A stretch of DNA of 64,000 nt from a virus. Shown here in pieces: positions 1-64,000 of the stretch; position 1 is the stretch's first letter, and every line of letters begins with the position of its first letter. Below the pieces are notes generated by a model, which made no database searches, was not told where the DNA came from, and saw nothing but the letters and a program-made list of their open reading frames with translations. The stretch lies in the IMG/VR virus record IMGVR_UViG_3300032046_000016, positions 16,905 through 80,904 of that record; one strand, 5' to 3'. The position numbers were made by a program, and so were the translations under genes.

Positions 1-353
1 GGATCGTCGGCGTAGTCGGGTATCACGAACGGACCGCTGTCATGGATCGCGCCCAGGAAGCCCGGAGCACGCTCGGCGTAGGCGCCGTTCACCTGAAGCT
101 CCAGCCTCAGGATCTCCACCAGCTCTTGAGCCACCAGGAGCGTACCGCCAAGGCAGCGGAAGCCGATTCTCATCCAGTGCATCGGCGCCTGCTCTTCCAT
201 GGGCCCCGGCTCCGGTGCGAACCAGATGCAGGGCACCTGATCGACGCCGCCCTCCATCTTCCCGGCGAAGACCCGCTGGCCGACCACACCGGTCAGGTCG
301 CCGCTGCCCAGCAGATAGTCGCGGACGATGTGCATCGGGTCCTTGAAGGTCAT
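1..353 (-). CDS. Tail terminator-like protein, C-terminus beyond window
   Basis: The ATG overlaps the stop of the preceding gene (ATGA) and the frame stays open for 117 codons until it leaves the window. The start MTFKDPMHIVRDYLL and a following PCIWFAPEPG segment fit small tail-completion or tail-terminator proteins (DUF3168-like) that close the tail tube at the neck. The main argument is position: it follows an adaptor, a stopper and an HK97 gp10-like gene, the usual head-to-tail order. No catalytic motif is seen. The exact family is inferred. Confidence 0.65.
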   Translation of the reverse strand, partial: MTFKDPMHIVRDYLLGSGDLTGVVGQRVFAGKMEGGVDQVPCIWFAPEPGPMEEQAPMHWMRIGFRCLGGTLLVAQELVEILRLELQVNGAYAERAPGFLGAIHDSGPFVIPDYADD

Positions 354-745
354 CGCCGCCGCACCCCCAGATGCTCGCCGATGCGCGACGTCTCGTAGTC
401 AAACGCGGGCCGGAGGAAGGGCCGGCCGTGCATGAACTTGGTGCCCATCTCCACGTAGCCCCCGTACCCGCACTCCGCCTCCATGCCGCTGGCGACCACC
501 ACGACGGGCCCCTTGCCACCGCCGGCGAACCTGCCCTGAAAGCTACGCAGCATCGCGTCAGTCCCCACGCGGTAGCCGATCGAGAACCGGAGCCGGCCGG
601 TCCGCACCGGCGCCCTCGCCTTCGCCCCGTCGCGCACGGCCCGGCCGAAGCTGTGCAGCCCGGCCTCGACCTGGTGCAGGGTCGTGGAGTAGGCCATCTG
701 GCCCCTCCAGTTCAGCTTCACGCGGCAATCGAATCCGCGAGCCAC
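350..745 (-). CDS. HK97 gp10-like head-tail completion protein
   Basis: A 131-residue protein that begins with GTG inside a TAGTG overlap with the upstream stop; the open frame extends further upstream but that part is a shadow of the stopper gene. It starts MARGFDCRVKLNWRGQ, has a helical stretch with AKARAPVRTGRLRFSI, and ends with YVEMGTKFMHGRPFLRPAFD. The APVRTG...L and the terminal G(T)KFM..RPFLRPA pattern are typical of the HK97-gp10_like family, small neck proteins that link head connector and tail. Its place between stopper and tail terminator agrees. Confidence 0.85.
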   Translation of the reverse strand: MARGFDCRVKLNWRGQMAYSTTLHQVEAGLHSFGRAVRDGAKARAPVRTGRLRFSIGYRVGTDAMLRSFQGRFAGGGKGPVVVVASGMEAECGYGGYVEMGTKFMHGRPFLRPAFDYETSRIGEHLGVRRR

Positions 746-1101
746 TAGCCTCCTCCTGAACGAGTCCGGCGCAGGTCGACCTCCAGGTGGTGGTCGATAC
801 CGCCGGCGTCGATGACGCCGGTCACCTGATACTCGACGCCGTCCACCGTCACGCGGTCCGCCTCCAGGACGTCCGTCCCGGCCTTCAGAAACAGGCGGTA
901 GTCGGCGGCCGTGATGTCCCCCGACTGCGCCATCCGTTCCTTGGCTGACAAGGGCTGGAGCCAGCAGGGAACGTCGCTGCCCCATTCCTGCCAGTCGGCG
1001 ATTAGGTGGCCGTTGGCGTCATGCGTGCTGCCTACGTTGCGCACGACGGTGCACGTCTGACCCAGCAGGGACTCGTAGAAGGCGGTCGGCAGGCTTACCA
1101 T
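745..1101 (-). CDS. Head-tail stopper (head closure) protein
   Basis: 118 residues, predicted mostly beta. The core reads CTVVRNVGSTHDANGHLIADWQ, then an AKERMAQSGDITAADYRLFLK segment and EADRVTVDGVEYQVTGV, a pattern seen in phage head-closure proteins (Phage_H_T_join / SPP1 gp16-like) which seal the portal after DNA packaging. It overlaps the adaptor gene upstream by 7 bases and the gp10-like gene downstream by one base, so it is translated in series with them. Confidence 0.8.
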   Translation of the reverse strand: MVSLPTAFYESLLGQTCTVVRNVGSTHDANGHLIADWQEWGSDVPCWLQPLSAKERMAQSGDITAADYRLFLKAGTDVLEADRVTVDGVEYQVTGVIDAGGIDHHLEVDLRRTRSGGG

Positions 1102-1700
1102 GTCGGTGCCGCCTTGAAGCCGCCCAACTTGGCCTTGCCAGGGCCGAGCATCGACTTCATGATGTCGACCAGCTCCGAGTGCAGCTTCGCCTGCGCCTGG
1201 TTGGTCACGGACACCTGGCCCACGCTATAGCTGACCCCGCCCGTGCCCACCAGTCCCGCCTTGGCAGCCCGGGCGATGTGGGCGACCATCTGCGTCGCAC
1301 AGGCCTCCACCCGCGGCGCGACGGTCTTCTCGTACGTGTACTGCACCTCGACGTTCTGGACGCCAGCCGGAAAGACCATCGGGGGCAGGTTGGACTGCAC
1401 GACGTAGGGCAGCGACGACAGCATTCGGACATAGCCCTCGTTGCCGTAGAGCTTGTAGGCGTTGGCGTCCAGGGCAACGCCCGACACCTTCACGCTCGTC
1501 AGGGCCGTCACCGGACGGTACTTCAGGAACACCACGTCCCTGTCCTTGCCGTCCAGGGTCTCGGTCACGTCAGCCGTACCGAACGGCGTGCCGAGGCGGT
1601 TCTCAATCAGGTCCTGCACCCAGGCGATCCAGTCGTCCTGGATCTCCGCCTGGGCGAGGCCGGTCAGCGCGGCCACCTTCGCCTTATCTGTAACGGCCAT
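1095..1700 (-). CDS. Head-tail adaptor (connector) protein
   Basis: 201 residues. The N-terminal helix (DKAKVAALTGLAQAEIQDDWI) and the following WVQDLIENRLG are those of gp6/gp15-like connector proteins that bind below the portal. The middle is beta-rich (FLKYRPVTALTSVKVSGVAL), and the C-terminal third is helical. In HK97-type phages this gene follows the capsid gene and precedes the stopper, as here. Family assignment rests on the N-terminal pattern and order. Confidence 0.75.
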   Translation of the reverse strand: MAVTDKAKVAALTGLAQAEIQDDWIAWVQDLIENRLGTPFGTADVTETLDGKDRDVVFLKYRPVTALTSVKVSGVALDANAYKLYGNEGYVRMLSSLPYVVQSNLPPMVFPAGVQNVEVQYTYEKTVAPRVEACATQMVAHIARAAKAGLVGTGGVSYSVGQVSVTNQAQAKLHSELVDIMKSMLGPGKAKLGGFKAAPTW

Positions 1701-1706
1701 CGTCGC

Positions 1707-2018
1707 TCAGCTATAGCAGACCGTCAGGTCCACCGCCCCGCTGCACAGCACCCTGATGCCATCCTTGAACGACAGCCCGATGGGGATGGCGGGGTAGCTC
1801 AGGGCGGCCGGCACGACGACGACCGTCACGATGGGATCGCCGTCGGCGTCGCCGTCTCGCAGGGTGACGGTCCGGTCGGCGGCCGGCACCGCTTCAACCA
1901 GAATGCGGTGCACGACCCCGCCCTTCTCCTTCACCTGCGTGGTGGCGCCAGCGGCCACCCTCTTGGACTGCCCGGAGAGAGCGCCGTACTGCAGGTCGGG
2001 AAGCGTCAACGGTTCCAT
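1707..2018 (-). CDS. Small structural-region protein of unknown function
   Basis: 103 residues from ATG at 2018; a TTG three bases earlier is possible but too close to the GGAGGT ribosome site. The protein is beta-rich (AGATTQVKEKGGVVHRILVEAV, TVTLRDGDADGDPIVTVVVVP) and has no catalytic motif. Its position between the 238-residue protein and the adaptor suggests a virion accessory or decoration protein. I do not recognise a family. Confidence 0.6.
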   Translation of the reverse strand: MEPLTLPDLQYGALSGQSKRVAAGATTQVKEKGGVVHRILVEAVPAADRTVTLRDGDADGDPIVTVVVVPAALSYPAIPIGLSFKDGIRVLCSGAVDLTVCYS

Positions 2019-2037
2019 CAAGACCTCCCGCGCCTAG

Positions 2038-2087
2038 TGCTGGGCGGAGACGCCGCTGGTGGCCGAGGAAAACGACCCCGCCCAGCA
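2038..2087. repeat. Inverted repeat between two head genes
   Basis: TGCTGGGCGG (2038-2047) and CCGCCCAGCA (2078-2087) are perfect 10-bp arms separated by 30 bases. They lie in the only gap between the 238-residue and 103-residue genes and could form an mRNA stem-loop. No T tract follows, so a processing or stability element is more likely than a strong terminator. Confidence 0.6.
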
Positions 2088-2110
2088 GCTTGAGGCGCCA
2101 AGCGTTACCG

Positions 2111-2827
2111 CTACTCGACCGCCACCACCACGATCACGTCCGTGGCCGCGATGTGCGTGGCGCCGTTCGTAGCCACCTTGATGCGGTTCGGGCCGGTCTG
2201 CACCGTGGCCCGGTCCGTGACCGCCTTCTCGCCGCCGTTGGCGTCGCGCACCACCCACGTCCAGCTCGACGGAGCGAACGGGAGCGGTATGTGCGCCTCG
2301 ACCAACGTGCCCTCCTCGGTGGTCACGGTATGGCTGACGACGACGGTCTGCTTGACCGCCGCGTCAGCGCCGCCGACCAGGTTCTCGACCGTTGCCGGCT
2401 GGGCACCGCCGACCCGCGCCACCGCCACGTTCCCGGCTGCGCCAACAGCCAGCGCGAAGATGAAGACCGTGGCGGTACTGACGATGGCCGCGTAGTACGG
2501 CCCGCCAGCGTTTCGCTGGTCGCCGTTGATGGCGGCGGCAAGGTTAGTGGCTGAGGCGCCCTGGTTCGCGCCCGCACCCCAGATGCCCTTCGGATTGTCC
2601 TGGGTGCCACGGGTGTACGTCACCGTGCCCACGGTAACGCTCGTGCAGTCGCCCTGGGCCGCGAAGTTCACCAGGCCGACGGACTTGCGGCCCGGGTCCT
2701 CGAGCGACACCACGATGTCGTCGAGGAACTCCTGCAAGTCGGGGATCAGCGGCTGGCCACCGCCGCCGTAACCGTACTGCTCGACCATCGCCGCCACGCG
2801 AGCGGCGGTAAGCTTCTGTCCTGTCAT
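2111..2827 (-). CDS. Putative virion protein after the capsid gene
   Basis: 238 residues from ATG at 2827. The first 45 residues are helical and Gly-rich around YGYGGGGQPL. The rest is beta-rich with many Thr/Val strands (CTSVTVGTVTYTRGTQDNP, AVKQTVVVSHTVTTEEGTL) and ends in a hydrophobic strand. This composition resembles capsid decoration or head-fibre proteins, and the gene directly follows the major capsid gene. No family is recognised; function is inferred from place only. Confidence 0.6.
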   Translation of the reverse strand: MTGQKLTAARVAAMVEQYGYGGGGQPLIPDLQEFLDDIVVSLEDPGRKSVGLVNFAAQGDCTSVTVGTVTYTRGTQDNPKGIWGAGANQGASATNLAAAINGDQRNAGGPYYAAIVSTATVFIFALAVGAAGNVAVARVGGAQPATVENLVGGADAAVKQTVVVSHTVTTEEGTLVEAHIPLPFAPSSWTWVVRDANGGEKAVTDRATVQTGPNRIKVATNGATHIAATDVIVVVAVE

Positions 2828-2856
2828 GGCTCCTCACTTTCCCGTCGGAAGGGGCG

Positions 2857-2887
2857 GGCGACCGCCTACCCGCCAGCAGCGGTCGCC
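2857..2887. repeat. Stem-loop after the capsid gene
   Basis: GGCGACCGC (2857-2865) and GCGGTCGCC (2879-2887) form a perfect 9-bp stem with a 13-base loop, just 3' of the major capsid gene stop. There is no U tract. A stem-loop here is common in phages, where it protects the capsid mRNA or partly terminates it. Confidence 0.6.
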
Positions 2888-2938
2888 GGCCCTCTTCCCG
2901 CGGAGGGAGTTATCCCTTTCGTTCCGCTCGACCAGCCG

Positions 2939-4294
2939 CTACGCCACGCTCACGCGGCGAGCGTTCGCGTGCAGCTTCTCCCACGGAATCTGGAGCGCCA
3001 CCAGGCAGCGCATCAAGAAGTCGTACGTCCCGCGGGTGATCGCCAGCGGAATGTAGGCCATGAAGTTCGCCTGGGGCTGCCCCAACGGGTCGAGCATGCC
3101 GACCAGCGATGCCCCGCGAGCCGGATTGCGATTGATCAGGAAGATCACCTCATCGCCGGCGTCGAGCGGCTTCTGGTTGGCGGCGTGCGGAGGCGCCGTG
3201 TACCCGCCGGTGTCGTCGAACGTGACCACCCGCGCCAACGGGTTGCCGTCCGCGTCGTAGGTGTTGGCGGGAATGACCGCCAGCAGCGTCTCCGTGCCGC
3301 TGGCCGTGCCCCGGAACACCTTGTAGAGGATGGCATCCGCGTCGTCGTCCCACGTGAGGCGGATGGTCTTGTTCGGGTTGGCGGTCGTGGCGTCGTCCTC
3401 GACCGCGGCCACCTGCTCGCCCCTCTGCGTGACCGACGCCACGCGATAGAAGAACTGCGTCGCGTCGGGCAGCGTGCCGCCGGCGACGGCTGCGGCGGAG
3501 AGGTTCCCCGGCTTCGCCACGCCGGTCGGCTTCACGTAGCTCGTTTCCAGAATGACCACGCCGCGATATGTTGACATGCGCATTCCGCCCTCGAACTCCA
3601 CGTCGGGCGTCTCCCGGCGGGCGAGGGTCTGAAGGCCGCTCACCTTCGAGTGCATGCCGATGCTCATCATGAACATCAGCGGGTCCTTCGCCGTGCCCCT
3701 GTACGGCGTGGCCGCGTCGATCAGCTCGTCCAGGACGCTGAGCGCGACGACCCCGTTCACGTCGAAGACGTTGGTCTGGGACAGGCGGTCGAACCCGTTG
3801 TACTGGTACGGGTCGCCGGACGCCGCGCCACCACCCGAGACGTCCTTCTCACCCGTGCTCCCGGAGGCGCCCCAGATGGTGCAGAACTCCAGCATCTCGC
3901 TGATGCTCTCCACGCCGGCGCCCTGCTCCAGGAGCAGAGAGTCGAAGAACTTCTTGCTCGCGCCCATCTGGAAGCCCGAAACCGAGCCCCAGTAGTCGTC
4001 GATCTTCAGGGTGACGGTGGGGCGATCGAAGGTCGACGCGCCAGGGCTGGTCTCCTTCGCCAGCTCGCCCTCGAAACGGGCCTGCTGACGCGCCGTGCGC
4101 CGCACGATCTCGTGCACCCGGGCCGTGGCCTGCGTCCTCTCAAGCAGGGCTACCAGCGGATTCTGGCTCAGAAGGTCCTCCACGAGGACCTTCTCCAGGT
4201 CTTCCGCCTGGAGAGCGGCACCAGAGCCGGAAGCCGCCGTCAGCGCCTTGATGAGCTCGCTGGTGGCCCCTTGAACCTGCGCGCTGGGGGGCAT
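2939..4294 (-). CDS. Major capsid protein with inserted Fn3-like domain
   Basis: 451 residues, ATG with a strong AAGGAGG site. Residues about 45-255 and 373-451 fit an HK97-type capsid: a long N-arm, GASKKFFDSLLLEQG, then the coat core ending in IPWEKLHANARRVSVA. Residues about 258-372 interrupt it with a fibronectin-like beta-sandwich (FFYRVASVTQRGEQ, IRLTWDDDADAILYKVFRG, VVTFDDTG), the type often displayed on phage surfaces. Residues 16-36 (KALT...ALQAEDLEKV) are nearly identical to a segment of the maturation protein at 8527-8589. It lies downstream of the scaffold gene. Confidence 0.88.
   Translation of the reverse strand: MPPSAQVQGATSELIKALTAASGSGAALQAEDLEKVLVEDLLSQNPLVALLERTQATARVHEIVRRTARQQARFEGELAKETSPGASTFDRPTVTLKIDDYWGSVSGFQMGASKKFFDSLLLEQGAGVESISEMLEFCTIWGASGSTGEKDVSGGGAASGDPYQYNGFDRLSQTNVFDVNGVVALSVLDELIDAATPYRGTAKDPLMFMMSIGMHSKVSGLQTLARRETPDVEFEGGMRMSTYRGVVILETSYVKPTGVAKPGNLSAAAVAGGTLPDATQFFYRVASVTQRGEQVAAVEDDATTANPNKTIRLTWDDDADAILYKVFRGTASGTETLLAVIPANTYDADGNPLARVVTFDDTGGYTAPPHAANQKPLDAGDEVIFLINRNPARGASLVGMLDPLGQPQANFMAYIPLAITRGTYDFLMRCLVALQIPWEKLHANARRVSVA
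4187..4249 (-). repeat. Shared 63-bp segment, capsid copy
   Basis: Codons 16-36 of the capsid gene. The encoded 21 residues match the maturation protein segment at 8527-8589 in 18 positions (KALTA-S-SG-ALQAEDLEKV common), and the DNA is about 80% identical by hand alignment. It lies in the N-terminal region that many HK97-type capsids remove by proteolysis. Confidence 0.85.
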
Positions 4295-4373
4295 GATTCA
4301 TACCTCCTTCAACCGAAACCGCCACGCAGAACGATCCGGTCGCTATCGTCCGTCTGCAGGTAGGTTCGGAGCG

Positions 4374-5924
4374 CTACTCGACCCGCACCCCGAACATGAT
4401 GCGGTTCAGCGCGCCCAGCCTCTCACGCGGGGGCAGGGCGTCCAAGCGCTTGCGCAGGGCGGTCTCGGCCTCGCTACCCTCGGCCTCCGAGCCCTCCCCT
4501 TCGGGAGGGCTACCGCCGAGGCTCTTGTAGACCGGCCGGCGGGCCTTCGCAATCTCGCTACGGACGACCTTCGCCACGTCCACGAGGGTGAGCGGCGCGT
4601 CTCCGTTCTGACCAGTGTCACCAGCCGCGGCGGCGGGAGCCTTCTCCCCGGCATCCTTGGGCACCAGGCCGGTCCCCTTCGCCACGTCCACGATGGCGCC
4701 CTGAAGGTCCTGCACCCAGGCAACCAGCTCCTTCATGGCGTCGCGGATGCCCGTCGCGTCGACAGCGCCATCGGCGCGCTTCTCCACGGCGGGAGCCGGC
4801 GTACCGTCGCCATCGGCCTTCTGGGTAGAGCCCTCCTCGAGCAGGGCGAGCATGGCCTTCACGCCCTCCTCGATCTTGTCCATGGCGCTCTTGATCTCGA
4901 TCTGGGACTGCTTCGAGAAGCGGGCTCCCCGCTTCTCGATGTCGCCCAGCGTGAGACCGCTCATGGCGACGACGGCTTCCAGAGCCCGCTTCGAGGTGTC
5001 GGTCAGCTCCTCGCTGCCGGCCGCCTTCTCCGGCTTGTAGACGGTGGCCGCGTTCTCGAAGGCGGCCAGCCACCTGGAGTTGAAGTCGCCCAGCGCCTTC
5101 TTCATGAGGTTGCCGCGCTCGTCCGTCTTGACCTCCGCGGCCTTCAGGATATTGAGCGAGACCTGGTGCAGAGCGTCGCTCAGCCGCCAGAACTGGCTCG
5201 TCGCCTCCTGGCCAGCGATCAGCCCGGCGAAGTCGGTCTGCTTCGCCACGCCACCAGCCGGCGCCTCGGCCGCAGCCTTCTGGACCGCGGCTCCCTCACC
5301 AGCCGGCGCGCCCTCACCAGCCGGCGCTCCCTCACCGGTCGGCGCGCCCTCAGCGGCCGGAGCGGCAGCGGGAGCGCCCTCGCCGGCCGGAGCGCCCTCA
5401 GCACCCTTGGCCGCTTCGCCCTCGCCCTCGCCCTCACCTTCGCCGTCGCCACCCTTCTTGGTGGGCTCCGGATAGCCGTACTTCGGCTTCTCCTTCGGCT
5501 TCTTCGCCTTGCCCGCGATGGCGGCGCGCAGCGCCTTAACCGCCTCCTGGAGGGGAGCCGGCAGGGAGTCGAAGACCTTGTCGAGCTGCTCGACAGCAGC
5601 CTTCACGGCCTTCACCTCGTCGTCCCCGAGGTCGCCGGCGGCCTTGCTCACCAGCACATCGAGGGCATTGGTGATCTCCACGGCCGCTTCCTTGCTTAGC
5701 TGGTCACCCTCGACCAGCACCGCCAACCCGCGGCCAATGGAGGCGACCTGGCCAGCCAGGTCCTTGGGGTCGGTGTCCAAGTCCGACATTCTCGCGCCTC
5801 CTTCTTGTCTGCGCTTCACGACCCACCAGTCCTCACCCAGGGCTGGCACGTCTACTAGGTCCACCCCACTGACGTGGAGATCGACCAGCTCTCCGACTTC
5901 ATCGGGCTTCTTCGCGTCAGGCAT
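4374..5924 (-). CDS. Scaffold-type protein with XkdF-like N-terminal tail
   Basis: 516 residues from ATG at 5924. Residues 1-45 (ELVDLHVSGVDLVDVPALG, WWVVKRR) look like the last strand of an XkdF-type prohead protease, whose main part is in the 6307-9630 gene. From residue 46 (MSDLDTDPKDLAG) the protein becomes long, charged and helical with an Ala/Gly/Pro/Glu linker (about residues 158-223), as expected of a capsid scaffold. A second ribosome site before Met46 could make a 471-residue form. It is the gene just before the capsid. Scaffold role is inferred. Confidence 0.7.
   Translation of the reverse strand: MPDAKKPDEVGELVDLHVSGVDLVDVPALGEDWWVVKRRQEGGARMSDLDTDPKDLAGQVASIGRGLAVLVEGDQLSKEAAVEITNALDVLVSKAAGDLGDDEVKAVKAAVEQLDKVFDSLPAPLQEAVKALRAAIAGKAKKPKEKPKYGYPEPTKKGGDGEGEGEGEGEAAKGAEGAPAGEGAPAAAPAAEGAPTGEGAPAGEGAPAGEGAAVQKAAAEAPAGGVAKQTDFAGLIAGQEATSQFWRLSDALHQVSLNILKAAEVKTDERGNLMKKALGDFNSRWLAAFENAATVYKPEKAAGSEELTDTSKRALEAVVAMSGLTLGDIEKRGARFSKQSQIEIKSAMDKIEEGVKAMLALLEEGSTQKADGDGTPAPAVEKRADGAVDATGIRDAMKELVAWVQDLQGAIVDVAKGTGLVPKDAGEKAPAAAAGDTGQNGDAPLTLVDVAKVVRSEIAKARRPVYKSLGGSPPEGEGSEAEGSEAETALRKRLDALPPRERLGALNRIMFGVRVE
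5257..5452 (-). repeat. GAPAGE-type repeat in scaffold gene
   Basis: Imperfect tandem repeats code for runs of EGEGEGEG and GAPAGE/GAPTGE units in the scaffold-type protein. The result is a flexible, acidic linker between its N- and C-terminal helical parts. Repeat number may vary by slippage. Confidence 0.75.
5787..5803 (-). promoter_or_regulatory. Internal ribosome site before Met46 of the scaffold gene
   Basis: AAGGAGG (5797-5803) stands 7 bases before an in-frame ATG (5787-5789). It is stronger than the site before the outer start at 5924 (AGGAG). This would allow a separate scaffold product without the XkdF-like tail. Confidence 0.6.
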
Positions 5925-5932
5925 ATCCGCTC

Positions 5933-6310
5933 CTAACGCTTCTTGCGCTTGCCGTTGTTCTCGACGAGCGCCACATGGACCTCATGTATGCTGGCGGCAA
6001 TCTCTCGCAGGGCCGGCATCTCGGCATCGGAGTGCGCCTTCAGCGCCGCGATGAGCTCGGTATGCTGCACTTCTGTTGCCTCCAGCCTTCTCAACAGCTC
6101 GGTGATGAACGCCTCTCTGATCTCGGCCTGGCGCCTGGCCTCCGCCATCTGTTCCTTGACGAACTCCTCGAACGCCAGGCGCTGGCGTTCTGTGACGACC
6201 TGATTGTTGCGCACCACCCACGTGAACACCCCCGCGAGCACCAGGGCGGAGAGGAGCGTGCCGCCTTCCTTCAGCGCCTCGTACCCGAAATCGAGCATGA
6301 CCAATGTCAC
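5933..6310 (-). CDS. Small membrane protein with coiled coil, possible holin
   Basis: 125 residues; GTG start overlaps the upstream stop (GTGA). One membrane segment lies at about residues 18-34 (TLLSALVLAGVFTWVV). Then come long charged helices rich in E, R and Q, including FEEFVKEQMAEARRQAEIRE, and a basic tail GKRKKR. One TM helix followed by a charged coiled coil resembles BhlA/UviB-type holin-like proteins, but the place between maturation protease and scaffold is not a usual lysis position. Function is uncertain. Confidence 0.65.
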   Translation of the reverse strand: MTLVMLDFGYEALKEGGTLLSALVLAGVFTWVVRNNQVVTERQRLAFEEFVKEQMAEARRQAEIREAFITELLRRLEATEVQHTELIAALKAHSDAEMPALREIAASIHEVHVALVENNGKRKKR

Positions 6311-9300
6311 TTGATCTCGGACCGCTTTCTGGGTATGCGGCGCGCCCGGCCCTCAATGCTGAACCCGGTCCGCTCACCCTTCTTCACGCGCTCCCACTCG
6401 CGCGGATCGTTCACTCGCACGCCCATGATCCAGGTGCCCTTGACTACCTTATGCAGCTTGCCATCGGTTCCCTCCAGCTCGAAGTCTGTCGGTGCCAGGT
6501 AGCTCTCGACGACCCGGAGCCTCGGGTCGTCGTACACGTGCATAACGCCGATCTGCTGGAAGCGCTCCATAAAGCCGTGCGCCGCCTTGCGGATCTCCTC
6601 GGCCTTGACCACCTCGTCCTGGAGGTCGATGTACGGCCACGGCTTGAGCACGGGCCCGTAGACCAGGTGCTCCTCCTCGACCGCCTTGATGATCAGCATC
6701 TTCAGGACGATGCGGCTCTCGACGGCCTTCGCCTTCAGATCGACGAGCTTCGGCTTCTCCCCAGGCTTTGCCCACACCAGCCAGTGATCCCCGCGCTTCC
6801 GCCTCTCGTCTGCCACCTCGTCGAGCGTCTTCGTATCGGCGACTGGCGTTTCATCCTCAGGCCACTGAGCCAGCCAGAAGCGCTCGCCGGTGGGTCGGGG
6901 GACGGAGCTGATCACCAGCCGGCCCTTCATGTCGCCCTTCTCGTCCTTCAAGAAGAGCTCGAAGCTGTGGCGGTGCCACACGCCCATGTCCCAGGTGCCG
7001 TAGGCGACGGCGAACAGCATGCCGTAGGTCTTGGAGCTGGCGCCGGCCTCGCCAGGCTTGAAGACGGCGGGCTTGCCTCGCCCGACCTTCAGCCACTCGA
7101 CGGGCGGCGGGCCGTACCAGGTGCATTGGAAGCTGGGCGCGTGGTCGGCGGCGAGGAACTCGTCGGTCCCGTCGTCGTCGGTGTCCGGCTTGAAGATGAC
7201 GGGGTGAAACATGAGCTTGGGGCTGAACTGGCAGCGCAGGTCGCCGTGGTAGCGGTAGCCGGCCTTGCGCAGGTCGGCCTCGCTCTTGCCGGCGTCCTCT
7301 TCCTTGATGCCCATGTAGTGGTGGTGATAGACGAACTGGCCCGTGCCGCTGGGCGGCCACATTCTCTGCCAGTCGGTCTCCCAGAGGCGCAGGAAGCGCT
7401 CACCCCGCGACTCGCCCTCGCCCTGCTTCAGGAGGTGGATCAGCCCGATGTCGGGGACCTCGAGCAGCTCGAAGTCGGCGTCGGCGATCTCCGGGCAGGT
7501 CACTTGTCCAGACGTCTGGACTTTCTGCTTGGGCTCCTGGAGGACGTGGGCCCGGCGGGCGATATCGACCGCTTGGTTCGCGTAGTAGGCGTCCTTCCGG
7601 CTGATGTCCCGGTCGATCACGGTCGGCACGACCCAGTACAGGATCGGCTTCCCGTCCTTATCGGGACCGCTCACCAGCTCCTGGACCTGGACGGTCAGGA
7701 CGGCGCCCAGGGGATAGGTGCCGTTGTCGCTGACGCCGCCGACGTCGATGTACTCCCGGCCGTCGTACTCCTGGAGGTTCGTGTAGCTGTCGCGTCCGTG
7801 GAGCAGCCCGCAGGTGTAGGTCTTCGAGCCGCCGGCGTTGTCCTTGCTGTCGATCACCGTCACCTTCAGCTCGGTGACGTGCTTCACCTTCGACCACTCG
7901 TTCGTCGACCCGCCGATGCCATAGGGACCGTCGAGGGTCTTCACCATGGCGCCCTCGGACATGGCGACGGCGCTCGCCTTGAGGATCGCCGCGTTCATCT
8001 GCGCGCGGTCGTGAACGATGGTGGTGCTGGTGATAGCGAAGGCGGCCTTCCCCTTCAGGTTCTTGGCGTAGAACTCCTCCAGGGCGGTGCGCCGCTCGGT
8101 CCACGGCTTCTCGTGCAGGTCCTCTTCCCGGTAGGGCAGGTCGAAGACGGTCAGCACGACGGTGGCGCCGGCCAGGTCGGGCTCGTCGGCCAGGAGCGGG
8201 TCGAGCTCGGTGCGAGGCAGCCGCTTGCCATCCCGTACCATGCCCATATCGCAGTCGAGAATGTAGTCGCCAGGGATGGCGAGCAGCATCTTCGCCAGGT
8301 CGGGGAAGACCTTGGCCCGGTCGCGGATATTCTCGAAGGCGATCTCGACGCGGCCGCCCGCCTTCTGCACCACCGTACGGTAGCCGTTGAACTTCACCTC
8401 GACGTCGAGGCCGCCGGCGATGCGGTCCTTTGCCCAGTGATCCCAGAGCTCCGAGCTGGACAGGAACTCCGTGTACTCGGCGACCGCCGGCTTGGGCGGT
8501 ATCCACTTGCCGAAGGGCTTCAGGGCGACCTTCTCCAGGTCTTCGGCCTGCAGCGCCATCCCAGAGGGCGAGTCGGCGGTCAGCGCCTTCGTCGTGGGCT
8601 TCACGGCCCGGAGGCGCCCGCGGACGTGAACCGTCTCCCAAAGGCCCGGCTCCTCGAACGTCTCCTCCTCAAGGTCCAGGATCTCGAACTCGGCAGTAGT
8701 GCCAGCCTCCTCCCGGAGCTTGGGGTCGGCGTAGAACTGGAAGCTCAGCTTGTTCCAGTAGCTCTTGTGGGTCGGGTCGGCGAAGGCGCCCTCGCCCTGC
8801 GTGCTCGGTACCTCGAAGGCCAGGACGCCGCCGGACTTCAGCACCCGCCAGATCTCGCCCATGATGGCGACCTGGTCCTCCAGGTGCTCCAGGAAGTGCC
8901 AGGCCCGTACCTCGTCCACGCTGCCGTCGGGCCAGGGGATGCCCTGGCTCAGGTCGTGGACGACGTCCGGCTTGACGTCGGCCCGGGCGTCGATATTCAC
9001 GTAGCCGTCCAGCTTCTCCTTCCCGCAGCCCAGGTTCAGGCGCACGGGCCCAGCCTTCTTCAGCGTGACCACCGCGCGCTCTTCCACGGGACGCAGCACC
9101 AGGTCGTACAGGGGAACGTAGTCGGAGTGGGGGCCGGAGGCGCTGAACACGTGATGCAGCTCGGGCTTGCCGCTCTTGCCTGGGTCAACCTCCTTCCGCA
9201 TCAGGATGGTCAACCCTTCTATCAGGCCGGCGTTGTGGTCGCACGCCTCAAGCCGGTAAAGCAGGTCTACGTCTCCGGGCTTCGAGCCGTTGCCGCCGGC

Positions 9301-9630
9301 CTTGATCGCCAGGACCTCGTCGGCCGACTGCACCGCCGAGCCGACTATGCTCACGAAGTGAGGGACGACCAGGACGGGATCGGTCAGCCGCTTCAGCACG
9401 CTGTCGTGCTTCATGCCCCGCTTGTCCATCTCGGCGACGATCCCAGCGTGGAGGGCGCGGCAGCGCTTCTGGCTCAGCGGCTTCTCGTGGACAAGGACCT
9501 CGTTGCCCTTCTTCAGCTCGGCCCACCAGATATGCGTCAGGCGGTGGTCAGCGACAAGCCCGCCATCCGATACCTTCGACGGGTCGAACGTGTCGATGTC
9601 CTTGATCTTGGCGATGTCCACAGCATTCAT
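6307..9630 (-). CDS. Fused maturation protein: methyltransferase, DNA ligase, phosphoesterase, XkdF protease
   Basis: 1107 residues from ATG at 9630 (an upstream TTG at 9669 would run through a terminator stem). Domains: 1-190 possible nucleotidyltransferase (GS at 97-98, DVDLLYR from 120); 193-300 SAM methyltransferase (LNLGCGKEKLDGYVNID at 198-214); 348-368 segment shared with the capsid protein; 395-583 ATP-dependent ligase (EVKFNGYR with Lys413, YILDCDMGM 456, SEGAMVKT 558, EWSKVK 578) plus an OB-like part to about 677; 720-935 LigD-phosphoesterase-like (YRYHGDLR, AYGTWDMGVW, MKGRLVI, RFWLAQWP); 972-1097 XkdF-type protease (GTWIMGVRV, GFSIEG). It stands at the prohead protease position. 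XkdF's usual C-terminal strand is in the scaffold gene. The combination is inferred from motifs; the ligase and XkdF calls are strongest. Confidence 0.85.
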   Translation of the reverse strand: MNAVDIAKIKDIDTFDPSKVSDGGLVADHRLTHIWWAELKKGNEVLVHEKPLSQKRCRALHAGIVAEMDKRGMKHDSVLKRLTDPVLVVPHFVSIVGSAVQSADEVLAIKAGGNGSKPGDVDLLYRLEACDHNAGLIEGLTILMRKEVDPGKSGKPELHHVFSASGPHSDYVPLYDLVLRPVEERAVVTLKKAGPVRLNLGCGKEKLDGYVNIDARADVKPDVVHDLSQGIPWPDGSVDEVRAWHFLEHLEDQVAIMGEIWRVLKSGGVLAFEVPSTQGEGAFADPTHKSYWNKLSFQFYADPKLREEAGTTAEFEILDLEEETFEEPGLWETVHVRGRLRAVKPTTKALTADSPSGMALQAEDLEKVALKPFGKWIPPKPAVAEYTEFLSSSELWDHWAKDRIAGGLDVEVKFNGYRTVVQKAGGRVEIAFENIRDRAKVFPDLAKMLLAIPGDYILDCDMGMVRDGKRLPRTELDPLLADEPDLAGATVVLTVFDLPYREEDLHEKPWTERRTALEEFYAKNLKGKAAFAITSTTIVHDRAQMNAAILKASAVAMSEGAMVKTLDGPYGIGGSTNEWSKVKHVTELKVTVIDSKDNAGGSKTYTCGLLHGRDSYTNLQEYDGREYIDVGGVSDNGTYPLGAVLTVQVQELVSGPDKDGKPILYWVVPTVIDRDISRKDAYYANQAVDIARRAHVLQEPKQKVQTSGQVTCPEIADADFELLEVPDIGLIHLLKQGEGESRGERFLRLWETDWQRMWPPSGTGQFVYHHHYMGIKEEDAGKSEADLRKAGYRYHGDLRCQFSPKLMFHPVIFKPDTDDDGTDEFLAADHAPSFQCTWYGPPPVEWLKVGRGKPAVFKPGEAGASSKTYGMLFAVAYGTWDMGVWHRHSFELFLKDEKGDMKGRLVISSVPRPTGERFWLAQWPEDETPVADTKTLDEVADERRKRGDHWLVWAKPGEKPKLVDLKAKAVESRIVLKMLIIKAVEEEHLVYGPVLKPWPYIDLQDEVVKAEEIRKAAHGFMERFQQIGVMHVYDDPRLRVVESYLAPTDFELEGTDGKLHKVVKGTWIMGVRVNDPREWERVKKGERTGFSIEGRARRIPRKRSEIK
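7506..7521. repeat. 16-bp palindrome, copy 1 of 3
   Basis: GTCCAGACGTCTGGAC is a perfect 16-bp palindrome inside the maturation gene, between the ligase and phosphoesterase coding parts. The same palindrome occurs at 25659-25674 and, with one end base changed, at 48905-48920. Confidence 0.7.
8527..8589 (-). repeat. Shared 63-bp segment, maturation protein copy
   Basis: Codes for KALTADSPSG followed by MALQAEDLEKV, at the junction between methyltransferase and ligase domains. It pairs with 4187-4249 in the capsid gene (18 of 21 residues identical). A shared processing or docking signal is the simplest reading. Confidence 0.85.
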
Positions 9631-9664
9631 GACGACAAAGACCCCACCGAAAGACGGTGGGGTC
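9631..9664 (-). terminator. Intrinsic terminator/attenuator before the maturation gene
   Basis: On the minus strand GACCCCACCG and CGGTGGGGTC (9640-9664) form a perfect 10-bp stem with a 5-base loop TCTTT, followed by TTTGTCGTC and then the ATG at 9630. A stem this strong with a short U run should stop or weaken transcription coming from the early side. The 3' arm also holds the only G-rich ribosome-binding sequence, so translation may be controlled too. Confidence 0.75.
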
Positions 9665-9712
9665 TCCAAGGGACCTCTTCGTTAAGTGCTGGGGATCAGA
9701 TTCAGCGCCAGG

Positions 9713-9931
9713 TCATTGCAGGCGGGCGGCCGTCCTGTTGATCTCGGCTACCAGCTCGTCAAGGGGCACCTCCCAGTAGTGCCAGGCCCCGTGGTGCTTC
9801 TGGCGCATTCGCACCACGATCACGTCACGTCTAAGGCATACCATAAACCAGGGCGCTCCGCAAGCACAATACTGAGCGCGCTCGGCACCCTCTGCCGGCG
9901 GCGTCTCATGGGCCTGCAGCTCCCGCGTCAT
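9713..9931 (-). CDS. Small unknown protein with CxC motif
   Basis: 72 residues from ATG at 9931, close behind the upstream stop. It contains YCACGAPW, a basic stretch RRDVIVVRMRQKHHG and a helical end LVAEINRTAARLQ. This may be a minor metal-binding protein. It is the last gene before the terminator stem in front of the maturation gene. Confidence 0.6.
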   Translation of the reverse strand: MTRELQAHETPPAEGAERAQYCACGAPWFMVCLRRDVIVVRMRQKHHGAWHYWEVPLDELVAEINRTAARLQ

Positions 9932-9933
9932 TG

Positions 9934-10221
9934 TCAACGATAGGATTCCTGCCCTACCGCTGCCCGCGCGGCCCGGCGTACCTCGCCGACTTCCCGGGCC
10001 GTCAGGCCCCATTCCTGGAGCTGCTCGTCGGACACGCCGTCAAGCTGCTCCCTGGTCAAGGTTGTCAGGCCACCGCCCAGCTCCACCACGTCGCCCTTCC
10101 AGCAGTCCATCAGGCGCTGCCGCAGGCGGGGCCGGATGCCCATCTCTTCCAGAAACGACGTGTCGTCCCGCCGGCTGACGGGATACGTCTTGACGATCTT
10201 CGCAGCGCTACCATCAGGCAC
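9934..10221 (-). CDS. Small unknown protein, possible helix-hairpin-helix
   Basis: 95 residues from GTG at 10221, chosen because AGGAGG lies 6 bases before it; it overlaps the upstream stop by 8 bases. The segment MGIRPRLRQRLMDCW then LTTLTREQLDGVSDEQLQEWGL and EVGEVRRAARAAV resembles the helical fold of RNA polymerase alpha C-terminal or helix-hairpin-helix domains. That resemblance is weak; function unknown. Confidence 0.65.
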   Translation of the reverse strand: MPDGSAAKIVKTYPVSRRDDTSFLEEMGIRPRLRQRLMDCWKGDVVELGGGLTTLTREQLDGVSDEQLQEWGLTAREVGEVRRAARAAVGQESYR

Positions 10222-10486
10222 GGCTGGCCTCCTCTGCCGGTTCTCTACCGCCACCGCCGCTCTCACCCTTCTCAAGGCGCGGGCCCCAATCCTCCGCGCG
10301 CTCTTCGACAGGCACGGCCATGAGCACGCGGCAGCGAAGGCAGGGCACCACGTAGAAGGTCGATGGCTCCCCCGCCGTCGGGCCGAAGTCCAGCAGATGG
10401 AACTCCGACTCGCCCTCGACCTGGACGCTATGCAGGTTCGGCCGGTGGCCGATCAGGACGCACAGCAAGCGCTTAAACAGATTCAT
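10214..10486 (-). CDS. Unknown protein of the head region
   Basis: 90 residues, ATG overlapping the upstream stop (ATGA). It starts with basic-hydrophobic MNLFKRLLCVLIGHRP, carries a CLRCRV pair, and ends in a Gly/Glu-rich low-complexity tail. No family recognised. Confidence 0.6.
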   Translation of the reverse strand: MNLFKRLLCVLIGHRPNLHSVQVEGESEFHLLDFGPTAGEPSTFYVVPCLRCRVLMAVPVEERAEDWGPRLEKGESGGGGREPAEEASRA

Positions 10487-10803
10487 GGCCTCGCTCCCTC
10501 TGCGGCCAGCTCCTCGGGCTCGTCGGCGGTGACGTGCAGGGCGGCGGCCGGCAGTGGTGGAAGCATCTGGACGTCAGCCGCCTCTGCGGGCGCGGCATGG
10601 AGCATCACCGCCGTCATGGCGTCGATCTGCGGGTTCCGGGCGCCATCGAGCAGACCGAGCAACGTCATGCCCGTGACGGTCCAGCCGGACGGCCAGCAGC
10701 CGCGGATGATGCGCTCTGCCGCCTCCGCGTCGTGGACGATGAAGGGTGCCTCCGCCACGACACTACCGTCCTGGTCGAGAACCTTGAGCACATGCAGCTC
10801 CAC
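10483..10803 (-). CDS. Unknown protein, first gene of a four-gene block
   Basis: 106 residues from ATG at 10803. It begins MELHVLKVLDQDGSVVAEAPF, a short beta-type domain, and ends in an acidic Ala/Pro-rich tail. A promoter-like sequence (10831-10858) lies just upstream, so it probably opens the block that leads into the maturation gene. No family recognised. Confidence 0.6.
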   Translation of the reverse strand: MELHVLKVLDQDGSVVAEAPFIVHDAEAAERIIRGCWPSGWTVTGMTLLGLLDGARNPQIDAMTAVMLHAAPAEAADVQMLPPLPAAALHVTADEPEELAAEGARP

Positions 10804-10830
10804 GCTTCACCTCCGACAACTATCGCGCAG

Positions 10831-10858
10831 ATGATAACACAACGACTAAGCCCGTCAA
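10831..10858 (-). promoter_or_regulatory. Promoter for the 10.8 kb block
   Basis: On the minus strand TTGACG (10853-10858), a 16-bp spacer and TATCAT (10831-10836) lie about 30 bases upstream of the 106-residue gene. They are in a 163-bp gap, next to an oppositely directed promoter. Confidence 0.6.
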
Positions 10859-10864
10859 TCGACC

Positions 10865-10892
10865 TTGACAGCACGGACAGGCGTGCTACACT
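10865..10892 (+). promoter_or_regulatory. Plus-strand promoter pointing against the head genes
   Basis: TTGACA (10865-10870), 16 bp, TACACT (10887-10892), preceded by GC as in the minus-strand promoter family. The spacer holds an inverted repeat GCACG-N6-CGTGC. No convincing plus-strand gene follows; an antisense transcript over the head morphogenesis gene is possible. Confidence 0.6.
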
Positions 10893-10966
10893 CAAGGTGC
10901 CCCTAAACAGGTGCCCTCCTGTGACGGAGCACAAGAGCGTCGGCGCCAGCCGGCGTTCTTGATGTC

Positions 10967-11983
10967 TCAGGCAGAGCGCCTCTGGCCGCTCCAAGGAACC
11001 TCCGGGCGGTCCCAGGCACAAGGATCGGCAGCGGCCTTTCGCAGCAGCTTGCCCACGCCAACCCAGCAGCGACGCGAGAACGGCGACACCCTGCAGCGGC
11101 AGCGTGGGTGTAGGGGAGGATGATCGTGGCCGCTCGGAAACATGCCCCCGAAATGGGCGCTGGGAGGCGACGGCGCCAGGAGGCCGGACCGGAGAGGCAC
11201 CGCGCCGGCCGCCTCGTTGTCCCGGCAGCGTGAGCAGGCGCCAAACTGGCAGATCCACTCGACGTACTCCACGCCGTTCTGCTGGAAGGTCATCAGGCGG
11301 CCGATCTGCCGCGTGCGCTTCAGCTCGGTCCTGGCGATCAGCTCGGCGCGGTCCCGGTTCTGAACGATCTTGTCTATCTGGCCAGTCATGCGCTCCGGCC
11401 CGAAGTTGCCGGACAACCCGCGGAGGATGGAGTTGGCGATGGAGCGGCGGGTCTGCTCACGGATTCCCTTGATGCTGGAGCCCACGGTCAGCGACAGCAT
11501 GCGCCGGATCGCTGGGTCGCGGAGAACGAAGCGCTCGGGCGGGAAGCCCTCGCCCTTCGGGCCCGCCTTCTTGACGTCCTGAGCGGTGTAGCCCAGCTCG
11601 GTCAGGGCGTCGGCGCCGCCCCGCTGGAAGCCCAGGATCGCGTCCAGCGCCAGGACCGTTCCCATCTTGGCCCACAGACGCTGCGCCTCCTCGCTATCGT
11701 CCCAGGCTGCCAGCAGCCCCTCGATGCGGCTGCGCGTCGAGTTGGGCGACAGGCGCACCCATTCCTCGACCGGCATCGAACGGCGCAGCTCCGCGAACAG
11801 GCGGAGGACACCGAGGCCGGCCTTTACCTCGTGGGGCTCAATCAGGTCGCGGGGTTTCGGGCGTGTGGGGAGCGGAAGACGGTAGCGTTGCTGGGGCGTC
11901 GCCGCCTTGAGGATGTCAGTCGCCGGAGGGCTGAGAGTCGTGGTCCTGTGCCTCCCTTCGGCGATAGCCGTTACGCTCTCCAA
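10967..11983 (-). CDS. Phage head morphogenesis protein (Mu gpF / SPP1 gp7-like)
   Basis: 338 residues. The C-terminal half has the family pattern: IARTELKRTRQIGRLMTF, then CSRCRDNEAAG and HPPLHPRCRCRVSP, a probable zinc-binding core. Such minor head proteins bind the portal and scaffold and enter the prohead. The TTG at 11983 is the only in-frame start upstream of the conserved part, which forces a 68-bp overlap with the preceding gene; its ribosome site is weak. Residues 26-30 (KAATP) recall a similar motif in the portal. Confidence 0.85.
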   Translation of the reverse strand: MESVTAIAEGRHRTTTLSPPATDILKAATPQQRYRLPLPTRPKPRDLIEPHEVKAGLGVLRLFAELRRSMPVEEWVRLSPNSTRSRIEGLLAAWDDSEEAQRLWAKMGTVLALDAILGFQRGGADALTELGYTAQDVKKAGPKGEGFPPERFVLRDPAIRRMLSLTVGSSIKGIREQTRRSIANSILRGLSGNFGPERMTGQIDKIVQNRDRAELIARTELKRTRQIGRLMTFQQNGVEYVEWICQFGACSRCRDNEAAGAVPLRSGLLAPSPPSAHFGGMFPSGHDHPPLHPRCRCRVSPFSRRCWVGVGKLLRKAAADPCAWDRPEVPWSGQRRSA

Positions 11984-12218
11984 TCGCCGCCATCAGCGCC
12001 TGCAGGAGAAGGTCCCAAGGTCCGAGGCGCCGGCGCGGAAAGCCGGTTACCCGGCCGTGGCGCCAGGCCACACGCGGTCGCCGCCGCTTCGACAGGAACA
12101 CCACGTAGTTGCCCATCGTCGGGCTTCCCGTGCAGTCGTTGGCGATCAGCGCCGTCCCCAGGTGCTCCCGCGGGGCGGCGCCGGCCGCAGGCACGGACTC
12201 GACCGTCACCCTCAACAT
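11916..12218 (-). CDS. Conserved small phage protein next to the portal
   Basis: 100 residues from ATG at 12218; it shares bases with the stop of the zinc-ribbon gene. The pattern LIANDCTGSPTMGNYVVFLSK followed by GRVTGFPRRRLGPWDLLLQAL is, from memory, that of a small protein kept near portal genes in several siphophages. Its function is not known to me. Confidence 0.75.
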   Translation of the reverse strand: MLRVTVESVPAAGAAPREHLGTALIANDCTGSPTMGNYVVFLSKRRRPRVAWRHGRVTGFPRRRLGPWDLLLQALMAAIGERNGYRRREAQDHDSQPSGD

Positions 12219-12364
12219 ACCGCCACCGCCTCGGGAGACCGGTTCCTCTTTATCTGTTGCAGGAGAAGCCGTAGCGCGCATTGCAGGCACACGTACTCTT
12301 CCTCAAGAGGGTCGAAGTGCAGATCGCCGCCGCACTTCGGGCAGGCCTTCAGTACGAGCCTCAC
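12212..12364 (-). CDS. 50-residue zinc-ribbon protein
   Basis: GTG start overlaps the portal stop (GTGTGA) and the stop overlaps the next ATG, so both ends fit a coupled gene. The sequence MRLVLKACPKCGGDLHF...EYVCLQCALRLL has two CxxC pairs of a zinc ribbon. It probably binds nucleic acid or protein in head assembly; no further clue. Confidence 0.8.
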   Translation of the reverse strand: MRLVLKACPKCGGDLHFDPLEEEYVCLQCALRLLLQQIKRNRSPEAVAVC

Positions 12365-14004
12365 ACCGCTAGCTGAAACAGCTCCTGCAGGTCCGCGCTC
12401 GCCGCCTTCTTCGTAGCCGCATCCACGCCGGCGTCCCGGAGGTCCTGGATCACGCTGTCGAAGTACCAGCGGATCTCGCCCTCGGTGTCCAGCTCCTGCA
12501 TCGCCTTCTCGACCGCCACCTTCAGCGGGTCGGGAACCTGCGAGCTCAGGAACTTGCGCCGGCGGCCCCGCTCGCAGTCCTTGAGCGCGGCCCTCTTCCA
12601 GCGCCGCATCTCGTCCAGGACAGGCTGAGCGGCGTCGGCCTTCTGCGCCTTGCCTGCGCCCTCGGGCTGCACGAAGAGCGGAGTGGCCGCCTCGCCAGCC
12701 GGCACGAGGCCCTGATTCATCAGGAACGTATCGCCGCCCTCGTAGGGCTCCATGCCGCGCTTGGCGCGCCACTCGTTGCGGGTCTGCAGGCCGGAGCCGA
12801 CCGCGCTCACGCCGACCGCCACCTCGTCGCTTTCCTTGGCGAAGTCCGGAACCTTGAACTGGATGCGCCAGCCCTTGATGCCCTTCCGCCAGAGGCGCCA
12901 CATGTTCAGCGTCGTCTGCACGATCTCCTGCATGGGCTTGGCTTCCATCCAGTACAGGATCTGCTCCAGGCCCTCCAGGTTCGCGCGGTTGACGTCCTCG
13001 ACCATGCCAAGCACGCCCGCCGATGCGCCCACGACGGACAGCATCTCGTTGCGGCTGAACGTCCGGCCCTTCAGGTACTCCGAGTCGCGGCCCGGACCTG
13101 GACCGCTCACGAAGCTCTTGTAGTCGACGCCACCCTTCACGACAACGGCGTCGCGGTTGGCGTTCTCGACCCCCGCATACCAGGCCTCGATCTTAGCCTC
13201 CAGCGCTGCGAAATCGTCGTCCTCGATGTCCTCGGGCGCTGCCCACATGCCTGGTGGGGTGCGCTGATTGCGGAACGAGTTCTTGTTCCACGCCTGGGCG
13301 TACAGATCGGTGATAGCGGCGATGCGCAGCGACTCCAGGTCGGAGGCGGTCCACCGTCCCTCGATGTCGGGCACCTGGAAGTTCAGCACCTCGTCGATGG
13401 CAAACTCGGCGGCTTTGCCCTCGAAGTACTGGATGTACGCCTTCTCCAGGTTGGGGAAGTAGCCCTTGGCGTCCACCATCGGCACCACCCGCCCCGGCAT
13501 GACCACGAAGTCGATCTCGTCGCCGAAGCCGTTCTTGACGATCTCCCACGAGCAGAGGTTAAAGAGCTTCAGCCGGGCGAACGTCAGCCAGAGCTTGTGC
13601 ACGGTGAGCTGCCACTGGCGGACGTTAATCACGGGCCCCTGGAGGTCGGGGTTAAAGAAGGTCCGCAGGTAGGCGCCAGCGTCGGGGTCGGGGTCTTCAC
13701 CCTCTTCCAGCTCGTCGCGGGCCTCGACGATCTCCAGCGGCTGCGCCACGCAGATCAGGGCGATGCGCCGAATGGCGGCGCGCACCCAGGGTAGCGACCG
13801 CCACAGGGCGACGAGCTCGAAGTGGCTGATCTGGGCGCTGCCCTCATACATGGCAGCCATCCCAGCGCCAAGCCCGTACAGGAAAGGTGGCCGCATGAAG
13901 CTGCGCGGCTGCGGCGCGGACTTCGGCGATGGCGTCGCCGCCTTAATGACGCGCCGCTCGTGGCCAGGAGGAAGCCAGAGCTCAACCTCAGTCCCTGTCG
14001 TCAT
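12361..14004 (-). CDS. Portal protein (HK97 type)
   Basis: 547 residues, a usual length. Portal signs include WVRAAIRRIALICVAQPLEIV near the N-terminus, LPWVRAAIR, the central FRNQRTPPGMWAAP segment and EMLSVVGASAGVLGMVEDVNRANLE, then QTRNEWRAKRGMEPYEGGD. The portal ring is the DNA entry gate and docks terminase. The gene follows terminase and two tiny genes and leads into the zinc-ribbon gene. KAATP at residues 21-25 may be a processing site shared with other head proteins. Confidence 0.9.
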   Translation of the reverse strand: MTTGTEVELWLPPGHERRVIKAATPSPKSAPQPRSFMRPPFLYGLGAGMAAMYEGSAQISHFELVALWRSLPWVRAAIRRIALICVAQPLEIVEARDELEEGEDPDPDAGAYLRTFFNPDLQGPVINVRQWQLTVHKLWLTFARLKLFNLCSWEIVKNGFGDEIDFVVMPGRVVPMVDAKGYFPNLEKAYIQYFEGKAAEFAIDEVLNFQVPDIEGRWTASDLESLRIAAITDLYAQAWNKNSFRNQRTPPGMWAAPEDIEDDDFAALEAKIEAWYAGVENANRDAVVVKGGVDYKSFVSGPGPGRDSEYLKGRTFSRNEMLSVVGASAGVLGMVEDVNRANLEGLEQILYWMEAKPMQEIVQTTLNMWRLWRKGIKGWRIQFKVPDFAKESDEVAVGVSAVGSGLQTRNEWRAKRGMEPYEGGDTFLMNQGLVPAGEAATPLFVQPEGAGKAQKADAAQPVLDEMRRWKRAALKDCERGRRRKFLSSQVPDPLKVAVEKAMQELDTEGEIRWYFDSVIQDLRDAGVDAATKKAASADLQELFQLAV

Positions 14005-14153
14005 CTCTTGCTCCTTCGGCGGGCACTAACCGAGCCAGGGAGGATCACGGCGGAGGCGACGCTCTTCCGCGCCTGCTTCCTCGCCTGATGCTTAGCTATC
14101 TCATTCGCCCTGTGCGCGGACGCGGCCCTGCGCTTCCTGGCGTTATGGCTCAC
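14001..14153 (-). CDS. 50-residue very basic protein
   Basis: GTG overlaps the upstream stop (GTGA) and TGA overlaps the portal ATG (ATGA). The protein is rich in Arg, Lys and Ala (MSHNARKRRAASAHRANEIA..., ending ARRRSKR). A DNA-binding or head-internal role is possible. The exact double overlap is the main evidence. Confidence 0.75.
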   Translation of the reverse strand: MSHNARKRRAASAHRANEIAKHQARKQARKSVASAVILPGSVSARRRSKR

Positions 14154-14383
14154 CCGCCGCCACCGTTCCGCTTTCCCTGTTGCTGTGCCTTCTCAGCGAC
14201 CTCGGCCGCCAGCCGGCGATAGGTCGGTCGGGCGGCCACGACGTCCTGGCAGTGGCGCAGGGAGAACATGAAGTGAACCGGATCGCTCGGGGATTGCTGG
14301 GGCAGTTGGGAGAAGGCGGTCCAGGCGGCCGTTAGGTGCTCAAGAAGTGCCTTCTCAGCGTCGGTCAGGCCAGTCTCGCTCAC
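14150..14383 (-). CDS. Unknown protein between terminase and portal
   Basis: 77 residues; GTG overlaps the terminase stop (GTGA). It is helical throughout (LTDAEKALLEHLTAAWTAFSQL, YRRLAAEVAEKAQQQ) and ends in a Gly tail. No family recognised. Confidence 0.7.
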   Translation of the reverse strand: MSETGLTDAEKALLEHLTAAWTAFSQLPQQSPSDPVHFMFSLRHCQDVVAARPTYRRLAAEVAEKAQQQGKRNGGGG

Positions 14384-15963
14384 CTTTTCCCTCCCAAGAC
14401 CCGGAACTCGGCCTCAGCGGGGAACCCCTTATCTACCCCCACACAGCCGTATGATACAGCATCACAACCGTGATCGGGATTGCTTCCGGCAACATTCTCC
14501 GCAGGCTGCTCGCCGTAGGTCCCATCGGGAAGCTGTACCCTGTGCCACACCTCCATCTCTTCGGCCAGGCCCGGCACTCTCGGGTGCACCTTGAACCGGC
14601 GGTAACCGCTGTTGTCGCGGACGAAGCGCCGATAGACCGACACGCGATCGAGGATTCTCACCGGCTTGCTGAGGTCCCGGACCCGGCAGCGCTTTCGGAT
14701 ACGGTAGGCCGTCTCGGGTGAGCTGGGGTCGCCGTAGGAGACCCGCGGCTTCCTGTACGGGCCCCGCCGCTCGCCGCTGCGCGGGTCGCGGCAGAAGAAG
14801 CGTTCCTCCTTCTCGAGCGAGCCGTCGTGCACGTAGTCGAGGACCTCGTCGATGTCGTGCTGGGTGACGTAGACGCCGTCGAACACGTGGACGTCGCCGT
14901 TCTTGCAGAACTGGCACCAGTAGAGGACAAACGGGTCGGTGAAGCCGTAGTCCCAGCACCAGAACGTGGGGCCGGCCTCCGCGTCGTACTCGGCCTCCTC
15001 CGTCACGTTGCCGTCGGGCAGGACCGACCAGTTGGGCACCACCAGCCCCTGCCGCGACCCTCTTCGCACAAGGTACTGGACGATCCAGGTCTCCTCGTCA
15101 ACCTCCTGGTGCCTGTGCAGGATATCTTCAAGCCTCAGGTGCCCACGGCTGTTTCGAACCCGGCCGCCGCACTCGCTCGGCTCGCGCCACAACGGGCAGC
15201 TCGGCGGCTCCAGGACAATCCCCCGCTTCACCCTCTCGGCGTCCTCACACATCGGGCAGGGCCGCATCGCCTCGTACACACACCAGCGGTAGACCCGGCG
15301 CCCACGCGCCGGCGCCTCATTGATGATCCGCTGCATCGTCCCGTGGACGGTCCGCAGGGCGCTCGTGATGATCTCCTGGAGCGGCACCTCGTCGCTGCTC
15401 AAGGGCATCCCCAGGAACTGCTGATAGACGTCCCACGGGCAGAAGTCGGCCTCGTCCAGCAGGCCGCGCTGCGGGTGCGGGCCCGACACACCGGTTATGG
15501 TCCCGGGCAGGATCGCCACGAACGAGCCGTTGCGATACGTCGTCTTCCTCATCGTCGGCAGGGTCAGCGGGTCGCGGCGGAACGGCTTCATCTGGAAGTA
15601 CTCAAGCAGATAGCCGTAGCCGAGCTGCGCCTGAGCCAGGATCGAGCCAACGTGGTTCGTCCCGCAGCGTTCGCGGAACCGGCTGTTCAGGTGGTCGAGG
15701 ATCGACAGGTTCCTGGTCTTGCCGCCACCGCGCGGGCCCACGACGGCCGCGGATCGGAAGCGGTCGAAGATGGCGTCGGCCATGAAGTCGAGGGGCGCGA
15801 CGTGGTCCTCGCAGACGGCCGCGTAGTCGATGTCAAACCCGAGGTGCTGGCTGACGTAGTGGAAGAGGTGCTCTCTATTCCTCGGCCGGATCTCGGGCAG
15901 GTGGTGCAGCCAGTCTGGGGGCCGACCGCCCTGTGCGGTTCTCGTAGAGGGCGCGGTAGGCAA
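14380..15963 (-). CDS. Terminase large subunit
   Basis: 527 residues from TTG at 15963, which follows GAGGTG; the open frame extends upstream only as a shadow of the small-subunit gene. Walker A is GPRGGGKT at 76-83 and Walker B RGLLDEAD at 166-173. The RNase H-like nuclease half has WDYGFTD (Asp338) and DHGCDAVSYG near 497-506. Between the halves, Cys236, Cys239, Cys256 and Cys265 could hold zinc, an extra not needed by the core fold. It cuts and pumps phage DNA through the portal. Confidence 0.9.
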   Translation of the reverse strand: MPTAPSTRTAQGGRPPDWLHHLPEIRPRNREHLFHYVSQHLGFDIDYAAVCEDHVAPLDFMADAIFDRFRSAAVVGPRGGGKTRNLSILDHLNSRFRERCGTNHVGSILAQAQLGYGYLLEYFQMKPFRRDPLTLPTMRKTTYRNGSFVAILPGTITGVSGPHPQRGLLDEADFCPWDVYQQFLGMPLSSDEVPLQEIITSALRTVHGTMQRIINEAPARGRRVYRWCVYEAMRPCPMCEDAERVKRGIVLEPPSCPLWREPSECGGRVRNSRGHLRLEDILHRHQEVDEETWIVQYLVRRGSRQGLVVPNWSVLPDGNVTEEAEYDAEAGPTFWCWDYGFTDPFVLYWCQFCKNGDVHVFDGVYVTQHDIDEVLDYVHDGSLEKEERFFCRDPRSGERRGPYRKPRVSYGDPSSPETAYRIRKRCRVRDLSKPVRILDRVSVYRRFVRDNSGYRRFKVHPRVPGLAEEMEVWHRVQLPDGTYGEQPAENVAGSNPDHGCDAVSYGCVGVDKGFPAEAEFRVLGGKR

Positions 15964-16534
15964 CCAGCACCTCTTCCTCGACCTCAGGGGTGGCGCCAGT
16001 CCCAACGAAGACGTTGGTCTGGCTCTGCAGGAAGGTCGGCGGGACCGGGCGCGACGGGTACATTCCCACGTCCTGCCCGATCTCCCATATCTTACCAAGG
16101 ACGGTGACCAGGGTTCGCGTGGCGCCGTCTATCTCTTCCATCAAGAAGCCCCCGCGCGCCCCTTCTTCCACCTCCATCGCCCGACCTATCCGGTCGATCA
16201 AGGACGGCACCAGGCCGCTCAGCACTTCGAGGACGTTGATCTTGACGTCGATGCCGGCGAGCTTCTTCTGGATGAAGCTCTCGGGCAGCATCGCCGCGTC
16301 CGGAACGTGGGCCTCTCGGTAACGCTGGATGCAGCTTCGCCCTGGAATGGCGGCGAGCAGGTCGGGATAGTCGGCGTAGAGCGTGCGCAGGTAGCGTTCG
16401 ACGCTGCCCGGCGACCAGCGCGACTGCAGCAGGTCAACGATGTCGTCGCAGAAGGGCGACGCCTCGACGCGGGACACGTGCCGCCCGCCCAACCGCTGCG
16501 GAGCTTTAACGGGTTCTTCGGGGTTCTCTCTCAT
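15875..16534 (-). CDS. Putative terminase small subunit
   Basis: 219 residues from ATG at 16534, overlapping the ParB-like stop (ATGA). An N-terminal HTH-like part includes FCDDIVDLLQSRWSPGSVERYLRTLY; a long helical middle follows (KINVLEVLSGLVPSLIDRIGRAMEVEE), as in small terminases that bind the packaging site and form rings. It overlaps the large subunit by 89 bp. The call rests on place and layout. Confidence 0.7.
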   Translation of the reverse strand: MRENPEEPVKAPQRLGGRHVSRVEASPFCDDIVDLLQSRWSPGSVERYLRTLYADYPDLLAAIPGRSCIQRYREAHVPDAAMLPESFIQKKLAGIDVKINVLEVLSGLVPSLIDRIGRAMEVEEGARGGFLMEEIDGATRTLVTVLGKIWEIGQDVGMYPSRPVPPTFLQSQTNVFVGTGATPEVEEEVLVAYRALYENRTGRSAPRLAAPPARDPAEE

Positions 16535-17268
16535 GCCGCCCCCTTCAGCGGCGCGTAGACCTCCAGCAGCTCGTTCAGACGCTCGTTGATGTCCACGCCA
16601 GCGCGCTCGCACTCCTCGGCGATGCGCGTGAGGTTCTTCATCGTACGCTCGCTCGCCCTCACCATCAAGTGCGTCCGGCCAGCGTACTTGAACACGATGA
16701 AGCCCCAGTGCAACTGCTGGCCGTGCTCGGCCGTGATCTGCTTCAGCACCGACGCCAGGTCCTCGACGGTGGTGATTTCCCTCTTCGTCGCATCGAGCCG
16801 CTTGCGGATCTCGGGCGCAAGCTTGGCGCGCACGTCCCGAAACAGGCGCTTGAATTCGCTGTCCTCAGTAACGGCCATCAGCCGCCGTGTGGCGTCGGGC
16901 CCGTACTTGTTCGACAGCTCGAGAAAGACCCTGGTGAAGCCGACTCCGCTCATGCGCCCCTTCAGCATGTTGTCGCGGACCGTCTCGAACTTCCGCTTGT
17001 CCTCGTCGTAGTCGGCGAAGACGATGCAGGGAAGCTCCGGCATCTCCAGGAGCTTGGCGGCGCGCCAGCGATGCTCGCCAGCGATGATCTGGTATCTCCC
17101 GTCCGGCGTCGGCGCCACGCGCAGGGGCATCGTGAAGCCGTCCGCCTTGATGCTCTCCACCAGGGCGGCGAACGCGGCGTCGCTCTCCACGTTCGGGTTC
17201 CACTCGACCGGGTCCAGGAGGTCGACGGCGATCCTCTGCGGCTCCCGGATAGGAGGCGGTTTAGCCAT
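16531..17268 (-). CDS. ParB-like protein beside the terminase
   Basis: 245 residues from ATG at 17268. The ParB/Srx fold is clear: RIAVDLLDPVEWNPN, FAALVESIKADGFTMPLRV, then RYQIIAGEHRWRAAKLLEMPELPCIVF with the GEHRWRA nucleotide-binding motif. The C-terminal half is unlike chromosomal ParB. Such proteins next to terminase are common in phages and may help choose or mark packaging DNA. It follows an RHH gene in an 8-bp overlap. Confidence 0.85.
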   Translation of the reverse strand: MAKPPPIREPQRIAVDLLDPVEWNPNVESDAAFAALVESIKADGFTMPLRVAPTPDGRYQIIAGEHRWRAAKLLEMPELPCIVFADYDEDKRKFETVRDNMLKGRMSGVGFTRVFLELSNKYGPDATRRLMAVTEDSEFKRLFRDVRAKLAPEIRKRLDATKREITTVEDLASVLKQITAEHGQQLHWGFIVFKYAGRTHLMVRASERTMKNLTRIAEECERAGVDINERLNELLEVYAPLKGAA

Positions 17269-17455
17269 CGGCAGGCGGCTCCAGCAATTCGTTGCGCTTC
17301 GCCCGCGGATCGTAGCGTTCCAGGGCCTCATCCACCAGGCGCCGGAGCGCCTCCGTGCGGTTCGTTTCCCAATCGACGGCCAGGTAGTCGATCATCTTCA
17401 CCTGCCTGGTCGGGAGCCAGACATGAACGGCCTTGTCACCTTTACGCGGACTCAT
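17261..17455 (-). CDS. Ribbon-helix-helix DNA-binding protein
   Basis: 64 residues. KAVHVWLPTRQVKMIDYLAVDWETNRTEALRRLVDEAL has the strand-helix-helix order of CopG/Arc repressors. Encoded just before the ParB-like gene, it may be a partner or local regulator. Confidence 0.8.
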   Translation of the reverse strand: MSPRKGDKAVHVWLPTRQVKMIDYLAVDWETNRTEALRRLVDEALERYDPRAKRNELLEPPADG

Positions 17456-18851
17456 GTTCAGCCTCCATGTAGGACGGCTCGGGCTGCAGGCAGTTGTCGA
17501 CGAAGCCCGCCGGCAGCATGTTCTGGGTGAGGCAGGCGAGCATCTGCCCGCGCGAATTGAGCCCTTGTCGGAGTAGATTCGGCCTCATGTGCACAAGTGC
17601 ACGGCCTAGGTCGCGGTATGAGCAGGGCGTCCCAACGCCGCGCAGGGCATTCTCCACCAGGTCCTCCGTCGCCTCGAGATCTCGGGCGGCGCGTTCGCGG
17701 GCCCGCTCTCTCCTATCGGCTACCCGGGCCTCCACGATGTCCAGGAGCGCGCCGATATTGGCGGTTCGATCGTAGCGCTCCCTAATCAGGGCCGGCACGT
17801 GGGCGATGCGCCGCTTCGCCTCATCGTAGTTCTCGGCCACCCATCGCAGCATAGCGGCGCACTCCACGTCGTTCCGGAAGTAGAAGGGGTAGTCGGGCAG
17901 GAACTCGCCCTCGTTCCCCGTCCAGCGGACGAGCACCACGAGCCCGGCGTAGAGCTGCTCGAAGCAGGCGGCCGGAAACAGCTTCAGCGACTGCCAGTAG
18001 ATGCTGGCGTGGCAGCGGCTCATGAGCGCCAGGGCGTCCTCCCAGGACAGGTTGGACATGGCGCGCACGACGCGCTGGGCGCCCATCCTCTTGACGACGT
18101 CGTGCAGCCGCTTCCCTGTGTCAACGTAGGTCACGTAGACATCGGCCTCCCGGCCGCCGGCGACGTACTGGACGTAGTGCCCAACGGCCTTCTCGCCGCC
18201 CTTCGTCGCCGTGAAGCGCCCGCCGAAGTAGAAGCTGAACCGGTCGAACTTCGGGCCCCGCAGTCGGTCCAGCAGGTCGCAGTCGGGACCGATGGGCAGC
18301 ACCGTGGTCCGCCGGTCGTAGTCGGCAATCAGGGGAGCTCCGCAGAGCGCCGCCACGACGTCCCGGGCCCGCTCCAGGGAGAAACGGCTCGGCATCACGT
18401 TCACGTTCAGGGCGTAGCCCAAGGCCCAGGTCGCCAGGTCATCCCGCGACAGCGGCGTGACCTCGTCCGAGTCGAAGAACTTGGCGCTCACGTTCCAGAT
18501 GACGACAGGCACCTCGTACATCGCCTTGTTCACGCCCTCCAGGAAGCGGCTCAGCACCAGGCCCTGGACGGGATTGTTCGTCAGCACGGCGTCGATGGGA
18601 TAGGCGAGCGGCTCGCGCCAGCGCTCCCACACCGAGGTCGGTATCAGCGCCTCGGCCTGCCGGCCGATCTTTGGCGTAGGCAGAAGGCGCTCGACGCGGT
18701 CGGTCAGGCCGTCAGCGGTGGCGCTGGGAGTGACGTAGTAGGAGAACCAGCCGCGCTCAGCGGCCAGGCGGACCCAGTCCCGGCTCAGGAGCCAGGAGCT
18801 GTCGGCGCCGAAGTGGCCGGCCTCGTAGACCGGGCAGACCAGGAGCCTCAT
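17442..18851 (-). CDS. Glycosyltransferase, GT-B type
   Basis: 469 residues, ATG overlapping the dehydratase stop (ATGA). The N-terminal half gives MRLLVCPVYEAGHFG and IDAVLTNNPVQGLVL. The C-terminal half has FYFGGRFTATKGGEKAVGHY, a sugar-nucleotide binding domain like GT4, and SWEDALALMSRCHASIYWQSLKLFPAACFEQL. It probably transfers the sugar made by the neighbouring dehydratase and aminotransferase to a surface glycan. The acceptor cannot be told. Confidence 0.75.
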   Translation of the reverse strand: MRLLVCPVYEAGHFGADSSWLLSRDWVRLAAERGWFSYYVTPSATADGLTDRVERLLPTPKIGRQAEALIPTSVWERWREPLAYPIDAVLTNNPVQGLVLSRFLEGVNKAMYEVPVVIWNVSAKFFDSDEVTPLSRDDLATWALGYALNVNVMPSRFSLERARDVVAALCGAPLIADYDRRTTVLPIGPDCDLLDRLRGPKFDRFSFYFGGRFTATKGGEKAVGHYVQYVAGGREADVYVTYVDTGKRLHDVVKRMGAQRVVRAMSNLSWEDALALMSRCHASIYWQSLKLFPAACFEQLYAGLVVLVRWTGNEGEFLPDYPFYFRNDVECAAMLRWVAENYDEAKRRIAHVPALIRERYDRTANIGALLDIVEARVADRRERARERAARDLEATEDLVENALRGVGTPCSYRDLGRALVHMRPNLLRQGLNSRGQMLACLTQNMLPAGFVDNCLQPEPSYMEAEHESA

Positions 18852-19819
18852 ACCAGGATTTCACCCGCGGCGGCCCTATCGACGTCAGCGGCGAGCATCA
18901 TCTCAATGAGCTCGTCGAAAGAGGTACGCGGCCGCCAGCCAAGCTCCTCGAAGGCGCGCGTGGGGTCGGCGATCAGATTGGCGGTCTCCAGAGGGCGCTC
19001 CCGGGCCTCGTCGTGCTTGACTACCTTCTCGGGGTCGAGGCCCGCCAGGCTGCAGGCCAGCGATACCAGCTCGCCGACCGTTCGACCGACGCCGGTCCCG
19101 ATCACCAGGTCCGCCGGCGTGGGCTGCTGGAGCATCAGGTGCACCGCCTCCATGTAGTCGGCGGCGTACCCCCAATCCCGGACGGCCGTCAGCCGGCCGA
19201 TGGGCAGGTAGTCGCGGCGGCCGGCCTTAATCTCGGCCAGCCCCTTCGTCACGTGCCTGGTGACGAACTCCGCACCCCGCCAGGGCGACTCGTGGTTAAA
19301 GAGGATGCCCGACACCACGTACATGCCATAGGACCGCCGATAGACGTCGCACATCTGGTGGGCGAACACCTTCGCGCAGGCGTAGGGGCTCACCGGATGG
19401 AAGGGCGTCGTTTCGCTCTGAGGCGGTGGTGAGTGGCCGAACATCTCAGACGAGCAGGCCTGGTAGACGCGGACCTTGCTCGCCCCCGACTGCCTCACCG
19501 CTTCCAGCACCCTGACGGGCCCGAGACCGGTCAGCAGCGCCGTCAGCTCGACGTGATCCCAGGAAGCCGGCACGAAGGTCAACGCGGCCAGATTGTAGAT
19601 CTCGTCGGGCCCGACCTTCTCAAGGGCGGCGCAGATCGACCACGGGTCGAGTAGGTCGGCGGCCACGAGCTTCATGCCCGGCGCCCGCTGCCGCGCCAGG
19701 GGCTCCCCGTAGCGATCATGGCTGGCCAGCGTACCGAACACCTCGTAGCCCATCTTCTCCAGGTGAACGGCGAGGTACGGCCCGTCCTGGCCGGTGATCC
19801 CCGTGATCAGCGCGCGCAC
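18848..19819 (-). CDS. gmd: GDP-mannose 4,6-dehydratase
   Basis: 323 residues, the usual length. The Rossmann motif is GITGQDG at 7-13, the signature of Gmd; SSEMFG (123-128) and YACAK (Tyr146, Lys150) complete the short-chain dehydrogenase active site. It turns GDP-mannose into GDP-4-keto-6-deoxymannose. The aminotransferase just upstream would act on that product. ATG overlaps the aminotransferase end by 13 bases. Confidence 0.9.
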   Translation of the reverse strand: MRALITGITGQDGPYLAVHLEKMGYEVFGTLASHDRYGEPLARQRAPGMKLVAADLLDPWSICAALEKVGPDEIYNLAALTFVPASWDHVELTALLTGLGPVRVLEAVRQSGASKVRVYQACSSEMFGHSPPPQSETTPFHPVSPYACAKVFAHQMCDVYRRSYGMYVVSGILFNHESPWRGAEFVTRHVTKGLAEIKAGRRDYLPIGRLTAVRDWGYAADYMEAVHLMLQQPTPADLVIGTGVGRTVGELVSLACSLAGLDPEKVVKHDEARERPLETANLIADPTRAFEELGWRPRTSFDELIEMMLAADVDRAAAGEILV

Positions 19820-20943
19820 ATTACCCTCTCAAGAGCGTCGGCTACTCTCATCACGTCCCGAGCGGATACGTTCGGGCCGATTGGCAGGCAGATGCCCGTC
19901 TTCCAGATGGAGCTCGCGCAGGGCATAGCGTGCACAACGCCGGCGCCGTGGTCCTTATGGAAGGGGAGGAGGTGCATCGGCGTGAAGGCGGCGATGGTCT
20001 CGATGCCGCGCTCGCTGAGGGCGACCGCGACGTCAGCAGGCTGATGGGCAGACTTCAGCGAGACGCAGAGTCGGTAGTAGACGTGACCACGAACGTCGAC
20101 CGGCACGGCGATAGGTAGGTCGCGGAGCGCGGACCTGTAGACCTCGGCTATCCGTTGCCGGTGTGCCACCAGCGACTGCACCCTGCCGATCTGCGGGATG
20201 CCGAAGGCGGCCTGGAGGTTCGACATCTGGCATCCGAAGCCAAGGCCGGCGGCGTCGTAACGGGCCCACTCCCCGACGTGGAGAAACAGATCCCGGCGGG
20301 ATCGGACCGCGATCGCCAGCTCCTCGTCGTCCGTTATGACTGCGCCGCCGGCTCCCCCCGTCGTGATGATCTTGTCGCCACGGAAGCTGAAACAACCGGC
20401 GAGGCCGCTATGCCCGACGAGCCTGCCATCCTCGTACCAGGCGCCGGCCGCCTCGCAAGCGTCCTCGATGATAGGCACCCCGACCTCCTCGCACACCTGA
20501 AAGACGTCGGGATGCACGGGCGCGCCGTAGACGTGAACGGGCACCACGGCCAGGACGTTCGCCGGCCCCAGCTCGGCCAGCAGCTCGGACAGCCGATCGG
20601 GAGCCATCCCAAGGCGCTCAGGCTCGGCGTCTACCACCGCCACCTTGCAGCCGGCATGAACCGCCGCGGCGTAGGTCGGGGCGCAGGTGTAGGTTGCCGT
20701 CACGACGATGGAGCCGGATCTGCGCTCGCGCAGAGCATCCAGGACGGTCAGCAGGGCGGCAGTGCCCGAGCTGACAGCCACGCAGTGCTGGGCGTGGAGG
20801 AAGGCTGACCACATGCGCTCGAAGACCTGCACGTAGTCGCCTGGGGAGAGCCACCCGCTATCGAGGCAGGAGAGAACGCTGGACCGCTCGGGTTCGCCGA
20901 ACTCGGGCGATGTCAGGGCAAGCGGCGGGGACGGCATTGCCAT
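19807..20943 (-). CDS. DegT/DnrJ aminotransferase, GDP-perosamine synthase-like
   Basis: 378 residues from ATG at 20943 (a TTG at 20952 and ATG at 20937 are options). PLP-fold signs: AVSSGTAALLTVL, IIEDACEAAGAWY and FSFRGDKIITTGGAGG, where Lys191 should bind PLP. With the neighbouring Gmd the likely product is GDP-perosamine, but other 4-amino sugars are possible. Part of a surface sugar cassette. Confidence 0.8.
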   Translation of the reverse strand: MAMPSPPLALTSPEFGEPERSSVLSCLDSGWLSPGDYVQVFERMWSAFLHAQHCVAVSSGTAALLTVLDALRERRSGSIVVTATYTCAPTYAAAVHAGCKVAVVDAEPERLGMAPDRLSELLAELGPANVLAVVPVHVYGAPVHPDVFQVCEEVGVPIIEDACEAAGAWYEDGRLVGHSGLAGCFSFRGDKIITTGGAGGAVITDDEELAIAVRSRRDLFLHVGEWARYDAAGLGFGCQMSNLQAAFGIPQIGRVQSLVAHRQRIAEVYRSALRDLPIAVPVDVRGHVYYRLCVSLKSAHQPADVAVALSERGIETIAAFTPMHLLPFHKDHGAGVVHAMPCASSIWKTGICLPIGPNVSARDVMRVADALERVMCAR

Positions 20944-20985
20944 TTGCGCCAATGATACTCGAAGGGTCGGGGGCTGAAAAGAGGG

Positions 20986-21738
20986 CTACGGCACTCGCTG
21001 GAACAGAACGGCGGCATACCGCCAGCGGTGCGCTCGCACCAGGCGGGCCAGCACGATGTCGAGGGGCAGAGTGATCGCGAAAGCGAGCGGCGCCAGCAGG
21101 TGGCGGAACAAGGCCCGGTCCAGGACGTTGACGCCCACGCCACGCTCGACCATGAAGCCGTTACTAGCGAACTCGCACACCAGGGGCGCCAGCTCCACAG
21201 GTTCCTTATACGGCAGGCCCCGTTGCCAGGGCGGTGACGGCGTCTGCAGATTGTCCAGGACGAGGACGCGGTCGGCCAGGCGGCACATCTCGCTCACGAC
21301 CAGGCGCCAATCGTTCGAGAACGGCAGGCTGGTTATCGCCACGGCCAAGTGCGGCCGCACTTCCCGCAGCCAGGGAATCTCGCTCATAGTCTCGGCATCG
21401 GCGACGGCGAAGTGGCCGAACGGACCGATCTCTCGCTGGTCTCTAACGTCGCGCAGGTGCTTTCTGAGCTGCGACATGCGGTGCGCCGCTCCTGGCCAGT
21501 CTACGGCGTCTATCCCCCACACCTCGCAGTGGAAGCGCCGCGCCATCCACGCGCTCAGTTTGGCGTCGCCGCACCCAACGTCAAGCACGCGCGGCAGGCC
21601 GGGCAAGCGGGGAAAGATGCGCACCAACGCTGCCTTGCGCACCAGGTCGGCGTAGGCGTCCAGCCAGCGATCACGATAGTGACACGGCGACGAATCACCT
21701 TGCCGGCGGGACCAGAAGGCTCTATCCCGGAGCGGCAT
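20986..21738 (-). CDS. SAM-dependent methyltransferase of the sugar cassette
   Basis: 250 residues from ATG at 21738 with AAGGTGG in front. Motif I is PRVLDVGCGDAKLSAWMA, followed by CEVWGIDAVDWP (motif II acidic residue). The C-terminal 60 residues are hydrophobic (LLAPLAFAITLPLDIVLARLV), which suggests membrane contact. It probably modifies the sugar or glycan made by the next three genes. Confidence 0.8.
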   Translation of the reverse strand: MPLRDRAFWSRRQGDSSPCHYRDRWLDAYADLVRKAALVRIFPRLPGLPRVLDVGCGDAKLSAWMARRFHCEVWGIDAVDWPGAAHRMSQLRKHLRDVRDQREIGPFGHFAVADAETMSEIPWLREVRPHLAVAITSLPFSNDWRLVVSEMCRLADRVLVLDNLQTPSPPWQRGLPYKEPVELAPLVCEFASNGFMVERGVGVNVLDRALFRHLLAPLAFAITLPLDIVLARLVRAHRWRYAAVLFQRVP

Positions 21739-22096
21739 GGCCACCTTCTCGGAACACCACGTCAAACGCCCGCTGCAGGTCGAGGCAGCGCCCTTCCCGG
21801 TGAAAGCGCGCCTTGCCGAGTTTCTCGGCGGCCATCACCGCCGCCATGCGACCCTGTTCCTCGCTAAACGGCTCTGCCCCCGACGACATGACGTGCTGAT
21901 CCCCGCATGGGCAACTGAGGCGATACAAGACCACCGGCATCGCACCCGGGTCGTCGGGGTGCGCCATCTCCAGATGTCTCTCCGCTCGTCTGAACCACTC
22001 AAACCGTCGCTCCTCGACTTTGGCGCCCAGGGCGATGGCTGCCCGCTCGAAGGCCAGGCAGTAGGCGTCGATCTCGTCCAGGTCGCGCGCCGGCAT
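21722..22096 (-). CDS. Unknown protein with CPCGDQH motif
   Basis: 124 residues from ATG at 22096, with AGGTG 7 bases ahead. It has helical ends and a middle LYRLSCPCGDQHVMSSGAEPFSEEQG that may bind metal. It overlaps the methyltransferase start by 17 bases. No family recognised. Confidence 0.65.
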   Translation of the reverse strand: MPARDLDEIDAYCLAFERAAIALGAKVEERRFEWFRRAERHLEMAHPDDPGAMPVVLYRLSCPCGDQHVMSSGAEPFSEEQGRMAAVMAAEKLGKARFHREGRCLDLQRAFDVVFREGGHAAPG

Positions 22097-22098
22097 CG

Positions 22099-22482
22099 TC
22101 AGCACCTGAGGGGGATCACAAGCCGCTCGGACCAAAGCGGCAACGGCGAGTCGGGGAAGGCGTCGCGGCCCTCGCCACACCACTCGAAGATGTAGAAGGA
22201 TGCGGGAGCGTACCCGCGCGGCATTGCCAGGCCGCCCCAATAGCTGTGCCCGGGCACCTTGATCGCCAGGAAGCGCCCTCCCTTCGCCACGACCCGGAAG
22301 CGGTTCTTTCCGCTGATCGTGGACATGCCGGTGTCGAGCCAGAGCTGCTCGTCCTCTTCGACCAGTCGTGCTCCGATGATCATGTGCGAACCCCTAACAA
22401 ATGCGCTCTGTAGCCCCTGGAGCGCCTCGTAGCGCCTTCTAAGCAGAACGGCAGGGTGGGTGGTTTGGGGGTTGCTCCTCAT
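22099..22482 (-). CDS. Unknown protein
   Basis: 127 residues. The middle is beta-rich (ARLVEEDEQLWLDTGMSTISG, FRVVAKGGRFLAIKVPG) and ends with YIFEWCGEG. Good spacing to both neighbours supports a real gene. No family recognised. Confidence 0.6.
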   Translation of the reverse strand: MRSNPQTTHPAVLLRRRYEALQGLQSAFVRGSHMIIGARLVEEDEQLWLDTGMSTISGKNRFRVVAKGGRFLAIKVPGHSYWGGLAMPRGYAPASFYIFEWCGEGRDAFPDSPLPLWSERLVIPLRC

Positions 22483-22488
22483 GCCTCG

Positions 22489-22671
22489 CTAGGTCGGTAT
22501 CTTGTGGCGCTGGCCCGTAGAGGCCAGGGCAGCGCGCCGAAGGCCCTCGTCGTAGTCACCGTGGCGACCAGGATAACGCCGGCACTTGGCCTCGCCTACC
22601 GCCGCCAGCATCATGCCCAGGACCGCCGGATGCCACGTCTCCATCTCAGACGCTACTGCGCCTATATCCAT
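22489..22671 (-). CDS. Unknown 60-residue protein
   Basis: A short helical protein (MDIGAVASEMETWHPAVLGMMLAAVGE) with a basic C-terminus. It lies in a tight run of same-strand genes. No family recognised. Confidence 0.55.
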   Translation of the reverse strand: MDIGAVASEMETWHPAVLGMMLAAVGEAKCRRYPGRHGDYDEGLRRAALASTGQRHKIPT

Positions 22672-22713
22672 CCGGTTAAGGTGCTCGTGGGCTTCCTAAA
22701 GGTCATGACCATT

Positions 22714-22935
22714 CTACAACTCCGACCACCAGGGCGGTGGCCAACTCGTGCCGGCCAGGGCGTAGTCTAACCTCTCAGACGCCCTCTCTGTTCGGCGACG
22801 CGAGGCGCCGGCGCACTCATGCTCGGCTGCGCAGCCGTCGCAGAGAACGTCGCCGCAGACCGGGCAGGTGGCCGCGTTATCAGACATCATGGTGCGCTGG
22901 CAGCTCTGGCAGGTCTCCGTCTGTGGCTCCGTCAT
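22714..22935 (-). CDS. Zinc-finger protein
   Basis: 73 residues. TCQSCQRT, ATCPVCGDVLCDGCAAEHEC gives six or more Cys plus His in RING/ribbon spacing. Its ATG overlaps the RarA-like stop. One of many small zinc proteins in this phage. Confidence 0.7.
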   Translation of the reverse strand: MTEPQTETCQSCQRTMMSDNAATCPVCGDVLCDGCAAEHECAGASRRRTERASERLDYALAGTSWPPPWWSEL

Positions 22936-23513
22936 ATCGCCTTCAGCCGCGAGGGAGAGCCCTCGTAGCGGTTCGGGCCTCCCCTGTTCTCCAGGTGGGC
23001 CCCGTCTTCAAACCAGTTGGCAAGGTCGCGGCCCATCGCGCGGCCGCGGTTCGTGTGCATGTCGAGGGCGTAGTCGGGAACCTCAGGGTGCCAGCCCTCG
23101 TTCTTCCGCCCCTCGACGTGCAGCTTGAAGTCGTCGACCTCGCGGTTCTTAGTCGCGCGCGCCAGGTACAGGACCGCGAACGCCAGCAGGTCGCCCTCGA
23201 CCACGGGCGACTGCTGGAACTTCTTGATCTGCAGGAACGTGGCCCACAGGCTGCCGACCAGGACGGCGGCGTGAGGGTCGGCCATGCCCACGTCCTCGCA
23301 AGCGATGATGCCCAGCCGCTTCCACACGTAGTTGAAGTAGCCGGACTCCATCATCTCCTGCGCCCAGAAGAGCGCCTCTTCCTCATGGCCGCGCCGGATC
23401 TCCTTCTGGAGCGTCGACACGACCTCGTCGAGCTGATAACCCCGCTTCGTCAGGACCGGCCGCGGATTCGGCGGCATCCCTGGAAGTGGGGCCTGGTCAG
23501 TTGGTCTCGCCAT
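22932..23513 (-). CDS. RarA/MgsA C-terminal-like protein
   Basis: 193 residues from ATG at 23513 with GGAGG 5 bases ahead. RGYQLDEVVSTLQKEIRRGHEEEALFWAQEMMESG, then RLGIIACEDVGMADPHA and ATKNREV match the C-terminal tetramerisation/adaptor part of the replication-associated recombination ATPase RarA. The AAA+ motor is missing. It may bind host RarA or SSB at stalled forks. It directly follows a ParB gene with a 17-bp overlap. Confidence 0.75.
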   Translation of the reverse strand: MARPTDQAPLPGMPPNPRPVLTKRGYQLDEVVSTLQKEIRRGHEEEALFWAQEMMESGYFNYVWKRLGIIACEDVGMADPHAAVLVGSLWATFLQIKKFQQSPVVEGDLLAFAVLYLARATKNREVDDFKLHVEGRKNEGWHPEVPDYALDMHTNRGRAMGRDLANWFEDGAHLENRGGPNRYEGSPSRLKAI

Positions 23514-24369
23514 CTCTGCCTCCAATCGTCTGCATCCGGGTGCGTCTCTTCTTCAGGTCTCGCCGCAGGGCGGCGAAGCCGCGGATCACATACCCTATCT
23601 TCTCGTCAGCCACGTCCAGCTCGTGGGCCAGCGCCTCACCAAGGACGCCCTCACCGGCGGCCTGTGCCTTGTCGAGGGCGGTCACGGCTCGATCGAGCGC
23701 GGCCCGCCAGGCAGCGGCGGCCTTGATCGCCTCCGGCGTGAGCTTGGTCTCGGGAAACATCTGGCCCTGCGTCTCCTCGGCATAGATCACGCCAGCCATG
23801 GCCGCGACCTGGTCGGTGTCCATGGCGGTGGTGGCGAGCTGGCGCGCCGCCCGTAGCTGGCCGTTCAGAGACAACTTCGCCAGATACCAGCCGGCCGTGG
23901 GCGCGAGCTGGCCTCTGGCAATCAGGTGCTGGAGCTCCGGGCGCAGTTGCAGCAGCTCGATGCGCCACGTGACCTGGCTCGGCGGGAGGCCGGCTATGAT
24001 GCCGATATCGCTGGTCGAGAAGCCGCGCTCCTGGAGTGCTGCCAGCGCCTTGGCCTCTTCCATCGGGTTCAGATCCTCGCGGGCCGCGTTCTCGGCCACC
24101 GCCATCACCAGGGCACGGTCGTCATCCGTCTCTGCGACCACGGCCTCGAGGTCGGGCCACTGCAGTTTCTGAGCGGCCCGCCAACGGCGCTCGCCGGCGA
24201 CGATCTGATAGCCGCCGTTCACCGGTCTCACGACGATGGGCTGGAGCTGGCCGACCTCCCGCATATTCGCGGCCAGGTCCGCCAGGGCGCCCTCGTCGAA
24301 GGTCTGCCGAGGTTGCGAGCCGTTAGGTCGAAGCTGGTCAAGGGGGATGCGGACGATGAACCGTCCCAC
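23497..24369 (-). CDS. ParB-like partition protein
   Basis: 290 residues from GTG at 24369, five bases after AGGAGG. Full ParB order: IPLDQLRPNGSQPRQTF, GQLQPIVVRPVNGGYQIVAGERRWRAAQKL, ENAAREDLNPMEEAKALAAL, then an HTH (FSTSDIGIIAGLPPSQVTWRIELL). It could serve plasmid-like partition or gene control. It has its own promoter at 24396-24424. No ParA is seen in the window. Confidence 0.85.
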   Translation of the reverse strand: MGRFIVRIPLDQLRPNGSQPRQTFDEGALADLAANMREVGQLQPIVVRPVNGGYQIVAGERRWRAAQKLQWPDLEAVVAETDDDRALVMAVAENAAREDLNPMEEAKALAALQERGFSTSDIGIIAGLPPSQVTWRIELLQLRPELQHLIARGQLAPTAGWYLAKLSLNGQLRAARQLATTAMDTDQVAAMAGVIYAEETQGQMFPETKLTPEAIKAAAAWRAALDRAVTALDKAQAAGEGVLGEALAHELDVADEKIGYVIRGFAALRRDLKKRRTRMQTIGGRDGETN

Positions 24370-24395
24370 GGTGCCCTCCTGTTGTCCGTGAGTAT

Positions 24396-24424
24396 AGTGT
24401 AGCACCCGACATCGCTGACGGCAA
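24396..24424 (-). promoter_or_regulatory. Promoter of the ParB block
   Basis: TTGCCG (24419-24424), 17 bp ending in GC, TACACT (24396-24401), then ATACTCAC. A member of the repeated promoter family. The leader continues with CAGGAGGGCACC directly before the GTG. Confidence 0.75.
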
Positions 24425-24432
24425 ATTACTCG

Positions 24433-24615
24433 TCAGCGAGTGCCTCGGCCAGCCATGTCCCGGCAAAGCGGGCACTTGGCTACGTGGGTCGTGTGGCTAG
24501 CCGTGTAGAAGTGCTCTAGGGCTTGCTGCACCTCGGCCAGAGTGGAGGCCTTGACCGGCCTGCCGTCTCCAGTCGAGATATGGTAGCTGATCCCATCATG
24601 ATCGACCCTGAACAT
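24433..24615 (-). CDS. Small protein with CxxC motif
   Basis: 60 residues. FRVDHDGISYHISTGDGRPV is a short beta sheet, then a helix (TLAEVQQALEHFY) and HVAKCPLCRDMAG. Possibly zinc-binding. It ends just before the ParB promoter. Confidence 0.6.
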   Translation of the reverse strand: MFRVDHDGISYHISTGDGRPVKASTLAEVQQALEHFYTASHTTHVAKCPLCRDMAGRGTR

Positions 24616-24802
24616 GGCTCCCTTCTCCTATCTGCAGCGCCTCGAACGCTGCCACCGCCTCGGGCTTCAGGTACTCGCGGACGCACGGCCCGCAGATCGG
24701 CACCGTCCTACGTCCGGCGCGGAGGCCAGCGTAGGCGGCGCCACCGCAGATCGCACAGGGCGAAGGCGCCCGCAGAAGCTCAGCCTTCGGTTTCCCTGCC
24801 AT
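24596..24802 (-). CDS. Small zinc-ribbon protein
   Basis: 68 residues from ATG at 24802 (TGATG with the upstream stop). PCAICGGAAYAG...VPICGPCVREYL gives two CxxC pairs 20 residues apart. It overlaps the next gene by 20 bases. Confidence 0.7.
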   Translation of the reverse strand: MAGKPKAELLRAPSPCAICGGAAYAGLRAGRRTVPICGPCVREYLKPEAVAAFEALQIGEGSHVQGRS

Positions 24803-25233
24803 CAGCGCATCCTCTCGTCCCAGCAGCCGTCGCACACGGGCCGGTTGTCGCGGTCCCGGTGGAAGTCCTTGCCGGCAGCCATGCCGCAGATCGAGCAGGT
24901 CACCTGGTGCAGCTCACAGGGCTCCACGAAGGGGCGTCCGCCTATTCTCTCGACCACCTTGCACCCGCACATGGCCTCGGCCAGTACCCTCTCCCCGGGC
25001 TCCTTCTCGAAGAGGTCCACCGGCACGTCCCATATCTCCAGGCAAGTCTCGTTCGTGCAGGCGAGCCGGCCGGGCACTCCAGGCGGGCGAACCTCGTCGG
25101 GTGTGTCGTACAGGTAGTCGCCGAGCTCGCCGTCAATCACCGGAAAGGAGTGGTAGCGTAAGCACGGCTCCATGAACTCCAACGAAGTGCGGCCGCACTT
25201 CGGGCAACGCAGCCCTTCTAGCCACGGCTTCAT
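24802..25233 (-). CDS. Multi-zinc-finger protein
   Basis: 143 residues from ATG at 25233; GAGGAGG lies 7 bases ahead, which favours it over the GTG at 25239. CPKCGR, ACTNETCL, CGCK, CELHQVTCSICGM and CDGCWDERM give three or four metal sites. No known domain order; role unknown. Confidence 0.7.
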   Translation of the reverse strand: MKPWLEGLRCPKCGRTSLEFMEPCLRYHSFPVIDGELGDYLYDTPDEVRPPGVPGRLACTNETCLEIWDVPVDLFEKEPGERVLAEAMCGCKVVERIGGRPFVEPCELHQVTCSICGMAAGKDFHRDRDNRPVCDGCWDERMR

Positions 25234-25235
25234 CG

Positions 25236-25634
25236 TCACGCCTCCTCTCGCCGAATGGACCGCGCCACCTCGCGGGGAAACTTGAACGTCTTCCCATCCG
25301 CTACCCGCTCGGCCAGGATGGGATACGACGGCGCATTCGGATTGATCCCCGTCAACCGGAATCTCTCGCCCCGCCAGGTGAACTCGCGGCCCAGGTCGCC
25401 AGGGTATAAGCCGTATGCCGTCGCGTACCGACCGAAGTCGCGGGCCTCGCGGGTGGCGGCCATACCGTCTTCGTCAATTTCCGCGACCTCTACAGTGAAG
25501 CGAGCGAAGCCGGAGTCAGCGGAAGGGTCGAAGGTCCCGCCAGCTATCCGGGCCCTGACGTTGAACTCCCCCTCCAGCGGCGCCAGGAGCTCCTCGACCC
25601 GTTTCGAGATCGTCCGCGCCTTAGCCTTGTCCAT
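25236..25634 (-). CDS. Conserved-looking unknown phage protein
   Basis: 132 residues. A helical start (KAKARTISKRVEELLAPLEGEF) is followed by a beta-rich body (FARFTVEVAEIDEDG, RGERFRLTGINPNAPSYPILA) and a terminal FKFPREVARSI. The 16-bp palindrome at 25659 lies just upstream of its ribosome site. No family name recalled. Confidence 0.65.
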   Translation of the reverse strand: MDKAKARTISKRVEELLAPLEGEFNVRARIAGGTFDPSADSGFARFTVEVAEIDEDGMAATREARDFGRYATAYGLYPGDLGREFTWRGERFRLTGINPNAPSYPILAERVADGKTFKFPREVARSIRREEA

Positions 25635-25658
25635 CGTCCTCGCTTCTCCTTCTTAATC

Positions 25659-25674
25659 GTCCAGACGTCTGGAC
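25659..25674. repeat. 16-bp palindrome, copy 2 of 3
   Basis: GTCCAGACGTCTGGAC stands in the 48-bp gap before the 132-residue gene. This is the only intergenic copy, so an operator role is conceivable here. Confidence 0.7.
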
Positions 25675-25682
25675 ATTCCGGC

Positions 25683-25868
25683 TCACATCTCTTCCACCGG
25701 CAGCTCGGGATCTACTTGCCAGCTGCCTTCCACAACCTCGCTCTGGCCGGCACCAGGCAGGGCGGTGTCGGAACCGAGGGCGATGGTCTTCGCTTGCTCC
25801 GCGTCCTCGGCATCAACCTCCACAGTGCCCGACATCTGCCAGAGCAGAGGCACCCTAAACGTCGGCAT
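25683..25868 (-). CDS. Unknown 61-residue protein with own ribosome site
   Basis: ATG at 25868 follows AGGAGG by 7 bases. It codes for MPTFRVPLLWQMSGTVEVDAEDAEQAKTIALG..., a compact acidic beta-helix protein. The same frame is open upstream to 26264, so it could also be made as the end of a longer fusion; the ribosome site argues for a separate product. Confidence 0.7.
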   Translation of the reverse strand: MPTFRVPLLWQMSGTVEVDAEDAEQAKTIALGSDTALPGAGQSEVVEGSWQVDPELPVEEM

Positions 25869-26264
25869 CACGCACCCTCCTAACCGCCGCCGGCCGCTGC
25901 TGCTGCTGCCACGATCAGGACAATGAGCCCCGGCACCAACGCCGCGACGCCCACTCCCAGCATGAACCCGAACCCGATGATGAACGCCCGCCCCAGCGTC
26001 ACCTGGAGCTGTATCCCGCGTCTGCCCGCCCCCGTAATCTCCACTGTCCTGCCTCTTTCTCGCTACCGCAGCGGCCACTTCTGGGCAACAAGGACAACCC
26101 TCGCCTGCCCGGAATCGTTGCCGCTCCTCGTCGGTCATGTCGCCGTGCTCCACGCCGTAGGCGTCCCATGGCTCGCCGCAGCGATTGCACACCAGGTCGC
26201 CATCGAACCGGACCGGGCGACCCAGCTCCCGTGCTCTCTTCCCGGCTTCCACAAGCGTTGTCAT
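25683..26264 (-). CDS. Zinc-binding protein whose frame runs on into the next gene
   Basis: 193 codons from ATG at 26264. The first 75 residues form a clear small protein: MTTLVEAGKRARELGRP, LVCNRCGEPWDAYGVEHGD, GEGCPCCPEVAAAVARKR. After that the frame becomes Gly/Arg/His-rich and looks like the wrong frame of the membrane ORF at 25880-26044, then joins the 61-residue protein in frame. A lost stop codon or true fusion are both possible; the N-terminal domain is the supported part. Confidence 0.55.
   Translation of the reverse strand: MTTLVEAGKRARELGRPVRFDGDLVCNRCGEPWDAYGVEHGDMTDEERQRFRAGEGCPCCPEVAAAVARKRQDSGDYGGGQTRDTAPGDAGAGVHHRVRVHAGSGRRGVGAGAHCPDRGSSSSGRRRLGGCVMPTFRVPLLWQMSGTVEVDAEDAEQAKTIALGSDTALPGAGQSEVVEGSWQVDPELPVEEM
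25880..26044 (-). CDS. 54-residue membrane protein nested in another frame
   Basis: GTG at 26044 with GAGG about 10 bases ahead; TAG just before the ribosome site of the 61-residue gene. It reads MEITGAGRRGIQLQ, then a hydrophobic run from about 21 to 51 (FIIGFGFMLGVGVAALVPGL, IVLIVAAAAAA) and a Gly tail: one or two membrane passes. It lies out of frame within the longer open frame 25683-26264. Confidence 0.65.
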   Translation of the reverse strand: MEITGAGRRGIQLQVTLGRAFIIGFGFMLGVGVAALVPGLIVLIVAAAAAAGGG

Positions 26265-26282
26265 TGCTCGGCCTTCTGCCTC

Positions 26283-26330
26283 GGGGGCGGAACGTCCTGG
26301 TGGCATGGGGCAATTTCCGTTCCCGCCCCC
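26283..26330 (-). terminator. Stem-loop after the DUF932 gene
   Basis: GGGGGCGGAACG (26283-26294) faces CGTTCCCGCCCCC (26318-26330): a GC-rich stem of 12 bp with one bulged base, in the gap after the DUF932 stop. There is no clear T run, so termination is likely but not certain. Confidence 0.6.
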
Positions 26331-26356
26331 AGGCGCAGCGGGCCGAGCGACCCGCC

Positions 26357-27562
26357 TTAGCGCACTCTCACGGGCACCAACTCCTTGGCGCCCAGCTCCA
26401 GAATGACGTTGCCGGCCCGCTCGTATTCGATTCTCCTGTCGTACTCGTCGTCGAAAGCCTTCCCTCGAGCGGTCACCGCCTGCACGAGGCCGTACAGATT
26501 ACGGCCTGGATCGACCTCCCTGGTGGGAGCGACGAACTCGTTAAGGATCGCCTCGCGGTCGGCGTCGCTCCAGCCGAACCGCTCTACCACGGCATCGACC
26601 GCCTTCACCGGCTCGTCGATCTTCTCCTCCTGCGCTCCGCGCAGGCGAGCGACCATCTTCTGGAAGCGCTCGCGGTCGAAGCCGGCCTCGATGACGTCGC
26701 GCACCTTGCTCCACGTCGCCTTGGCCTCAAGGGACAGCGTCTCGGTGCTCCAATCGATCAGGCCGTCGCCCTTGCGACTGCCGACGTGAACCTCGGCTAT
26801 GCCGGTCTCGCCGACCAGCCGGTTGTCGCAGACGACGCTGAAGACCAGCAGCTCGGCGCGCAGGCTTCCCAGGCCGACCTCGCTGTTGCTGACGATGACA
26901 CCTGGAACGAGGATGTCGTCGCCTCGGCGGTAGTGCCCGCCTAGGTCGCCAGGCGGTGCGGCGTCGCGGCGGACATCGAACCTCTCGCCTCCCACGTGGC
27001 TGGGCTCCAGGACCTCCTGCCAGCCTTGGTGCAGCGCCTGCAGGTAGAAGCGCTCCTCGGTCAGGTCGGCCCTCACGATCTCGGCGCCGACTCGCTGCAC
27101 CACATCGATCGCCTGGTAGAAGAGGTCGACGTTGTCGAGGGCTCTGTACCACTCGCTGAGAAAGGCGCGCGCTCTGCCGCCTAGCGTGCGGACCATGAAG
27201 CGGCGCTCGCCGGACCGCTGCAGCCAGCTATTCACGTTGACGGCCAGGAGCCCAGGAATCTCGGCGGCGCAACGCTGATAGTAAGCCCCAGGAATCTGCA
27301 GCTTCTCGGCTATCTGGCGGTGGGCCACCGGCCCCACGTCAAAGGTGGGCGACGCGCCACCGATCCCGGCGCCCTGGAAGCTCAGCCGCGGCACCATTCG
27401 CGGAGCCCCTCCGTCTGCCGGCGGCCCTTCCATGGCCACCATCACCAGCTTGTCAGCCAGCACCACGAAGTCCTGCTTCGTGTGGGCCTGCTGATCCAGC
27501 TCCCTGACCAGGTCGGCGATCGCCTCTTTGGTCAGTGCCTTCCTGTGAAACTCGTCGATCAT
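26357..27562 (-). CDS. DUF932 / phage-plasmid-like protein
   Basis: 401 residues from ATG at 27562 (GAAGG ahead; an upstream in-frame start lacks one). The family pattern is clear: VAHRQIAEKLQIPGAYYQRC, VNVNSWLQRSGERRFMVRTLGGRARAFLSEWYRALDN, then DDILVPGVIVSNSEVGLGSLRAELLVFSVVCDNRL. Proteins of this family are common in phages and plasmids and their job is not established. It is transcribed from its own promoter-like site after the ligase gene. Confidence 0.85.
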   Translation of the reverse strand: MIDEFHRKALTKEAIADLVRELDQQAHTKQDFVVLADKLVMVAMEGPPADGGAPRMVPRLSFQGAGIGGASPTFDVGPVAHRQIAEKLQIPGAYYQRCAAEIPGLLAVNVNSWLQRSGERRFMVRTLGGRARAFLSEWYRALDNVDLFYQAIDVVQRVGAEIVRADLTEERFYLQALHQGWQEVLEPSHVGGERFDVRRDAAPPGDLGGHYRRGDDILVPGVIVSNSEVGLGSLRAELLVFSVVCDNRLVGETGIAEVHVGSRKGDGLIDWSTETLSLEAKATWSKVRDVIEAGFDRERFQKMVARLRGAQEEKIDEPVKAVDAVVERFGWSDADREAILNEFVAPTREVDPGRNLYGLVQAVTARGKAFDDEYDRRIEYERAGNVILELGAKELVPVRVR

Positions 27563-27600
27563 GTCACCTTCCTTCCCCAGCCGGTATATCACCGGCTACT

Positions 27601-27628
27601 ATGCTACCCGCCAATCTTTACCGGCCAA
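27601..27628 (-). promoter_or_regulatory. Promoter of the DUF932 gene
   Basis: TTGGCC (27623-27628), 16 bp, TAGCAT (27601-27606). The leader then contains GCCGGT-N5-ACCGGC, a palindrome around a TATAC, possibly an operator. Weaker -35 than the family consensus. Confidence 0.5.
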
Positions 27629-28478
27629 TCATTCTGACGGGAACGAACTCGCACTCCTCCGGCAACTTGTCATCGCGCAGCCTCAAGAGCTGCGGGTGCC
27701 GAAGGGCGCCACTGGTGGGGCTCTGGCCATACGCCTTGACCACGCCGACCTTGCCGATGTAGGAGGCGAGCTGCTCGGGCGGGCCGGTGATGCCGAGCGA
27801 GCTCACCACGACCAATCGACCGTCAACGTAGAACCCGTAGCGCAGGTTCCGGTAGCCCAGCTTCTTCCGGTCCTCGGAAGTCGGCAGGCCCTCCATGTCT
27901 ACGATCACGACGTCGAACTCCTGGGTTCGCTTCACCTTCAGCCAGTCCCAGGAGCGCTTGCCGGCCTGGTAGGTCGAGGCCCGTCGCTTGAGCATCACGC
28001 CCTCGATCCCGTTGTTCATGAGGCACTCGGCCTCGTCCAGGTCAGGCACTCCGAGTACCCGCGACGCCTGCACCAGCAGCGGCTGGTTGGCTTCCCCTAC
28101 GATCATCTCGACCACTTGCCGGCGCGTGTCGAGGGGCTGGCTCTGCAGGTCGTGGCCTCCAAGCCGCGGCACGTCGAAGACGACATACCGCAGCGCCCGG
28201 CGCCAGTCGCCGCTGGCATACGCGGACGCCTCGCCCACAGGAACCATCTCGCCGTCGAGGATGGTCCCGGCGGGCAGCACCATGGCGTCGAGCCAGGCGT
28301 GCTCGCCGGTGTGCTCCATCCCCGAGCGGGCGTATTGCCTGGGGCGGTCGGCCATCACCCACACGAGGCGAAAGCCGTCGTACTTGACCTCCATCGTCCA
28401 GCTATCGTCGCCCCAGGGAACCCGTGGCGCCTTCTCCGCCTGCTGCGCGAGCATCGGTCGGAGCGGCAGTCCTGTCAT
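27618..28478 (-). CDS. ATP-dependent DNA ligase, LigD type
   Basis: 286 residues. Ligase motifs in order: I EVKYDGFR (Lys32, adenylated), III ILDGEM (73-78), IV EGVMLKR (159-165), V WLKVKR (179-184), then an OB-fold C-terminus to 286 with YGFYVDGRLVVVSSLG. This is the size of the isolated ligase domain of bacterial LigD. ATG overlaps the Ku stop (ATGA), so the two are made together and should act in end joining. Confidence 0.9.
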   Translation of the reverse strand: MTGLPLRPMLAQQAEKAPRVPWGDDSWTMEVKYDGFRLVWVMADRPRQYARSGMEHTGEHAWLDAMVLPAGTILDGEMVPVGEASAYASGDWRRALRYVVFDVPRLGGHDLQSQPLDTRRQVVEMIVGEANQPLLVQASRVLGVPDLDEAECLMNNGIEGVMLKRRASTYQAGKRSWDWLKVKRTQEFDVVIVDMEGLPTSEDRKKLGYRNLRYGFYVDGRLVVVSSLGITGPPEQLASYIGKVGVVKAYGQSPTSGALRHPQLLRLRDDKLPEECEFVPVRMIGR

Positions 28479-29281
28479 GCGGCTTTCGCCTTCGCCTGTT
28501 GGACGCTCGCGGTCAGGACGCTCATCAGGTCGGCCTCGGCCGTCTCTTCCCGAGCAGCCACCTTGGTGGGCATCGGCTGGCCCATCAACTTGGCGTCGAT
28601 CAGGGCGGTCAGGGCCTCACGATACTCGTCCTGCAGACCGTCTATCACATCGCCGTCCTGGGACAAGGCGCCAATAAGCTGCTCGGCAAGCTGTGTCTCC
28701 GCATCGCTGACAGCCACTTGCTCGACCAGGGAATCCAGCTCCGCGACGTTCGCCGCCTCGTCCGCCCAAAAGAGCAGGGAGACGGCCAGGAGCCGGCCTG
28801 CGGGCTCCACCACGCATAGGCTTTCCTTGCCCGTGCCGAAGGCCACCTTGCCCAGGCCCAGGAGCTTCGACCGCGCCATGGCGTCTCGGAGCAGGGCGAA
28901 GGGCTTCTGGCCAGCCTTACCGTTCGCTCCGGGCACCGCGAAGTAGGTCTTCTCGCGCCGCCCGATGGGAACTGAGTCGGCAGGGACGAAGGCGGTGAGA
29001 TCGAGGCCGGCACCGCTGGCCAGCGGCAGGGCCTCCAGCTCTTCCGGCTCGAACAAGACCATCTGCTCCTTCGAGACCGGATAGCCCTTGATGATTTCCG
29101 TCTTGTCGGTGATCTCGCGGTCACAGGTCCGGCAGACCGTCGCGGAGTTTACTCGCTGGCCGCAGGGGCGGTGCACCATGTGGAACTTGGCGTCGTTATC
29201 GCGACCAGCTCCATACAGCTTCACCGGCACCGTGACCAGCCCAAACGTGATGGGCAGCGACCGCGTCGCTCTCATGGTCAT
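28475..29281 (-). CDS. ku: Ku protein
   Basis: 268 residues, a typical bacterial Ku size. RSLPITFGLVTVPVKLYGA at the start, KGYPVSKEQMVLFEPEELEAL and VPIGRREKTYFAVPGANGK in the core, and a C-terminal Lys/Ala-rich tail (VQQAKAKAA) that in bacterial Ku contacts LigD and DNA. CGQRVNS...VCRTCDREI adds Cys pairs. Ku rings bind DNA ends and recruit the ligase. The next gene is the ligase. Confidence 0.92.
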   Translation of the reverse strand: MTMRATRSLPITFGLVTVPVKLYGAGRDNDAKFHMVHRPCGQRVNSATVCRTCDREITDKTEIIKGYPVSKEQMVLFEPEELEALPLASGAGLDLTAFVPADSVPIGRREKTYFAVPGANGKAGQKPFALLRDAMARSKLLGLGKVAFGTGKESLCVVEPAGRLLAVSLLFWADEAANVAELDSLVEQVAVSDAETQLAEQLIGALSQDGDVIDGLQDEYREALTALIDAKLMGQPMPTKVAAREETAEADLMSVLTASVQQAKAKAA

Positions 29282-29469
29282 GGCTTACCTCTCGTTCGAT
29301 AGGCGACCTTCCTTGTCGATCTCTTCCTCGTGCCGATCAGACAGTCCGCTGGCGCCTCGCTGATTCGGACGGGCAAGCGGCCTGGCACTAGCTGATACGG
29401 CTCGACTACCGGACAGCCAGGGCAAGACCGGCACAGACAAACGGGACATGGCGTAGCAGATACAAGCAA
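29278..29469 (-). CDS. Small Cys-rich protein leading the Ku operon
   Basis: 63 residues from TTG at 29469, with AGGAGG 9 bases ahead and a family promoter upstream. MLVSATPCPVCLCRSCPGCPVV gives a dense Cys cluster, the rest is basic. It overlaps the Ku start, so it may be a Ku-ligase partner. Function unknown. Confidence 0.65.
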   Translation of the reverse strand: MLVSATPCPVCLCRSCPGCPVVEPYQLVPGRLPVRISEAPADCLIGTRKRSTRKVAYRTRGKP

Positions 29470-29499
29470 ACTCGGTGCCCTCCTGTTGTCGTTAAGTAA

Positions 29500-29528
29500 A
29501 GTGTAGCAGAGTGGTACAGCGTCGTCAA
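29500..29528 (-). promoter_or_regulatory. Promoter of the Ku-ligase operon
   Basis: TTGACG (29523-29528), 17 bp ending GC, TACACT (29500-29505), then TTACTTAAC and a CAGGAGGGCACC ribosome site. Belongs to the repeated promoter family, with a degenerate operator-like spacer. Confidence 0.75.
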
Positions 29529-29545
29529 TAGGTTCGGGAGCGAGC

Positions 29546-31204
29546 CTACTGACTGGTTGCGCCTTTCCTTCTGCTCTTTCCCTTCTTCTCCTTCGCCGCC
29601 TCGACGCTGGCCTGGAGCTGCTCGGCCAGGGTAGGCCCGAACAGCAGCTCCAGGGTGCCGGCCAGACGGTTCGGCATCCATCGCCGGTCATAGGTCTCGT
29701 AGGCGCGATCCAGGTTCCTCACGATCATCAGGGCATGGACGTGGAGCAACGCCTCCTCGCCAAGCGCCTTGAGAGCGTGAATGACCGAGTCGCTCGTGCC
29801 GCCGAAGGGCGGGAGGTTGATCGCCAGCTCCCGCAGGACCTCATCGACGTTGTACTCAAGATGCGCCTCCTGCTTGACCCCATCGCGCCGCACGAGGAGC
29901 GCGGCCAGGAGCAGGAGCCTGTCGCCGGCCAGCCTATCCATCGCCGCCCTAGCGGAGAGCCCCAGCTCGCCCTGCGCCTCCTCGATTTGCTGCTTGCGGG
30001 TCTGATCCTTCACATCCTGGGCGCTGCGGCCCTCCCGCTGCTTCTTCTTCCGGCACTTGGCGTTCATGCAGAGGATCGTGACCCGTCGCTCGCCGCCATA
30101 CATGTAGCGCGCCGGCGGCGTGACCAGGAGCGCCCTACCGGGCCCCTTGCCGCACCAGGCGGGACAGGCTCGGCAGCCGTCCTTGTCGGCCACCTGGGAG
30201 ATATGGTCATCCCACTTAAGCGCCTCGCCCTTGTCGTCGTAGCTCCCCCGCGACATGCTCACCGGCAGGGATGGGAAGCCCTCGACCTCGCCAACCTCGA
30301 CTCGGTATCCGGGCTGGAGACCATGCAGGTCGTAGAAGACGGGGAACGTGTCGTCGACGCCTTGCTTCTTCCCGGGCCCGGCGACGTACTCGGCCACCTT
30401 CTCGACCATCTCTTCGCGGTGGACGTCCACCACGCTGGCCACGTAGTTGGTCGGGCTCGTGCAGACCGGTCTGCCATCAGGGGCCGTGCCAAGGCAGCCC
30501 TTCTCCGCGCAGATTTCCTTCCAGGCGAACGGCGTCTGATCGTCCAGTCTCACCGTTCGCTGCTCGAAGGCTTGCTCGACCATGCGGCCCACACTCTCAT
30601 CGGTCACTTCGCCGGTGGCAGCGGCGATCGACCGAAGGCCATCGGGCACCAGCCCGAGCTGCTTCAGCGGCTCCAGGATAACGGCCTGGGCCGGCGTGAC
30701 CGCCCGCTCCCTGAGAGCGACCTGCAGCTCGTCGGAGAGCTGGAGCAACAGCAGCCGCTCGCTGATGTAGCTCCGCGACCGGCCTACGGCCTCGGCTAGG
30801 CGCTTCTGCGTCCAGCCGAGCGTCTCCAGGGCCGTCTGAAACTGCAGCGCCTCCTCCAACGGGTGCAGGGAGGCGCGCTTCAGGTTCTCCGTCAGGGCCA
30901 CCCGCAGGGCGTCCCCGTCGTCCACCTCGACCACCTGGACGGCCACCTGCTCCCAGGCCAGGCGTCGAGCCGCCTCAAGGCGACGGTGGCCGCACACCAC
31001 CTGATAGCGCCCATCGATCGGCCGGACCTTGATGGGGTACAGGAGCCCGTCGCGCCGCATGGACTCGACCAGCTCCTCCATCGCCCCCTCGTCGGCCACG
31101 ACCCGGCTGGTGTGTGGCGAGGGGTCTATCGCTTCGACGGCCACCAGGCCCTCGAAGGTCGGGGCTGGCAAGGGCCCCATTTCCTCGGTCTTGGCTTTCG
31201 CCAT
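29546..31204 (-). CDS. Large ParB-like protein with zinc motifs
   Basis: 552 residues. ParB domain: VEAIDPSPHTSRVV, RRDGLLYPIKVRPIDGRYQVVCGHRRLEAARRL (GHRRLEA motif), ENLKRASLHPLEEALQF, HTH GWTQKRLAEAVGRSRSYISERLLLL. The C-terminal 300 residues are unusual: CRACPAWCG and CMNAKCRKKK may bind zinc. About twice the usual length. Perhaps a regulator or nuclease rather than a partition protein. Confidence 0.8.
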   Translation of the reverse strand: MAKAKTEEMGPLPAPTFEGLVAVEAIDPSPHTSRVVADEGAMEELVESMRRDGLLYPIKVRPIDGRYQVVCGHRRLEAARRLAWEQVAVQVVEVDDGDALRVALTENLKRASLHPLEEALQFQTALETLGWTQKRLAEAVGRSRSYISERLLLLQLSDELQVALRERAVTPAQAVILEPLKQLGLVPDGLRSIAAATGEVTDESVGRMVEQAFEQRTVRLDDQTPFAWKEICAEKGCLGTAPDGRPVCTSPTNYVASVVDVHREEMVEKVAEYVAGPGKKQGVDDTFPVFYDLHGLQPGYRVEVGEVEGFPSLPVSMSRGSYDDKGEALKWDDHISQVADKDGCRACPAWCGKGPGRALLVTPPARYMYGGERRVTILCMNAKCRKKKQREGRSAQDVKDQTRKQQIEEAQGELGLSARAAMDRLAGDRLLLLAALLVRRDGVKQEAHLEYNVDEVLRELAINLPPFGGTSDSVIHALKALGEEALLHVHALMIVRNLDRAYETYDRRWMPNRLAGTLELLFGPTLAEQLQASVEAAKEKKGKSRRKGATSQ

Positions 31205-31223
31205 ACTCCTCTCCTTCTGCCCG

Positions 31224-31736
31224 TTACTGGTCGGGCGTCTCTACCGCAGTCACTATGTCCCGCAGGACACCGATGAGCGTATCGGAGCGCTCCCGCAGGT
31301 TCTCCAGCTCGGGACCTTGCCCGCCTTCTTCCTCGTCCCACCACCTAACCTGCTCCTTCGCCCGCTGTAGGACGTGGGACAGCCCGCGGGTCAGGTCGAC
31401 GCGGCCGTGGCCAATGCAGGCGGGACACCGCTCCGTCGTCTCCTCATGGACGCCGTACACCGTGAACAGATCGACATCGCTCACCCAGAAGGCCACGTGG
31501 CCACCCTGGAGCACCAGCTCCACGGCGTCCGCGGCGGCCATCACCGGCTCGGCGTCCTCGCCGAGAGCCGTCACCGCCGACTCAAACGAGATCTCCTCGC
31601 CATCGTCGACGTCGCAGCACTCTCGGAAGTAGGCCAACAGGACGGCCTCCGGGCTCTCGCCCTCGACGTCGTGCTGCGGTTCGTCCCACGTGTCCTCCAG
31701 GTGGGTACACTTGATGTCGATCTCGTACTTGGGCAT
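31224..31736 (-). CDS. Unknown acidic protein with zinc knuckle
   Basis: 170 residues from ATG at 31736. Acidic first half (LEDTWDEPQHDVEGESPEAVL, CCDVDDGEEISFE), then RCPACIGHGRVDLTRG, a half DnaJ-type CxxCxGxG-like motif, and helices. No family recognised. Confidence 0.65.
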   Translation of the reverse strand: MPKYEIDIKCTHLEDTWDEPQHDVEGESPEAVLLAYFRECCDVDDGEEISFESAVTALGEDAEPVMAAADAVELVLQGGHVAFWVSDVDLFTVYGVHEETTERCPACIGHGRVDLTRGLSHVLQRAKEQVRWWDEEEGGQGPELENLRERSDTLIGVLRDIVTAVETPDQ

Positions 31737-31746
31737 GGTCAACCTC

Positions 31747-32163
31747 TCAGTCTGGCAGCGCGGCGAGGTTCACGTGGACCGCAACCCAGGCCAGCGCATC
31801 ATCAACATCATCGTGGTCGGTCGAGCAATAGCGACGCTCCGAAGTGCCGGCATTCGCCATCGTCCGGTCGAGCAGCACTTCAACAGCGAGGAAGGACGAC
31901 ACATGCAGCTCTGTACCGCCGCGGTAGCCCACGTTGATGCCCAGGGAGCACGAGCCCTCGAACCTCGGCCGGCTATCCTTCAACCAGGCGCCGCCGGATC
32001 GACGATCGCTATTGAACCGGATCTCGACATCCTGGCAGAACTCCCGCTCCAGGAGCCGCGCCGCCTTTAGCACGAGACCGTCCAGCTCGTCAGTCGCGCC
32101 GTTGTAGCCGCCACCGACCACAAAGCCGCCAACGGCTATGCCGCGACTGCGCTCAATCGCCAT
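31747..32163 (-). CDS. Unknown protein
   Basis: 138 residues from ATG at 32163, with GGAGGAGG ahead. The start (RSRGIAVGGFVVGGGYNGATDEL) is Gly-rich, then LERE..QDVEIRFN and an end LDRTMANAGTSERRYCSTDHDDVDDAL. No family recognised. Confidence 0.6.
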   Translation of the reverse strand: MAIERSRGIAVGGFVVGGGYNGATDELDGLVLKAARLLEREFCQDVEIRFNSDRRSGGAWLKDSRPRFEGSCSLGINVGYRGGTELHVSSFLAVEVLLDRTMANAGTSERRYCSTDHDDVDDALAWVAVHVNLAALPD

Positions 32164-32638
32164 CGCAACCTCCTCCTTCATCGAACAGACGCGGCTGGTA
32201 GCCGTCCTTGTGCTTCCCGACATCTGCCGCAAACGCACGCATGGCGTCCAGGAGCGGGTGCTGGATGCGGCCTCCCCGAGCCTGCCAGATCTGCCGGCGG
32301 AGCTCGGCCAGCTCGTCCATCTCGCCAGGACGAAGATCGTCCTCGCTCACATCGATGTCAGGCGGGACTTCCATGCCTCGCTTCTTCATCAGCTTCGAGG
32401 CCAGGTGAAGGTAAATCTGGACGTGTTCCGACAGCATCGGCGCCCGCAGGCTCGCCGTGTAGAGGTACACGCATACCTCAGCGTCGCCGACCTCACCGTC
32501 CAGGCCGGGCTTCAGGATCGAAGCGAGGCCGAGCACCATACGCTCGGCCTCGACCTCCTTCAGCAGCCACTCGGGGATCGTGTCAGCCCAGGCAGCGGAC
32601 CCGACCACTAACCTGTTACCGTCTCGCCTCGCCACCAC
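32153..32638 (-). CDS. Unknown protein
   Basis: 161 residues, GTG start near the upstream stop. WADTIPEWLLKEVEAERMVLGL, then VCVYLYTASLRAPMLSEHVQIYLHLASKLM and a DELAELRRQIWQARGG helix. The alpha-rich pattern is like other phage proteins of unknown role. Confidence 0.6.
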   Translation of the reverse strand: MVARRDGNRLVVGSAAWADTIPEWLLKEVEAERMVLGLASILKPGLDGEVGDAEVCVYLYTASLRAPMLSEHVQIYLHLASKLMKKRGMEVPPDIDVSEDDLRPGEMDELAELRRQIWQARGGRIQHPLLDAMRAFAADVGKHKDGYQPRLFDEGGGCDGD

Positions 32639-32642
32639 CCAC

Positions 32643-32930
32643 CTAGAGCAACTTCTCGGCGATCGTCTGCGTCAGCTCGTCCAAGAAGACCTCGATGGGA
32701 TTCTCGACCTCGGCGTTCCGCCTGTTGAAGTCGTCCTCGTCGATGCCAAGACCGTGCTCGCTCCACATCCTGTGCGTCTCGCCGATCACCCACGTGTGAA
32801 GCCTCTTCGGGCCCCGCCGCTCGGTGGTTCCCAAGAAGAGGACTCCATGCAGGTCGAACGGGTCGCCTGGCAACTTCCTCTCCTGCCAATGCTGGCGGAC
32901 CTTCTCGCTGGGTGTCGTTACATCTACCAT
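32643..32930 (-). CDS. Unknown protein
   Basis: 95 residues from ATG at 32930 (AGGAG ahead). It contains PGDPFDLHGVLFLGTTERRGPKRLHTWVIGE, a beta-rich piece, then an acidic helix FLDELTQTIAEKLL. No family recognised. Confidence 0.6.
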   Translation of the reverse strand: MVDVTTPSEKVRQHWQERKLPGDPFDLHGVLFLGTTERRGPKRLHTWVIGETHRMWSEHGLGIDEDDFNRRNAEVENPIEVFLDELTQTIAEKLL

Positions 32931-32938
32931 CACGGCTC

Positions 32939-33151
32939 CTATCTTCCGCTGCCCGGCGGCCTCGACGCCGGACCAACCTCGCGGTAGCAGTCCGAGCAGA
33001 CCTCCAGGTCGCGGTGAATCCACCTTCTTCGGCAGCGTGGGCACGGCTTCAAGTTAGCCCGCGGAGGCTTGGCGCCCCTCGGAATCCTCTTCCTCTCAGC
33101 GTCACCCTGAAGGACGCTTTCGTTCGTTTCGTCGGTCACTGGTCTAGTCAT
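32939..33151 (-). CDS. Small zinc-ribbon protein
   Basis: 70 residues from ATG at 33151. LKPCPRCRRRWIHRDLEVCSDCYREVG gives two CxxC pairs; the N-terminus is charged and disordered. Confidence 0.65.
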   Translation of the reverse strand: MTRPVTDETNESVLQGDAERKRIPRGAKPPRANLKPCPRCRRRWIHRDLEVCSDCYREVGPASRPPGSGR

Positions 33152-33338
33152 CTTTCCGCCACAGGTTACGGCGGCTGGCTTGGGGCCGCCCGTTCGCCGC
33201 CTGGTCCGCCCGCGCCTTGTCGTAGGCAGCATTGATGTGTTGCTCGTAGAGGGGCGTCCCGAGAGCGGGGATGATACGGGCCATTCGCTCCCCGTTCTCG
33301 TCCTCACTCCAGTGCCAGCGCAATCCTAACTTGGTCAC
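33144..33338 (-). CDS. Small unknown protein coupled to the lipoprotein gene
   Basis: 64 residues. GTG overlaps the stop of the lipoprotein gene (GTGA) and the end overlaps the zinc-ribbon start. It reads MTKLGLRWHWSEDENGERMARI...YDKARADQAANGR. The two exact overlaps are the best evidence. Confidence 0.65.
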   Translation of the reverse strand: MTKLGLRWHWSEDENGERMARIIPALGTPLYEQHINAAYDKARADQAANGRPQASRRNLWRKDD

Positions 33339-33868
33339 TGAAGGTGCTCCTGCGCCCAGGCCGACCGCACAGGGTCGAGGCCGGTCAGCCCCTGCGGGTC
33401 CACCAGGAACCGCGAGCAGGTGTTGGCGAAGTCCTCGATCGGGTTGGCGTTCGACAGGTACGACCAAGGATGGCTCCCCGTCCAGGTCGGCGGCTGGCCG
33501 CTGACCGACGTCGACTTCCAGCCTGTCGTCTCGACGAAGCTCTTGCCTTCGGCCGTCTCGTACCAATCCCGAAGGTCCACGTTGCTGGGCTCGTGCCCGA
33601 GGTCCTCCAGAATCATCTCGTGTTGGTGGGCGTGACAGGCCTCGTGGGCCAGCGTCGACTTGCCCTGGTTTGGGGCCGCGACGATAGTCCGGGTCGGCGC
33701 CCAATAGAAGGTGGCTGGCGCCTTCCCACCATAGGGGCAGGTCCCATCGGGAAGGCACCCGTTCTCGCTGACGTGGATGGTCAGCCCTTCGGGGAGCGCC
33801 AGGCAGCCGGTCAAGAGCACTAGGCTTGCCAGGCAAAAGAGAGCTGCTATACCGAATCTGCGTCCCAT
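33335..33868 (-). CDS. Lipoprotein with HExxH metalloprotease motif
   Basis: 177 residues. A lipoprotein signal sequence ends in LVLLTGC (Cys22 would be lipidated), so it should be anchored outside the cytoplasmic membrane. STLAHEACHAHQHEM holds HEACH (His75-His79), the zinc-site motif of metallopeptidases, with possible third ligands further on (YETAEGKSFVE). It has its own family promoter at 33901-33929. Host defence, cell-wall work or lysogenic conversion are all possible. Confidence 0.75.
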   Translation of the reverse strand: MGRRFGIAALFCLASLVLLTGCLALPEGLTIHVSENGCLPDGTCPYGGKAPATFYWAPTRTIVAAPNQGKSTLAHEACHAHQHEMILEDLGHEPSNVDLRDWYETAEGKSFVETTGWKSTSVSGQPPTWTGSHPWSYLSNANPIEDFANTCSRFLVDPQGLTGLDPVRSAWAQEHLQ

Positions 33869-33900
33869 TTGTGCGTCCCCGTGTGTTGCTTCCTGATATT

Positions 33901-33929
33901 ATCGTAGCACACGGGCACGCTGTTGTCGA
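33901..33929 (-). promoter_or_regulatory. Promoter of the lipoprotein gene
   Basis: TCGACA (33924-33929), 17 bp ending GC, TACGAT (33901-33906), then AATATCAGG. Member of the repeated family, with a weaker -35. Confidence 0.65.
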
Positions 33930-33972
33930 GTGGTACGCCGTCCCTAAGGTGAAGGTTTGGTGAAGGTCTCTC

Positions 33973-34464
33973 TCAGCCAACACGCACCCGAAGCCCCTGG
34001 CGACCGGCCTCACTCCTTACCCTGGCTTTGATCTCCGCAAGCTTGACATCCACGTTGACCCGCGCGCCGCGGAGCCCGAACACCTCTCTACCCCAGAAGC
34101 GGCAGGCCCACAGGAGCCGGTTGCCGAGAACGGGCGATCTCACCCAGGTGCCGGCCGTGACGCTGAAGAAGCGGTCACTATCGAGGGCACCCAGGACGGC
34201 AGCCGCGAATTCTGCGTAGACGTGGGGCTCCCGATAGTGCCCTGGCAGGTTCAGCATCATCAATCCGTGGGCGCCCTTGCGGTACGCGGACACGTAGATC
34301 GTCCGAGCCTCCACGGGCTCTTCCAGCGCCATCTGTCTCGCCAGCTCACGGAACGTCTCCGGGCTCAGGCCCGAGTTGTCCAGGAGCGGGCAGGAGTGCC
34401 CGCTGCCATCTTCACGAAGCACCACGTCCTCGTAGCAGAACGGGCAGATCATCTTCTCTTTCAT
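33973..34464 (-). CDS. Unknown protein with N-terminal zinc knuckle
   Basis: 163 residues. MICPFCYEDVVL...HSCPLL at the start, then LMMLNLPGHYREPHVYAEFAAAVLG and a C-terminal helix. No family recognised. Confidence 0.65.
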   Translation of the reverse strand: MKEKMICPFCYEDVVLREDGSGHSCPLLDNSGLSPETFRELARQMALEEPVEARTIYVSAYRKGAHGLMMLNLPGHYREPHVYAEFAAAVLGALDSDRFFSVTAGTWVRSPVLGNRLLWACRFWGREVFGLRGARVNVDVKLAEIKARVRSEAGRQGLRVRVG

Positions 34465-34470
34465 CGCACG

Positions 34471-35052
34471 TCAGTCCTCCTCGGCGGTGAGCGACCAAGC
34501 GTCGTGCTGCGGGAGCCGGGCGACCCATTCGCGCGCCACCTGGAAGGTCGGGAAGCGCCCGGGCATGGCGTCGGCCAGGACCGCCGCCAATCCGGTCGGC
34601 CCCTCCCCGAGATACCCCCAGGCGAATCCCAGGAACTTCACCGTCTTGCCGTTCTCGCCCACCAGCTCCACGGCACCCCAGACGTCATCCTCGTAGGGCC
34701 GGCTGCGGGCCATGCGCACAGGACCGAACGCTTCGCGCAGCCGCCACCACTTCGCCTTGCTGAACACCGTGATACCTGGGCGGCTGGCGTCGTCACCGTC
34801 CCAATCGGGCTGGTTGCCCCTCACCCACTTGTCAGCGTCTCTCAGCTTCATCACCGCCATGATGACGATGCCTTCCCCATGGCAGACGGTACACTGCACG
34901 GCCGGGCCACAGCCCGTGCCCTGGCAGGCCGCGCAATCTTCATCCGCGGGCTGTTGGCCGCCCTGGGTGCAATCGCAAGGCGTCTCGACCTGCCCCTCGA
35001 AGCAATCGGGGCAGTACGCCTCGTCTTTCTCAGCGTTTGGCATTCTCGCCAT
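34471..35052 (-). CDS. DnaJ-type zinc-finger protein
   Basis: 193 residues from ATG with AAGGAG. Residues 10-60 hold CPDCFEGQVETPCDC, CAACQGTGCG and CTVCHGEG, repeats of the CxxCxGxG kind found in DnaJ. The rest (WWRLREAFGPVRMARSRPYEDD..) is mixed alpha-beta. Probably a zinc protein with a protein-binding role; substrate unknown. Confidence 0.65.
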   Translation of the reverse strand: MARMPNAEKDEAYCPDCFEGQVETPCDCTQGGQQPADEDCAACQGTGCGPAVQCTVCHGEGIVIMAVMKLRDADKWVRGNQPDWDGDDASRPGITVFSKAKWWRLREAFGPVRMARSRPYEDDVWGAVELVGENGKTVKFLGFAWGYLGEGPTGLAAVLADAMPGRFPTFQVAREWVARLPQHDAWSLTAEED

Positions 35053-35557
35053 GGTCAGTCTCCTTCAGGTCAATACGACCCTCTTTGTCATACCGCAGGA
35101 TGCTCTCCGTCTTCAGTCCAAGCAGCGGCTCGTCAAGCCAGAGCACGGCGGCAGCGCGAATCTCCAAGTCGCCAGCGGACACCGATTCGCCTGAGCGCCG
35201 GATCTTCCACATCACGAACCGCGATCTTCCATCCTGGTGGCGTGCCGAGAGCAGCAGGACCTCGCGCCGGTTCGGATTCAGCGCCGGCCTCAACTGGCCG
35301 AGCATGTCGTCCAGTGGCAGGTCCGGCAATATCCAGGCCTCCGAGACCTCGATGTACCAGTCGGCTCGGCCAGCATACCGCCGAGCCAGGACCTGTCTCA
35401 TTACCTCTCTCTCGGCATTATCTCGATAGACCAGGCCGCCGATTGTCACCTCGCCCCCGTAGAACACCATGACCAGGTGCGTGTGCCGGCCGTCCTTCGC
35501 CAGGATGAGGGGAGCCTGGACCTCAGCGTAGGCCACCAGGCGGTCGAACTCGTCCAT
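35030..35557 (-). CDS. Unknown protein
   Basis: 175 residues. Beta-rich N-terminus (LVMVFYGGEVTIGGLVYRD), helical middle, then VLLLSARHQDGRSRFVMWKI. It overlaps the next gene by 23 bases. No family recognised. Confidence 0.65.
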   Translation of the reverse strand: MDEFDRLVAYAEVQAPLILAKDGRHTHLVMVFYGGEVTIGGLVYRDNAEREVMRQVLARRYAGRADWYIEVSEAWILPDLPLDDMLGQLRPALNPNRREVLLLSARHQDGRSRFVMWKIRRSGESVSAGDLEIRAAAVLWLDEPLLGLKTESILRYDKEGRIDLKETDHGENAKR

Positions 35558-35558
35558 C

Positions 35559-35966
35559 TCAGCTCTCGACGTTCACGTTCTTCTCGCACAGATCCTGGGC
35601 CGCCTGAACGTGGGTCAGGATCGCGTCGAGCGTCTTGTTCCTACGCGGGTGACGCCCCTCATTGCTGTGCCAGTCCTTCTCGTCTCGCACTCGGTCGTAC
35701 AGGGCGTCTAGCACGACCCATAGGCTGCTCCACGGTTCAGTCAATTCCGACGGGGCATGGCTGGCAAAGGCGTTCAGCTCGTCGATAGCCGGAACCCGGC
35801 GCTCCACCCGCATCCGACTGGAGCGTTCCTTCGCTTGTCGTTGGAGCTCTTCCCCCACGGCCGCCTGGACGTCAAACGCCCATTTGGCGAGCGGTGGGGC
35901 ATCAGGGTCTTCGCTCGTGAGACCTGGGACGAGCTCGTGCTCGTCAACGTATACCTGCACTAGCAA
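35559..35966 (-). CDS. Unknown helical protein
   Basis: 135 residues. GGAGG lies 5 bases before the TTG at 35966 (a GTG two codons later is possible). It is helical (FDVQAAVGEELQRQAKERSSR, LDAILTHVQAAQDLCEK). No family recognised. Confidence 0.6.
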   Translation of the reverse strand: MLVQVYVDEHELVPGLTSEDPDAPPLAKWAFDVQAAVGEELQRQAKERSSRMRVERRVPAIDELNAFASHAPSELTEPWSSLWVVLDALYDRVRDEKDWHSNEGRHPRRNKTLDAILTHVQAAQDLCEKNVNVES

Positions 35967-35980
35967 TTCGACCTCCTCCC

Positions 35981-36205
35981 TCAGCCCTTGAACTGAGGCT
36001 CCGTCATGAGCGAGCCGTGGCCGGCCACTGCCTGGCAGCGGTTGGTGGCATGAAGGCCGGTCGTGTAACCGACCGGACAGGTGGGGCTCATGGCCACCGT
36101 CACCGTGAAGTCGCGGTAGCCGAGGTCTCCAAGCCGCCCGGCAATGAGCTCGGCCGCTCGCCGCTCATCGAGGACGTTGTCATTGATGACGATGGTGACT
36201 TCCAT
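35981..36205 (-). CDS. Small unknown protein
   Basis: 74 residues with an AGGAGGGCACC leader. MEVTIVINDNVLDERRAAELIAGRLGDLGYRDFTVTVAM suggests a small alpha-beta domain. Confidence 0.6.
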   Translation of the reverse strand: MEVTIVINDNVLDERRAAELIAGRLGDLGYRDFTVTVAMSPTCPVGYTTGLHATNRCQAVAGHGSLMTEPQFKG

Positions 36206-36260
36206 CAGGGTGCCCTCCTTCGGCCTGCCTCATTCAGCGCCGGTCGGCCAGCTCCGGCGG

Positions 36261-36277
36261 ACGGGCCCGCGGCCCGT
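36261..36277 (-). terminator. Stem-loop after the 61-residue gene
   Basis: ACGGGCC-CGC-GGCCCGT is a perfect 7-bp stem with a 3-base loop in a 79-bp gap. Without a T run it may be a weak terminator or an mRNA end. Confidence 0.5.
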
Positions 36278-36284
36278 TTCGGCT

Positions 36285-36470
36285 TCAGTCGGGGCTCAGC
36301 TCGACGACGAGATCGTTGGCCTGGGTCAGATGCCGACAGGCTTGGCTCAACGTATCCCGTTCGGTGGTGGGCGCCTCCTGGCCACCGTCACACCGCCTCA
36401 GTGCGGTGTTGGCCGCGCGCACCGCCTCGTCTACCGCCTGGGCCAATTGCTCGTAGTCTGTCCGTCTCAT
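36285..36470 (-). CDS. Small helical protein
   Basis: 61 residues with a GGAGGGCACCAC leader before ATG. MRRTDYEQLAQAVDEAVRAANTALRR and LSQACRHLTQANDLVVEL form two amphipathic helices. No family recognised. Confidence 0.6.
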   Translation of the reverse strand: MRRTDYEQLAQAVDEAVRAANTALRRCDGGQEAPTTERDTLSQACRHLTQANDLVVELSPD

Positions 36471-36501
36471 GTGGTGCCCTCCTGTCTTTTCAGGCTGCCT
36501 A

Positions 36502-36597
36502 TTAGTCGCACCTTGGGCAGTGGAGCCAGGGAATCTTGCCGCCGATCATGGCGAGCAGGATCGGTCCACCGCACTTGCCGCATCGTCTCGACTTCAT
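36502..36597 (-). CDS. 31-residue zinc-ribbon protein
   Basis: ATG at 36597 has AAGGAG 5 bases ahead. MKSRRCGKCGGPILLAM, then HCPRCD: two CxxC pairs in a minimal zinc ribbon. It lies in frame within a longer shadow frame. Confidence 0.6.
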   Translation of the reverse strand: MKSRRCGKCGGPILLAMIGGKIPWLHCPRCD

Positions 36598-36614
36598 GAT
36601 TGCTCCTTCCGCTC

Positions 36615-36830
36615 TTACGCTAGGACTACCTGGAAGATGGCGGGGAAGCCGGCCGCCCTCATGTGCTTGCAGGCGAACGGCCTCTCTTCCTTCTTGGCAA
36701 AACGCCATGACGGACACGAACAACTCAGCACCCCACTGGCGTGTAGCCGGATCTGATAGACGTCCGGCCGGCCGCTGAAGCTGGCCACCTCTCTGAGGAC
36801 TATCGCTTTCGTTCCGTTGCTGCTTACCAC
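36615..36830 (-). CDS. SWIM zinc-finger protein
   Basis: 71 residues from GTG at 36830, AAGGAG 6 bases ahead; upstream in-frame codons lie inside the promoter. LSCSCPSWRFAKKEERPFACKHMRAA has the CxC...CxH order of SWIM domains, which bind DNA or protein, e.g. in recombination complexes. First gene after the promoter at 36868. Confidence 0.75.
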   Translation of the reverse strand: MVSSNGTKAIVLREVASFSGRPDVYQIRLHASGVLSCSCPSWRFAKKEERPFACKHMRAAGFPAIFQVVLA

Positions 36831-36867
36831 TGCCGTCTCCTTCGGGTTGTGTGTTCCATCTGAGTAT

Positions 36868-36896
36868 AGCGTAGCAGAAGACAACAATGTTGTCAA
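36868..36896 (-). promoter_or_regulatory. Promoter with palindromic operator
   Basis: TTGACA (36891-36896), 17 bp ending GC, TACGCT (36868-36873), then ATACTCA. GACAACA-T-TGTTGTC (36880-36894) is a perfect 15-bp palindrome overlapping the -35, a likely repressor site. Confidence 0.8.
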
Positions 36897-36924
36897 TAAA
36901 TTCGGACAGGAAAAATGGACGAGG

Positions 36925-37161
36925 TTAGTGAAGATTGGGTGAAGGTCGAAGCGGCGGTGGCAGGGCGTCGAGCTCTTCCAGCTCCAGGAAGTCGCCGCCA
37001 CAGACGTCGCAGCTCTGCTGGTGCTCGTACCAGGGCTCGAAGGCGCCGCGCCTTAGGTCGAGCTTAGCGGAGTCGACGACGAACCGGAGATAGAGGTAGT
37101 GGCCCTTCCGACAGCGTCTGAAGGCCCTCAGATAGAACCCGCGGAAGAGGTAGTGGGACAT
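36925..37161 (-). CDS. Unknown basic protein with CxxC
   Basis: 78 residues from ATG at 37161. YLFRGFYLRAFRRCRKGHYLYLRF is strongly basic-aromatic, then SCDVCGGDFLEL. Perhaps a small zinc protein. It overlaps the wHTH-like gene. Confidence 0.6.
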   Translation of the reverse strand: MSHYLFRGFYLRAFRRCRKGHYLYLRFVVDSAKLDLRRGAFEPWYEHQQSCDVCGGDFLELEELDALPPPLRPSPNLH

Positions 37162-37454
37162 TCGCTCAGTACCCTGTAGCCCTCGGTGCTGAGAACGTAC
37201 TGGATCGGCATGGTCCAGTTCGGCGGCGTGATCAGATCCTCGCGCCGCAGCTTCCCTAGGAAGCCGCCGGCGGCGTAGGCCATCGCAATACCTCGGCTGG
37301 AGGCCTGGTTCCCACACTTGTAGACCTTCTTCCAGCATGGACTGTCGGGCCACATGTAGACGGCGAAGACGCCAGGACCGATGGGGCCGTGGTCCCGGAT
37401 GATCTCGAGCGCCCGCCGACGCGCGGCGGTTAGCTGTGGCGTTCGCGCAGCCAA
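37128..37454 (-). CDS. Winged-helix-like protein
   Basis: 108 residues. TAARRRALEIIRDHGPIGPGVFAVYMWP, then GGFLGKLRREDLITPP and YVLSTEGYRVLS resemble a winged-helix domain (helix, helix, wing with L-x-x-L-T/S-x-x-G). A DNA-binding regulator is plausible. Confidence 0.6.
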   Translation of the reverse strand: MAARTPQLTAARRRALEIIRDHGPIGPGVFAVYMWPDSPCWKKVYKCGNQASSRGIAMAYAAGGFLGKLRREDLITPPNWTMPIQYVLSTEGYRVLSECPTTSSAGSI

Positions 37455-37762
37455 GCGGCTGCCTCCAGGCTCGGCCCGGAATAACCCGCCTCGACAATGG
37501 CGGCGGGGGTCGGGAACGTCTTCGTCTCCCGCTGGCGCATCGAACGCCGGCCGGTAGGACCGTGGGAGGGGATGGCGTGGATCAGCATCACGGGAGTCTC
37601 CTCGTAGGGAACCCCGTCACGCCAGCGCAACTGGACTCTCACGATGCAGCCGAGCGTCTCGCAGGGCAACCCACGGAGCGGATGCTGGTGAGCGGCGAGC
37701 GCCAGCTTGAGGCCATCTTCGAACGATTGAGGCAGGCGGCCCGCGAAGTCGGTGAGTGACAA
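37430..37762 (-). CDS. Unknown protein
   Basis: 110 residues from TTG at 37762, preceded by GGGAGGG. LPQSFEDGLKLALAAHQHPLRG and VRVQLRWRDGVPYEETPVMLIH indicate an alpha-beta fold. It overlaps the next gene by 25 bases. Confidence 0.6.
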   Translation of the reverse strand: MSLTDFAGRLPQSFEDGLKLALAAHQHPLRGLPCETLGCIVRVQLRWRDGVPYEETPVMLIHAIPSHGPTGRRSMRQRETKTFPTPAAIVEAGYSGPSLEAAAWLRERHS

Positions 37763-37777
37763 AGTATCCCTCCCGTC

Positions 37778-37808
37778 CCATTTATCCCGCAGACCGCCTA
37801 ATAAATGG
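37778..37808. repeat. Inverted repeat CCATTTAT / ATAAATGG
   Basis: Perfect 8-bp arms (37778-37785, 37801-37808) 15 bases apart, just upstream of the 110-residue gene. The AT-rich arms stand out in this GC-rich DNA; an operator or leader stem is possible. Confidence 0.5.
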
Positions 37809-37812
37809 TACA

Positions 37813-37849
37813 GGGGCTAGCAACGGCACGGGAACCCGCCGCTAGCCCC
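37813..37849 (-). terminator. Terminator of the secreted-protein island
   Basis: GGGGCTAGC (37813-37821) and GCTAGCCCC (37841-37849) form a 9-bp stem with a 19-base loop, 10 bp after the protease stop. Only a loose T-rich stretch follows. Likely end of the island transcript. Confidence 0.6.
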
Positions 37850-37859
37850 CGCCGACGAC

Positions 37860-38882
37860 TCAGCGTCTTCTCGCGTAGAGTATGCCCGTGCCCATGACGA
37901 ACAGCGCCCCGGCAGCCAGCGCGCCGGCCAGCGCCACGTATCGGATAGCCGGCCCACTCTCCTCGGTCAGGGCGGCGCTCTCAAGGACCGGAAGCTCGGC
38001 GATTCCTCCGACGGAGCCACCGGGACTGAGGCTCCGCCAGTAGTTGAAGTTGCCGATAACGCTGCTCTCCACCCTCACTCCGCAGTTGTCGTTCGGGTAA
38101 CACGCGGCATCACCGACGCCGCGCGTGTGGACAGCAACAACGTCGGGGCTGGTGCTGGCAGCCGGGTACCAGACAGGAGAACCGCTCTGGCCGCCGGCCG
38201 TGTCGATCTCATAACTGACGATGTGGGGGCTTACATCGGTCACGAGGTCGTCGTCCCACCATTGCTGCTGCGGATGGTCCCCTGGGTATCCGCTGATCCG
38301 CGACGCTTGACCCACCGCTGCAAGATCGTCAAACCCCAGGAAACCCGAAAGCCCCGCGAAGCCACTGCCTAGGATAACGGCCCCATAGTCGTATTGGGCA
38401 TCGCCGCCCAAGACCCAGCCGGCGACGCTCCACAGCGAGTCGGTTGGCTGCACCTGCGCGCCGAAGGGTTCGGCTACACCATCCTTGCCGGGGGCCACTC
38501 GAACAGTCGCAGCCCACCCACCGAGGTCGCTGTCATACACGCAGTGACCAGCCGTCGCAACGGTCGCGGGGTAAATGAGGAACCCCGTACACTGGCATCC
38601 GCTCGCGCAAACGCTGCCGGGCTGACCCGTGATCGTCAGGTAGGCGACCCACCGCCAGGGAGCGGCTACGTTGTTACCAGCACCAATGTACGCGCGGCCG
38701 TCCGGCGGAATAACCGACTCCGGGACCGCCACCGGCTGGAGCGCAACGCGCGCGAGACTCGTACCAGGGGTTCCACCCCGAACGGGCGCAGCAGCGTCGA
38801 ACGGCTGAGCGTCGAGAGCCCCGCCGCCAGCGCCTACCAGCATGGCCACGCCAAAGGCGAGACCCACTAGGATTCTCTTCAT
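37860..38882 (-). CDS. Secreted, membrane-anchored trypsin-like serine protease
   Basis: 340 residues, AAGGAG before ATG. Signal peptide at 1-25 (MKRILVGLAFGVAMLVGAGG). The S1/V8-like triad is visible: TAGHC (His113), YDYGAVIL (Asp165) and GGQSGSPVW (Ser233). Cys pairs at CASGCQC and CYPNDNC could form disulfides. A C-terminal membrane helix (VALAGALAAGALFVMGTGIL) and RRR tail would hold it at the cell surface. Last gene of the secreted island; the target is unknown, surface proteins are the guess. Confidence 0.88.
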   Translation of the reverse strand: MKRILVGLAFGVAMLVGAGGGALDAQPFDAAAPVRGGTPGTSLARVALQPVAVPESVIPPDGRAYIGAGNNVAAPWRWVAYLTITGQPGSVCASGCQCTGFLIYPATVATAGHCVYDSDLGGWAATVRVAPGKDGVAEPFGAQVQPTDSLWSVAGWVLGGDAQYDYGAVILGSGFAGLSGFLGFDDLAAVGQASRISGYPGDHPQQQWWDDDLVTDVSPHIVSYEIDTAGGQSGSPVWYPAASTSPDVVAVHTRGVGDAACYPNDNCGVRVESSVIGNFNYWRSLSPGGSVGGIAELPVLESAALTEESGPAIRYVALAGALAAGALFVMGTGILYARRR

Positions 38883-38893
38883 AGACCAGCTCC

Positions 38894-39148
38894 TTAGGGG
38901 CCCTGCTGTGTTTCCGGTTCGGCGATGAATCCGTCAGATCGGTCAGTCGCCATGAACATCGCAAGAGCAGCAACCATCAGGATCGCGAAGACCATGATTG
39001 CGGATGCTGCCCCAGCAGTGACACCTCTACGCTTGTAGACATAGAGACCTACCAGCAGCGGTGGCACCGCCAGCAAAGCGAGGGGACCAAGGCCGATCAG
39101 ATACATTACCGCCGCCGCTGCCAGCAGACCCAGGATCAAGCCTCTCAT
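38894..39148 (-). CDS. Small membrane protein
   Basis: 84 residues with three hydrophobic stretches: GLILGLLAAAAVMYLIGLG, LALLAVPPLLVGLYVY, AIMVFAILMVAALAMFMA. Possibly three membrane passes with an acidic tail outside. It lies between two secreted proteins and may help them. Confidence 0.7.
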   Translation of the reverse strand: MRGLILGLLAAAAVMYLIGLGPLALLAVPPLLVGLYVYKRRGVTAGAASAIMVFAILMVAALAMFMATDRSDGFIAEPETQQGP

Positions 39149-39166
39149 CTCGGGATTGCCCCCTTC

Positions 39167-39862
39167 CTAGCCCCCTGTGTACCCGGTGTCACTACCGTAC
39201 TGGTTGACGGTGTGCGACACCCAGGGATGCACCTCCTGGAAGCACCAGGAGAAGCAGAGCTTGAACTTGCCCTGCTTCCACACGTAGTACTTGTACGGGT
39301 AAGACTGCCAGTACTGGACGGCGCCGATCTGCCCGGCGTACTGCCAGCCCAAGGCAACGTTAGAGGGCCACACCCACGACACTGGCGTTCCCGTGATTCT
39401 GGAGGAATTGTAGCACCAGTAGACCGAGTGATTGAACCTCCAGAGCCGTATGCCCAGCACGTTTCGCGCTTCCCGGTACCGGGTATATGTCCTGCAGTAG
39501 GTGATAGCCGACTCCTTGACCTGACTGGGGGTCGGGGTAGCTTTGACGGCGGGAGCTCTACGCCCCCAGATTGTCGGGCGCGCTAGCTCCTGGCTACTAG
39601 AACCCGACGCCTGTGCCACAGCCCTCGCTACGTCGCCCGTGAACCCCGCAGGGTTGAACCCCTCGGTCACTATCGACCCTTCGTCGTAGTAGCTGATGTT
39701 AGGATCGTCGCCACCAGGATCGACGGCCGTGGGGGTAGGCATCGGCGTCGGCGTCGTTCCGCCCCGTATGGGGTCAGTAGGGTCATAAGCCACAACCGTT
39801 CGGCCGAGCAGAACAACCCCGAGCAGAACGGCGGCGACCAAGACCACGAGCCTGGACTTCAT
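39167..39862 (-). CDS. Secreted protein of unknown fold
   Basis: 231 residues from ATG at 39862 (GGGAG 8 bases ahead; an ATG two codons earlier is too close). Signal peptide MKSRLVVLVAAVLLGVVLLG. A short Thr-Pro linker (TPTPMPTPTAV) follows, then a Trp/Tyr/Cys-rich domain (YWCYNSSRITGTPVSWVWP, FKLCFSWCFQEVHPWVSHTVNQYG). No enzyme motif seen; a binding protein is likely. Confidence 0.7.
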   Translation of the reverse strand: MKSRLVVLVAAVLLGVVLLGRTVVAYDPTDPIRGGTTPTPMPTPTAVDPGGDDPNISYYDEGSIVTEGFNPAGFTGDVARAVAQASGSSSQELARPTIWGRRAPAVKATPTPSQVKESAITYCRTYTRYREARNVLGIRLWRFNHSVYWCYNSSRITGTPVSWVWPSNVALGWQYAGQIGAVQYWQSYPYKYYVWKQGKFKLCFSWCFQEVHPWVSHTVNQYGSDTGYTGG

Positions 39863-39901
39863 ATCCATATCTCCCTTAGGAAAGGCGGGGCTACCCGGAC
39901 A

Positions 39902-39925
39902 TTATGCCATATACTTCGCCTCCTT
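39902..39925 (-). other. Two-codon minigene with strong ribosome site
   Basis: AAGGAGG (39919-39925) stands 8 bases before ATG-GCA-TAA (39902-39910) in the gap between two secreted-protein genes. It may be a decoy or control ORF, or chance. Confidence 0.35.
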
Positions 39926-39931
39926 TCTACG

Positions 39932-40531
39932 CTAGTGCGGTGGGAACGGGTTAGCGCACGTGCTGCCCATCCGTCCATACACGTACTGGAGATCGCAGAT
40001 GTCGATATCCTCGTCGCCTCCGGGCGGCTCCAGGTCATAGGCGGGGCTGTAGCACAGGAGCCCGAAGACGCACCCGAAGCGGGGCTCGATGATCTGCCAG
40101 TCCAGCACGTCGACCGAACAGTCGCCGTTCAGGTCGCCCTGCAGGTGCGTGGGCGTGGGTCTCGGCGTCGGGGAAGGCGGGGCAATCGTGGGCGTGGCGG
40201 TGGGAGTAGCGATCGCCGTGGGAGTCGCGGTAGGCGACGACGTCCACGTTGGTGAGCTAGTTGCGGTAGGTGATTTCGTCGAGGTAGGGAAGCTCGTTGC
40301 GGTGGCTGAGCTCGTGGCGGTAGGTGTCTTCGTTACCCTCGGCGTCCTCGTGGCGGTAGGCGTCCTAGTCGGTCTAGGTGTGCGCGTGGGAGTCGGGGAG
40401 CGACAGAAGCGCGGGAAGCGCTGGCAGAAGGTCGGACGCGGTGTAGGTGTCGCCCGCGGTGTAGATGCCGCCAGGACCGGCACCGCCATTGGCATGAGCG
40501 CCAGCAGCAGGATCAATACGATACGAGTCAT
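39932..40531 (-). CDS. Secreted Thr-Pro-rich protein with dockerin-like end
   Basis: 199 residues from ATG at 40531. Signal peptide MTRIVLILLLALMPMAVPVLA, then about 110 residues of TPTRTP/TATSSP-type linker. The end (GDLNGDCSVDVLDWQIIEP...DIDICDLQYVYGRMGS) has two D-x-N/D-x-D-type calcium loops of a dockerin-like module. Dockerins bind cohesins in surface complexes. First gene of the island, behind promoter 40692-40720. Confidence 0.78.
   Translation of the reverse strand: MTRIVLILLLALMPMAVPVLAASTPRATPTPRPTFCQRFPRFCRSPTPTRTPRPTRTPTATRTPRVTKTPTATSSATATSFPTSTKSPTATSSPTWTSSPTATPTAIATPTATPTIAPPSPTPRPTPTHLQGDLNGDCSVDVLDWQIIEPRFGCVFGLLCYSPAYDLEPPGGDEDIDICDLQYVYGRMGSTCANPFPPH
40141..40468 (-). repeat. 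Low-complexity Thr/Pro/Ser-coding repeat
   Basis: Irregular repeats of GTAGGxGT/GTGGGxGT-type units on the plus strand code for the TPT/TAT linker. Such tracts are prone to length change. Confidence 0.7.
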
Positions 40532-40691
40532 TCCCCCGCCCCGATGCCAAGAAGAAGGCCCCGGCAGCCTGACGCTACCGAGGCCATGCTGTAAACTCTG
40601 TGCAGCCGTTGGCCTGGTCACGCAGGCTGACGGTTAGGGCGCTCGTCGTGGTCACTTCACGGCGGGCGTCCGCCTTCTCCTTGGCAGTATC

Positions 40692-40720
40692 TTTGTACTC
40701 GCCCCTTCACACTATGTCAA
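40692..40720 (-). promoter_or_regulatory. Promoter of the secreted-protein island
   Basis: TTGACA (40715-40720), 17 bp, TACAAA (40692-40697). Directly upstream GGCCTAAGGCC (40721-40731) is an 11-base palindrome that touches the -35. The leader to the ATG is about 160 bases long. Confidence 0.65.
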
Positions 40721-40738
40721 GGCCTTAGGCCAACGTCA

Positions 40739-42829
40739 TTATCTTCGCGTCACCGATGGTCCATCGGGCCCGGCAGCCACGGTCAAGACGCGCTGGAAGC
40801 TGTCGGCCATCTCCTCGATATGCGTCACGACCAGTACCAGGTCGAAGTCGTCCTGCACCCCGCGGATAGCCTCCAGGAGGCGCTTACGGCCTTCCGTGTC
40901 CTGCGTACCGAACCCCTCGTCGATGGCGAGCAGCGGCATGGCGGCGTCGGCCCGGCGCGCCAGCAGGCGCGCCAGCGCCAGCCGGACGGCGAAGTCGACG
41001 CGGAACTTCTGCCCGCCGCTGCAATTCTCGTACGGTAGCTCGCCGGCCTCGTTCGTCGTCAGGACGTCCAGCGTCTCTATCGGCTGAGCGCCATCCTTCT
41101 TCGAGGCGCGTTGCGTCCTCAGCTCGACCCGGGCTCCCGACCACAGCCGATCCAGCAGCTCGTTCGCCATGCTCTCCAGCTCGGGCAGCGCTCGATCCAC
41201 GAGTAGCGCCTGTACCCCTCGTTTCCCGAACGCGTCGCCGAGCTCCTGATAGTCGGCCTGTTCCTCGGTCTGTGCCGCGACGCGCAGCCTCAATTGCCGG
41301 AGTTGCTCCTCCGCCTCCTGCGCCAGCCTTACCTCTGTCTCCAGCGCAGCAGCCTGGTCGCGGGCAGCCGTGTGCGCTTCCTCGCACTCCCTCTTCTTGG
41401 CATCGGCAGCGGTCAGCCGGTCCTGGAGGCTGCGCCGCGCCCCTTCCAGGTCGCCTATCGCGTCCAGTTGCTCGCGCGCGACACCCAAGATGTTGCTCGC
41501 CGCCAACAGGCCCTTGCGCAGGTCTTCGAGCAACCTCTCCAGGTCGGGAACCTTCGCCGCCGCCTCCCGGGCCGCCTTGACCTGCGCGCGCAGCTCGGGC
41601 ACCCCGGACGCCCTTCGCCGCAGGTCCTGCAGAGTGGTGACGAGCCCCTCTTTGGCGGCTATCTGCTGCTCAAGCTCAGAGACGAACTCGGCAGCCTCGA
41701 CTTCCCTATCCAGTTGCGAGCCCTGCTCAAACAGCGCCTTCGCTGCCGCCGGCGTCAGGGGCTGCAGGCAGGTCGGGCAAGGCATGTTCTCCTCGCCCTC
41801 GGCGAGCGTCGCCAGGCCCAGGTATCGCTTGGCCTGTTGCTGTTTGGCGTCAACCTCCGCCTGCCAGCGCCCGCGGGCTTCACCGTATCGTTGCCTGAGC
41901 TCAGGGAGATCACGGATCTCCTCCTCCAGAGCGGCGACCTCTTCCTCCACGTTCTCGTTCGGCTCCAGCCTGGCTTCCAGGCCGGGCAGCGCCGCCGCCT
42001 TCTCCTGGAGGTCCGCCAGCTCCTTCTTCTTCTCCTCGCGGTCTGTCTCAAACCTGTCGTACTCGTGCTGATAGACGTCCACCTGGCTGCGCAGCGCAGA
42101 CTGCTCGGCGGCCTTCGCCACCGCGTCGGCCAACTGCTGAGCGAGAGCGGACTGAGCCTCGCTCGCGGCGAGCAGCTCGTCGGCGGCCCGGGCAACCTCT
42201 TCCCTGGCGGTGAGAAGCCGGGCTCGGCAATGGCCCAGCTTGGACGCCTGCGCCTCAAGCGTCTCCTCGGCCCCCCTGGCAGCGGCCAGCTCGGTCGTCA
42301 GGTCGAGGGCGCGCCGGCGGCAGACGTCAGACAGCTCCTGGTAGCGCTCCAATCCCAGGATGGCGGCCAGGACCTCCTGCCGGTGGGCCGGCTGAGCCTG
42401 GGTGAAGACGTCGGCCTTGCCTTGGGCGAAGAACGCCGTGTTCACGAACGTGTCGTAGTCCATCCGGAGCAGGGCGCAGATGAACGCTTCCGTGCTGGCG
42501 ATGGACGCGCCGGTGAGGATCTCGCCGCCCGGTCCGAACAGGAGCAGGTAGGACCTCTTCCCGCGAACGCGGCGGCGCTCGACGCGATACTCCTTCTCCT
42601 GCGCCTTGAACGTCACCTCCACGATCATGTCCTCGGCGCCTTGCCGGATCAGCTCGTCGTCGGACCTAGAGCGCGCCTGGCCCCACAGCGCCCACGTCAG
42701 CGCCTCCAGGATGCTAGACTTCCCCGCTCCGTTCGGGCCCACCAGCGCGGCGACGTGCAGATCTCGCAGATCTACCTCGGTGTCCTGGTAAGGCAGGAAG
42801 TTACGCAGTCTCAGTGTCAGCGGTATCAT
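40739..42829 (-). CDS. sbcC: SbcC/Rad50-type SMC ATPase
   Basis: 696 residues, shorter than most SbcC (about 1000). Walker A GPNGAGKSS at 31-39; then two coiled-coil arms around a zinc hook CPTC; the C-terminal lobe has the signature SGGQKFR and Walker B LLAIDEGFG. It pairs with SbcD in the nuclease that opens DNA ends and hairpins. ATG overlaps the SbcD stop (ATGA). Confidence 0.92.
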   Translation of the reverse strand: MIPLTLRLRNFLPYQDTEVDLRDLHVAALVGPNGAGKSSILEALTWALWGQARSRSDDELIRQGAEDMIVEVTFKAQEKEYRVERRRVRGKRSYLLLFGPGGEILTGASIASTEAFICALLRMDYDTFVNTAFFAQGKADVFTQAQPAHRQEVLAAILGLERYQELSDVCRRRALDLTTELAAARGAEETLEAQASKLGHCRARLLTAREEVARAADELLAASEAQSALAQQLADAVAKAAEQSALRSQVDVYQHEYDRFETDREEKKKELADLQEKAAALPGLEARLEPNENVEEEVAALEEEIRDLPELRQRYGEARGRWQAEVDAKQQQAKRYLGLATLAEGEENMPCPTCLQPLTPAAAKALFEQGSQLDREVEAAEFVSELEQQIAAKEGLVTTLQDLRRRASGVPELRAQVKAAREAAAKVPDLERLLEDLRKGLLAASNILGVAREQLDAIGDLEGARRSLQDRLTAADAKKRECEEAHTAARDQAAALETEVRLAQEAEEQLRQLRLRVAAQTEEQADYQELGDAFGKRGVQALLVDRALPELESMANELLDRLWSGARVELRTQRASKKDGAQPIETLDVLTTNEAGELPYENCSGGQKFRVDFAVRLALARLLARRADAAMPLLAIDEGFGTQDTEGRKRLLEAIRGVQDDFDLVLVVTHIEEMADSFQRVLTVAAGPDGPSVTRR

Positions 42830-44016
42830 GGCTCTGCCATCACCGTCTCGGCCCGCCGCAGCAGGCGTTCCCGTCGTTTCGGCTCCTCGACCTTGTCAGC
42901 CAGGTATACCCGCAGGGCGTCCAGCGGCGTCATGCTTTCCACGGCCTCCTCAGTCCGACGTCGGACCTCGCCCTCGAGATCGAGCTTGATGCCCTGCACC
43001 GAGAACGCGGGCGCCAGGGCGCGCTGCAGGGCCGGCATGTCCAACTGACTGGCCACCGAGCGAGGCCCGGACACGATCACCCTCACGATGGCGTCCTCGA
43101 TGCCGGCCGTTTCGATGGCGCCCACGACGAAGACGGTAGGCATGTCGCACTCGGCCGGCACCTCAACCTTGACGGTGACGAGCCGCCGGTTCCACACCGG
43201 AAGCGGCTTCACCTGCACTTTCTGGCTGATAATATCAACCAAAAGCGCCACCTTCTCCTGGCCCTCCTCGCTGAAGTCGACGGACTGCAGGCTGCCGCTG
43301 TACCAGGCGGGCAGTGGGGCGCTCACCTGCTGGCACTCGTGTATGTGGCCTAGGGCGGCGTAGGTGACCCCGGAGAGCGCCAGGTGCAGGGCGCTGATGG
43401 CAATCTCGTCGCCGACCGACAGGAGCCTCTCGCTGCCGTAGCGGGCCCCGACGATCGGCAGGTGGCCGGCGATGATGCGGACGCCCTCACACTTCTCGGC
43501 CGCCGCCGCCATCATCGCCTTGACGATGCGCTCGGCGACGATCAGCATCGGGTCGCCACGGCCCAGGTCGCCCTCTTCCAGCCATTGGCGCGCGCTCGGC
43601 GCCGGCACACCCAGGATCTCCAACGGGCCGCTATTCGTCTCTACCCGGTACAGGCCCACTCGGTCGATGATCACAAGCGGAAGGCCGGCCGCCTTCAGCG
43701 CGTCGTAGGCGGTGTCCCTGGAGGTCAACCTCAGGGCATCGTGGTTGCCTAAGACCACGACGATCGGGATCGCTTTCTTGTCAGCCAGTCGGCGCAGCGG
43801 CTCCGCGAAGGCTCGCAGCACGATCGGGCTCGGCCGGCGCACCGCGAAGGCGTCGCCGCAGAACACGAACGCGTCAACGCCGTGCAGAACGGCGAGGTCA
43901 GTCGTCTCCTCCCAGGCGCGCACGTAGTCAGCCATGCGCAGGGAGCTGCCATCGGGGGCAAGAGGCGCGTCTGGCGCCAGGTCGAGGTGAAGGTCCGCAC
44001 AGTGCAACAGGCGCAT
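42826..44016 (-). CDS. sbcD: SbcD/Mre11-type nuclease
   Basis: 396 residues. Calcineurin-like phosphoesterase motifs: HCADLHLDL, VFCGDAF, VVLGNHDAL, IAGHLPIVGA and ALGHIHECQ, which bind two metal ions. The C-terminal third should hold the Rad50-binding cap region. With SbcC it processes double-strand ends. AGGAGGGCATC leader after a family promoter at 44042-44070. Confidence 0.92.
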   Translation of the reverse strand: MRLLHCADLHLDLAPDAPLAPDGSSLRMADYVRAWEETTDLAVLHGVDAFVFCGDAFAVRRPSPIVLRAFAEPLRRLADKKAIPIVVVLGNHDALRLTSRDTAYDALKAAGLPLVIIDRVGLYRVETNSGPLEILGVPAPSARQWLEEGDLGRGDPMLIVAERIVKAMMAAAAEKCEGVRIIAGHLPIVGARYGSERLLSVGDEIAISALHLALSGVTYAALGHIHECQQVSAPLPAWYSGSLQSVDFSEEGQEKVALLVDIISQKVQVKPLPVWNRRLVTVKVEVPAECDMPTVFVVGAIETAGIEDAIVRVIVSGPRSVASQLDMPALQRALAPAFSVQGIKLDLEGEVRRRTEEAVESMTPLDALRVYLADKVEEPKRRERLLRRAETVMAEP

Positions 44017-44041
44017 TCAGATGCCCTCCTATGCTGTGTAC

Positions 44042-44070
44042 AGAGTAGCAGACGGGAACGCAAGTGTCAA
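44042..44070 (-). promoter_or_regulatory. Promoter of sbcDC
   Basis: TTGACA (44065-44070), 17 bp ending GC, TACTCT (44042-44047), GTACACAG. It begins inside the end of the upstream gene. No palindrome in the spacer. Confidence 0.75.
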
Positions 44071-44357
44071 TTGGTACGCCGTGGCGCGAGGCATCCCTCG
44101 GCCTCGGCTGTGGCGGCAAGCCGAACGAACGCAGCCTGCCGAGCGCTGCGCCGCCGTTCTAGCTCGGCCAGGTGAGCCCGCCGGAGCTGGGCACCCCGTC
44201 GCTGAAGATACCGCCGGCCAGTCGGAGAAACGACGTCGGTCGACCAATGATGGCGGCGGGCCCAAGCAACCGCTGGCGGATAGCCTCCCGGCGCCTCAGT
44301 AAAGAGGTGCTGCGGCTTCCCGTAGGTCGGTCCCTCCCACGGCGTCCAATCGTTCAT
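44067..44357 (-). CDS. Unknown basic protein
   Basis: 96 residues, TGATG with the upstream stop. WTPWEGPTYGKPQHLFTEAP, then RRHHWSTDVVSPTGRRYLQRRGAQLRRAHLAELERRR, strongly basic. Perhaps nucleic-acid binding. Confidence 0.6.
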   Translation of the reverse strand: MNDWTPWEGPTYGKPQHLFTEAPGGYPPAVAWARRHHWSTDVVSPTGRRYLQRRGAQLRRAHLAELERRRSARQAAFVRLAATAEAEGCLAPRRTN

Positions 44358-44776
44358 CACACAGGCTGGACGACGTAGCCTAGCCTCCCCGTCCGCGTGT
44401 GAGCCCGGCCCCGCAGCTCATTCTCCACGTACGCGGCCTTGTCACCGTCCAGCTCACCGTCAGCGAAGATCATCCCCTCGGGATCATGGCGGTAGTCCCA
44501 TATCCCGCTCAGCGTCTCGAAGCCGTCGGGCGAGCGGGTTACCTCGAGGGCGAGGCCAAGCGGGTGCAGGAGCCGGCGGTTCACCTCCTGGAGATACCCC
44601 AGGCGCCTGAACTCCTCGACGGGCATCCGATGCCCGGTCCCACCGTCCGCCACATCGGTAGGTGGCTCAAGCCCGACGCAGCGAGAGCACAGGCCGGGCT
44701 TCACCCAGGTACAGCCTCCATCACAGGCGCGGCTGTCCGTACAGCCGCAGACGCGGCATCGCTGCTCGTCAGTCAT
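44357..44776 (-). CDS. Protein with N-terminal zinc finger
   Basis: 139 residues. CRVCGCTDSRACDGGCTWVKPGLCSRCVG is a tight metal-binding region seen at the start of several phage and plasmid proteins; the rest is mixed alpha-beta. Function unknown. Confidence 0.65.
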   Translation of the reverse strand: MTDEQRCRVCGCTDSRACDGGCTWVKPGLCSRCVGLEPPTDVADGGTGHRMPVEEFRRLGYLQEVNRRLLHPLGLALEVTRSPDGFETLSGIWDYRHDPEGMIFADGELDGDKAAYVENELRGRAHTRTGRLGYVVQPV

Positions 44777-44879
44777 GTGGTTCTCCTTCCATTTACGCTC
44801 GACGGGGTCTCGGAACTCCTCGTGGCCAACGGTTCTTACCCGCCACGATGCAACGCGCTATCTGAGCCGCGGAGGCTCT

Positions 44880-45803
44880 TCATCTGCCCTCCATCACCGG
44901 AAACTCTTCCCAGGCCCTCCCCTGCAGGACGTTGCCGCCCCAGGTCCCGCCCTTCTTGGCCGAACCGCCCCACTGCTTGAAATAGAAGGGCACGTTGGCG
45001 CCCACACACTGATCGCGCAGCGCCAGCACCAATCGCAGCCCTCTCAGGCTCGGCTTGTAGCCGGTGCCGTCGCAGGCCAGGCAGGTCGGCACCGCCCGCC
45101 CGCGTACCTGCATACAGCCACACGGTTGCACCAGGGCGCGATAGATCGGCCCCAGGCTCTCGCCGCCAACGACCACCCAGCCAAGCGTCGGCAGCCAGGC
45201 GCTCAGGTCCACAGCCTCAAGCAGCGGCTCCAGGCACACCCAATACAGCGCCGCCTCGACGCTCAGGAGCTTCGGGATGCGGATCTCCGCGAAGCGCTGG
45301 TTCTCGACCGACACGCCAAGCTGGACATTCGGCAGAGGCCACGTAGGACGGAAGGGGATCGGCGTCTCCAGTACAGGCTGAAGCGCTCGAGAGTTCAGAT
45401 ACCGGCCGCCGTAGGCGGTGGACTGGCGCCAGACATCGTCAGCGAAGCCTGGACGCGACAGCATCCTCACCATGATCTCCGGGCGCTTGGTCAGGAGCAG
45501 GTACGTGTGCTGAGGCGTCGCGGCCATGACCGCGAAGGTCTGCAGGACGAAGTCTTCCGGCATCTCCTCGTGGAAGAGGTCCGACATCGAGCAGACGAAC
45601 ACCCGACGCGGCCGGCGCCATTTGACCGGCTCCATCAGCCGCTCAGGGTGCAGGACCAGGCGCGCCTCGCCACGGACGAAGCGAGGACCGCCCCGGCGCA
45701 GGACGATCCGCTCAGCCCAACAGAAGGCGCAGCCCGGCGACGTCTTCCAACAGTTGTCCGCCAGGTTCAGGGTCTCGTCGGCCCACTCAATACCAGTCGG
45801 CAT
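44880..45803 (-). CDS. DUF5131 (phage Gp37/Gp68-like) protein
   Basis: 307 residues from ATG at 45803 (TGATG). MPTGIEWADETLNLADNCWKTSPGCAFCWAERI holds the family Cys cluster (C...GCxxC), then VFVCSMSDLFHEEMP, TYLLLTKRPEIM, NVQLGVSVENQ and VVVGGESLGP, all hallmarks of DUF5131. The Cys cluster and barrel-like motifs suggest a radical-SAM relative, but activity is unproven. An inserted CGCM..CLACDGTGY adds a zinc site. Confidence 0.85.
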   Translation of the reverse strand: MPTGIEWADETLNLADNCWKTSPGCAFCWAERIVLRRGGPRFVRGEARLVLHPERLMEPVKWRRPRRVFVCSMSDLFHEEMPEDFVLQTFAVMAATPQHTYLLLTKRPEIMVRMLSRPGFADDVWRQSTAYGGRYLNSRALQPVLETPIPFRPTWPLPNVQLGVSVENQRFAEIRIPKLLSVEAALYWVCLEPLLEAVDLSAWLPTLGWVVVGGESLGPIYRALVQPCGCMQVRGRAVPTCLACDGTGYKPSLRGLRLVLALRDQCVGANVPFYFKQWGGSAKKGGTWGGNVLQGRAWEEFPVMEGR

Positions 45804-46159
45804 CACAGGTCTCGCGGGGCCGGATCGCCCATCTTCAGCTCGTGGCCCATTACCGCGTGACCATCGTCGGCGAAGACGAAGCGGACGGCGGCACCATCCT
45901 TCAGGATCTCTCTGCCGGCGTCGCCTTCCTTGCTCCTCCACGTGAGCTCGATCGCGCCGTGCGACCAGGACAGGGAGAGCTGCAAGGACGGCGTGCTGGT
46001 GATAGGCACCTCAGTCCCGAAGATGTCGATGCGCGCCAGGCGCAGCGGCCTCAGGCACGGCAACAAGCGCCGCATCCACGCCGGCCATTCCCAGCGCGCG
46101 CCGGGGATGCCAAGGCCCTTGTGCACGACCTGTGGCGGATTGTCGGGCGGTCCTTCCAT
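45803..46159 (-). CDS. Unknown beta-rich protein
   Basis: 118 residues, in TGATG contact with the DUF5131 gene. IDIFGTEVPITSTPSLQLSLSW, ELTWRSKEGD and AVRFVFADDGHAV suggest a beta sandwich. No family recognised. Confidence 0.6.
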   Translation of the reverse strand: MEGPPDNPPQVVHKGLGIPGARWEWPAWMRRLLPCLRPLRLARIDIFGTEVPITSTPSLQLSLSWSHGAIELTWRSKEGDAGREILKDGAAVRFVFADDGHAVMGHELKMGDPAPRDL

Positions 46160-46162
46160 CGC

Positions 46163-46489
46163 TCACGCTCCCTCGCTCGTGAAGAGTGGCTCCCGCGGAT
46201 TGTCAGCTCGGGCCTCCCACTCGACCTTCAGCGGGCGTGGATCAAGACGATCACCGTCGCTGTTGAACACGCCTACCGCGGCGAAGATGGCGTGCAGGGA
46301 TTCCAGGTACGCCTTCGCCGCTTCCTGGAGCTTTCTCCGCAGGTCGCCCTCAGGAGCGAGCATGGAGTAGAAAGGCAGCGCGTCGCCACCGACCGCGCGG
46401 TACACCTCCTCCACCAGGTTCGCACCTTCGTACAGTTGCTGCGCGACCCGGTCCGGACTGAAGTTTCGAGGCGGATAAGCGTAGGCCAT
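46163..46489 (-). CDS. Unknown helical protein
   Basis: 108 residues from ATG at 46489 (TGACATG after the upstream stop). LYEGANLVEEVYRAVGGDALPF and LRRKLQEAAKAYLESLHAIFAAVGVFN form amphipathic helices. Confidence 0.6.
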   Translation of the reverse strand: MAYAYPPRNFSPDRVAQQLYEGANLVEEVYRAVGGDALPFYSMLAPEGDLRRKLQEAAKAYLESLHAIFAAVGVFNSDGDRLDPRPLKVEWEARADNPREPLFTSEGA

Positions 46490-46490
46490 G

Positions 46491-46763
46491 TCACGTCTCC
46501 TCTCTCGGGGCTGCGGGAGCGGCGGGTTCGGGGCGGACCTCCCTGGGCTCGAACTCAGGCGGAGGCGGCTCGACGTGTTCAACGTCCTTCGTCCGACCCA
46601 TCGAGTAGGTGATACCCCGCCGCATCACCCACTGTTCATTGCCGGCCCTGCTCCGCTCCTGCCAGGTGGTGCCGGTCACAGCCAACAGGCGGTAACCATG
46701 CTCCAGATACCAGTTGGCGTAGCGCAAGCGACCCTGCACCACCTCCACTATGTCATCGAACAT
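46491..46763 (-). CDS. Unknown protein with Pro-rich tail
   Basis: 90 residues, AAAGGAG before ATG. A DIVEVVQGRLRYANWYLEHGYRLLAV start, then a Pro/Glu-rich tail. Directly after the HerA gene; partner role possible. Confidence 0.6.
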   Translation of the reverse strand: MFDDIVEVVQGRLRYANWYLEHGYRLLAVTGTTWQERSRAGNEQWVMRRGITYSMGRTKDVEHVEPPPPEFEPREVRPEPAAPAAPREET

Positions 46764-46776
46764 GGACGCGCTCCTT

Positions 46777-48504
46777 TCAACTCAGTCCCGCTGGCCACAG
46801 GATCTCGGCCGCCCTGACCATGCCTCGGCCCGGGTACTCGATGGCGCCCAGGGTTCGCAGGCGGCCCAGGTTGTTAAAGTAGCCACCGCTGGTGGGCGAC
46901 ACCCCCAACTGGACGGCCAGATCGTCTTTCTGCGCGGCCTCGGGGTACATCTCGATCAAGGCTCTGAGGATGGCACTCTGTGCACGGGGCAGGATTCGAT
47001 ACCAGGACTCGTGGAGCTCGGCGACGCCAGTGATCGGTTCCACGGGCCCGGCCGCCTCACGGCCGGCGTCGGTCAGGGAGACGTAGCTGGGCTGGGGATA
47101 GTCGAGCAGGCCAAGGCTGCGGAGCCGGCCGAGGTTATTGAAGTAGCCGCCGCTGGTCGGGGACGCGCGGGCGTGCACCGCCACCATGTTCTTGTGGACC
47201 TGGCTGATGCCGAGCGGCTCGAAGGCGGCCAGCACGTCCAGGATGCGCTGCTGCGGGCGCGAAAGGGCGCCCTCCTGATTCGAGAACGGAGCCGGAGCCG
47301 GCGACCTGGCCACCGAGGGCTGCGGTGGCGCTGAGACGGGCGCAGGGCGGGCCGGCGCTGCTGCCTCGGAGGGCTCGGCCAGCTTACCAAGGCCGGACAA
47401 GATGCGCTCAGCCTGTTGGGTGAGCAGCCCGGCGGTCTGTCGCAACACTCCCTCCAGCCTCTCGGCCTCTCGATTCACGCGCCGAAGTGCCACCTCCTGT
47501 TCCCGAGCCGCCGCCGCCACCGCCGCCTTCACCCTCTTCTCAATCGCCGTCTCGTCCACCACCGGCCCTTCCCTGGAGGCCAGGGTCAGCCGGCGCTTCA
47601 GGTCGGCGATCTCCCGCCGCATCGCATCCGCCGTCCTCACCTGTTCCTCGGCTTCCGCCGGCAGGTCCGCAAGGCGCGGTAGCAGGCCGCGCACCTTCTC
47701 GGTCGGCGGCGGTGCCTTGAACGCCAGCCGGGCGCCAGCCTTCGGGTGTGTAGTGAGGATGCCGCCAACCTTCACGCGGGAGACGGCGCGGGTGAGAGCG
47801 GGCCCAAAGGCGTAGAACTCGCCGGGCTCCAGATCCCGGAGCGTCTGCTGCTCCTCCCGCCCGACGAAGCCCAGCTCTTCAGAGGCGCGGCGCATATCGA
47901 CGTCGAGGGCGCTGCGCCCGATCAGCTTGTTGTTGCACTCGGCGGCGGCGTCCTTGTGGAGCTTCGACAGGCGCTGCGTGGCGAGCACGGCGCAGAAGCC
48001 ACGCTTCCGACCCCGCGTCGCTAGGTCGATCACGGCGCTGGCGCTTTCGGCCTCGCCTCGCTGCGGGCAATAGACGTGCGCCTCGTCGACCACCACGAGC
48101 GTCGGATGCCAGAGCGTCTTCGGCGCGTCGATCAGCGCCTCCAGGAATAGCCGGACGAAGCGCACCCGCTCGTGCGCCTTCAGCTCGTAGATGTCCAGGA
48201 CGGCGGAGGCGCCCAGCTCCAGGAGGCGGTGTGCCAGGAGCTTCGCCGACCGCGGGTCGGCGGCCGTGTCCCCGCCGGACCTGGCGGCCAGGACGTAGTC
48301 GAACCGCTCCCGCAGGCTGGCGAATTCGCCCTCGGGATCGATCACCAGATGCTGGACCTGGCCGAAGGTCTGCTCCAAGATGCGGCGCAGGCACCAGGAC
48401 TTGCCGGCACCGCTGTTCGCCTGCACCAGCAAGCGCGTATCGACCAGCACGTTCAGCTCGCAGAACTGCTCGGTGCCATCGTGGGTGCCAATGACGAATC
48501 TCAT
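46777..48504 (-). CDS. HerA-like ATPase with two C-terminal winged helices
   Basis: 575 residues. HerA/FtsK-type motor: Walker A NSGAGKSW near 30-37, LVVVDEAHVYCP as Walker B near 135-147, and LATQRLSKLHKDAAAECNNKLIGR. A coiled-coil linker (about 310-370) and a Pro-rich hinge lead to two wHTH copies sharing SPTSGGYFNNLGRLR (at 448 and 536). HerA usually works with NurA and Mre11/Rad50 on DNA ends; no NurA is seen, but SbcCD is encoded 3 kb downstream. ATG overlaps the upstream stop. Confidence 0.85.
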   Translation of the reverse strand: MRFVIGTHDGTEQFCELNVLVDTRLLVQANSGAGKSWCLRRILEQTFGQVQHLVIDPEGEFASLRERFDYVLAARSGGDTAADPRSAKLLAHRLLELGASAVLDIYELKAHERVRFVRLFLEALIDAPKTLWHPTLVVVDEAHVYCPQRGEAESASAVIDLATRGRKRGFCAVLATQRLSKLHKDAAAECNNKLIGRSALDVDMRRASEELGFVGREEQQTLRDLEPGEFYAFGPALTRAVSRVKVGGILTTHPKAGARLAFKAPPPTEKVRGLLPRLADLPAEAEEQVRTADAMRREIADLKRRLTLASREGPVVDETAIEKRVKAAVAAAAREQEVALRRVNREAERLEGVLRQTAGLLTQQAERILSGLGKLAEPSEAAAPARPAPVSAPPQPSVARSPAPAPFSNQEGALSRPQQRILDVLAAFEPLGISQVHKNMVAVHARASPTSGGYFNNLGRLRSLGLLDYPQPSYVSLTDAGREAAGPVEPITGVAELHESWYRILPRAQSAILRALIEMYPEAAQKDDLAVQLGVSPTSGGYFNNLGRLRTLGAIEYPGRGMVRAAEILWPAGLS

Positions 48505-48716
48505 GGCAGCAGCGCCAGATTCATGCCGTCAGCCCGCCACACGCCAGCTCTATCGTCGTAATCGAGGTGGCCATCCCACACCAACACGTGGGTCGGATTG
48601 CGCTTCGGACATCGCGCCAAGAAGAGCAGGTCTCCATGCCCGCCCTTTCCCCGCAGGCGATACTTCTCCCCATCAATCACGATGGCGTCGCCGATCTTCG
48701 GTCCCTCGCTCGTCAC
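48501..48716 (-). CDS. Small unknown protein
   Basis: 71 residues, GTGA overlap with the upstream stop. IGDAIVIDGEKYRLRGKGGHGDLLFLA is a compact beta-type start, with a CP pair after it. No family recognised. Confidence 0.65.
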   Translation of the reverse strand: MTSEGPKIGDAIVIDGEKYRLRGKGGHGDLLFLARCPKRNPTHVLVWDGHLDYDDRAGVWRADGMNLALLP

Positions 48717-48898
48717 TCGCCCTCCTCGACGTCGCGCAGGATCGTCTTCATCTCCTCGATCAGCCTGGACATCTCAGCGCGGCTCTCGCACCTCACTACC
48801 TTCCGACCATAGCCATCGGCCTCGAACAGGTTGGCCTCGCGCAGCCGCCGTACCAGGGCTGCCGCGTAGTCCTCCTGGGCGAACGTCGGCGTCGTCAC
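48713..48898 (-). CDS. Small unknown protein
   Basis: 61 residues from GTG at 48898, overlapping the HNH stop (GTGA). MTTPTFAQEDYAAALVRRLREANLFE, then helices. No family recognised. Confidence 0.6.
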   Translation of the reverse strand: MTTPTFAQEDYAAALVRRLREANLFEADGYGRKVVRCESRAEMSRLIEEMKTILRDVEEGE

Positions 48899-49482
48899 GA
48901 GATCGTCCAGACGTCTGGATTTTCCCCAGCCTCGAGCTCGCCGAACCATCGCTCGCCCAACGCCAGCGCCTCCGCCATGCTGCCAACCGTCACTTTGTCG
49001 AACAGGAGGCTCTTATTCCGGTAGGCGCCCACGTAGTACCCATCCGTCCGCGGCGGCGTCAGCATGGTGCAGCGCGGCTCCAAGCAGATCTCCACCTCGT
49101 CGACCGTCTTGCTCCACGGCCGCCATATCGAGTCGAGCTCATCCCGGAGGCACAGCCCCCGCCAGCCTCGACGCCAGGCACGGGAACAGGGCGAGCAGAA
49201 ACAGCGAATGGCGACCGGGCGCTCGTCGGCCACGGCGGTGCGTTTCCAGAACGTCAGCAGGAGCTGCCGGTAGGGATCAAGGGACTCGCCGCGCCGACGC
49301 GCGGCGGCCTTCATCGCCACCTCGACCCGGAACTTGCGCCAATGGCACGACCAGCAGAGCGTCTCGACGTTCTCCTCGGAGTCATCACCGCCCCAGGACC
49401 TGGGCACGAGATGGTCGATCGTCAGGTGCTCCTCGAACCCGCACAGGGCGCAGGACGCGGCCACCTTATGCTTGGCGCTCAC
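48895..49482 (-). CDS. HNH endonuclease
   Basis: 195 residues. SCALCGFEEHLTIDHLVPRSWGGDDSEENVETLCWSCH is a complete HNH/zinc core (CxxC, DH, N, CxxC). The C-terminal part has a second Cys cluster (CFCSPC). It could be a homing nuclease or part of packaging or defence. Confidence 0.85.
   Translation of the reverse strand: MSAKHKVAASCALCGFEEHLTIDHLVPRSWGGDDSEENVETLCWSCHWRKFRVEVAMKAAARRRGESLDPYRQLLLTFWKRTAVADERPVAIRCFCSPCSRAWRRGWRGLCLRDELDSIWRPWSKTVDEVEICLEPRCTMLTPPRTDGYYVGAYRNKSLLFDKVTVGSMAEALALGERWFGELEAGENPDVWTIS
48905..48920. repeat. 16-bp palindrome, copy 3 of 3
   Basis: GTCCAGACGTCTGGAT: the inner 14 bp TCCAGACGTCTGGA are a perfect palindrome, same as at 7506 and 25659. It lies at the end of the HNH gene. 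Confidence 0.65.
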
Positions 49483-49487
49483 GGCGC

Positions 49488-49934
49488 TTAGACCCTTCTG
49501 CAGACGTTGTCCTCAAGGCTCGCCGCCAGCCGGATCAGCATGGCCCGCTGCCCCTCGTTCAGTCTTTCCACGGCCTTCGGGAGCGCCGCCTCCACGATAG
49601 GCATTGCTTGCTCGAGCGCCTTCTCGCCGGCGGGCAGGAGCCGCACGAGGATCGCCCGGCGGTCCTTCGGATGCCGCTCGCGGCGAGCGTACTTCTTGCC
49701 CTCCAAGCGATCGATGATGCCCGTCAGCGTCTGAGCCTGACGGACCAGATTGTGCGCCAGGTCCGTATTGCGGCAGGGGCTCGCCTCCTTCAAGAAGAGG
49801 AGCGCCTGGAACTGGGCGATCGACAAATCGAGGTCTACCATCAGCGCGCGGTCCACGACAGCGCAGACGGCGTTGAACCCACGATAGACTGCCACCCAGT
49901 TCTCCAGGGTCGTTGACTTGGTTGCTGTGGTCAT
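49488..49934 (-). CDS. MarR family transcriptional regulator
   Basis: 148 residues, the usual size. LSIAQFQALLFLKEASPCRNTDLAHNLVRQAQTLTGIIDRLEGKKYARRERHPKDRRAILVRLLPAGEK is the MarR winged helix with the typical D-x-R-wing. A dimer would bind a 15-20 bp palindrome, such as the operators at 36880 and 55669. A candidate phage repressor. Confidence 0.88.
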   Translation of the reverse strand: MTTATKSTTLENWVAVYRGFNAVCAVVDRALMVDLDLSIAQFQALLFLKEASPCRNTDLAHNLVRQAQTLTGIIDRLEGKKYARRERHPKDRRAILVRLLPAGEKALEQAMPIVEAALPKAVERLNEGQRAMLIRLAASLEDNVCRRV

Positions 49935-50062
49935 ACCTTCCTCCGATTCGGCGGGGCATTTGCGGCGGCTCTCTCCGCTTCCTTCTCCCTTTCGGTCAGC
50001 GGCCTACTCGGGACAATCCGAACGTCTGGCGGTCGATTCGGGTGAAACGTGACCAGGATCAT
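49931..50062 (-). CDS. 43-residue protein coupled to MarR
   Basis: ATG at 50062 has GGAGGT 6 bases ahead; TGA overlaps the MarR ATG. It reads MILVTFHPNRPPDVRIVPSRP, then a charged helix. Its small size and coupling suggest a leader or co-regulator. Confidence 0.65.
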   Translation of the reverse strand: MILVTFHPNRPPDVRIVPSRPLTEREKEAERAAANAPPNRRKV

Positions 50063-50187
50063 CGGTCGACCTCCGGTTGCTCACCCGCCGCCAGGAACGG
50101 AGAGGAGGCCCGTACAGGCTGCCGGTGGGCGCTGCGGGCAGACCCACGGACGCAGGACAGCGACGTAACCGCGTCTCTGTTCAACAA
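50059..50187 (-). CDS. Doubtful 42-residue ORF
   Basis: TTG at 50187 follows GAGGAGAAAGGG and the stop overlaps the next ATG (ATGA). Its Ser/Arg/Ala composition is not very protein-like. It fills the otherwise empty stretch 50063-50218. Confidence 0.3.
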   Translation of the reverse strand: MLNRDAVTSLSCVRGSARSAHRQPVRASSPFLAAGEQPEVDR

Positions 50188-50218
50188 CCCTTTCTCCTCT
50201 CCTGGCGAAGGGCAAGCA

Positions 50219-50617
50219 TCATAGATGGCGCACGGCCAGCTCAGGCAGGCGCCGGCGCACCTCCTCGGCGATCTGCACCCGATGGCACCCTACCGTGGCC
50301 TCGCAAGCGCATATCACCACTACTCTCTTGCCGTGGGCCAAGGCGTACTCAAGCATGGCCAGCTCGCGCTCGTCCCGGACGCCGCCGACCGCGTTGGCCG
50401 GGTGCCGCGCCGCCGCGAGGCCAGGCCGGTGAAGGTAGGGCGTCGCCGTCTCCTCGACGAGGCGCGCCATCGCCTCTTCCCGGAAGGGAGCCATCACCGA
50501 ATCGCGGACGAGCCGAATGTCCACGGCGGCGTCGGCCTGGGCCTCGTTCAGCATCTGCCAGACCTGGGGCGGTTGCCGGCGGCCCAGGCCCATGGTCAGG
50601 AGCTCACCACTTGACAC
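50219..50617 (-). CDS. DUF488-like protein
   Basis: 132 residues from GTG at 50617, GGAGG 7 bases ahead. PYLHRPGLAAARHPANAVGG, then LEYALAHGKRVVVICACEATVGCHRVQIAEEVRRR fits the end of DUF488 (VxLLCxEx..CHR..IA). Role unknown. The 90-bp gap upstream shows only a possible 23-codon frame. Confidence 0.75.
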   Translation of the reverse strand: MSSGELLTMGLGRRQPPQVWQMLNEAQADAAVDIRLVRDSVMAPFREEAMARLVEETATPYLHRPGLAAARHPANAVGGVRDERELAMLEYALAHGKRVVVICACEATVGCHRVQIAEEVRRRLPELAVRHL

Positions 50618-50710
50618 CGTTCAACCTCCGACTACAATCACCTCAGCCGTGCCTAACCGCACAGGCTGGATCGGACGCCGGCGTGTCGTTGGCACGGCGG
50701 CGTCGGTCTT

Positions 50711-50962
50711 TCACTGGTAGCTTGACCCCACCGGCGGCGGGCTGTGGGAAGGCAGAGCAGGCTGGGTGGCGTTTTTCCTCACACCGCGCTCCCACTCTTC
50801 CCTGAACATACCCCGTATCTGCTGCGCCAGCTCACGCTGCGCGGCCGGAACGTCCTCGCCTTCTTCCACGCTGGCCTCTGCACCCATCTCCAGGGTGCGC
50901 CAGCCGCCGTTGCTGAGTGGGGCGCTGTAGCGTTGCGTAAAGGAGATTCTATCGACCTTCAT
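50711..50962 (-). CDS. Small unknown protein behind a promoter
   Basis: 83 residues with AGGAGGGCACCA before ATG. It starts MKVDRISFTQRYSAPLSNGGWRTLEMGAEA, a pattern like small phage DNA-metabolism accessory proteins, then a helix and Ser/Pro tail. Confidence 0.6.
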   Translation of the reverse strand: MKVDRISFTQRYSAPLSNGGWRTLEMGAEASVEEGEDVPAAQRELAQQIRGMFREEWERGVRKNATQPALPSHSPPPVGSSYQ

Positions 50963-50997
50963 TGGTGCCCTCCTGATTCATTGTGGTCGGCGGGTAT

Positions 50998-51026
50998 AAT
51001 GTACCACCCGACATCATCTGCGTCAA
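50998..51026 (-). promoter_or_regulatory. Promoter of the 50.9 kb gene and MarR block
   Basis: TTGACG (51021-51026), 17 bp, TACATT (50998-51003), then ATACCCGC. Family member; the spacer ends GG instead of GC. It should also drive the DUF488, MarR and HNH genes downstream. Confidence 0.65.
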
Positions 51027-51124
51027 TTCGGCATCCGCGTGATTCGGGAGACCCGGACGGCGGGTCACGGCAGGATCGAGAACGTGCGCACACGTGCGGG
51101 GTCGTCCCGCTACCGCCGCCCGGG

Positions 51125-51478
51125 TCATGGTAACTCCATCGGTTTCACTGTCCATTCGCCATCGTCGTAGACGAGGTCCAGCGCCTCGTTCACGCGGGAC
51201 AGGACGTCTACCTCCGGCGCCTTCTCGAACTTCGGCCGTTGCTCGACGAACACCGCCTTGCCGTCGTGCCGGTAACACTTCCAGCCGCCAGGCCGCGGCA
51301 CCATCGGCCAACGGCACAACGGACATCGAGGCGCTGCCTGGCCGCGCAGGAGGGCGGTCGGCGTCTGCGCCACCAGCTCCGGCGCATGCCGCATGAGCCA
51401 GAGCGTCCATGGCCCGAACCCGTAGGCGCCCAGGTAGCTGGCGCCGGCGTCGGGCGGTGGTGGCCCGCGGAGGTTCAT
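51125..51478 (-). CDS. Unknown protein with zinc ribbon
   Basis: 117 residues; ATG overlaps the upstream stop (ATGA). Helical N-terminus (LWLMRHAPELVAQTPTALLRGQ), then RCPLCRWPMVPRPGGWKCYRHDG, a zinc ribbon. No family recognised. Confidence 0.65.
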   Translation of the reverse strand: MNLRGPPPPDAGASYLGAYGFGPWTLWLMRHAPELVAQTPTALLRGQAAPRCPLCRWPMVPRPGGWKCYRHDGKAVFVEQRPKFEKAPEVDVLSRVNEALDLVYDDGEWTVKPMELP

Positions 51479-52158
51479 CGACTGACCACAACGGTTCGGC
51501 CATTTCTTACCGACCGTCTCAGGCCGTAGCGCTCATAGTAGTCACCGACATCGGGCGGGCTCTGCGTGTAGCTGTGGGTCTTCGGCGCCCGCAGCAGCGC
51601 CTCGACCGGCTTGAGGTCCGCCGGATCGACGCACCAGCGATTGCGCACGACGTCGAACCTGCCCGGCAGGGTGCCGGCCTTCAGGAGCTCGCGCACTCGA
51701 TGGTACGGACAGCGATACTGCTGGGCGATCTCGGCCGCCGAGAGGAAGCCCTGATTCGCCCGCGCGCTCACGCCCAACCCCTTGCCTCCGAGCTTGGTCC
51801 GGGCGGCGCCTGTCGAACGGCCCAAGGCGCGCGCTATCGCCTTCAGCGTCATGACGCCGGCGTGCTCCAGGAGGAACGTGGTCTCTTCCTCCGTCCAGTC
51901 GAGGTTCCTCAGGCTCACGCGCGAAGCGTCGGCGCCGGCCGCTAGCCATCCACGGCCCATGGCGTGGAAGAACTCCAGCACCCGCGATGATGGCGGCCAG
52001 CTCATGCGGCCTTTCTTCAGGACGTTGTACGCCGAGTCGCAACATGGCAACCGACCATCCAGCTCGGCCATCGCCTCTCGAAGCCCTTCGAGGACGCGGT
52101 CACGCGTCCAGTAGCGCCGATTCCCAAAGGGGGAGGCTTGCCAACGTGGAGCGGTCAG
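51475..52158 (-). CDS. Myb/HTH-type DNA-binding protein with CTG start
   Basis: 227 residues. The conserved N-terminus (GNRRYWTRDRVLEGLREAMAELDG) lies upstream of the first ATG at 52071, and the only start before it is CTG at 52158, which overlaps the polymerase stop (CTGA) and follows GAGAGAGG. DWTEEETTFLLEHAGVMTLKAIARALGRSTGAARTKL is a SANT/Myb-like HTH; FLSAAEIAQQYRCPYHRVRELLKAG is a second HTH. Similar in plan to the protein at 54823-55422. Probably a regulator. Confidence 0.72.
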   Translation of the reverse strand: MTAPRWQASPFGNRRYWTRDRVLEGLREAMAELDGRLPCCDSAYNVLKKGRMSWPPSSRVLEFFHAMGRGWLAAGADASRVSLRNLDWTEEETTFLLEHAGVMTLKAIARALGRSTGAARTKLGGKGLGVSARANQGFLSAAEIAQQYRCPYHRVRELLKAGTLPGRFDVVRNRWCVDPADLKPVEALLRAPKTHSYTQSPPDVGDYYERYGLRRSVRNGRTVVVSR

Positions 52159-52709
52159 CGCTTCCTCTCTCTTTCCTCAGGCTCCAGCCATGTCATGCCG
52201 AGGGCGTCGTACACCTCGCGCTCGGTCTTGCCGGCGATCTTCACCATCCGACCAGGCGGGTCGCTGTCCTTCTCGACGCGGTAGAGCCCGTACTGGTTCA
52301 GCTTCAGCCCCAGGGCGTCGGCGTGGCAGCGTTGGGCGATGTTCAGGCGGGCCGGGCCCGTCGCGTACATCATGGCCGCGCCGAGCGATTCGGCGGGCAC
52401 CACCCACACGTCCACCTTCACCTCGAAGCCCAGGGCGTCGAGCACCACCTGGTTGTGGCGGTTGCCCTTGCCGACCTCGCGCGCACCGGTCACGGACTCC
52501 AGGAGCAGGGGCAGGTTCGCGGCGAAGTCCTCGGCAACCTCAGGCTTCGCCACCACCACGAGATCGGCGTCGCCCACATAATGGACGCCGCGTCGAATCG
52601 ACCCGCAGAGAGCGGCGCTCTCCAGCCACCTGTCTCCCAGGACGGAGATCACCATGCCGGCTCCGTAGGCGGCGACGTAGGCCGGCACCGGCTCACGGTT
52701 CGTCGTCAT
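52155..52709 (-). CDS. Family X DNA polymerase-like nucleotidyltransferase
   Basis: 184 residues, only the catalytic part of PolX. CGSIRRGVHYVGDADLVVV has the GS and metal Asp pair (Asp47, Asp49), VKVDVWVVP the third Asp (100). YATGPARLNIAQR and LKLNQYGLYR, then EREVYDALGMTWLEPEERE are the thumb motifs. The 8-kDa HhH domain is missing. With Ku and ligase it could fill gaps in end joining. ATG overlaps the next-upstream stop. Confidence 0.87.
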   Translation of the reverse strand: MTTNREPVPAYVAAYGAGMVISVLGDRWLESAALCGSIRRGVHYVGDADLVVVAKPEVAEDFAANLPLLLESVTGAREVGKGNRHNQVVLDALGFEVKVDVWVVPAESLGAAMMYATGPARLNIAQRCHADALGLKLNQYGLYRVEKDSDPPGRMVKIAGKTEREVYDALGMTWLEPEERERKR

Positions 52710-52861
52710 AGAGCCCTCCCTTCCAGCCGGTCCCTGAGACGCTGCAAGACGTTGATCGCCTTGCCGATGTGGGGGTCGTGGTTAACGTGTTCGTCCTCAC
52801 AGGCGGCGCTCAGCTCTGCTATCGCCCCTTTGACCGCGCCGAGAATCTCGACTCGTCTCAT
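52706..52861 (-). CDS. 51-residue protein coupled to the polymerase
   Basis: ATG overlaps the upstream stop and TGA overlaps the polymerase ATG (ATGA at both ends). MRRVEILGAVKGAIAELSAACEDEHVN..., a helical protein. Real by gene fit; role unknown. Confidence 0.72.
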   Translation of the reverse strand: MRRVEILGAVKGAIAELSAACEDEHVNHDPHIGKAINVLQRLRDRLEGRAL

Positions 52862-53598
52862 CGCTCACCTCCCTCTTCCGGCGGCTCCAGACCGTCGCCA
52901 GCAACGCCTTCGAAGACCCGCAGGCGGGCTATCTTCTCGGCCACCCTAGCCGCGACGTCCTTCGTCAACTGCCGGAGATCGCTCGGAGTGATAAACACGA
53001 CGCCCGGCGCGCCCCAGCGCTCGGCGTCCTCTCTTCGCTTCTGTTCGACGAAGGTCTCAAGCGCGTACTGCAGGCACCTATCTACCTCTACCGCCACCGC
53101 CTTCACGCCGTCCTGGTGGCCTCGAACGTAGAGCCAGGCCAACCAGAAAGGCGTCTGTCGCTGGTAGCCTTCCCAGCCCTCGAACGGCCGGTAGCCTCTC
53201 TGCCGTAACGCAATCTCTAGGAGCGGCCCTTGGGGGAAGGGGATCGCCACATCCCAGGTCGCCGTCGGCGTGACGCGAGCGGCCCAGCGCCTGCGGATCT
53301 GCCGGAATGTCTCCTCGTCAGCGTCGGCCAGTGAAGCGTTGGCCCATTCAGTGAGCCGCGACCACCAGGCCAACCGCCGCCCGGCACGATCCCACCAGCG
53401 CCAGAGTAGAAGCGCGGCCTCGGCCTCCTGGTGATACTTCTTCGGCAGGTGGGGCCAGCAGTACAAGCGCTGAGTCCGACCGAGGCCGACAGCAAACCAA
53501 GGACGCGGACACGGACCGAGCCTCCATAGATTCGGGTAGCTGCAGTGCTTCCGCCACTCGTTCCCCTCGGCAAGTCGCACCCGGGCTTCAGTCACCAA
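52858..53598 (-). CDS. Unknown 246-residue protein
   Basis: Rich in Trp and Arg: HCSYPNLWRLGPCPRPWFAV, LYCWPHLPKKYHQEAEAALLLWRWWDRAG, then FRQIRRRWAAR and a helix LRQLTKDVAARVAEKIARL. No motif recognised; aromatic-basic composition suggests nucleic-acid contact. Confidence 0.6.
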   Translation of the reverse strand: MVTEARVRLAEGNEWRKHCSYPNLWRLGPCPRPWFAVGLGRTQRLYCWPHLPKKYHQEAEAALLLWRWWDRAGRRLAWWSRLTEWANASLADADEETFRQIRRRWAARVTPTATWDVAIPFPQGPLLEIALRQRGYRPFEGWEGYQRQTPFWLAWLYVRGHQDGVKAVAVEVDRCLQYALETFVEQKRREDAERWGAPGVVFITPSDLRQLTKDVAARVAEKIARLRVFEGVAGDGLEPPEEGGER

Positions 53599-53914
53599 CG
53601 CTCACCTCACTGAACTCCAGGTCCGGCAAAGCGTTCGACCAGGCAGCGCGGATCTCCTCGGCCGTCGGTAGGTCTCGCATCGCCTCTCGCCGGCGTCGGT
53701 CGCTGTCCCGGCGCCGCCGGCGCTCCAGCGCCTTGGCGTGGGCGCATTCGTGACGGTACTGGTGACCCGGGCAGCCACAAGAGATTCCACCGTCTGAGCG
53801 CAGGGACAGCATCCAGTACCCCTCCTGGGTTCGGCTCTTACAGAGCCAGAGGTTGCTCCCCGCGATGCGGTAGATGACGAATCTTTCCTCGGGCACCATC
53901 TCAGGCTCCGTCAC
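53588..53914 (-). CDS. SWIM zinc-finger protein, second copy
   Basis: 108 residues. WLCKSRTQEGYWMLSLRSDGGISCGCPGHQYRHECAHAKAL has the CxC...CxH of SWIM, followed by an Arg-rich helix. It sits next to the Spo11-like gene; SWIM proteins often assist recombination. Confidence 0.78.
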   Translation of the reverse strand: MTEPEMVPEERFVIYRIAGSNLWLCKSRTQEGYWMLSLRSDGGISCGCPGHQYRHECAHAKALERRRRRDSDRRRREAMRDLPTAEEIRAAWSNALPDLEFSEVSVGD

Positions 53915-54830
53915 GGTCTAGCTCCTCCCTCATGGCGTCAACCGCGCGTTGGACCTTAGCCCGTTCGGTCGCTTCCTTGGCAGACATCTCCTGGTGCGCG
54001 GCCTCGTCGAACCATTCCTCCACGGCATCCCGGACGAGCTCTTCGAGGATCTCGGGCGGTAGGGCGTCAAGCTCAACGGCGGCGTCGCCGTGGGTATGGC
54101 GGAAGCCGAAGGACCGGCTGTCGCTGGCCTTCGTCGGAATCGGGGGCAGGTCATGCTCAACGACCAGCTCCGGCGTCAGGGCTACCTTCGTGATCTCGAA
54201 GTCCACGCCCACGAGCGCGAACATCTCCTCGCTAATGACCCTGAAGATGTCCTCGCCGGACGGGTCGAAGTCGCCGAAGTACAGCAGGTGGACCTCGCTA
54301 TCGAGACGGCCCTCAAGCTCCTCGTTGAACCGTTGCCCCGCCTCGACCAGGACGGTGTAGCTGGGATAGCCCTTGCACACGACCAGGTGGGCGCCATAAG
54401 GCCGGATCACGTCGCCGATGATGGCGCTCAACGCATCCTTCTCGGTCCAGACCTCGACGTAGTGCGGCTGGCCGTCGTTAGGCTTCCTGGCGTAGGACTC
54501 CCTCACCACGTCCAGGTAGTCGCTCAGGTCGGCGTAGCCTCTCGGTTTCGTGACGCTGCGGGCGCGGTCGACGAACTTGCTCGTGTCCAGGAGGTCTACC
54601 TTGCGCGCCTTCGTCAGCAGGTTCACGAGGTTCTGATAGCTCCGGGCGCTGTTCGGGATCACCAGCGCGGCCACCAGGCGATAGTAGAGCTGGCGGACGG
54701 TCATCGGCCGCGGCGAGGCTGTCAGGATCTCCCTGGCCTGGAGCAACAGCTCGAGGGATTGCAGCGTCGGCTGCCAAGAGAAGCCGTCGTACCGGCTATC
54801 GCTCGTGTAGCGTCCGCCTTCTTCAGACAT
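53901..54830 (-). CDS. Spo11/topoisomerase VI A-like protein
   Basis: 309 residues from ATG at 54830. TVRQLYYRLVAALVIPNSARSY gives a winged-helix part with an R-x-x-Y-Y motif like the catalytic tyrosine region of TopoVI-A/Spo11. The toprim follows: EVWTEKDAL (Glu) and LLYFGDFDPSGEDI (D-x-D). No TopoVI-B is present. It could cut, nick or bind DNA ends; activity unproven. Confidence 0.75.
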   Translation of the reverse strand: MSEEGGRYTSDSRYDGFSWQPTLQSLELLLQAREILTASPRPMTVRQLYYRLVAALVIPNSARSYQNLVNLLTKARKVDLLDTSKFVDRARSVTKPRGYADLSDYLDVVRESYARKPNDGQPHYVEVWTEKDALSAIIGDVIRPYGAHLVVCKGYPSYTVLVEAGQRFNEELEGRLDSEVHLLYFGDFDPSGEDIFRVISEEMFALVGVDFEITKVALTPELVVEHDLPPIPTKASDSRSFGFRHTHGDAAVELDALPPEILEELVRDAVEEWFDEAAHQEMSAKEATERAKVQRAVDAMREELDRDGA

Positions 54831-55422
54831 CGACCAGGGCCTCCAACGCAGCCGGCCTCTTCTCGTTCTTCCCATTCCGGCCGTTCAGGACGAGGTCCAG
54901 GAACCATAGCTGGTCGACCTTCCTCAGGTCGAAGGCCAGCGGGTTCTGCCGGACGAACCTCAGCGCCGCATCGTCAGAGATGTAGTAGACGTCGCGCTCC
55001 AGCTCCGTCCCGCGCATGGTCGCTTCGAGCAGGCCGGCGCGTATCCAACCCGACACCTTGTGGTCGTCAACGCCGAACGCCTGGGCCAGGGCACGGGCGG
55101 TGTAGCCCTCGTCCGTCTTGCGCAGCCCGAGCCGCTTCTTCTTCACCGCGACCGCCGTCACCGTCCGACCCATCCTGCGCGCCAAGCGCTGGATGCTGTA
55201 GCGGGAGTAGTTCGCCTCCAAGTACGCGACCTCTTCCGCGCTCCATCGCAGCTCCTTCACGCGCGCCAGCCCCAGCTCCTGCGCCCTCTTTCTCACTACC
55301 CATCGAGGCCGTCGCAGCATCCGCGTCAGGTCCGTGATCGTCTCGGTCCGGCTGTCGTACCTTGCCCGGAGCAGGGCATCCTCGTCAGGCCGCCAGTACC
55401 ATCTCTTGGCGCCCACGGTCAC
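54823..55422 (-). CDS. Myb/HTH-type DNA-binding protein
   Basis: 199 residues from GTG at 55422 (GTGA). WYWRPDEDALLRARYDSRTETITDLTRML and LRWSAEEVAYLEANYSRYSIQRLARRMGRTVTAVAVKKKRL are two SANT-like repeats; TARALAQAFGVDDHKVSGWIRAGLL is an HTH. Same plan as 51475-52158. Likely early regulator. Confidence 0.78.
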   Translation of the reverse strand: MTVGAKRWYWRPDEDALLRARYDSRTETITDLTRMLRRPRWVVRKRAQELGLARVKELRWSAEEVAYLEANYSRYSIQRLARRMGRTVTAVAVKKKRLGLRKTDEGYTARALAQAFGVDDHKVSGWIRAGLLEATMRGTELERDVYYISDDAALRFVRQNPLAFDLRKVDQLWFLDLVLNGRNGKNEKRPAALEALVDV

Positions 55423-55613
55423 TTGCCTCGCCGCAGGGCCAGCAGCTCTCGCAGGGAGTCGCGGAACTCGCGGGCCATGTCGCCGTAGACCACCTTCATG
55501 GCCTGGTACGGCTCCCGATCCCGCTTGACCCGGTACTCCTGCAGGTTGTGGTAGAGTGCTCGGCACTGGGCTTCAAGAGCGGTGACGACCTCTCTACCAG
55601 TTGCTGCGGGCAT
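55419..55613 (-). CDS. Small helical protein, first gene of the leftward early operon
   Basis: 64 residues. MPAATGREVVTALEAQCRALYHNLQEYRVKRD, all helical and charged. It starts some 45 bp behind promoter 55657-55685. No family recognised. Confidence 0.65.
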   Translation of the reverse strand: MPAATGREVVTALEAQCRALYHNLQEYRVKRDREPYQAMKVVYGDMAREFRDSLRELLALRRGK

Positions 55614-55656
55614 TTTCGCCTTCCTTCCTTCGTCGTTGTTATTCGCCTATGAGTAA

Positions 55657-55685
55657 AGTGTAGCAGGTGACAACAGTGTTGTCAA
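55657..55685 (-). promoter_or_regulatory. Leftward promoter with palindromic operator
   Basis: TTGACA (55680-55685), 17 bp ending GC, TACACT (55657-55662), TTACTCATA: the best family member. GACAACA-C-TGTTGTC (55669-55683) is a perfect palindrome in the spacer. Probably the main repressed early promoter. Confidence 0.85.
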
Positions 55686-55703
55686 TGAGTTTGGCGCGCT
55701 GAG

Positions 55704-55732
55704 TTGCGCTCTGAAGTACCATCCGGTACACT
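55704..55732 (+). promoter_or_regulatory. Rightward promoter for the plus-strand genes
   Basis: TTGCGC (55704-55709), 17 bp, TACACT (55727-55732). Transcription would begin at about the ATG at 55740, giving a leaderless mRNA; indeed no ribosome site is seen. GTACC-N4-GGTAC (55716-55729) overlaps the -10 and may be its operator. Confidence 0.65.
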
Positions 55733-55739
55733 GCCGACG

Positions 55740-55937
55740 ATGCGCACTCAAAGGCCGCTGCCTGAAGGCTACGTGACCGTCCGCGAGGCGATGAAGATAC
55801 TCGGGCTCAGGTCCCGGCGCTGGGTGTACGCCCTCATCGAGAAGGGCAAGCTGACCCGGTACGTTCTGCCCATCAATGGTTTCACGGTCCTCAAGCGGGA
55901 CGAGGTGGAGAGCCTTCTTGCGGTGCGCCGGCCGTGA
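55740..55937 (+). CDS. Small HTH (excisionase/MerR-like) protein
   Basis: 65 residues from ATG at 55740. GYVTVREAMKILGLRSRRWVYALIEKGKLTRYVLPINGFTVLKRDEVESLL is the HTH_17 winged helix of excisionases and small regulators. It is one of only two phage genes on the plus strand and overlaps the methyltransferase start by 4 bases. Could be the lysogeny switch partner or a control protein of the methyltransferase. Confidence 0.82.
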   Translation: MRTQRPLPEGYVTVREAMKILGLRSRRWVYALIEKGKLTRYVLPINGFTVLKRDEVESLLAVRRP

Positions 55938-56407
55938 CGCGCTTCCGCCGTCTCTGGACCTGGCGCAAGGACGAAGAGGACTTCTACCGCCGGCTGTGCA
56001 TCGGTAGGACGCTGCACGTCTGCTGCGGCAAGAGCTTCCTGGGAGACGTCCGCCTCGACATCGAGGCCACCGGCGCCGCCATGGTGATTGGCGACTACCG
56101 CCACCTGCCCTTCGCGGACAAGAGCTTCGATACGGTCATCTGCGATCCGCCGTGGGCGAAGCGGGAGCGGCTGGACGCTGGCCTGTCCTGGATCTTCGAG
56201 CTCAGGCGGGTGGCCCGCAAGCGCATCGTGATCGTCCACAACACGGTCTTCACCATCCCGGGGACCGAGCTGCAGCGCTCTTGGGCGGTGAGGTCGAGGG
56301 GCCTTCTCTACAAGACGGTGCACGTCCACCGCGTCATCCCGTCTTTCCGCATCCACTACCCCTACCCGGGCAGCGGAACGCGGGCCCGTCTCAAAGAGCC
56401 TAAGTGA
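55934..56407 (+). CDS. DNA methyltransferase-like protein (DPPW)
   Basis: 157 residues; GTGA overlap with the HTH gene. RTLHVCCGKSFLGDVRLDIEA is a variant SAM site, YRHLPFADKSFDTVICDPPWAK gives the DPPW catalytic motif of amino-methyltransferases. No target-recognition domain, so the substrate (DNA base, RNA or small molecule) is open. With its own promoter it may be made in the lysogen. Confidence 0.8.
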   Translation: MTRFRRLWTWRKDEEDFYRRLCIGRTLHVCCGKSFLGDVRLDIEATGAAMVIGDYRHLPFADKSFDTVICDPPWAKRERLDAGLSWIFELRRVARKRIVIVHNTVFTIPGTELQRSWAVRSRGLLYKTVHVHRVIPSFRIHYPYPGSGTRARLKEPK

Positions 56408-56612
56408 CCGGCGCCCGCGGCCTGAGAATCCCGCGACGGGTCAGCTCGTCCTCGACAACCTGGTAGCTCTCCCAGGATCGATCCATGCTGTAGGCCGGGC
56501 TCTCCCCCATCAGACGTCGGTGATCATTGGCGCCCTGGACAAAGGCGACATCGGCCTGGAGAAGAGCGGCGGCAGCGGTCAACTCGGCGTCATTCACAAC
56601 TACCTCCCTCAC
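56400..56612 (-). CDS. Unknown helical protein
   Basis: 70 residues; GTG overlaps the RuvC stop. NDAELTAAAALLQADVAFVQGANDHRRLMG, then ESYQVVEDELTRRGIL. Its 3' end overlaps the convergent methyltransferase by 8 bases. Confidence 0.65.
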   Translation of the reverse strand: MREVVVNDAELTAAAALLQADVAFVQGANDHRRLMGESPAYSMDRSWESYQVVEDELTRRGILRPRAPVT

Positions 56613-57196
56613 AGACCAGCGAACCGTCGAGGCGCCGGTGGCCTTCTCTTGCGAGGCTGTCTCTTCTCAGGAGCCAGGGCGGTGTGCTGGGTGAGCTTGA
56701 GCTGGCCCCAGAGCGCCGCCATGATGGCGTCGGCGATGTCGTCGAGGGGCGTCCCATCCCTGTCAGGCACAGGAATCCCCAGGAGCTGCAGATAGCGCAG
56801 GACCGCCACCTTGCTCGGCGTGCCCTTCCGCTGCCGGAAGCTGATGATGCTGCGGATCGAGACGACGGCGATCTCGTACGTCGTGACCCGCTCGGCGGCG
56901 CACGCCAGCAGGCAGGCGGCCCGGGCCTGGGCCAGCACCTCGACGGTCTGCTGCATACTCGTCTCGGACGAGCGGGCCCAGCCGCCAGGCTTCTCCAGGA
57001 AGGCGGCCACCGGCCGGTGCTGCCGGATCACCTCCGCCGTCGCGTCGTAGAGCTGCAGGAGCCGCTGGGCGCGGTCCTCGCCCTTCGTCGTCACCAGGCG
57101 CCAGTGGACGACGGCGCGCTTCCGCATCACCACCAGGCCCGTGCTGGACAGGGACGGGTCGAGGCCCATCACCAGCGGCGCAGTCTCGTCACTCAC
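56609..57196 (-). CDS. ruvC: RuvC-like Holliday junction resolvase
   Basis: 195 residues from GTG at 57196. MGLDPSLSSTGLVVM (first Asp), AAFLEKPG (Glu) and LDDIADAIMAAL (last Asp pair) are the RuvC active site; the middle carries SIISFRQRKGTPSKVAVL. It cuts recombination or replication junctions before packaging. A basic C-terminal tail (KRQPRKRRPPAPRR) may bind DNA. Confidence 0.88.
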   Translation of the reverse strand: MSDETAPLVMGLDPSLSSTGLVVMRKRAVVHWRLVTTKGEDRAQRLLQLYDATAEVIRQHRPVAAFLEKPGGWARSSETSMQQTVEVLAQARAACLLACAAERVTTYEIAVVSIRSIISFRQRKGTPSKVAVLRYLQLLGIPVPDRDGTPLDDIADAIMAALWGQLKLTQHTALAPEKRQPRKRRPPAPRRFAGL

Positions 57197-57569
57197 TCTC
57201 GCCCTCAATCAGCACGTGCCACACGCAGCGCGGCGCGTACCAGTCTGTCCCCGCCATCGACTTGCCGTAGGGAAACTGACTGCAAGGCAGCGGCCGTTCG
57301 TCGTATCGCGTGCAGGTCCCGGTGCCGTCAGCCTCGCGCCGAAAGCGCCGGCAGCGGTACAGGTGCGTCCCGTCACGCTCGCCTAGATAGGTCAGGTCGC
57401 GGAACCAGGCGGCCGTCGGCTCGTCCACCAGGACAGCCTGCCCGTCCCACTTCCTCTCGCGGACCGACAGCACAAGGTTCAGCGGTCGTGACAGGCAGAC
57501 CTGCTCGCAGCAGTCGCCACAGCGATTGCAGACGAGCTGGTCGAACTCAGCCCGGCTGATGCTCCTCAC
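57189..57569 (-). CDS. YkgJ-type cysteine cluster protein
   Basis: 126 residues. LVCNRCGDCCEQVC near the start, YRCRRFRREADGTGTCTRYDERPLPCSQFP in the middle, the order of the YkgJ/CxxCxxCC family, thought to bind zinc or Fe-S. Role in a phage is unknown. Confidence 0.78.
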   Translation of the reverse strand: MRSISRAEFDQLVCNRCGDCCEQVCLSRPLNLVLSVRERKWDGQAVLVDEPTAAWFRDLTYLGERDGTHLYRCRRFRREADGTGTCTRYDERPLPCSQFPYGKSMAGTDWYAPRCVWHVLIEGESE

Positions 57570-58065
57570 CGCTCCCTCTCAGCGCTGCCTGGTCTTCCAT
57601 CCAGCCTCGAACCTTCTTGACAATACCGAGGGCTACCTGAAGCTCTGACAAGTCGGCGGACTCAGACGTAACCTGCACCGCGAAGGCGATCAGGCCGGCG
57701 GCGAACCGCAACGTCTGGATGCGCGCTTCGTCAAGGCCGAGAGGGACACGGACCTCGGACAGGTAGGCCAGAGAGGATAGGTCGGGGCCCACGCCGGTCA
57801 TCAGATCGCCCCGGCAGGCAAGCGACATGATCACCACCTCAGGCGGTAGCGGTAGCGGATGCTCAGGAGTGGCGCGCATCAGGTACGTCACCGTAGCGGC
57901 CAGCGCCCGACCTGTGTAGTCGTGCGTGCTCGGGTCCCATTCCCGGAGCTGGAGGACGTCGCCGACCTGGTAGCCGCGATCGTCGATGCGGGCCTCGAAC
58001 CGTTTCCGGCCGCTGGCGATGGCGTTGAAGGACTCGGGCCAGCATTTCAACTCGTGCGTCGTCAT
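57547..58065 (-). CDS. ASCH-like (DUF3850) protein
   Basis: 172 residues. THELKCWPESFNAIASGRKRFEARIDDRGYQVGDVLQLREWDP...YTGRALAATVTYLM is the DUF3850/ASCH domain (RNA-binding-like fold). A helical C-terminal 80 residues is extra. A second ASCH-like protein is encoded at 58546. Confidence 0.82.
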   Translation of the reverse strand: MTTHELKCWPESFNAIASGRKRFEARIDDRGYQVGDVLQLREWDPSTHDYTGRALAATVTYLMRATPEHPLPLPPEVVIMSLACRGDLMTGVGPDLSSLAYLSEVRVPLGLDEARIQTLRFAAGLIAFAVQVTSESADLSELQVALGIVKKVRGWMEDQAALRGSGEEHQPG

Positions 58066-58340
58066 CAGGCGCTCTCCTCTCGTCGCCCATTTCTCGCAAA
58101 CCGCCGCAGCAGCAGAGCGGCGTTCATGGGCCCCTCAGTTCGTCTCTCAAGCTCTAACAGGCCCCGGCGAATGAAGTCGTACAGCTCCTCGACCGTTAGG
58201 GCGTCTAGCGGCTTCCTAACGGTGTACGGGCCAGGCCACTGCTCAAAGCAGACCTCGAGCCGCGTCCGCTCTGCTACAGGGATAGGGCGGAGCATCTCTT
58301 CCTCGAGAGCGCGCCAGTCGAAGCCGTCAGACATCGTCAT
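58065..58340 (-). CDS. Unknown protein
   Basis: 91 residues, ATGA overlap upstream. FDWRALEEEMLRPIPVAERTRLEVCFEQWPGPYTVRKPLDAL, then a helix-rich end. No family recognised. Confidence 0.65.
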   Translation of the reverse strand: MTMSDGFDWRALEEEMLRPIPVAERTRLEVCFEQWPGPYTVRKPLDALTVEELYDFIRRGLLELERRTEGPMNAALLLRRFARNGRREESA

Positions 58341-58564
58341 GGCAACCGTTGCACCTCGATAGGCTCACACCAAAGCCTCCATATCGGCGGGCCCACCCAC
58401 TGCAAGCGCGCCTGGCCGTGAAACTCAAGACGCACCGGTCTGTCCATCAGGAAAGGCGCTCGGCTGTGGCGACAACCAGCGCAGAACAAGTAGTGCCAGC
58501 GAAGCCGCAGACGGCTCTTGTGCAGGGCTTCCCCACTCGGTCTGCTCACCCGCAACGTGGGCAT
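58337..58564 (-). CDS. Small basic protein with Cys pair
   Basis: 75 residues from ATG at 58564. LRVSRPSGEALHKSRLRLRWHYLFCAGCRHSRAPFL, then beta strands ending in RLWCEPIEVQRLP. No family recognised. Confidence 0.55.
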   Translation of the reverse strand: MPTLRVSRPSGEALHKSRLRLRWHYLFCAGCRHSRAPFLMDRPVRLEFHGQARLQWVGPPIWRLWCEPIEVQRLP

Positions 58565-58845
58565 GGCGCCTCTACCTTCACCTTCATCACCGCCAGCAGC
58601 AGGCCGTCGTCCCACGCCTCGGGCACGTCCCATTCCCCATGCGCTTTCAGGGCGCCCAGGGGCATGATTTCCAGCGTCTCTATGCGGATGTGCCCGACGT
58701 GCGGTGCGAACCGACCCGGCTGTAGCGGATAGACACCGCCAACGTGGTAAGCCATCATGCGGCCGTTCGGCCTCACCGCCGGCCTGCATACCTCGGCGGT
58801 CTCGCCAGCCAGGATCTGCTCGACGATGCGGGCAGGGAAGATCAT
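58546..58845 (-). CDS. ASCH-domain-like protein
   Basis: 99 residues from ATG at 58845 (TGATG). MIFPARIVEQILAGETAEVCRP, YPLQPGRFAPHVGHIRIETLEIMPLG follows the ASCH pattern (IL-x-GxKT...RP, vG.i.I). It ends with a CPRCG pair. Probably RNA or nucleotide binding. Confidence 0.72.
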   Translation of the reverse strand: MIFPARIVEQILAGETAEVCRPAVRPNGRMMAYHVGGVYPLQPGRFAPHVGHIRIETLEIMPLGALKAHGEWDVPEAWDDGLLLAVMKVKVEAPCPRCG

Positions 58846-59042
58846 CAGACCGCTATCCGCCGTCTCGCCTCGTGAGGCATGTGGCCCACATGCCATCGGC
58901 GGCAGAACCGACAACGGTAGGGGGACAGCCAGGCCTTCCCCTTTCGACCCAACTGGCGGGCGGCCTCTTTCGCCGCGCTCTCGCTGGTGTAGGCCATCTT
59001 GTCGCCACAGGAGAGGTACCTAACGTGGCGCTTGCTTGCCAT
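58845..59042 (-). CDS. Small zinc-binding protein
   Basis: 65 residues. VRYLSCGDKMAYTSESAAKEAARQLGRKGKAWLSPYRCRFCRRWHVGH is a compact C..C..CxxC..H protein often seen in phages, probably nucleic-acid binding. Confidence 0.72.
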   Translation of the reverse strand: MASKRHVRYLSCGDKMAYTSESAAKEAARQLGRKGKAWLSPYRCRFCRRWHVGHMPHEARRRIAV

Positions 59043-59214
59043 CCTTTTTCCCCAGGTCCTCGATAGTGGCCTCTACACCTCTGCGCAGCAGACGGGCCAG
59101 CGCCTCGGGGCGGGAGATGCTCTTCTCTATGGCGTAGTGATCAACGGCCTTCACTAGCTCGACCGGCACCCTAACGTGCAGGACACGGACACGCCCGTCG
59201 TCATTGCTTGCCAT
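59020..59214 (-). CDS. Ribbon-helix-helix protein
   Basis: 64 residues. RVLHVRVPVELVKAVDHYAIEKSISRPEALARLLRRGVEATI has the strand-helix-helix order of CopG/MetJ-like regulators. The second RHH of the phage. Confidence 0.78.
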   Translation of the reverse strand: MASNDDGRVRVLHVRVPVELVKAVDHYAIEKSISRPEALARLLRRGVEATIEDLGKKDGKQAPR

Positions 59215-59443
59215 CGGCCTCTGCCCATGACACCTTCATGTCTACCTCGCGGCCACACTGGAAACAGACGTGCACGTACAGGAGATACCAGGTCGGCACG
59301 GACGCCGGCAGCTTCGAGAAGAGCGCCGACGCGACCCGTGGCCGTTTCTTCGGACCGTGCACGGGGCAGGACACCGCCTCGATCACCACGTCTCCGGGCA
59401 ACGCGCGGCGGGGCCTGCCCCTGCGCCGGAGTATGGACCTCAC
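59201..59443 (-). CDS. Unknown basic protein
   Basis: 80 residues, GTGA overlap with the upstream stop. SILRRRGRPRRALPGDVVIEAVSCPVHGPKKRPR, then LLYVHVCFQCGREVDMKV with a CxxC pair. No family recognised. Confidence 0.6.
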   Translation of the reverse strand: MRSILRRRGRPRRALPGDVVIEAVSCPVHGPKKRPRVASALFSKLPASVPTWYLLYVHVCFQCGREVDMKVSWAEADGKQ

Positions 59444-59982
59444 CAGGGGCGGGGCTGCTCTCCCGCCTCGGCCGGAGCCTCGGCAGCCGCCGTCTCAGCA
59501 GCCTCGGCGGTCTCGGCGATCTCCTCCACCGTGGCCGCCGGCGGCTCGGATGCCGTAGTCAGATCGCCCTCGGTCACGTTGGCGGGGCTCTCCGCACCAG
59601 CCTCAGCGAGCGCGGGCTCAGGCTCGGCCAGCGCGTCCTTCTGTTCGGCCTCGGCGTCCATTCCTGTGGGCTCGCCTTCAGCCGCCTCTGCGGGGGCCTC
59701 GGCAGCCGCCTCGGTAAGCGGGACCTCTTCGGCAGGGGCCCCAGTGGCGGCGTACACTGGCCTGCCGACGAGCCGGACCTTGATGAGCTGCACCTGGTTG
59801 CCAGCCACGGCCACGGCCCGCGGGTCGGAGCCTTCCACTGGTGGCCCTGATCTCGTCGCCCCCTCGTCCTCGAAGGCGGGCGAGACGTCCAGCACCATGT
59901 ACTCGACGTGGCCCACCTCCTCAACCCCAGCAGGCATCGGCCTGCCTACCCGCTGCAGCCGGTCTCCAATACGTAACGTCAC
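59440..59982 (-). CDS. Acidic protein with beta-rich head
   Basis: 180 residues, AAGGAG before GTG. Residues 1-85 are beta-rich (TLRIGDRLQRVGRPM, EYMVLDVSPAFED, QLIKVRLVGRPVYA); residues 90-180 are an Ala/Glu/Pro-rich acidic tail. It may be an SSB-tail-like or DNA-mimic protein; uncertain. Confidence 0.6.
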   Translation of the reverse strand: MTLRIGDRLQRVGRPMPAGVEEVGHVEYMVLDVSPAFEDEGATRSGPPVEGSDPRAVAVAGNQVQLIKVRLVGRPVYAATGAPAEEVPLTEAAAEAPAEAAEGEPTGMDAEAEQKDALAEPEPALAEAGAESPANVTEGDLTTASEPPAATVEEIAETAEAAETAAAEAPAEAGEQPRPW

Positions 59983-60004
59983 GACTTCGGACTCCTTCCT
60001 GCTG

Positions 60005-60577
60005 TCACCAGCAATTGGCCCACCCGCCTGTCCCGGCGGGATCGACGCCCATGTTCACCCAGGTGGCCGCGCACCACCCTTGCTCGAACGGGTCTAGGGG
60101 GTCGGCGTCCGGCGAGCGCCTACACTTCGCCCATGTGCCCGGATCGAACTGAAGCAGGCCGTAGTGACGTCCTTCGCCGCAGTCCCAAGAAGGGCACTCA
60201 CACGGGACGACCACCTCGACGAAGTGGCTCCCCCACTCAGGCGGACCGGCTGCGGCGCGGTACCCGGCCAGGAACGCCTCGGCGGTGCTGGGAAAGCGAG
60301 GTGGCGCTGGTGCCCCGGACACCACAACAGCAGCAACCGGAATGGGTATGGCCGGCGCAACCGGCTGCGGCGTCGGAGCCGGAACGACAACTGGTGAAGC
60401 CGCCGCAGGCACCACGAGCTCAGGCCGAGCCACAAGTAGGCTATCCACACTGCCACGGCCCCATAGACCAGCACCCTCAGGATCTCTGTCAGCGTAGTCA
60501 ACACCTCCTCTCGCAAATACAGCGACGGCGACCGTTATCAGAAGCAGCCAACCGGCCACCGCCACTCGGCGGCTCAG
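60005..60577 (-). CDS. Secreted transglycosylase-like cell-wall enzyme
   Basis: 190 residues from CTG at 60577, chosen because AGGAG lies 7 bases ahead and the N-terminus becomes SRRVAVAGWLLLITVAVAVFA, a good signal or anchor; GTG at 60565 is the alternative. A Pro/Val-rich linker spans about 55-95. The C-terminal domain (FLAGYRAAAGPPEWG, CECPSWDCGEGRHYGLLQFDPGTW, GGWANCW) follows lysozyme-like transglycosylases, with Glu in CEC as the likely catalytic residue. Use in DNA delivery, lysis or surface change cannot be told. Confidence 0.72.
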   Translation of the reverse strand: MSRRVAVAGWLLLITVAVAVFARGGVDYADRDPEGAGLWGRGSVDSLLVARPELVVPAAASPVVVPAPTPQPVAPAIPIPVAAVVVSGAPAPPRFPSTAEAFLAGYRAAAGPPEWGSHFVEVVVPCECPSWDCGEGRHYGLLQFDPGTWAKCRRSPDADPLDPFEQGWCAATWVNMGVDPAGTGGWANCW

Positions 60578-60612
60578 CGTGTATCTCCTCCGCTACGCCT
60601 TGCCTCTCGCAC
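60574..60612 (-). CDS. Possible 12-residue leader peptide
   Basis: GTG at 60612 with AAGGAGG 6 bases ahead, codes for MREARRSGGDTR, and its TGA overlaps the CTG of the transglycosylase gene (CTGA). It would couple translation onto a rare start codon. Confidence 0.4.
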   Translation of the reverse strand: MREARRSGGDTR

Positions 60613-60637
60613 GGTACACCTCCTTCGGCTAGGTGGC

Positions 60638-60874
60638 TCATGCCAACCCTCCCGCGCCTTCCGCTTCTTCCCGCTGGCGTGCCTCCAAGGCGACTATCTC
60701 TCGCTCGCCAGCCGCGATGATCGTGTCGAAGACGGCCGCGGCGATCCTCTTCCTGGCGGTAAAGCAGAGCCGGCCGACGTGACTACGAAGCACGTGGCCC
60801 ACAGCGTTAAAGAGCTCGCCAGCGGCGGCGTCCGCCATCTCGAACCTGCCGTCAGTCACGACCTCGCCGTCCAT
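60638..60874 (-). CDS. Small helical protein after the helicase loader
   Basis: 78 residues; TGATG with the DnaC-like stop. EMADAAAGELFNAVGHVLRSHVGRLCFTARKRIAAAVFDTIIAAGEREIVALEAR is all alpha. Possibly a replication accessory. Confidence 0.65.
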   Translation of the reverse strand: MDGEVVTDGRFEMADAAAGELFNAVGHVLRSHVGRLCFTARKRIAAAVFDTIIAAGEREIVALEARQREEAEGAGGLA

Positions 60875-61890
60875 CACAACCCCACCGGCACCTGGGCGAC
60901 GCGCCGCAACGATGGTCCCTTCACCTCGACAATCAGCGCGTCCTCCTGCATCCGGCTGGCCAGGCGCGGGCCCACGTCTTCCGTCAGAGCGACGGGGTCG
61001 TAGTTCGTCGTGACGATTACCGGCAGGCCGGCGTTGTAGCGCGTCCCCACCAGGAGCGTCAGCTTCTCCAGCGCGAAATCGACCACCCACGAGTCGTCGC
61101 CTGTCCGCTCCGACGTCCTCACATCGTCCAGGACGAGCAGCGGCACGATCAGGCAGTTGCCTATCAACGCTTCCACGGCCGCCGCATCGCTGCGCTTCAG
61201 CCTCATCTTCTGCATAAGCAGTTGGCAGTCCACGAACCGGCCTGCCTGCCCCTGACCCAGCCGCCCCTTCAGCGCGGCCACGGCCAGCCCTGTCTTCCCG
61301 CCGCCGTAAGGCCCCCAGAGGAATAGGTTCGCGCCAGCCTTCCGCTCGATCCAGGCGCGGACCGCCTCACGCGCCTTGCGGTCGCCTGGAAAGGACGCCA
61401 GCGTGTGATCCAGGAACCGGCGCGGTATGCACGACTCGTCGAACATCCTCGCCACCTGCGCGCGCCGGTACACCTCAAGCCGCTCCGCATCCTGCGCCTG
61501 ACGCCTCTGCCCGGCAGCGCAGTCGCAGTACTCAGAGAACGTGATGGGACCGGGCCTGCCCCCAAAGCCTTCCACGATGATGCCGGCGCCCTCTGCCGGA
61601 TAGACCACATCGCCCATGCCGCCGATACCATGGCACTTCTCACAGCCGTTATCAGGGGCTCCACCCCATCTCTCGCATGACCCTTTCGGCAGTGCCGTGG
61701 TCAGGACGCCGGCGATGTGCCTGGGCCCCTCCTGCTGCTGCAGCAGGGCTTCGAGCTGGGCGATCGACGCGTTGTCGGCCACCTGAAGGCCGTACACCCC
61801 CCTCAGCGCCCGCAGCATCAGCCGCCGGCCCTTCTCCTTCCTCAGCCTGAAGGCCGTCGCTGTCTCCCCGGCGTTGCGCGTGATCGGCAT
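60874..61890 (-). CDS. DnaC-like helicase loader ATPase
   Basis: 338 residues. Walker A GPYGGGKT (193-200), Walker B LLVLDDVR (251-258), sensor VIVTTNYD and an Arg finger region RLASRMQED. An N-terminal zinc site (C72, C83, C86, C122, C124: CEKCHGIG, YCDC) precedes it. It should load the replicative helicase at the site opened by the initiator upstream. Its first 80 codons overlap the initiator frame by 239 bp. Confidence 0.87.
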   Translation of the reverse strand: MPITRNAGETATAFRLRKEKGRRLMLRALRGVYGLQVADNASIAQLEALLQQQEGPRHIAGVLTTALPKGSCERWGGAPDNGCEKCHGIGGMGDVVYPAEGAGIIVEGFGGRPGPITFSEYCDCAAGQRRQAQDAERLEVYRRAQVARMFDESCIPRRFLDHTLASFPGDRKAREAVRAWIERKAGANLFLWGPYGGGKTGLAVAALKGRLGQGQAGRFVDCQLLMQKMRLKRSDAAAVEALIGNCLIVPLLVLDDVRTSERTGDDSWVVDFALEKLTLLVGTRYNAGLPVIVTTNYDPVALTEDVGPRLASRMQEDALIVEVKGPSLRRVAQVPVGL

Positions 61891-62395
61891 GGTGGTGGTC
61901 CCCCTCTGTTTCTTGTTTCCTATGGTTCGTGGCAGGATGGGATAGACCCTTCATCCCTATACGGATGGTAGGGGTTATCCCTTCTGGACAGGCCCCGTAT
62001 CCCGCCTGGGAATTTCCCGACACGATGTAAAGGCAGCCGGTCTCCAGCGCCATCTCGAGCTGCGGCGGGCCCACGCCTGGCCACTCGAAGATCAGCCGGT
62101 TGAACGACCACTGGCCGGCCTCAAGCAGGAGGACATGGGAGCGAACGAGTCGGTGGGCGGCGCGCCTTGCGTATGCCCAGTTGGGGCCGAACATCGCGCG
62201 CCATTGCTTCGGGGCTACCGCCGCGTGACCGTCGTCCCGGCGCCAGCTATAGACCTGGAGGGCGAGGAAGGCGCAGACACGGGTCTGCAGCGGCGTCAGG
62301 TCAGCCGCTGCGATGCCATACTGGATCAGCTTAGGGATTGCGGTGTAACCGTCTTCGATGGCGGCGACGCCGCGGCGGAAGTCCCCCTTCGCCAT
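61652..62395 (-). CDS. Phage replication initiator (RepO-like N-terminal domain)
   Basis: 247 residues from ATG at 62395, GGAGGGCAC ahead. Residues 1-125 (GYTAIPKLIQYGIAAADLTPLQTRVCAFLALQVYSWRRDD, PKQWRAMFGPNWAYARRAAHRLVRSHVLLLEAGQW) are the winged-helix DN-binding domain of phage replication proteins. After about residue 165 the sequence is Gly/Ala/Arg-rich and is the other frame of the loader gene, so the true C-terminus may be lost by frameshift. Confidence 0.7.
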   Translation of the reverse strand: MAKGDFRRGVAAIEDGYTAIPKLIQYGIAAADLTPLQTRVCAFLALQVYSWRRDDGHAAVAPKQWRAMFGPNWAYARRAAHRLVRSHVLLLEAGQWSFNRLIFEWPGVGPPQLEMALETGCLYIVSGNSQAGYGACPEGITPTIRIGMKGLSHPATNHRKQETEGDHHHADHAQRRGDSDGLQAEEGEGPAADAAGAEGGVRPSGGRQRVDRPARSPAAAAGGAQAHRRRPDHGTAERVMREMGWSP

Positions 62396-62426
62396 GTGCC
62401 CTCCTGCTTCGTGTGACGGAACGTGT

Positions 62427-63407
62427 CTACAGACCCGCAGCCTCGGCAACCGGCTTGTCCGGATACGGATCGGACCCCTGCCTCTTGAGAACGTTCAGGT
62501 CCACGCGCTGCTGGTGGTCGCAGTGGGGGCAGAGGACCCATCTGATGGCGTGGGCGGTAAACGATACCTCCTCACCGCCCTCTGAGCTTGGCGCCTGGTC
62601 GAGGCCGAGATCGGCCTTGAGCTGCGCCAGCGAGTAGCCGCCCTTCTCGAAGTTGGTGATAGCGAGCTGCAGGGCGGCCTCGGGATCGGCTGCCTGGGCG
62701 ACCACTTCCAGGTAGCTCACAGGCAGTGGCGGGTGCTCCATCCGCTCAGCGTGCGGCAGAAACAGGATCTCGAACATCCGGGCCCGCGCGTACACCAGGC
62801 TGCGGCTGACGCTGAAGAACTTGGCGACGCCCTCGGCCCAGCCCTCGCCGTAGGTCGAGCGCTGCCGGCAGTAGAAGTAGAAGGCGGCGCGGACGACGTG
62901 CGACCAGCCCTCGTGCTCGACGAGGTTCTGATCGACGGCCTTCAGATCGTCCCAGCGCAGGGCGGCGACCGCCTTCACCTGGAGCGGTCCGGCGATGCTG
63001 GCGTGCTGACCGAGAGCCGTGTTCAGGACGTCCAGCGACCCCGACCAGGGCTGATACCAGCGCGAGATCACCCGCTGCTCTTCGGGCAGAGAGGGATCGA
63101 TCACCAGCCATTGGGGGAGATCGATCAGGTCGCCGGCCTCGGGCTCCACGTACTCCAGGTGCCAGCGTTCCTGGCTGACGTTCCCGTGGCAGCGGTCACA
63201 GAGCGTCATGATATTCTCGCGCTCGTCGCCACCGCCCCGGCTGCGGTAGATGATGTGGTGTTGCTCGAGGTTCTTGGTGGTGCCGCAGATCTCGCAGTAC
63301 TCCAGGAGCGGCGGCACCTCGACCTCGTAGGCGGCCGTCACGGGCGGCGTCTTGATCGCCCCCCTCGGCTTCTCCGCTGTGGCTGTGCTTCCTGCGTTCC
63401 TTGCCAC
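62427..63407 (-). CDS. HNH protein, first gene of the phage map
   Basis: 326 residues, AAGGAGGG before GTG. CEICGTTKNLEQHHIIYRSRGGGDERENIMTLCDRCHGNVSQ is a complete HNH core. The middle includes WAEGVAKFFSVSRSLVYARARMFEIL, an HTH-like part, and the end has CPHCDHQQRV, a zinc pair. It may be a nuclease with DNA-binding part, acting on early DNA. Confidence 0.85.
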   Translation of the reverse strand: MARNAGSTATAEKPRGAIKTPPVTAAYEVEVPPLLEYCEICGTTKNLEQHHIIYRSRGGGDERENIMTLCDRCHGNVSQERWHLEYVEPEAGDLIDLPQWLVIDPSLPEEQRVISRWYQPWSGSLDVLNTALGQHASIAGPLQVKAVAALRWDDLKAVDQNLVEHEGWSHVVRAAFYFYCRQRSTYGEGWAEGVAKFFSVSRSLVYARARMFEILFLPHAERMEHPPLPVSYLEVVAQAADPEAALQLAITNFEKGGYSLAQLKADLGLDQAPSSEGGEEVSFTAHAIRWVLCPHCDHQQRVDLNVLKRQGSDPYPDKPVAEAAGL

Positions 63408-63429
63408 CTGACGCCCTCCTTAGACGGCG

Positions 63430-63461
63430 AGACGGCACCCTGCGGATACAGGATGCCGTCT
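63430..63461. terminator. Strong stem-loop between attachment site and phage genes
   Basis: AGACGGCA...CCTG and CAGG...TGCCGTCT (63430-63461) pair over 12 bp with one mismatch around a 6-base loop. CTTCTC follows on the plus side. It probably insulates phage and host transcription, in either direction. Confidence 0.6.
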
Positions 63462-63521
63462 CTTCTCAGCGGGACAGACCGCCGTTGCCTACGCCGCTTT
63501 CACTGCCTTGACCAGCCATCG

Positions 63522-63601
63522 AGGCGACCCCGATTTTCGCCCCGTCTCACGTGACACCCTGTCACGGTGGAGATCGAGGGTTCGAATCCCTTCGGGGTCG
63601 C
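63522..63601. repeat. 11-bp inverted repeat around the attachment site
   Basis: GGCGACCCCGA (63522-63532) and TCGGGGTCGCC (63591-63601) are perfect inverse copies. The right one is the acceptor strand of the tRNA. Between them lies CGTGACA-CCC-TGTCACG (63549-63565), a small perfect hairpin at the anticodon-loop position. Confidence 0.7.
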
Positions 63602-63602
63602 C
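63551..63602 (+). other. Attachment site: 3' half of tRNA-Asp(GTC)
   Basis: The sequence carries a tRNA anticodon arm with loop CTGTCAC (anticodon GTC), a T arm GAGGG-TTCGAAT-CCCTT, the acceptor strand CGGGGTC and GCCA. The upstream part has no D arm, so this is not a full tRNA. A phage on the left and host DNA on the right fit the downstream att junction, with the intact tRNA expected at the other prophage end, outside the window. The core probably starts in the anticodon loop. Confidence 0.8.
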
Positions 63603-63616
63603 AATAGTCAAGTGAT

Positions 63617-63644
63617 GGCCGCTGGCCAAATTGGTCAGCGGCTT
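63617..63644 (+). terminator. Intrinsic terminator of the host tRNA
   Basis: GCCGCTGGCC (63617-63626) and GGTCAGCGGC (63632-63641) form a 10-bp stem (one G-T pair) with loop AAATT, followed by TTT. Reads with the tRNA. From here to 63816 I see no gene. Confidence 0.75.
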
Positions 63645-63816
63645 TGCCATACCAGCCCCCAACACATGGCGAAACTCCGGCTGGGGAACCAGCTCCGGCA
63701 AATTCCCCATTCTGAAGTCTATTTAGAGACTTTCGATTATTGGGACCGGCAGTTGATATGACCCGGGCCCTTTGATGGAGGTGCGGTTTGGAGAGCGCGC
63801 CTGTCCAGCCTGAGGC

Positions 63817-64000
63817 CTAGAGCTCGCGGTAGTTCACGAGCTGATGGAGGTCGACGGTTCCGCTCTCGGAGATGTTCTCCGCCTCGATGCCCGCTTCCTC
63901 GGCGGCGGCCACGGGGTTCAGCCCGCCCAGCAGCACCATTCCGATCTTGTTCAGCCCAACGGGCATCTGGCAGAGAGGTTCACTGGCCTCGCCGATCAGG
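63817..64000 (-). CDS. Host DUF128/NrpR-type regulator, C-terminal fragment
   Basis: 60 codons to a TAG at 63817-63819; the gene enters from the right edge. LCQMPVGLNKIGMVLLGGLNPVAAAEEAGIEAEN then SGTVDLHQLVNYREL fits the end of the DUF128 sensor domain of NrpR-like nitrogen regulators, known from archaea and some bacteria. It marks the host side of the junction. Confidence 0.75.
   Translation of the reverse strand, partial: LIGEASEPLCQMPVGLNKIGMVLLGGLNPVAAAEEAGIEAENISESGTVDLHQLVNYREL

Follow-up and report, generated by a model that had tools for sequence, protein, structure and literature searches.

In the immunity region of phage lambda, PRM–cI lies opposite PR, and a weak, leaderless promoter for a regulator diverges from a strong lytic promoter bearing palindromic operators. 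Regulators of the MarR family also act at palindromes in divergent promoter regions. In the switch of P2 and 186, a small excisionase-type HTH protein (Cox or Apl) is encoded near the switch promoters, which stand face to face, with the HTH gene as the first lytic gene and direct repeats as the sites (PMC7498355).

The control region described here has features in common with all three. Like lambda PRM–cI, it has a weak, leaderless-type promoter for a regulator opposite a strong, operator-bearing promoter, but no CI-type HTH_3 repressor was found, each promoter carries one palindrome, the operator edge lies ~20 nt from the −35 box of the weak promoter and the second gene encodes a methyltransferase. 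It shares the small excisionase-type HTH protein with P2 and 186, whereas its promoters are back to back and divergent and its site is a palindrome. With MarR-controlled regions it has in common a 17-bp palindrome over a −35 box and spacer, and a MarR protein encoded by the phage itself. It resembles a lysogeny or early-gene control region of an ordinary type and leaves the established principles of phage switches intact. It does, however, offer a concrete and testable regulon (two operators, one candidate MarR and one candidate HTH protein) in a temperate phage without a findable CI-type repressor, and it assigns a viral mini-methyltransferase family about which little is known to a probable lysogeny operon.

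Prophage context

The window is the whole stretch of 64,000 nt that was analyzed, corresponding to positions 16905-80904 of an 80,904-base IMG/VR record. This 80.9-kb record comprises a whole prophage with host flanks, inserted in a tRNA-Asp gene: its left end carries an intact tRNA-Asp(GTC), the final 50 nt of which are repeated (48/50) near the right end of the window. Three features, two of them in the left part of the record (L002), define the insertion:

L002:106-155 and window 63555-63604: attachment sites (attL and attR), both in tRNA-Asp(GTC)
L002:594-1559: tyrosine integrase, adjoining the left attachment site
L002:1627-2763: candidate Gp3-like recombination directionality factor (RDF), beside the integrase and left attachment site

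The paired attachment sites in tRNA-Asp, together with the tyrosine integrase, support a temperate element. The Gp3-like RDF (PF18897) neighbors a tyrosine integrase and not a serine integrase (L002:594-2763), and the host gene to the right of attR has an NrpR regulatory domain at its end.

Almost all genes run leftward. Replication genes (a DnaC-like loader and an O-like initiator) occupy the right end and are followed by the control region, beyond which come, in leftward order, a topoisomerase-like protein, a HerA/terminase-like ATPase, SbcCD, ParB, Ku/ligase, portal, capsid and tail. Single-sequence searches of viral contigs with the HTH protein, methyltransferase, RuvC and portal returned no relatives, those of the topoisomerase were distant only and showed no synteny, and no relative with a syntenic region was found in these searches.

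Divergent promoters

The control region contains the following features:

55685-55657, minus strand: leftward promoter P_L, TTGACA-17-TACACT, with TG ahead of the −10 box
55419-55613, minus strand: gene for a 64-aa protein, preceded by a Shine–Dalgarno sequence and the first in the P_L transcript
54823-55566, minus strand: gene for a D5-like HTH regulator (phrog_323) near the beginning of the P_L transcript, start codon position uncertain
55704-55732, plus strand: rightward promoter P_R, TTGCGC (55704-55709), 17-nt spacer, TACACT (55727-55732)
55716-55729: GTACC-N4-GGTAC inverted repeat GTACCATCCGGTAC, over the −10 box of P_R
55740-55937, plus strand: HTH_17/excisionase-type DNA-binding protein, 65 aa, no Shine–Dalgarno sequence, probably leaderless
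55934-56407, plus strand: class I SAM methyltransferase with a DPPW motif, 157 aa, GTG start overlapping the HTH stop codon (GTGA)

Judged by its letters, P_L is a strong extended −10 promoter, ranking first among 1,619 sigma70-type candidates in a position weight matrix (PWM) scan of the window. Together with five other leftward promoters in the window, it makes up a family with the common motif TTGAC-N15-TGCTACNCT-NTACTCA; scores were 17–18 of 18 positions at 55657, 44042, 36868, 29500 and 24396 and 15 at 50998, with 14 for one in L002, and no score in shuffled genomes exceeded 14. An unrelated 133-kb viral contig contains three occurrences of this motif, which may therefore be a consensus for strong promoters common to several hosts and not specific to this phage. 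The replication genes lie upstream of P_L within the same leftward run, making P_L one of several entries to lytic transcription and not the sole one.

P_R is weak, with a PWM rank of 71, three of six matches in the −35 box and no TG, and it falls outside the leftward family. Only 18 nt separate its −35 box from that of P_L, and its −10 box is separated by 7 nt from the ATG at 55740, with the first T of TACACT 13 nt ahead of that codon. TACACT-N7-ATG without a Shine–Dalgarno sequence is the textbook leaderless arrangement. The ATG at 55740 indeed lacks a Shine–Dalgarno sequence (−3.1 kcal/mol versus a random median of −4.3 and a leftward-gene median of −7.6), and TANNNT at 5–9 nt upstream is found for ~1% of ATGs in the window. 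In leaderless bacterial genes TANNNT lies ~12 nt upstream of the start (PMC3160421), and the 55740 gene combines this spacing with the missing Shine–Dalgarno sequence; on the basis of this layout, its mRNA likely starts leaderless at the first codon.

An earlier note on this DNA had described the strongest leftward promoter, with its palindrome, back to back with P_R, and a letter-by-letter check bore out both the coordinates and the arrangement. It had also placed the P_R start point on the ATG at 55740: the coordinates and the layout without a Shine–Dalgarno sequence agree, but P_R taken alone is weak and the leaderless start is only likely. The GTACC-N4-GGTAC repeat does cover the −10 box of P_R, as had been pointed out, but its frequency is that of chance (arm-5 inverted repeats occur in 22% of random 37-nt stretches, and 0.63 matches with at most one mismatch are expected), and we rejected it as an operator.

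A palindrome at two leftward promoters

The palindrome at P_L has a second copy, which the earlier note had missed:

55668-55684: operator-like palindrome TGACAACA-G-TGTTGTCA, 17 bp with arms of 8, covering the −35 box and spacer of P_L
36879-36895: second copy AGACAACAATGTTGTCA, with one mismatch, lying over a different leftward promoter in the same register
36896-36868, minus strand: that second operator-bearing promoter, P36868, TTGACA-17-TACGCT, preceding a small SWIM-domain gene

Palindromes of this class (arms of at least 8, gap of at most 1) are found in 0.2% of 30-nt stretches, and only 0.10 one-mismatch matches to this one are expected in the window. Even with the letters of the −35 boxes excluded, the two sites agree at ~10 further positions, and this agreement is absent from the other promoters of the family. 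Because the second copy overlies another leftward promoter in matching register, the palindrome is very probably a true operator, bound by a dimeric regulator that has two or more target promoters. The combination of operator and promoter was found in only one other viral contig, belonging to an unrelated phage and setting, and a search of the literature for the operator sequence turned up nothing informative.

The transcript downstream of P36868 also contains an Rfam type II hammerhead ribozyme (36219-36284, minus strand; 41.1 bits versus a gathering score of 37) directly before the gene at 35981-36205. Its core, CTGAATGA, has one base more than the classical CUGAUGA.

The two rightward genes

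Only two rightward open reading frames in the record, 55740-55937 and 55934-56407, have the GC3>GC1>GC2 codon pattern of real genes. Codon composition thus agrees with the earlier statement that just two phage genes run in this direction.

The first product matches HTH_17 (PF12728) with 31.7 bits against a curated cut-off of 27. Its match to phrog_66 ('excisionase and transcriptional regulator') is weak, and that to the NCBI excisionase model TIGR01764 is below the cut-off of the model. A PDB match to a 'CAP repeat' was discarded as a repeat artefact in which each domain is weak, and a single-sequence search of viral contigs returned no relatives. Protomers of HTH_17/RDF-type regulators line up head to tail on direct repeats spaced by one helix turn (PMC7498355). 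Between the two promoters, direct repeats 10–11 bp apart amounted to two overlapping imperfect pairs, a result reached in 30% of shuffles, and the intergenic region therefore shows no sites of the Cox/Apl type. As its class binds direct repeats and none beyond chance occur here, the HTH protein appears a poor fit to the symmetric 17-bp palindrome. The suggestion that it binds one of the palindromes is therefore not supported, the GTACC repeat being itself at chance level.

The start–stop overlap GTGA suggests that translation of the second gene is coupled to that of the first. Its earlier reading as a methyltransferase with DPPW proved correct: the protein is of the class I SAM type, with a Rossmann-type SAM-binding region and a (D/N/S)PP(Y/F/W) motif, with Methyltransf_11 matching only below threshold. 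Together with relatives from IMG/VR contigs and from Haloferax tailed virus 1 (gp68, annotated 'RNA MTase'), it forms a small viral family. The six aligned sequences are 150–175 aa long and share G..GDVR.D and SFDTV.CDPP[WY], at 29–38% identity; unlike the gene here, the relatives have neither an HTH partner nor a divergent promoter setting. A single-sequence search of viral contigs returned no relatives, and matches in genomes were set aside as generic class I enzymes without DPP.

No target-recognition domain, such as a sequence-specific DNA methyltransferase would have, was found in the 157 aa; the six-sequence alignment contains no additional domain, and none of its proteins is long enough to accommodate one for target recognition. 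The predicted structure is weak (pLDDT 56), although its best fold matches are all class I methyltransferases; weak profile and fold matches include METTL5 (rRNA m6A) and Trm11 (tRNA). The protein is likely a nucleic-acid amino-methyltransferase, and the marking of phage DNA, proposed earlier, is possible. PADLOC returned weak matches to mad1/mad2 and MTase_II, with the mad2 match confined to residues 50-111 against positions 343-405 of a 492-position profile. Membership in the MADS defence system was rejected, as these matches span only the generic HTH and motif IV and there is no full-length Mad2.

Candidate regulators of the palindrome

MarR proteins are dimers that act on palindromes of ~17 bp. 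Besides the HTH protein and the D5-like HTH regulator encoded at the start of the P_L transcript, the phage has two further candidate regulators:

49488-49934, minus strand: MarR-family regulator (PF01047), candidate dimeric palindrome binder
59020-59214: small RHH protein, below the Pfam cut-off

The MarR protein (47.2 bits versus a curated cut-off of 24.6 for PF01047) is favored over the HTH protein as the palindrome binder because dimers of its family act on palindromes of this size. What sets the locus apart from the usual MarR arrangement is that the MarR gene lies ~6 kb away and that no copy of the operator was found at its own start. Transfer of operators from MarR homologs of plasmids and phages was abandoned, as these are too distant (at most ~36% identity).

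The record contains no LexA-type protein that we could find and no CI-type HTH_3 protein above the cut-off, the sole sub-threshold HTH_3 match lying inside ParB. Symmetric operators over a lytic promoter and repeated in the phage, as in lambda-like CI immunity, are present in two copies over promoters, but the CI-type repressor of such a system is not found.

Model and alternatives

The region is a real divergent regulatory region and probably part of lysogeny or early control, although it could equally represent early/middle control with a cargo pair on the opposite strand. The earlier note had read it as a lysis–lysogeny or early/late switch; the temperate element, the back-to-back and leaderless layout and the strong, operator-bearing P_L fit lysogeny or early control, whereas the HTH protein as palindrome binder is not supported. 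Our preferred reading, to which we give about an even chance, is a divergent control region of a temperate tailed phage that combines an operator-repressed P_L/P36868 regulon with a low-level leaderless P_R unit. P_L would drive the leftward early/middle genes (the 64-aa protein, the D5-like HTH regulator, the topoisomerase-like protein and onward), and a dimeric regulator on the 17-bp palindrome, across the −35 box and spacer, would switch it off. The same regulator would control P36868, placing two transcription units in one regulon. With the operators occupied, P_L and P36868 would be off while P_R, ~20 nt from the operator edge, could still fire, giving a leaderless mRNA for the HTH_17 protein and a translationally coupled mini-methyltransferase. 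We infer that both proteins would be made at a low level in the lysogen, and the unit would be most useful when P_L is silent.

In a less likely reading, the HTH–methyltransferase pair is instead cargo (moron-like) or an anti-restriction module, transcribed from a weak promoter of its own and uninvolved in the switch. Its opposite strand, its weak non-family promoter, the occurrence of the methyltransferase family in other viruses without an HTH partner and the weak PADLOC matches (mad1/mad2, MTase_II) are consistent with this, but the pair directly adjoins, in divergent orientation, the promoter that is strongest and bears the operator, with 18 nt between the −35 boxes.

It is rather unlikely that the role of repressor falls to the HTH_17 protein, which would be expressed from leaderless P_R as CI is from lambda PRM, bind the P_L palindrome and silence the lysogen. 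The adjacent divergent position, the leaderless layout, the HTH_17 domain and the lack of an above-cut-off HTH_3 repressor or LexA in the record would suit such a role; a 65-aa protein without a visible dimerization part, the direct repeats used by its class (PMC7498355), none above chance here, and the MarR-family regulator encoded by the same phage argue against it.

An unlikely alternative makes the HTH protein a dual factor like Cox, Apl or Xis, acting in excision and modulating the switch without binding the palindrome. Although the weak phrog_66 and TIGR01764 matches and the tyrosine integrase point in this direction, a Gp3-like RDF candidate already lies beside the integrase, P2-like RDF genes open the lytic operon, flanked by promoters that face each other (PMC7498355), and do not stand alone on a divergent unit, and direct-repeat sites were not found in the intergenic region.

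The palindrome could also be the site of a host regulator, such as an SOS or stress repressor, through which the prophage would sense its host in place of its own repressor. We consider this improbable: no LexA or CI-type protein was found in the phage and no direct evidence ties a phage regulator to the palindrome, but the promoter–palindrome combination recurs in just one other viral contig, in an unrelated setting. Finally, it is very improbable that the leaderless promoter of the lysogen supplies a monomeric excisionase-like HTH protein and a mini-methyltransferase without a target domain that jointly modify or silence phage DNA or RNA, replacing a CI-type repressor.

Other features of the element

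Several observations concern the rest of the window. Genes for Ku, an ATP-dependent ligase, a PolX-type polymerase and SbcCD-like proteins (27618-29281, 52155-52709 and 40739-44016) possibly form a phage end-joining set. A block of lower GC content (37860-40621) encodes a trypsin-like protease that is secreted and has a C-terminal membrane anchor, as well as secreted proteins rich in threonine and proline; these are possible lysogenic conversion genes. Separate parts of a 1120-aa protein (6307-9669, minus strand) match a methyltransferase, an ATP-dependent ligase and a head maturation protease family. The 16-bp palindrome GTCCAGACGTCTGGAC occurs three times (7506-7521, 25659-25674 and 48905-48920, one copy with one mismatch; 0.05 expected) and is possibly a site of the phage ParB or of another regulator.

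A further divergent pair of strong promoters lies at 10836-10962. Downstream of its rightward member (TTGACA-16-TACACT at 10865) comes a short stretch with no clear gene; this stretch contains an inverted repeat and possibly encodes a small RNA. The second-best promoter in the window, TTGACA-16-TACAAT at 50611-50638 on the plus strand, faces rightward against leftward genes and is a possible source of an antisense transcript.
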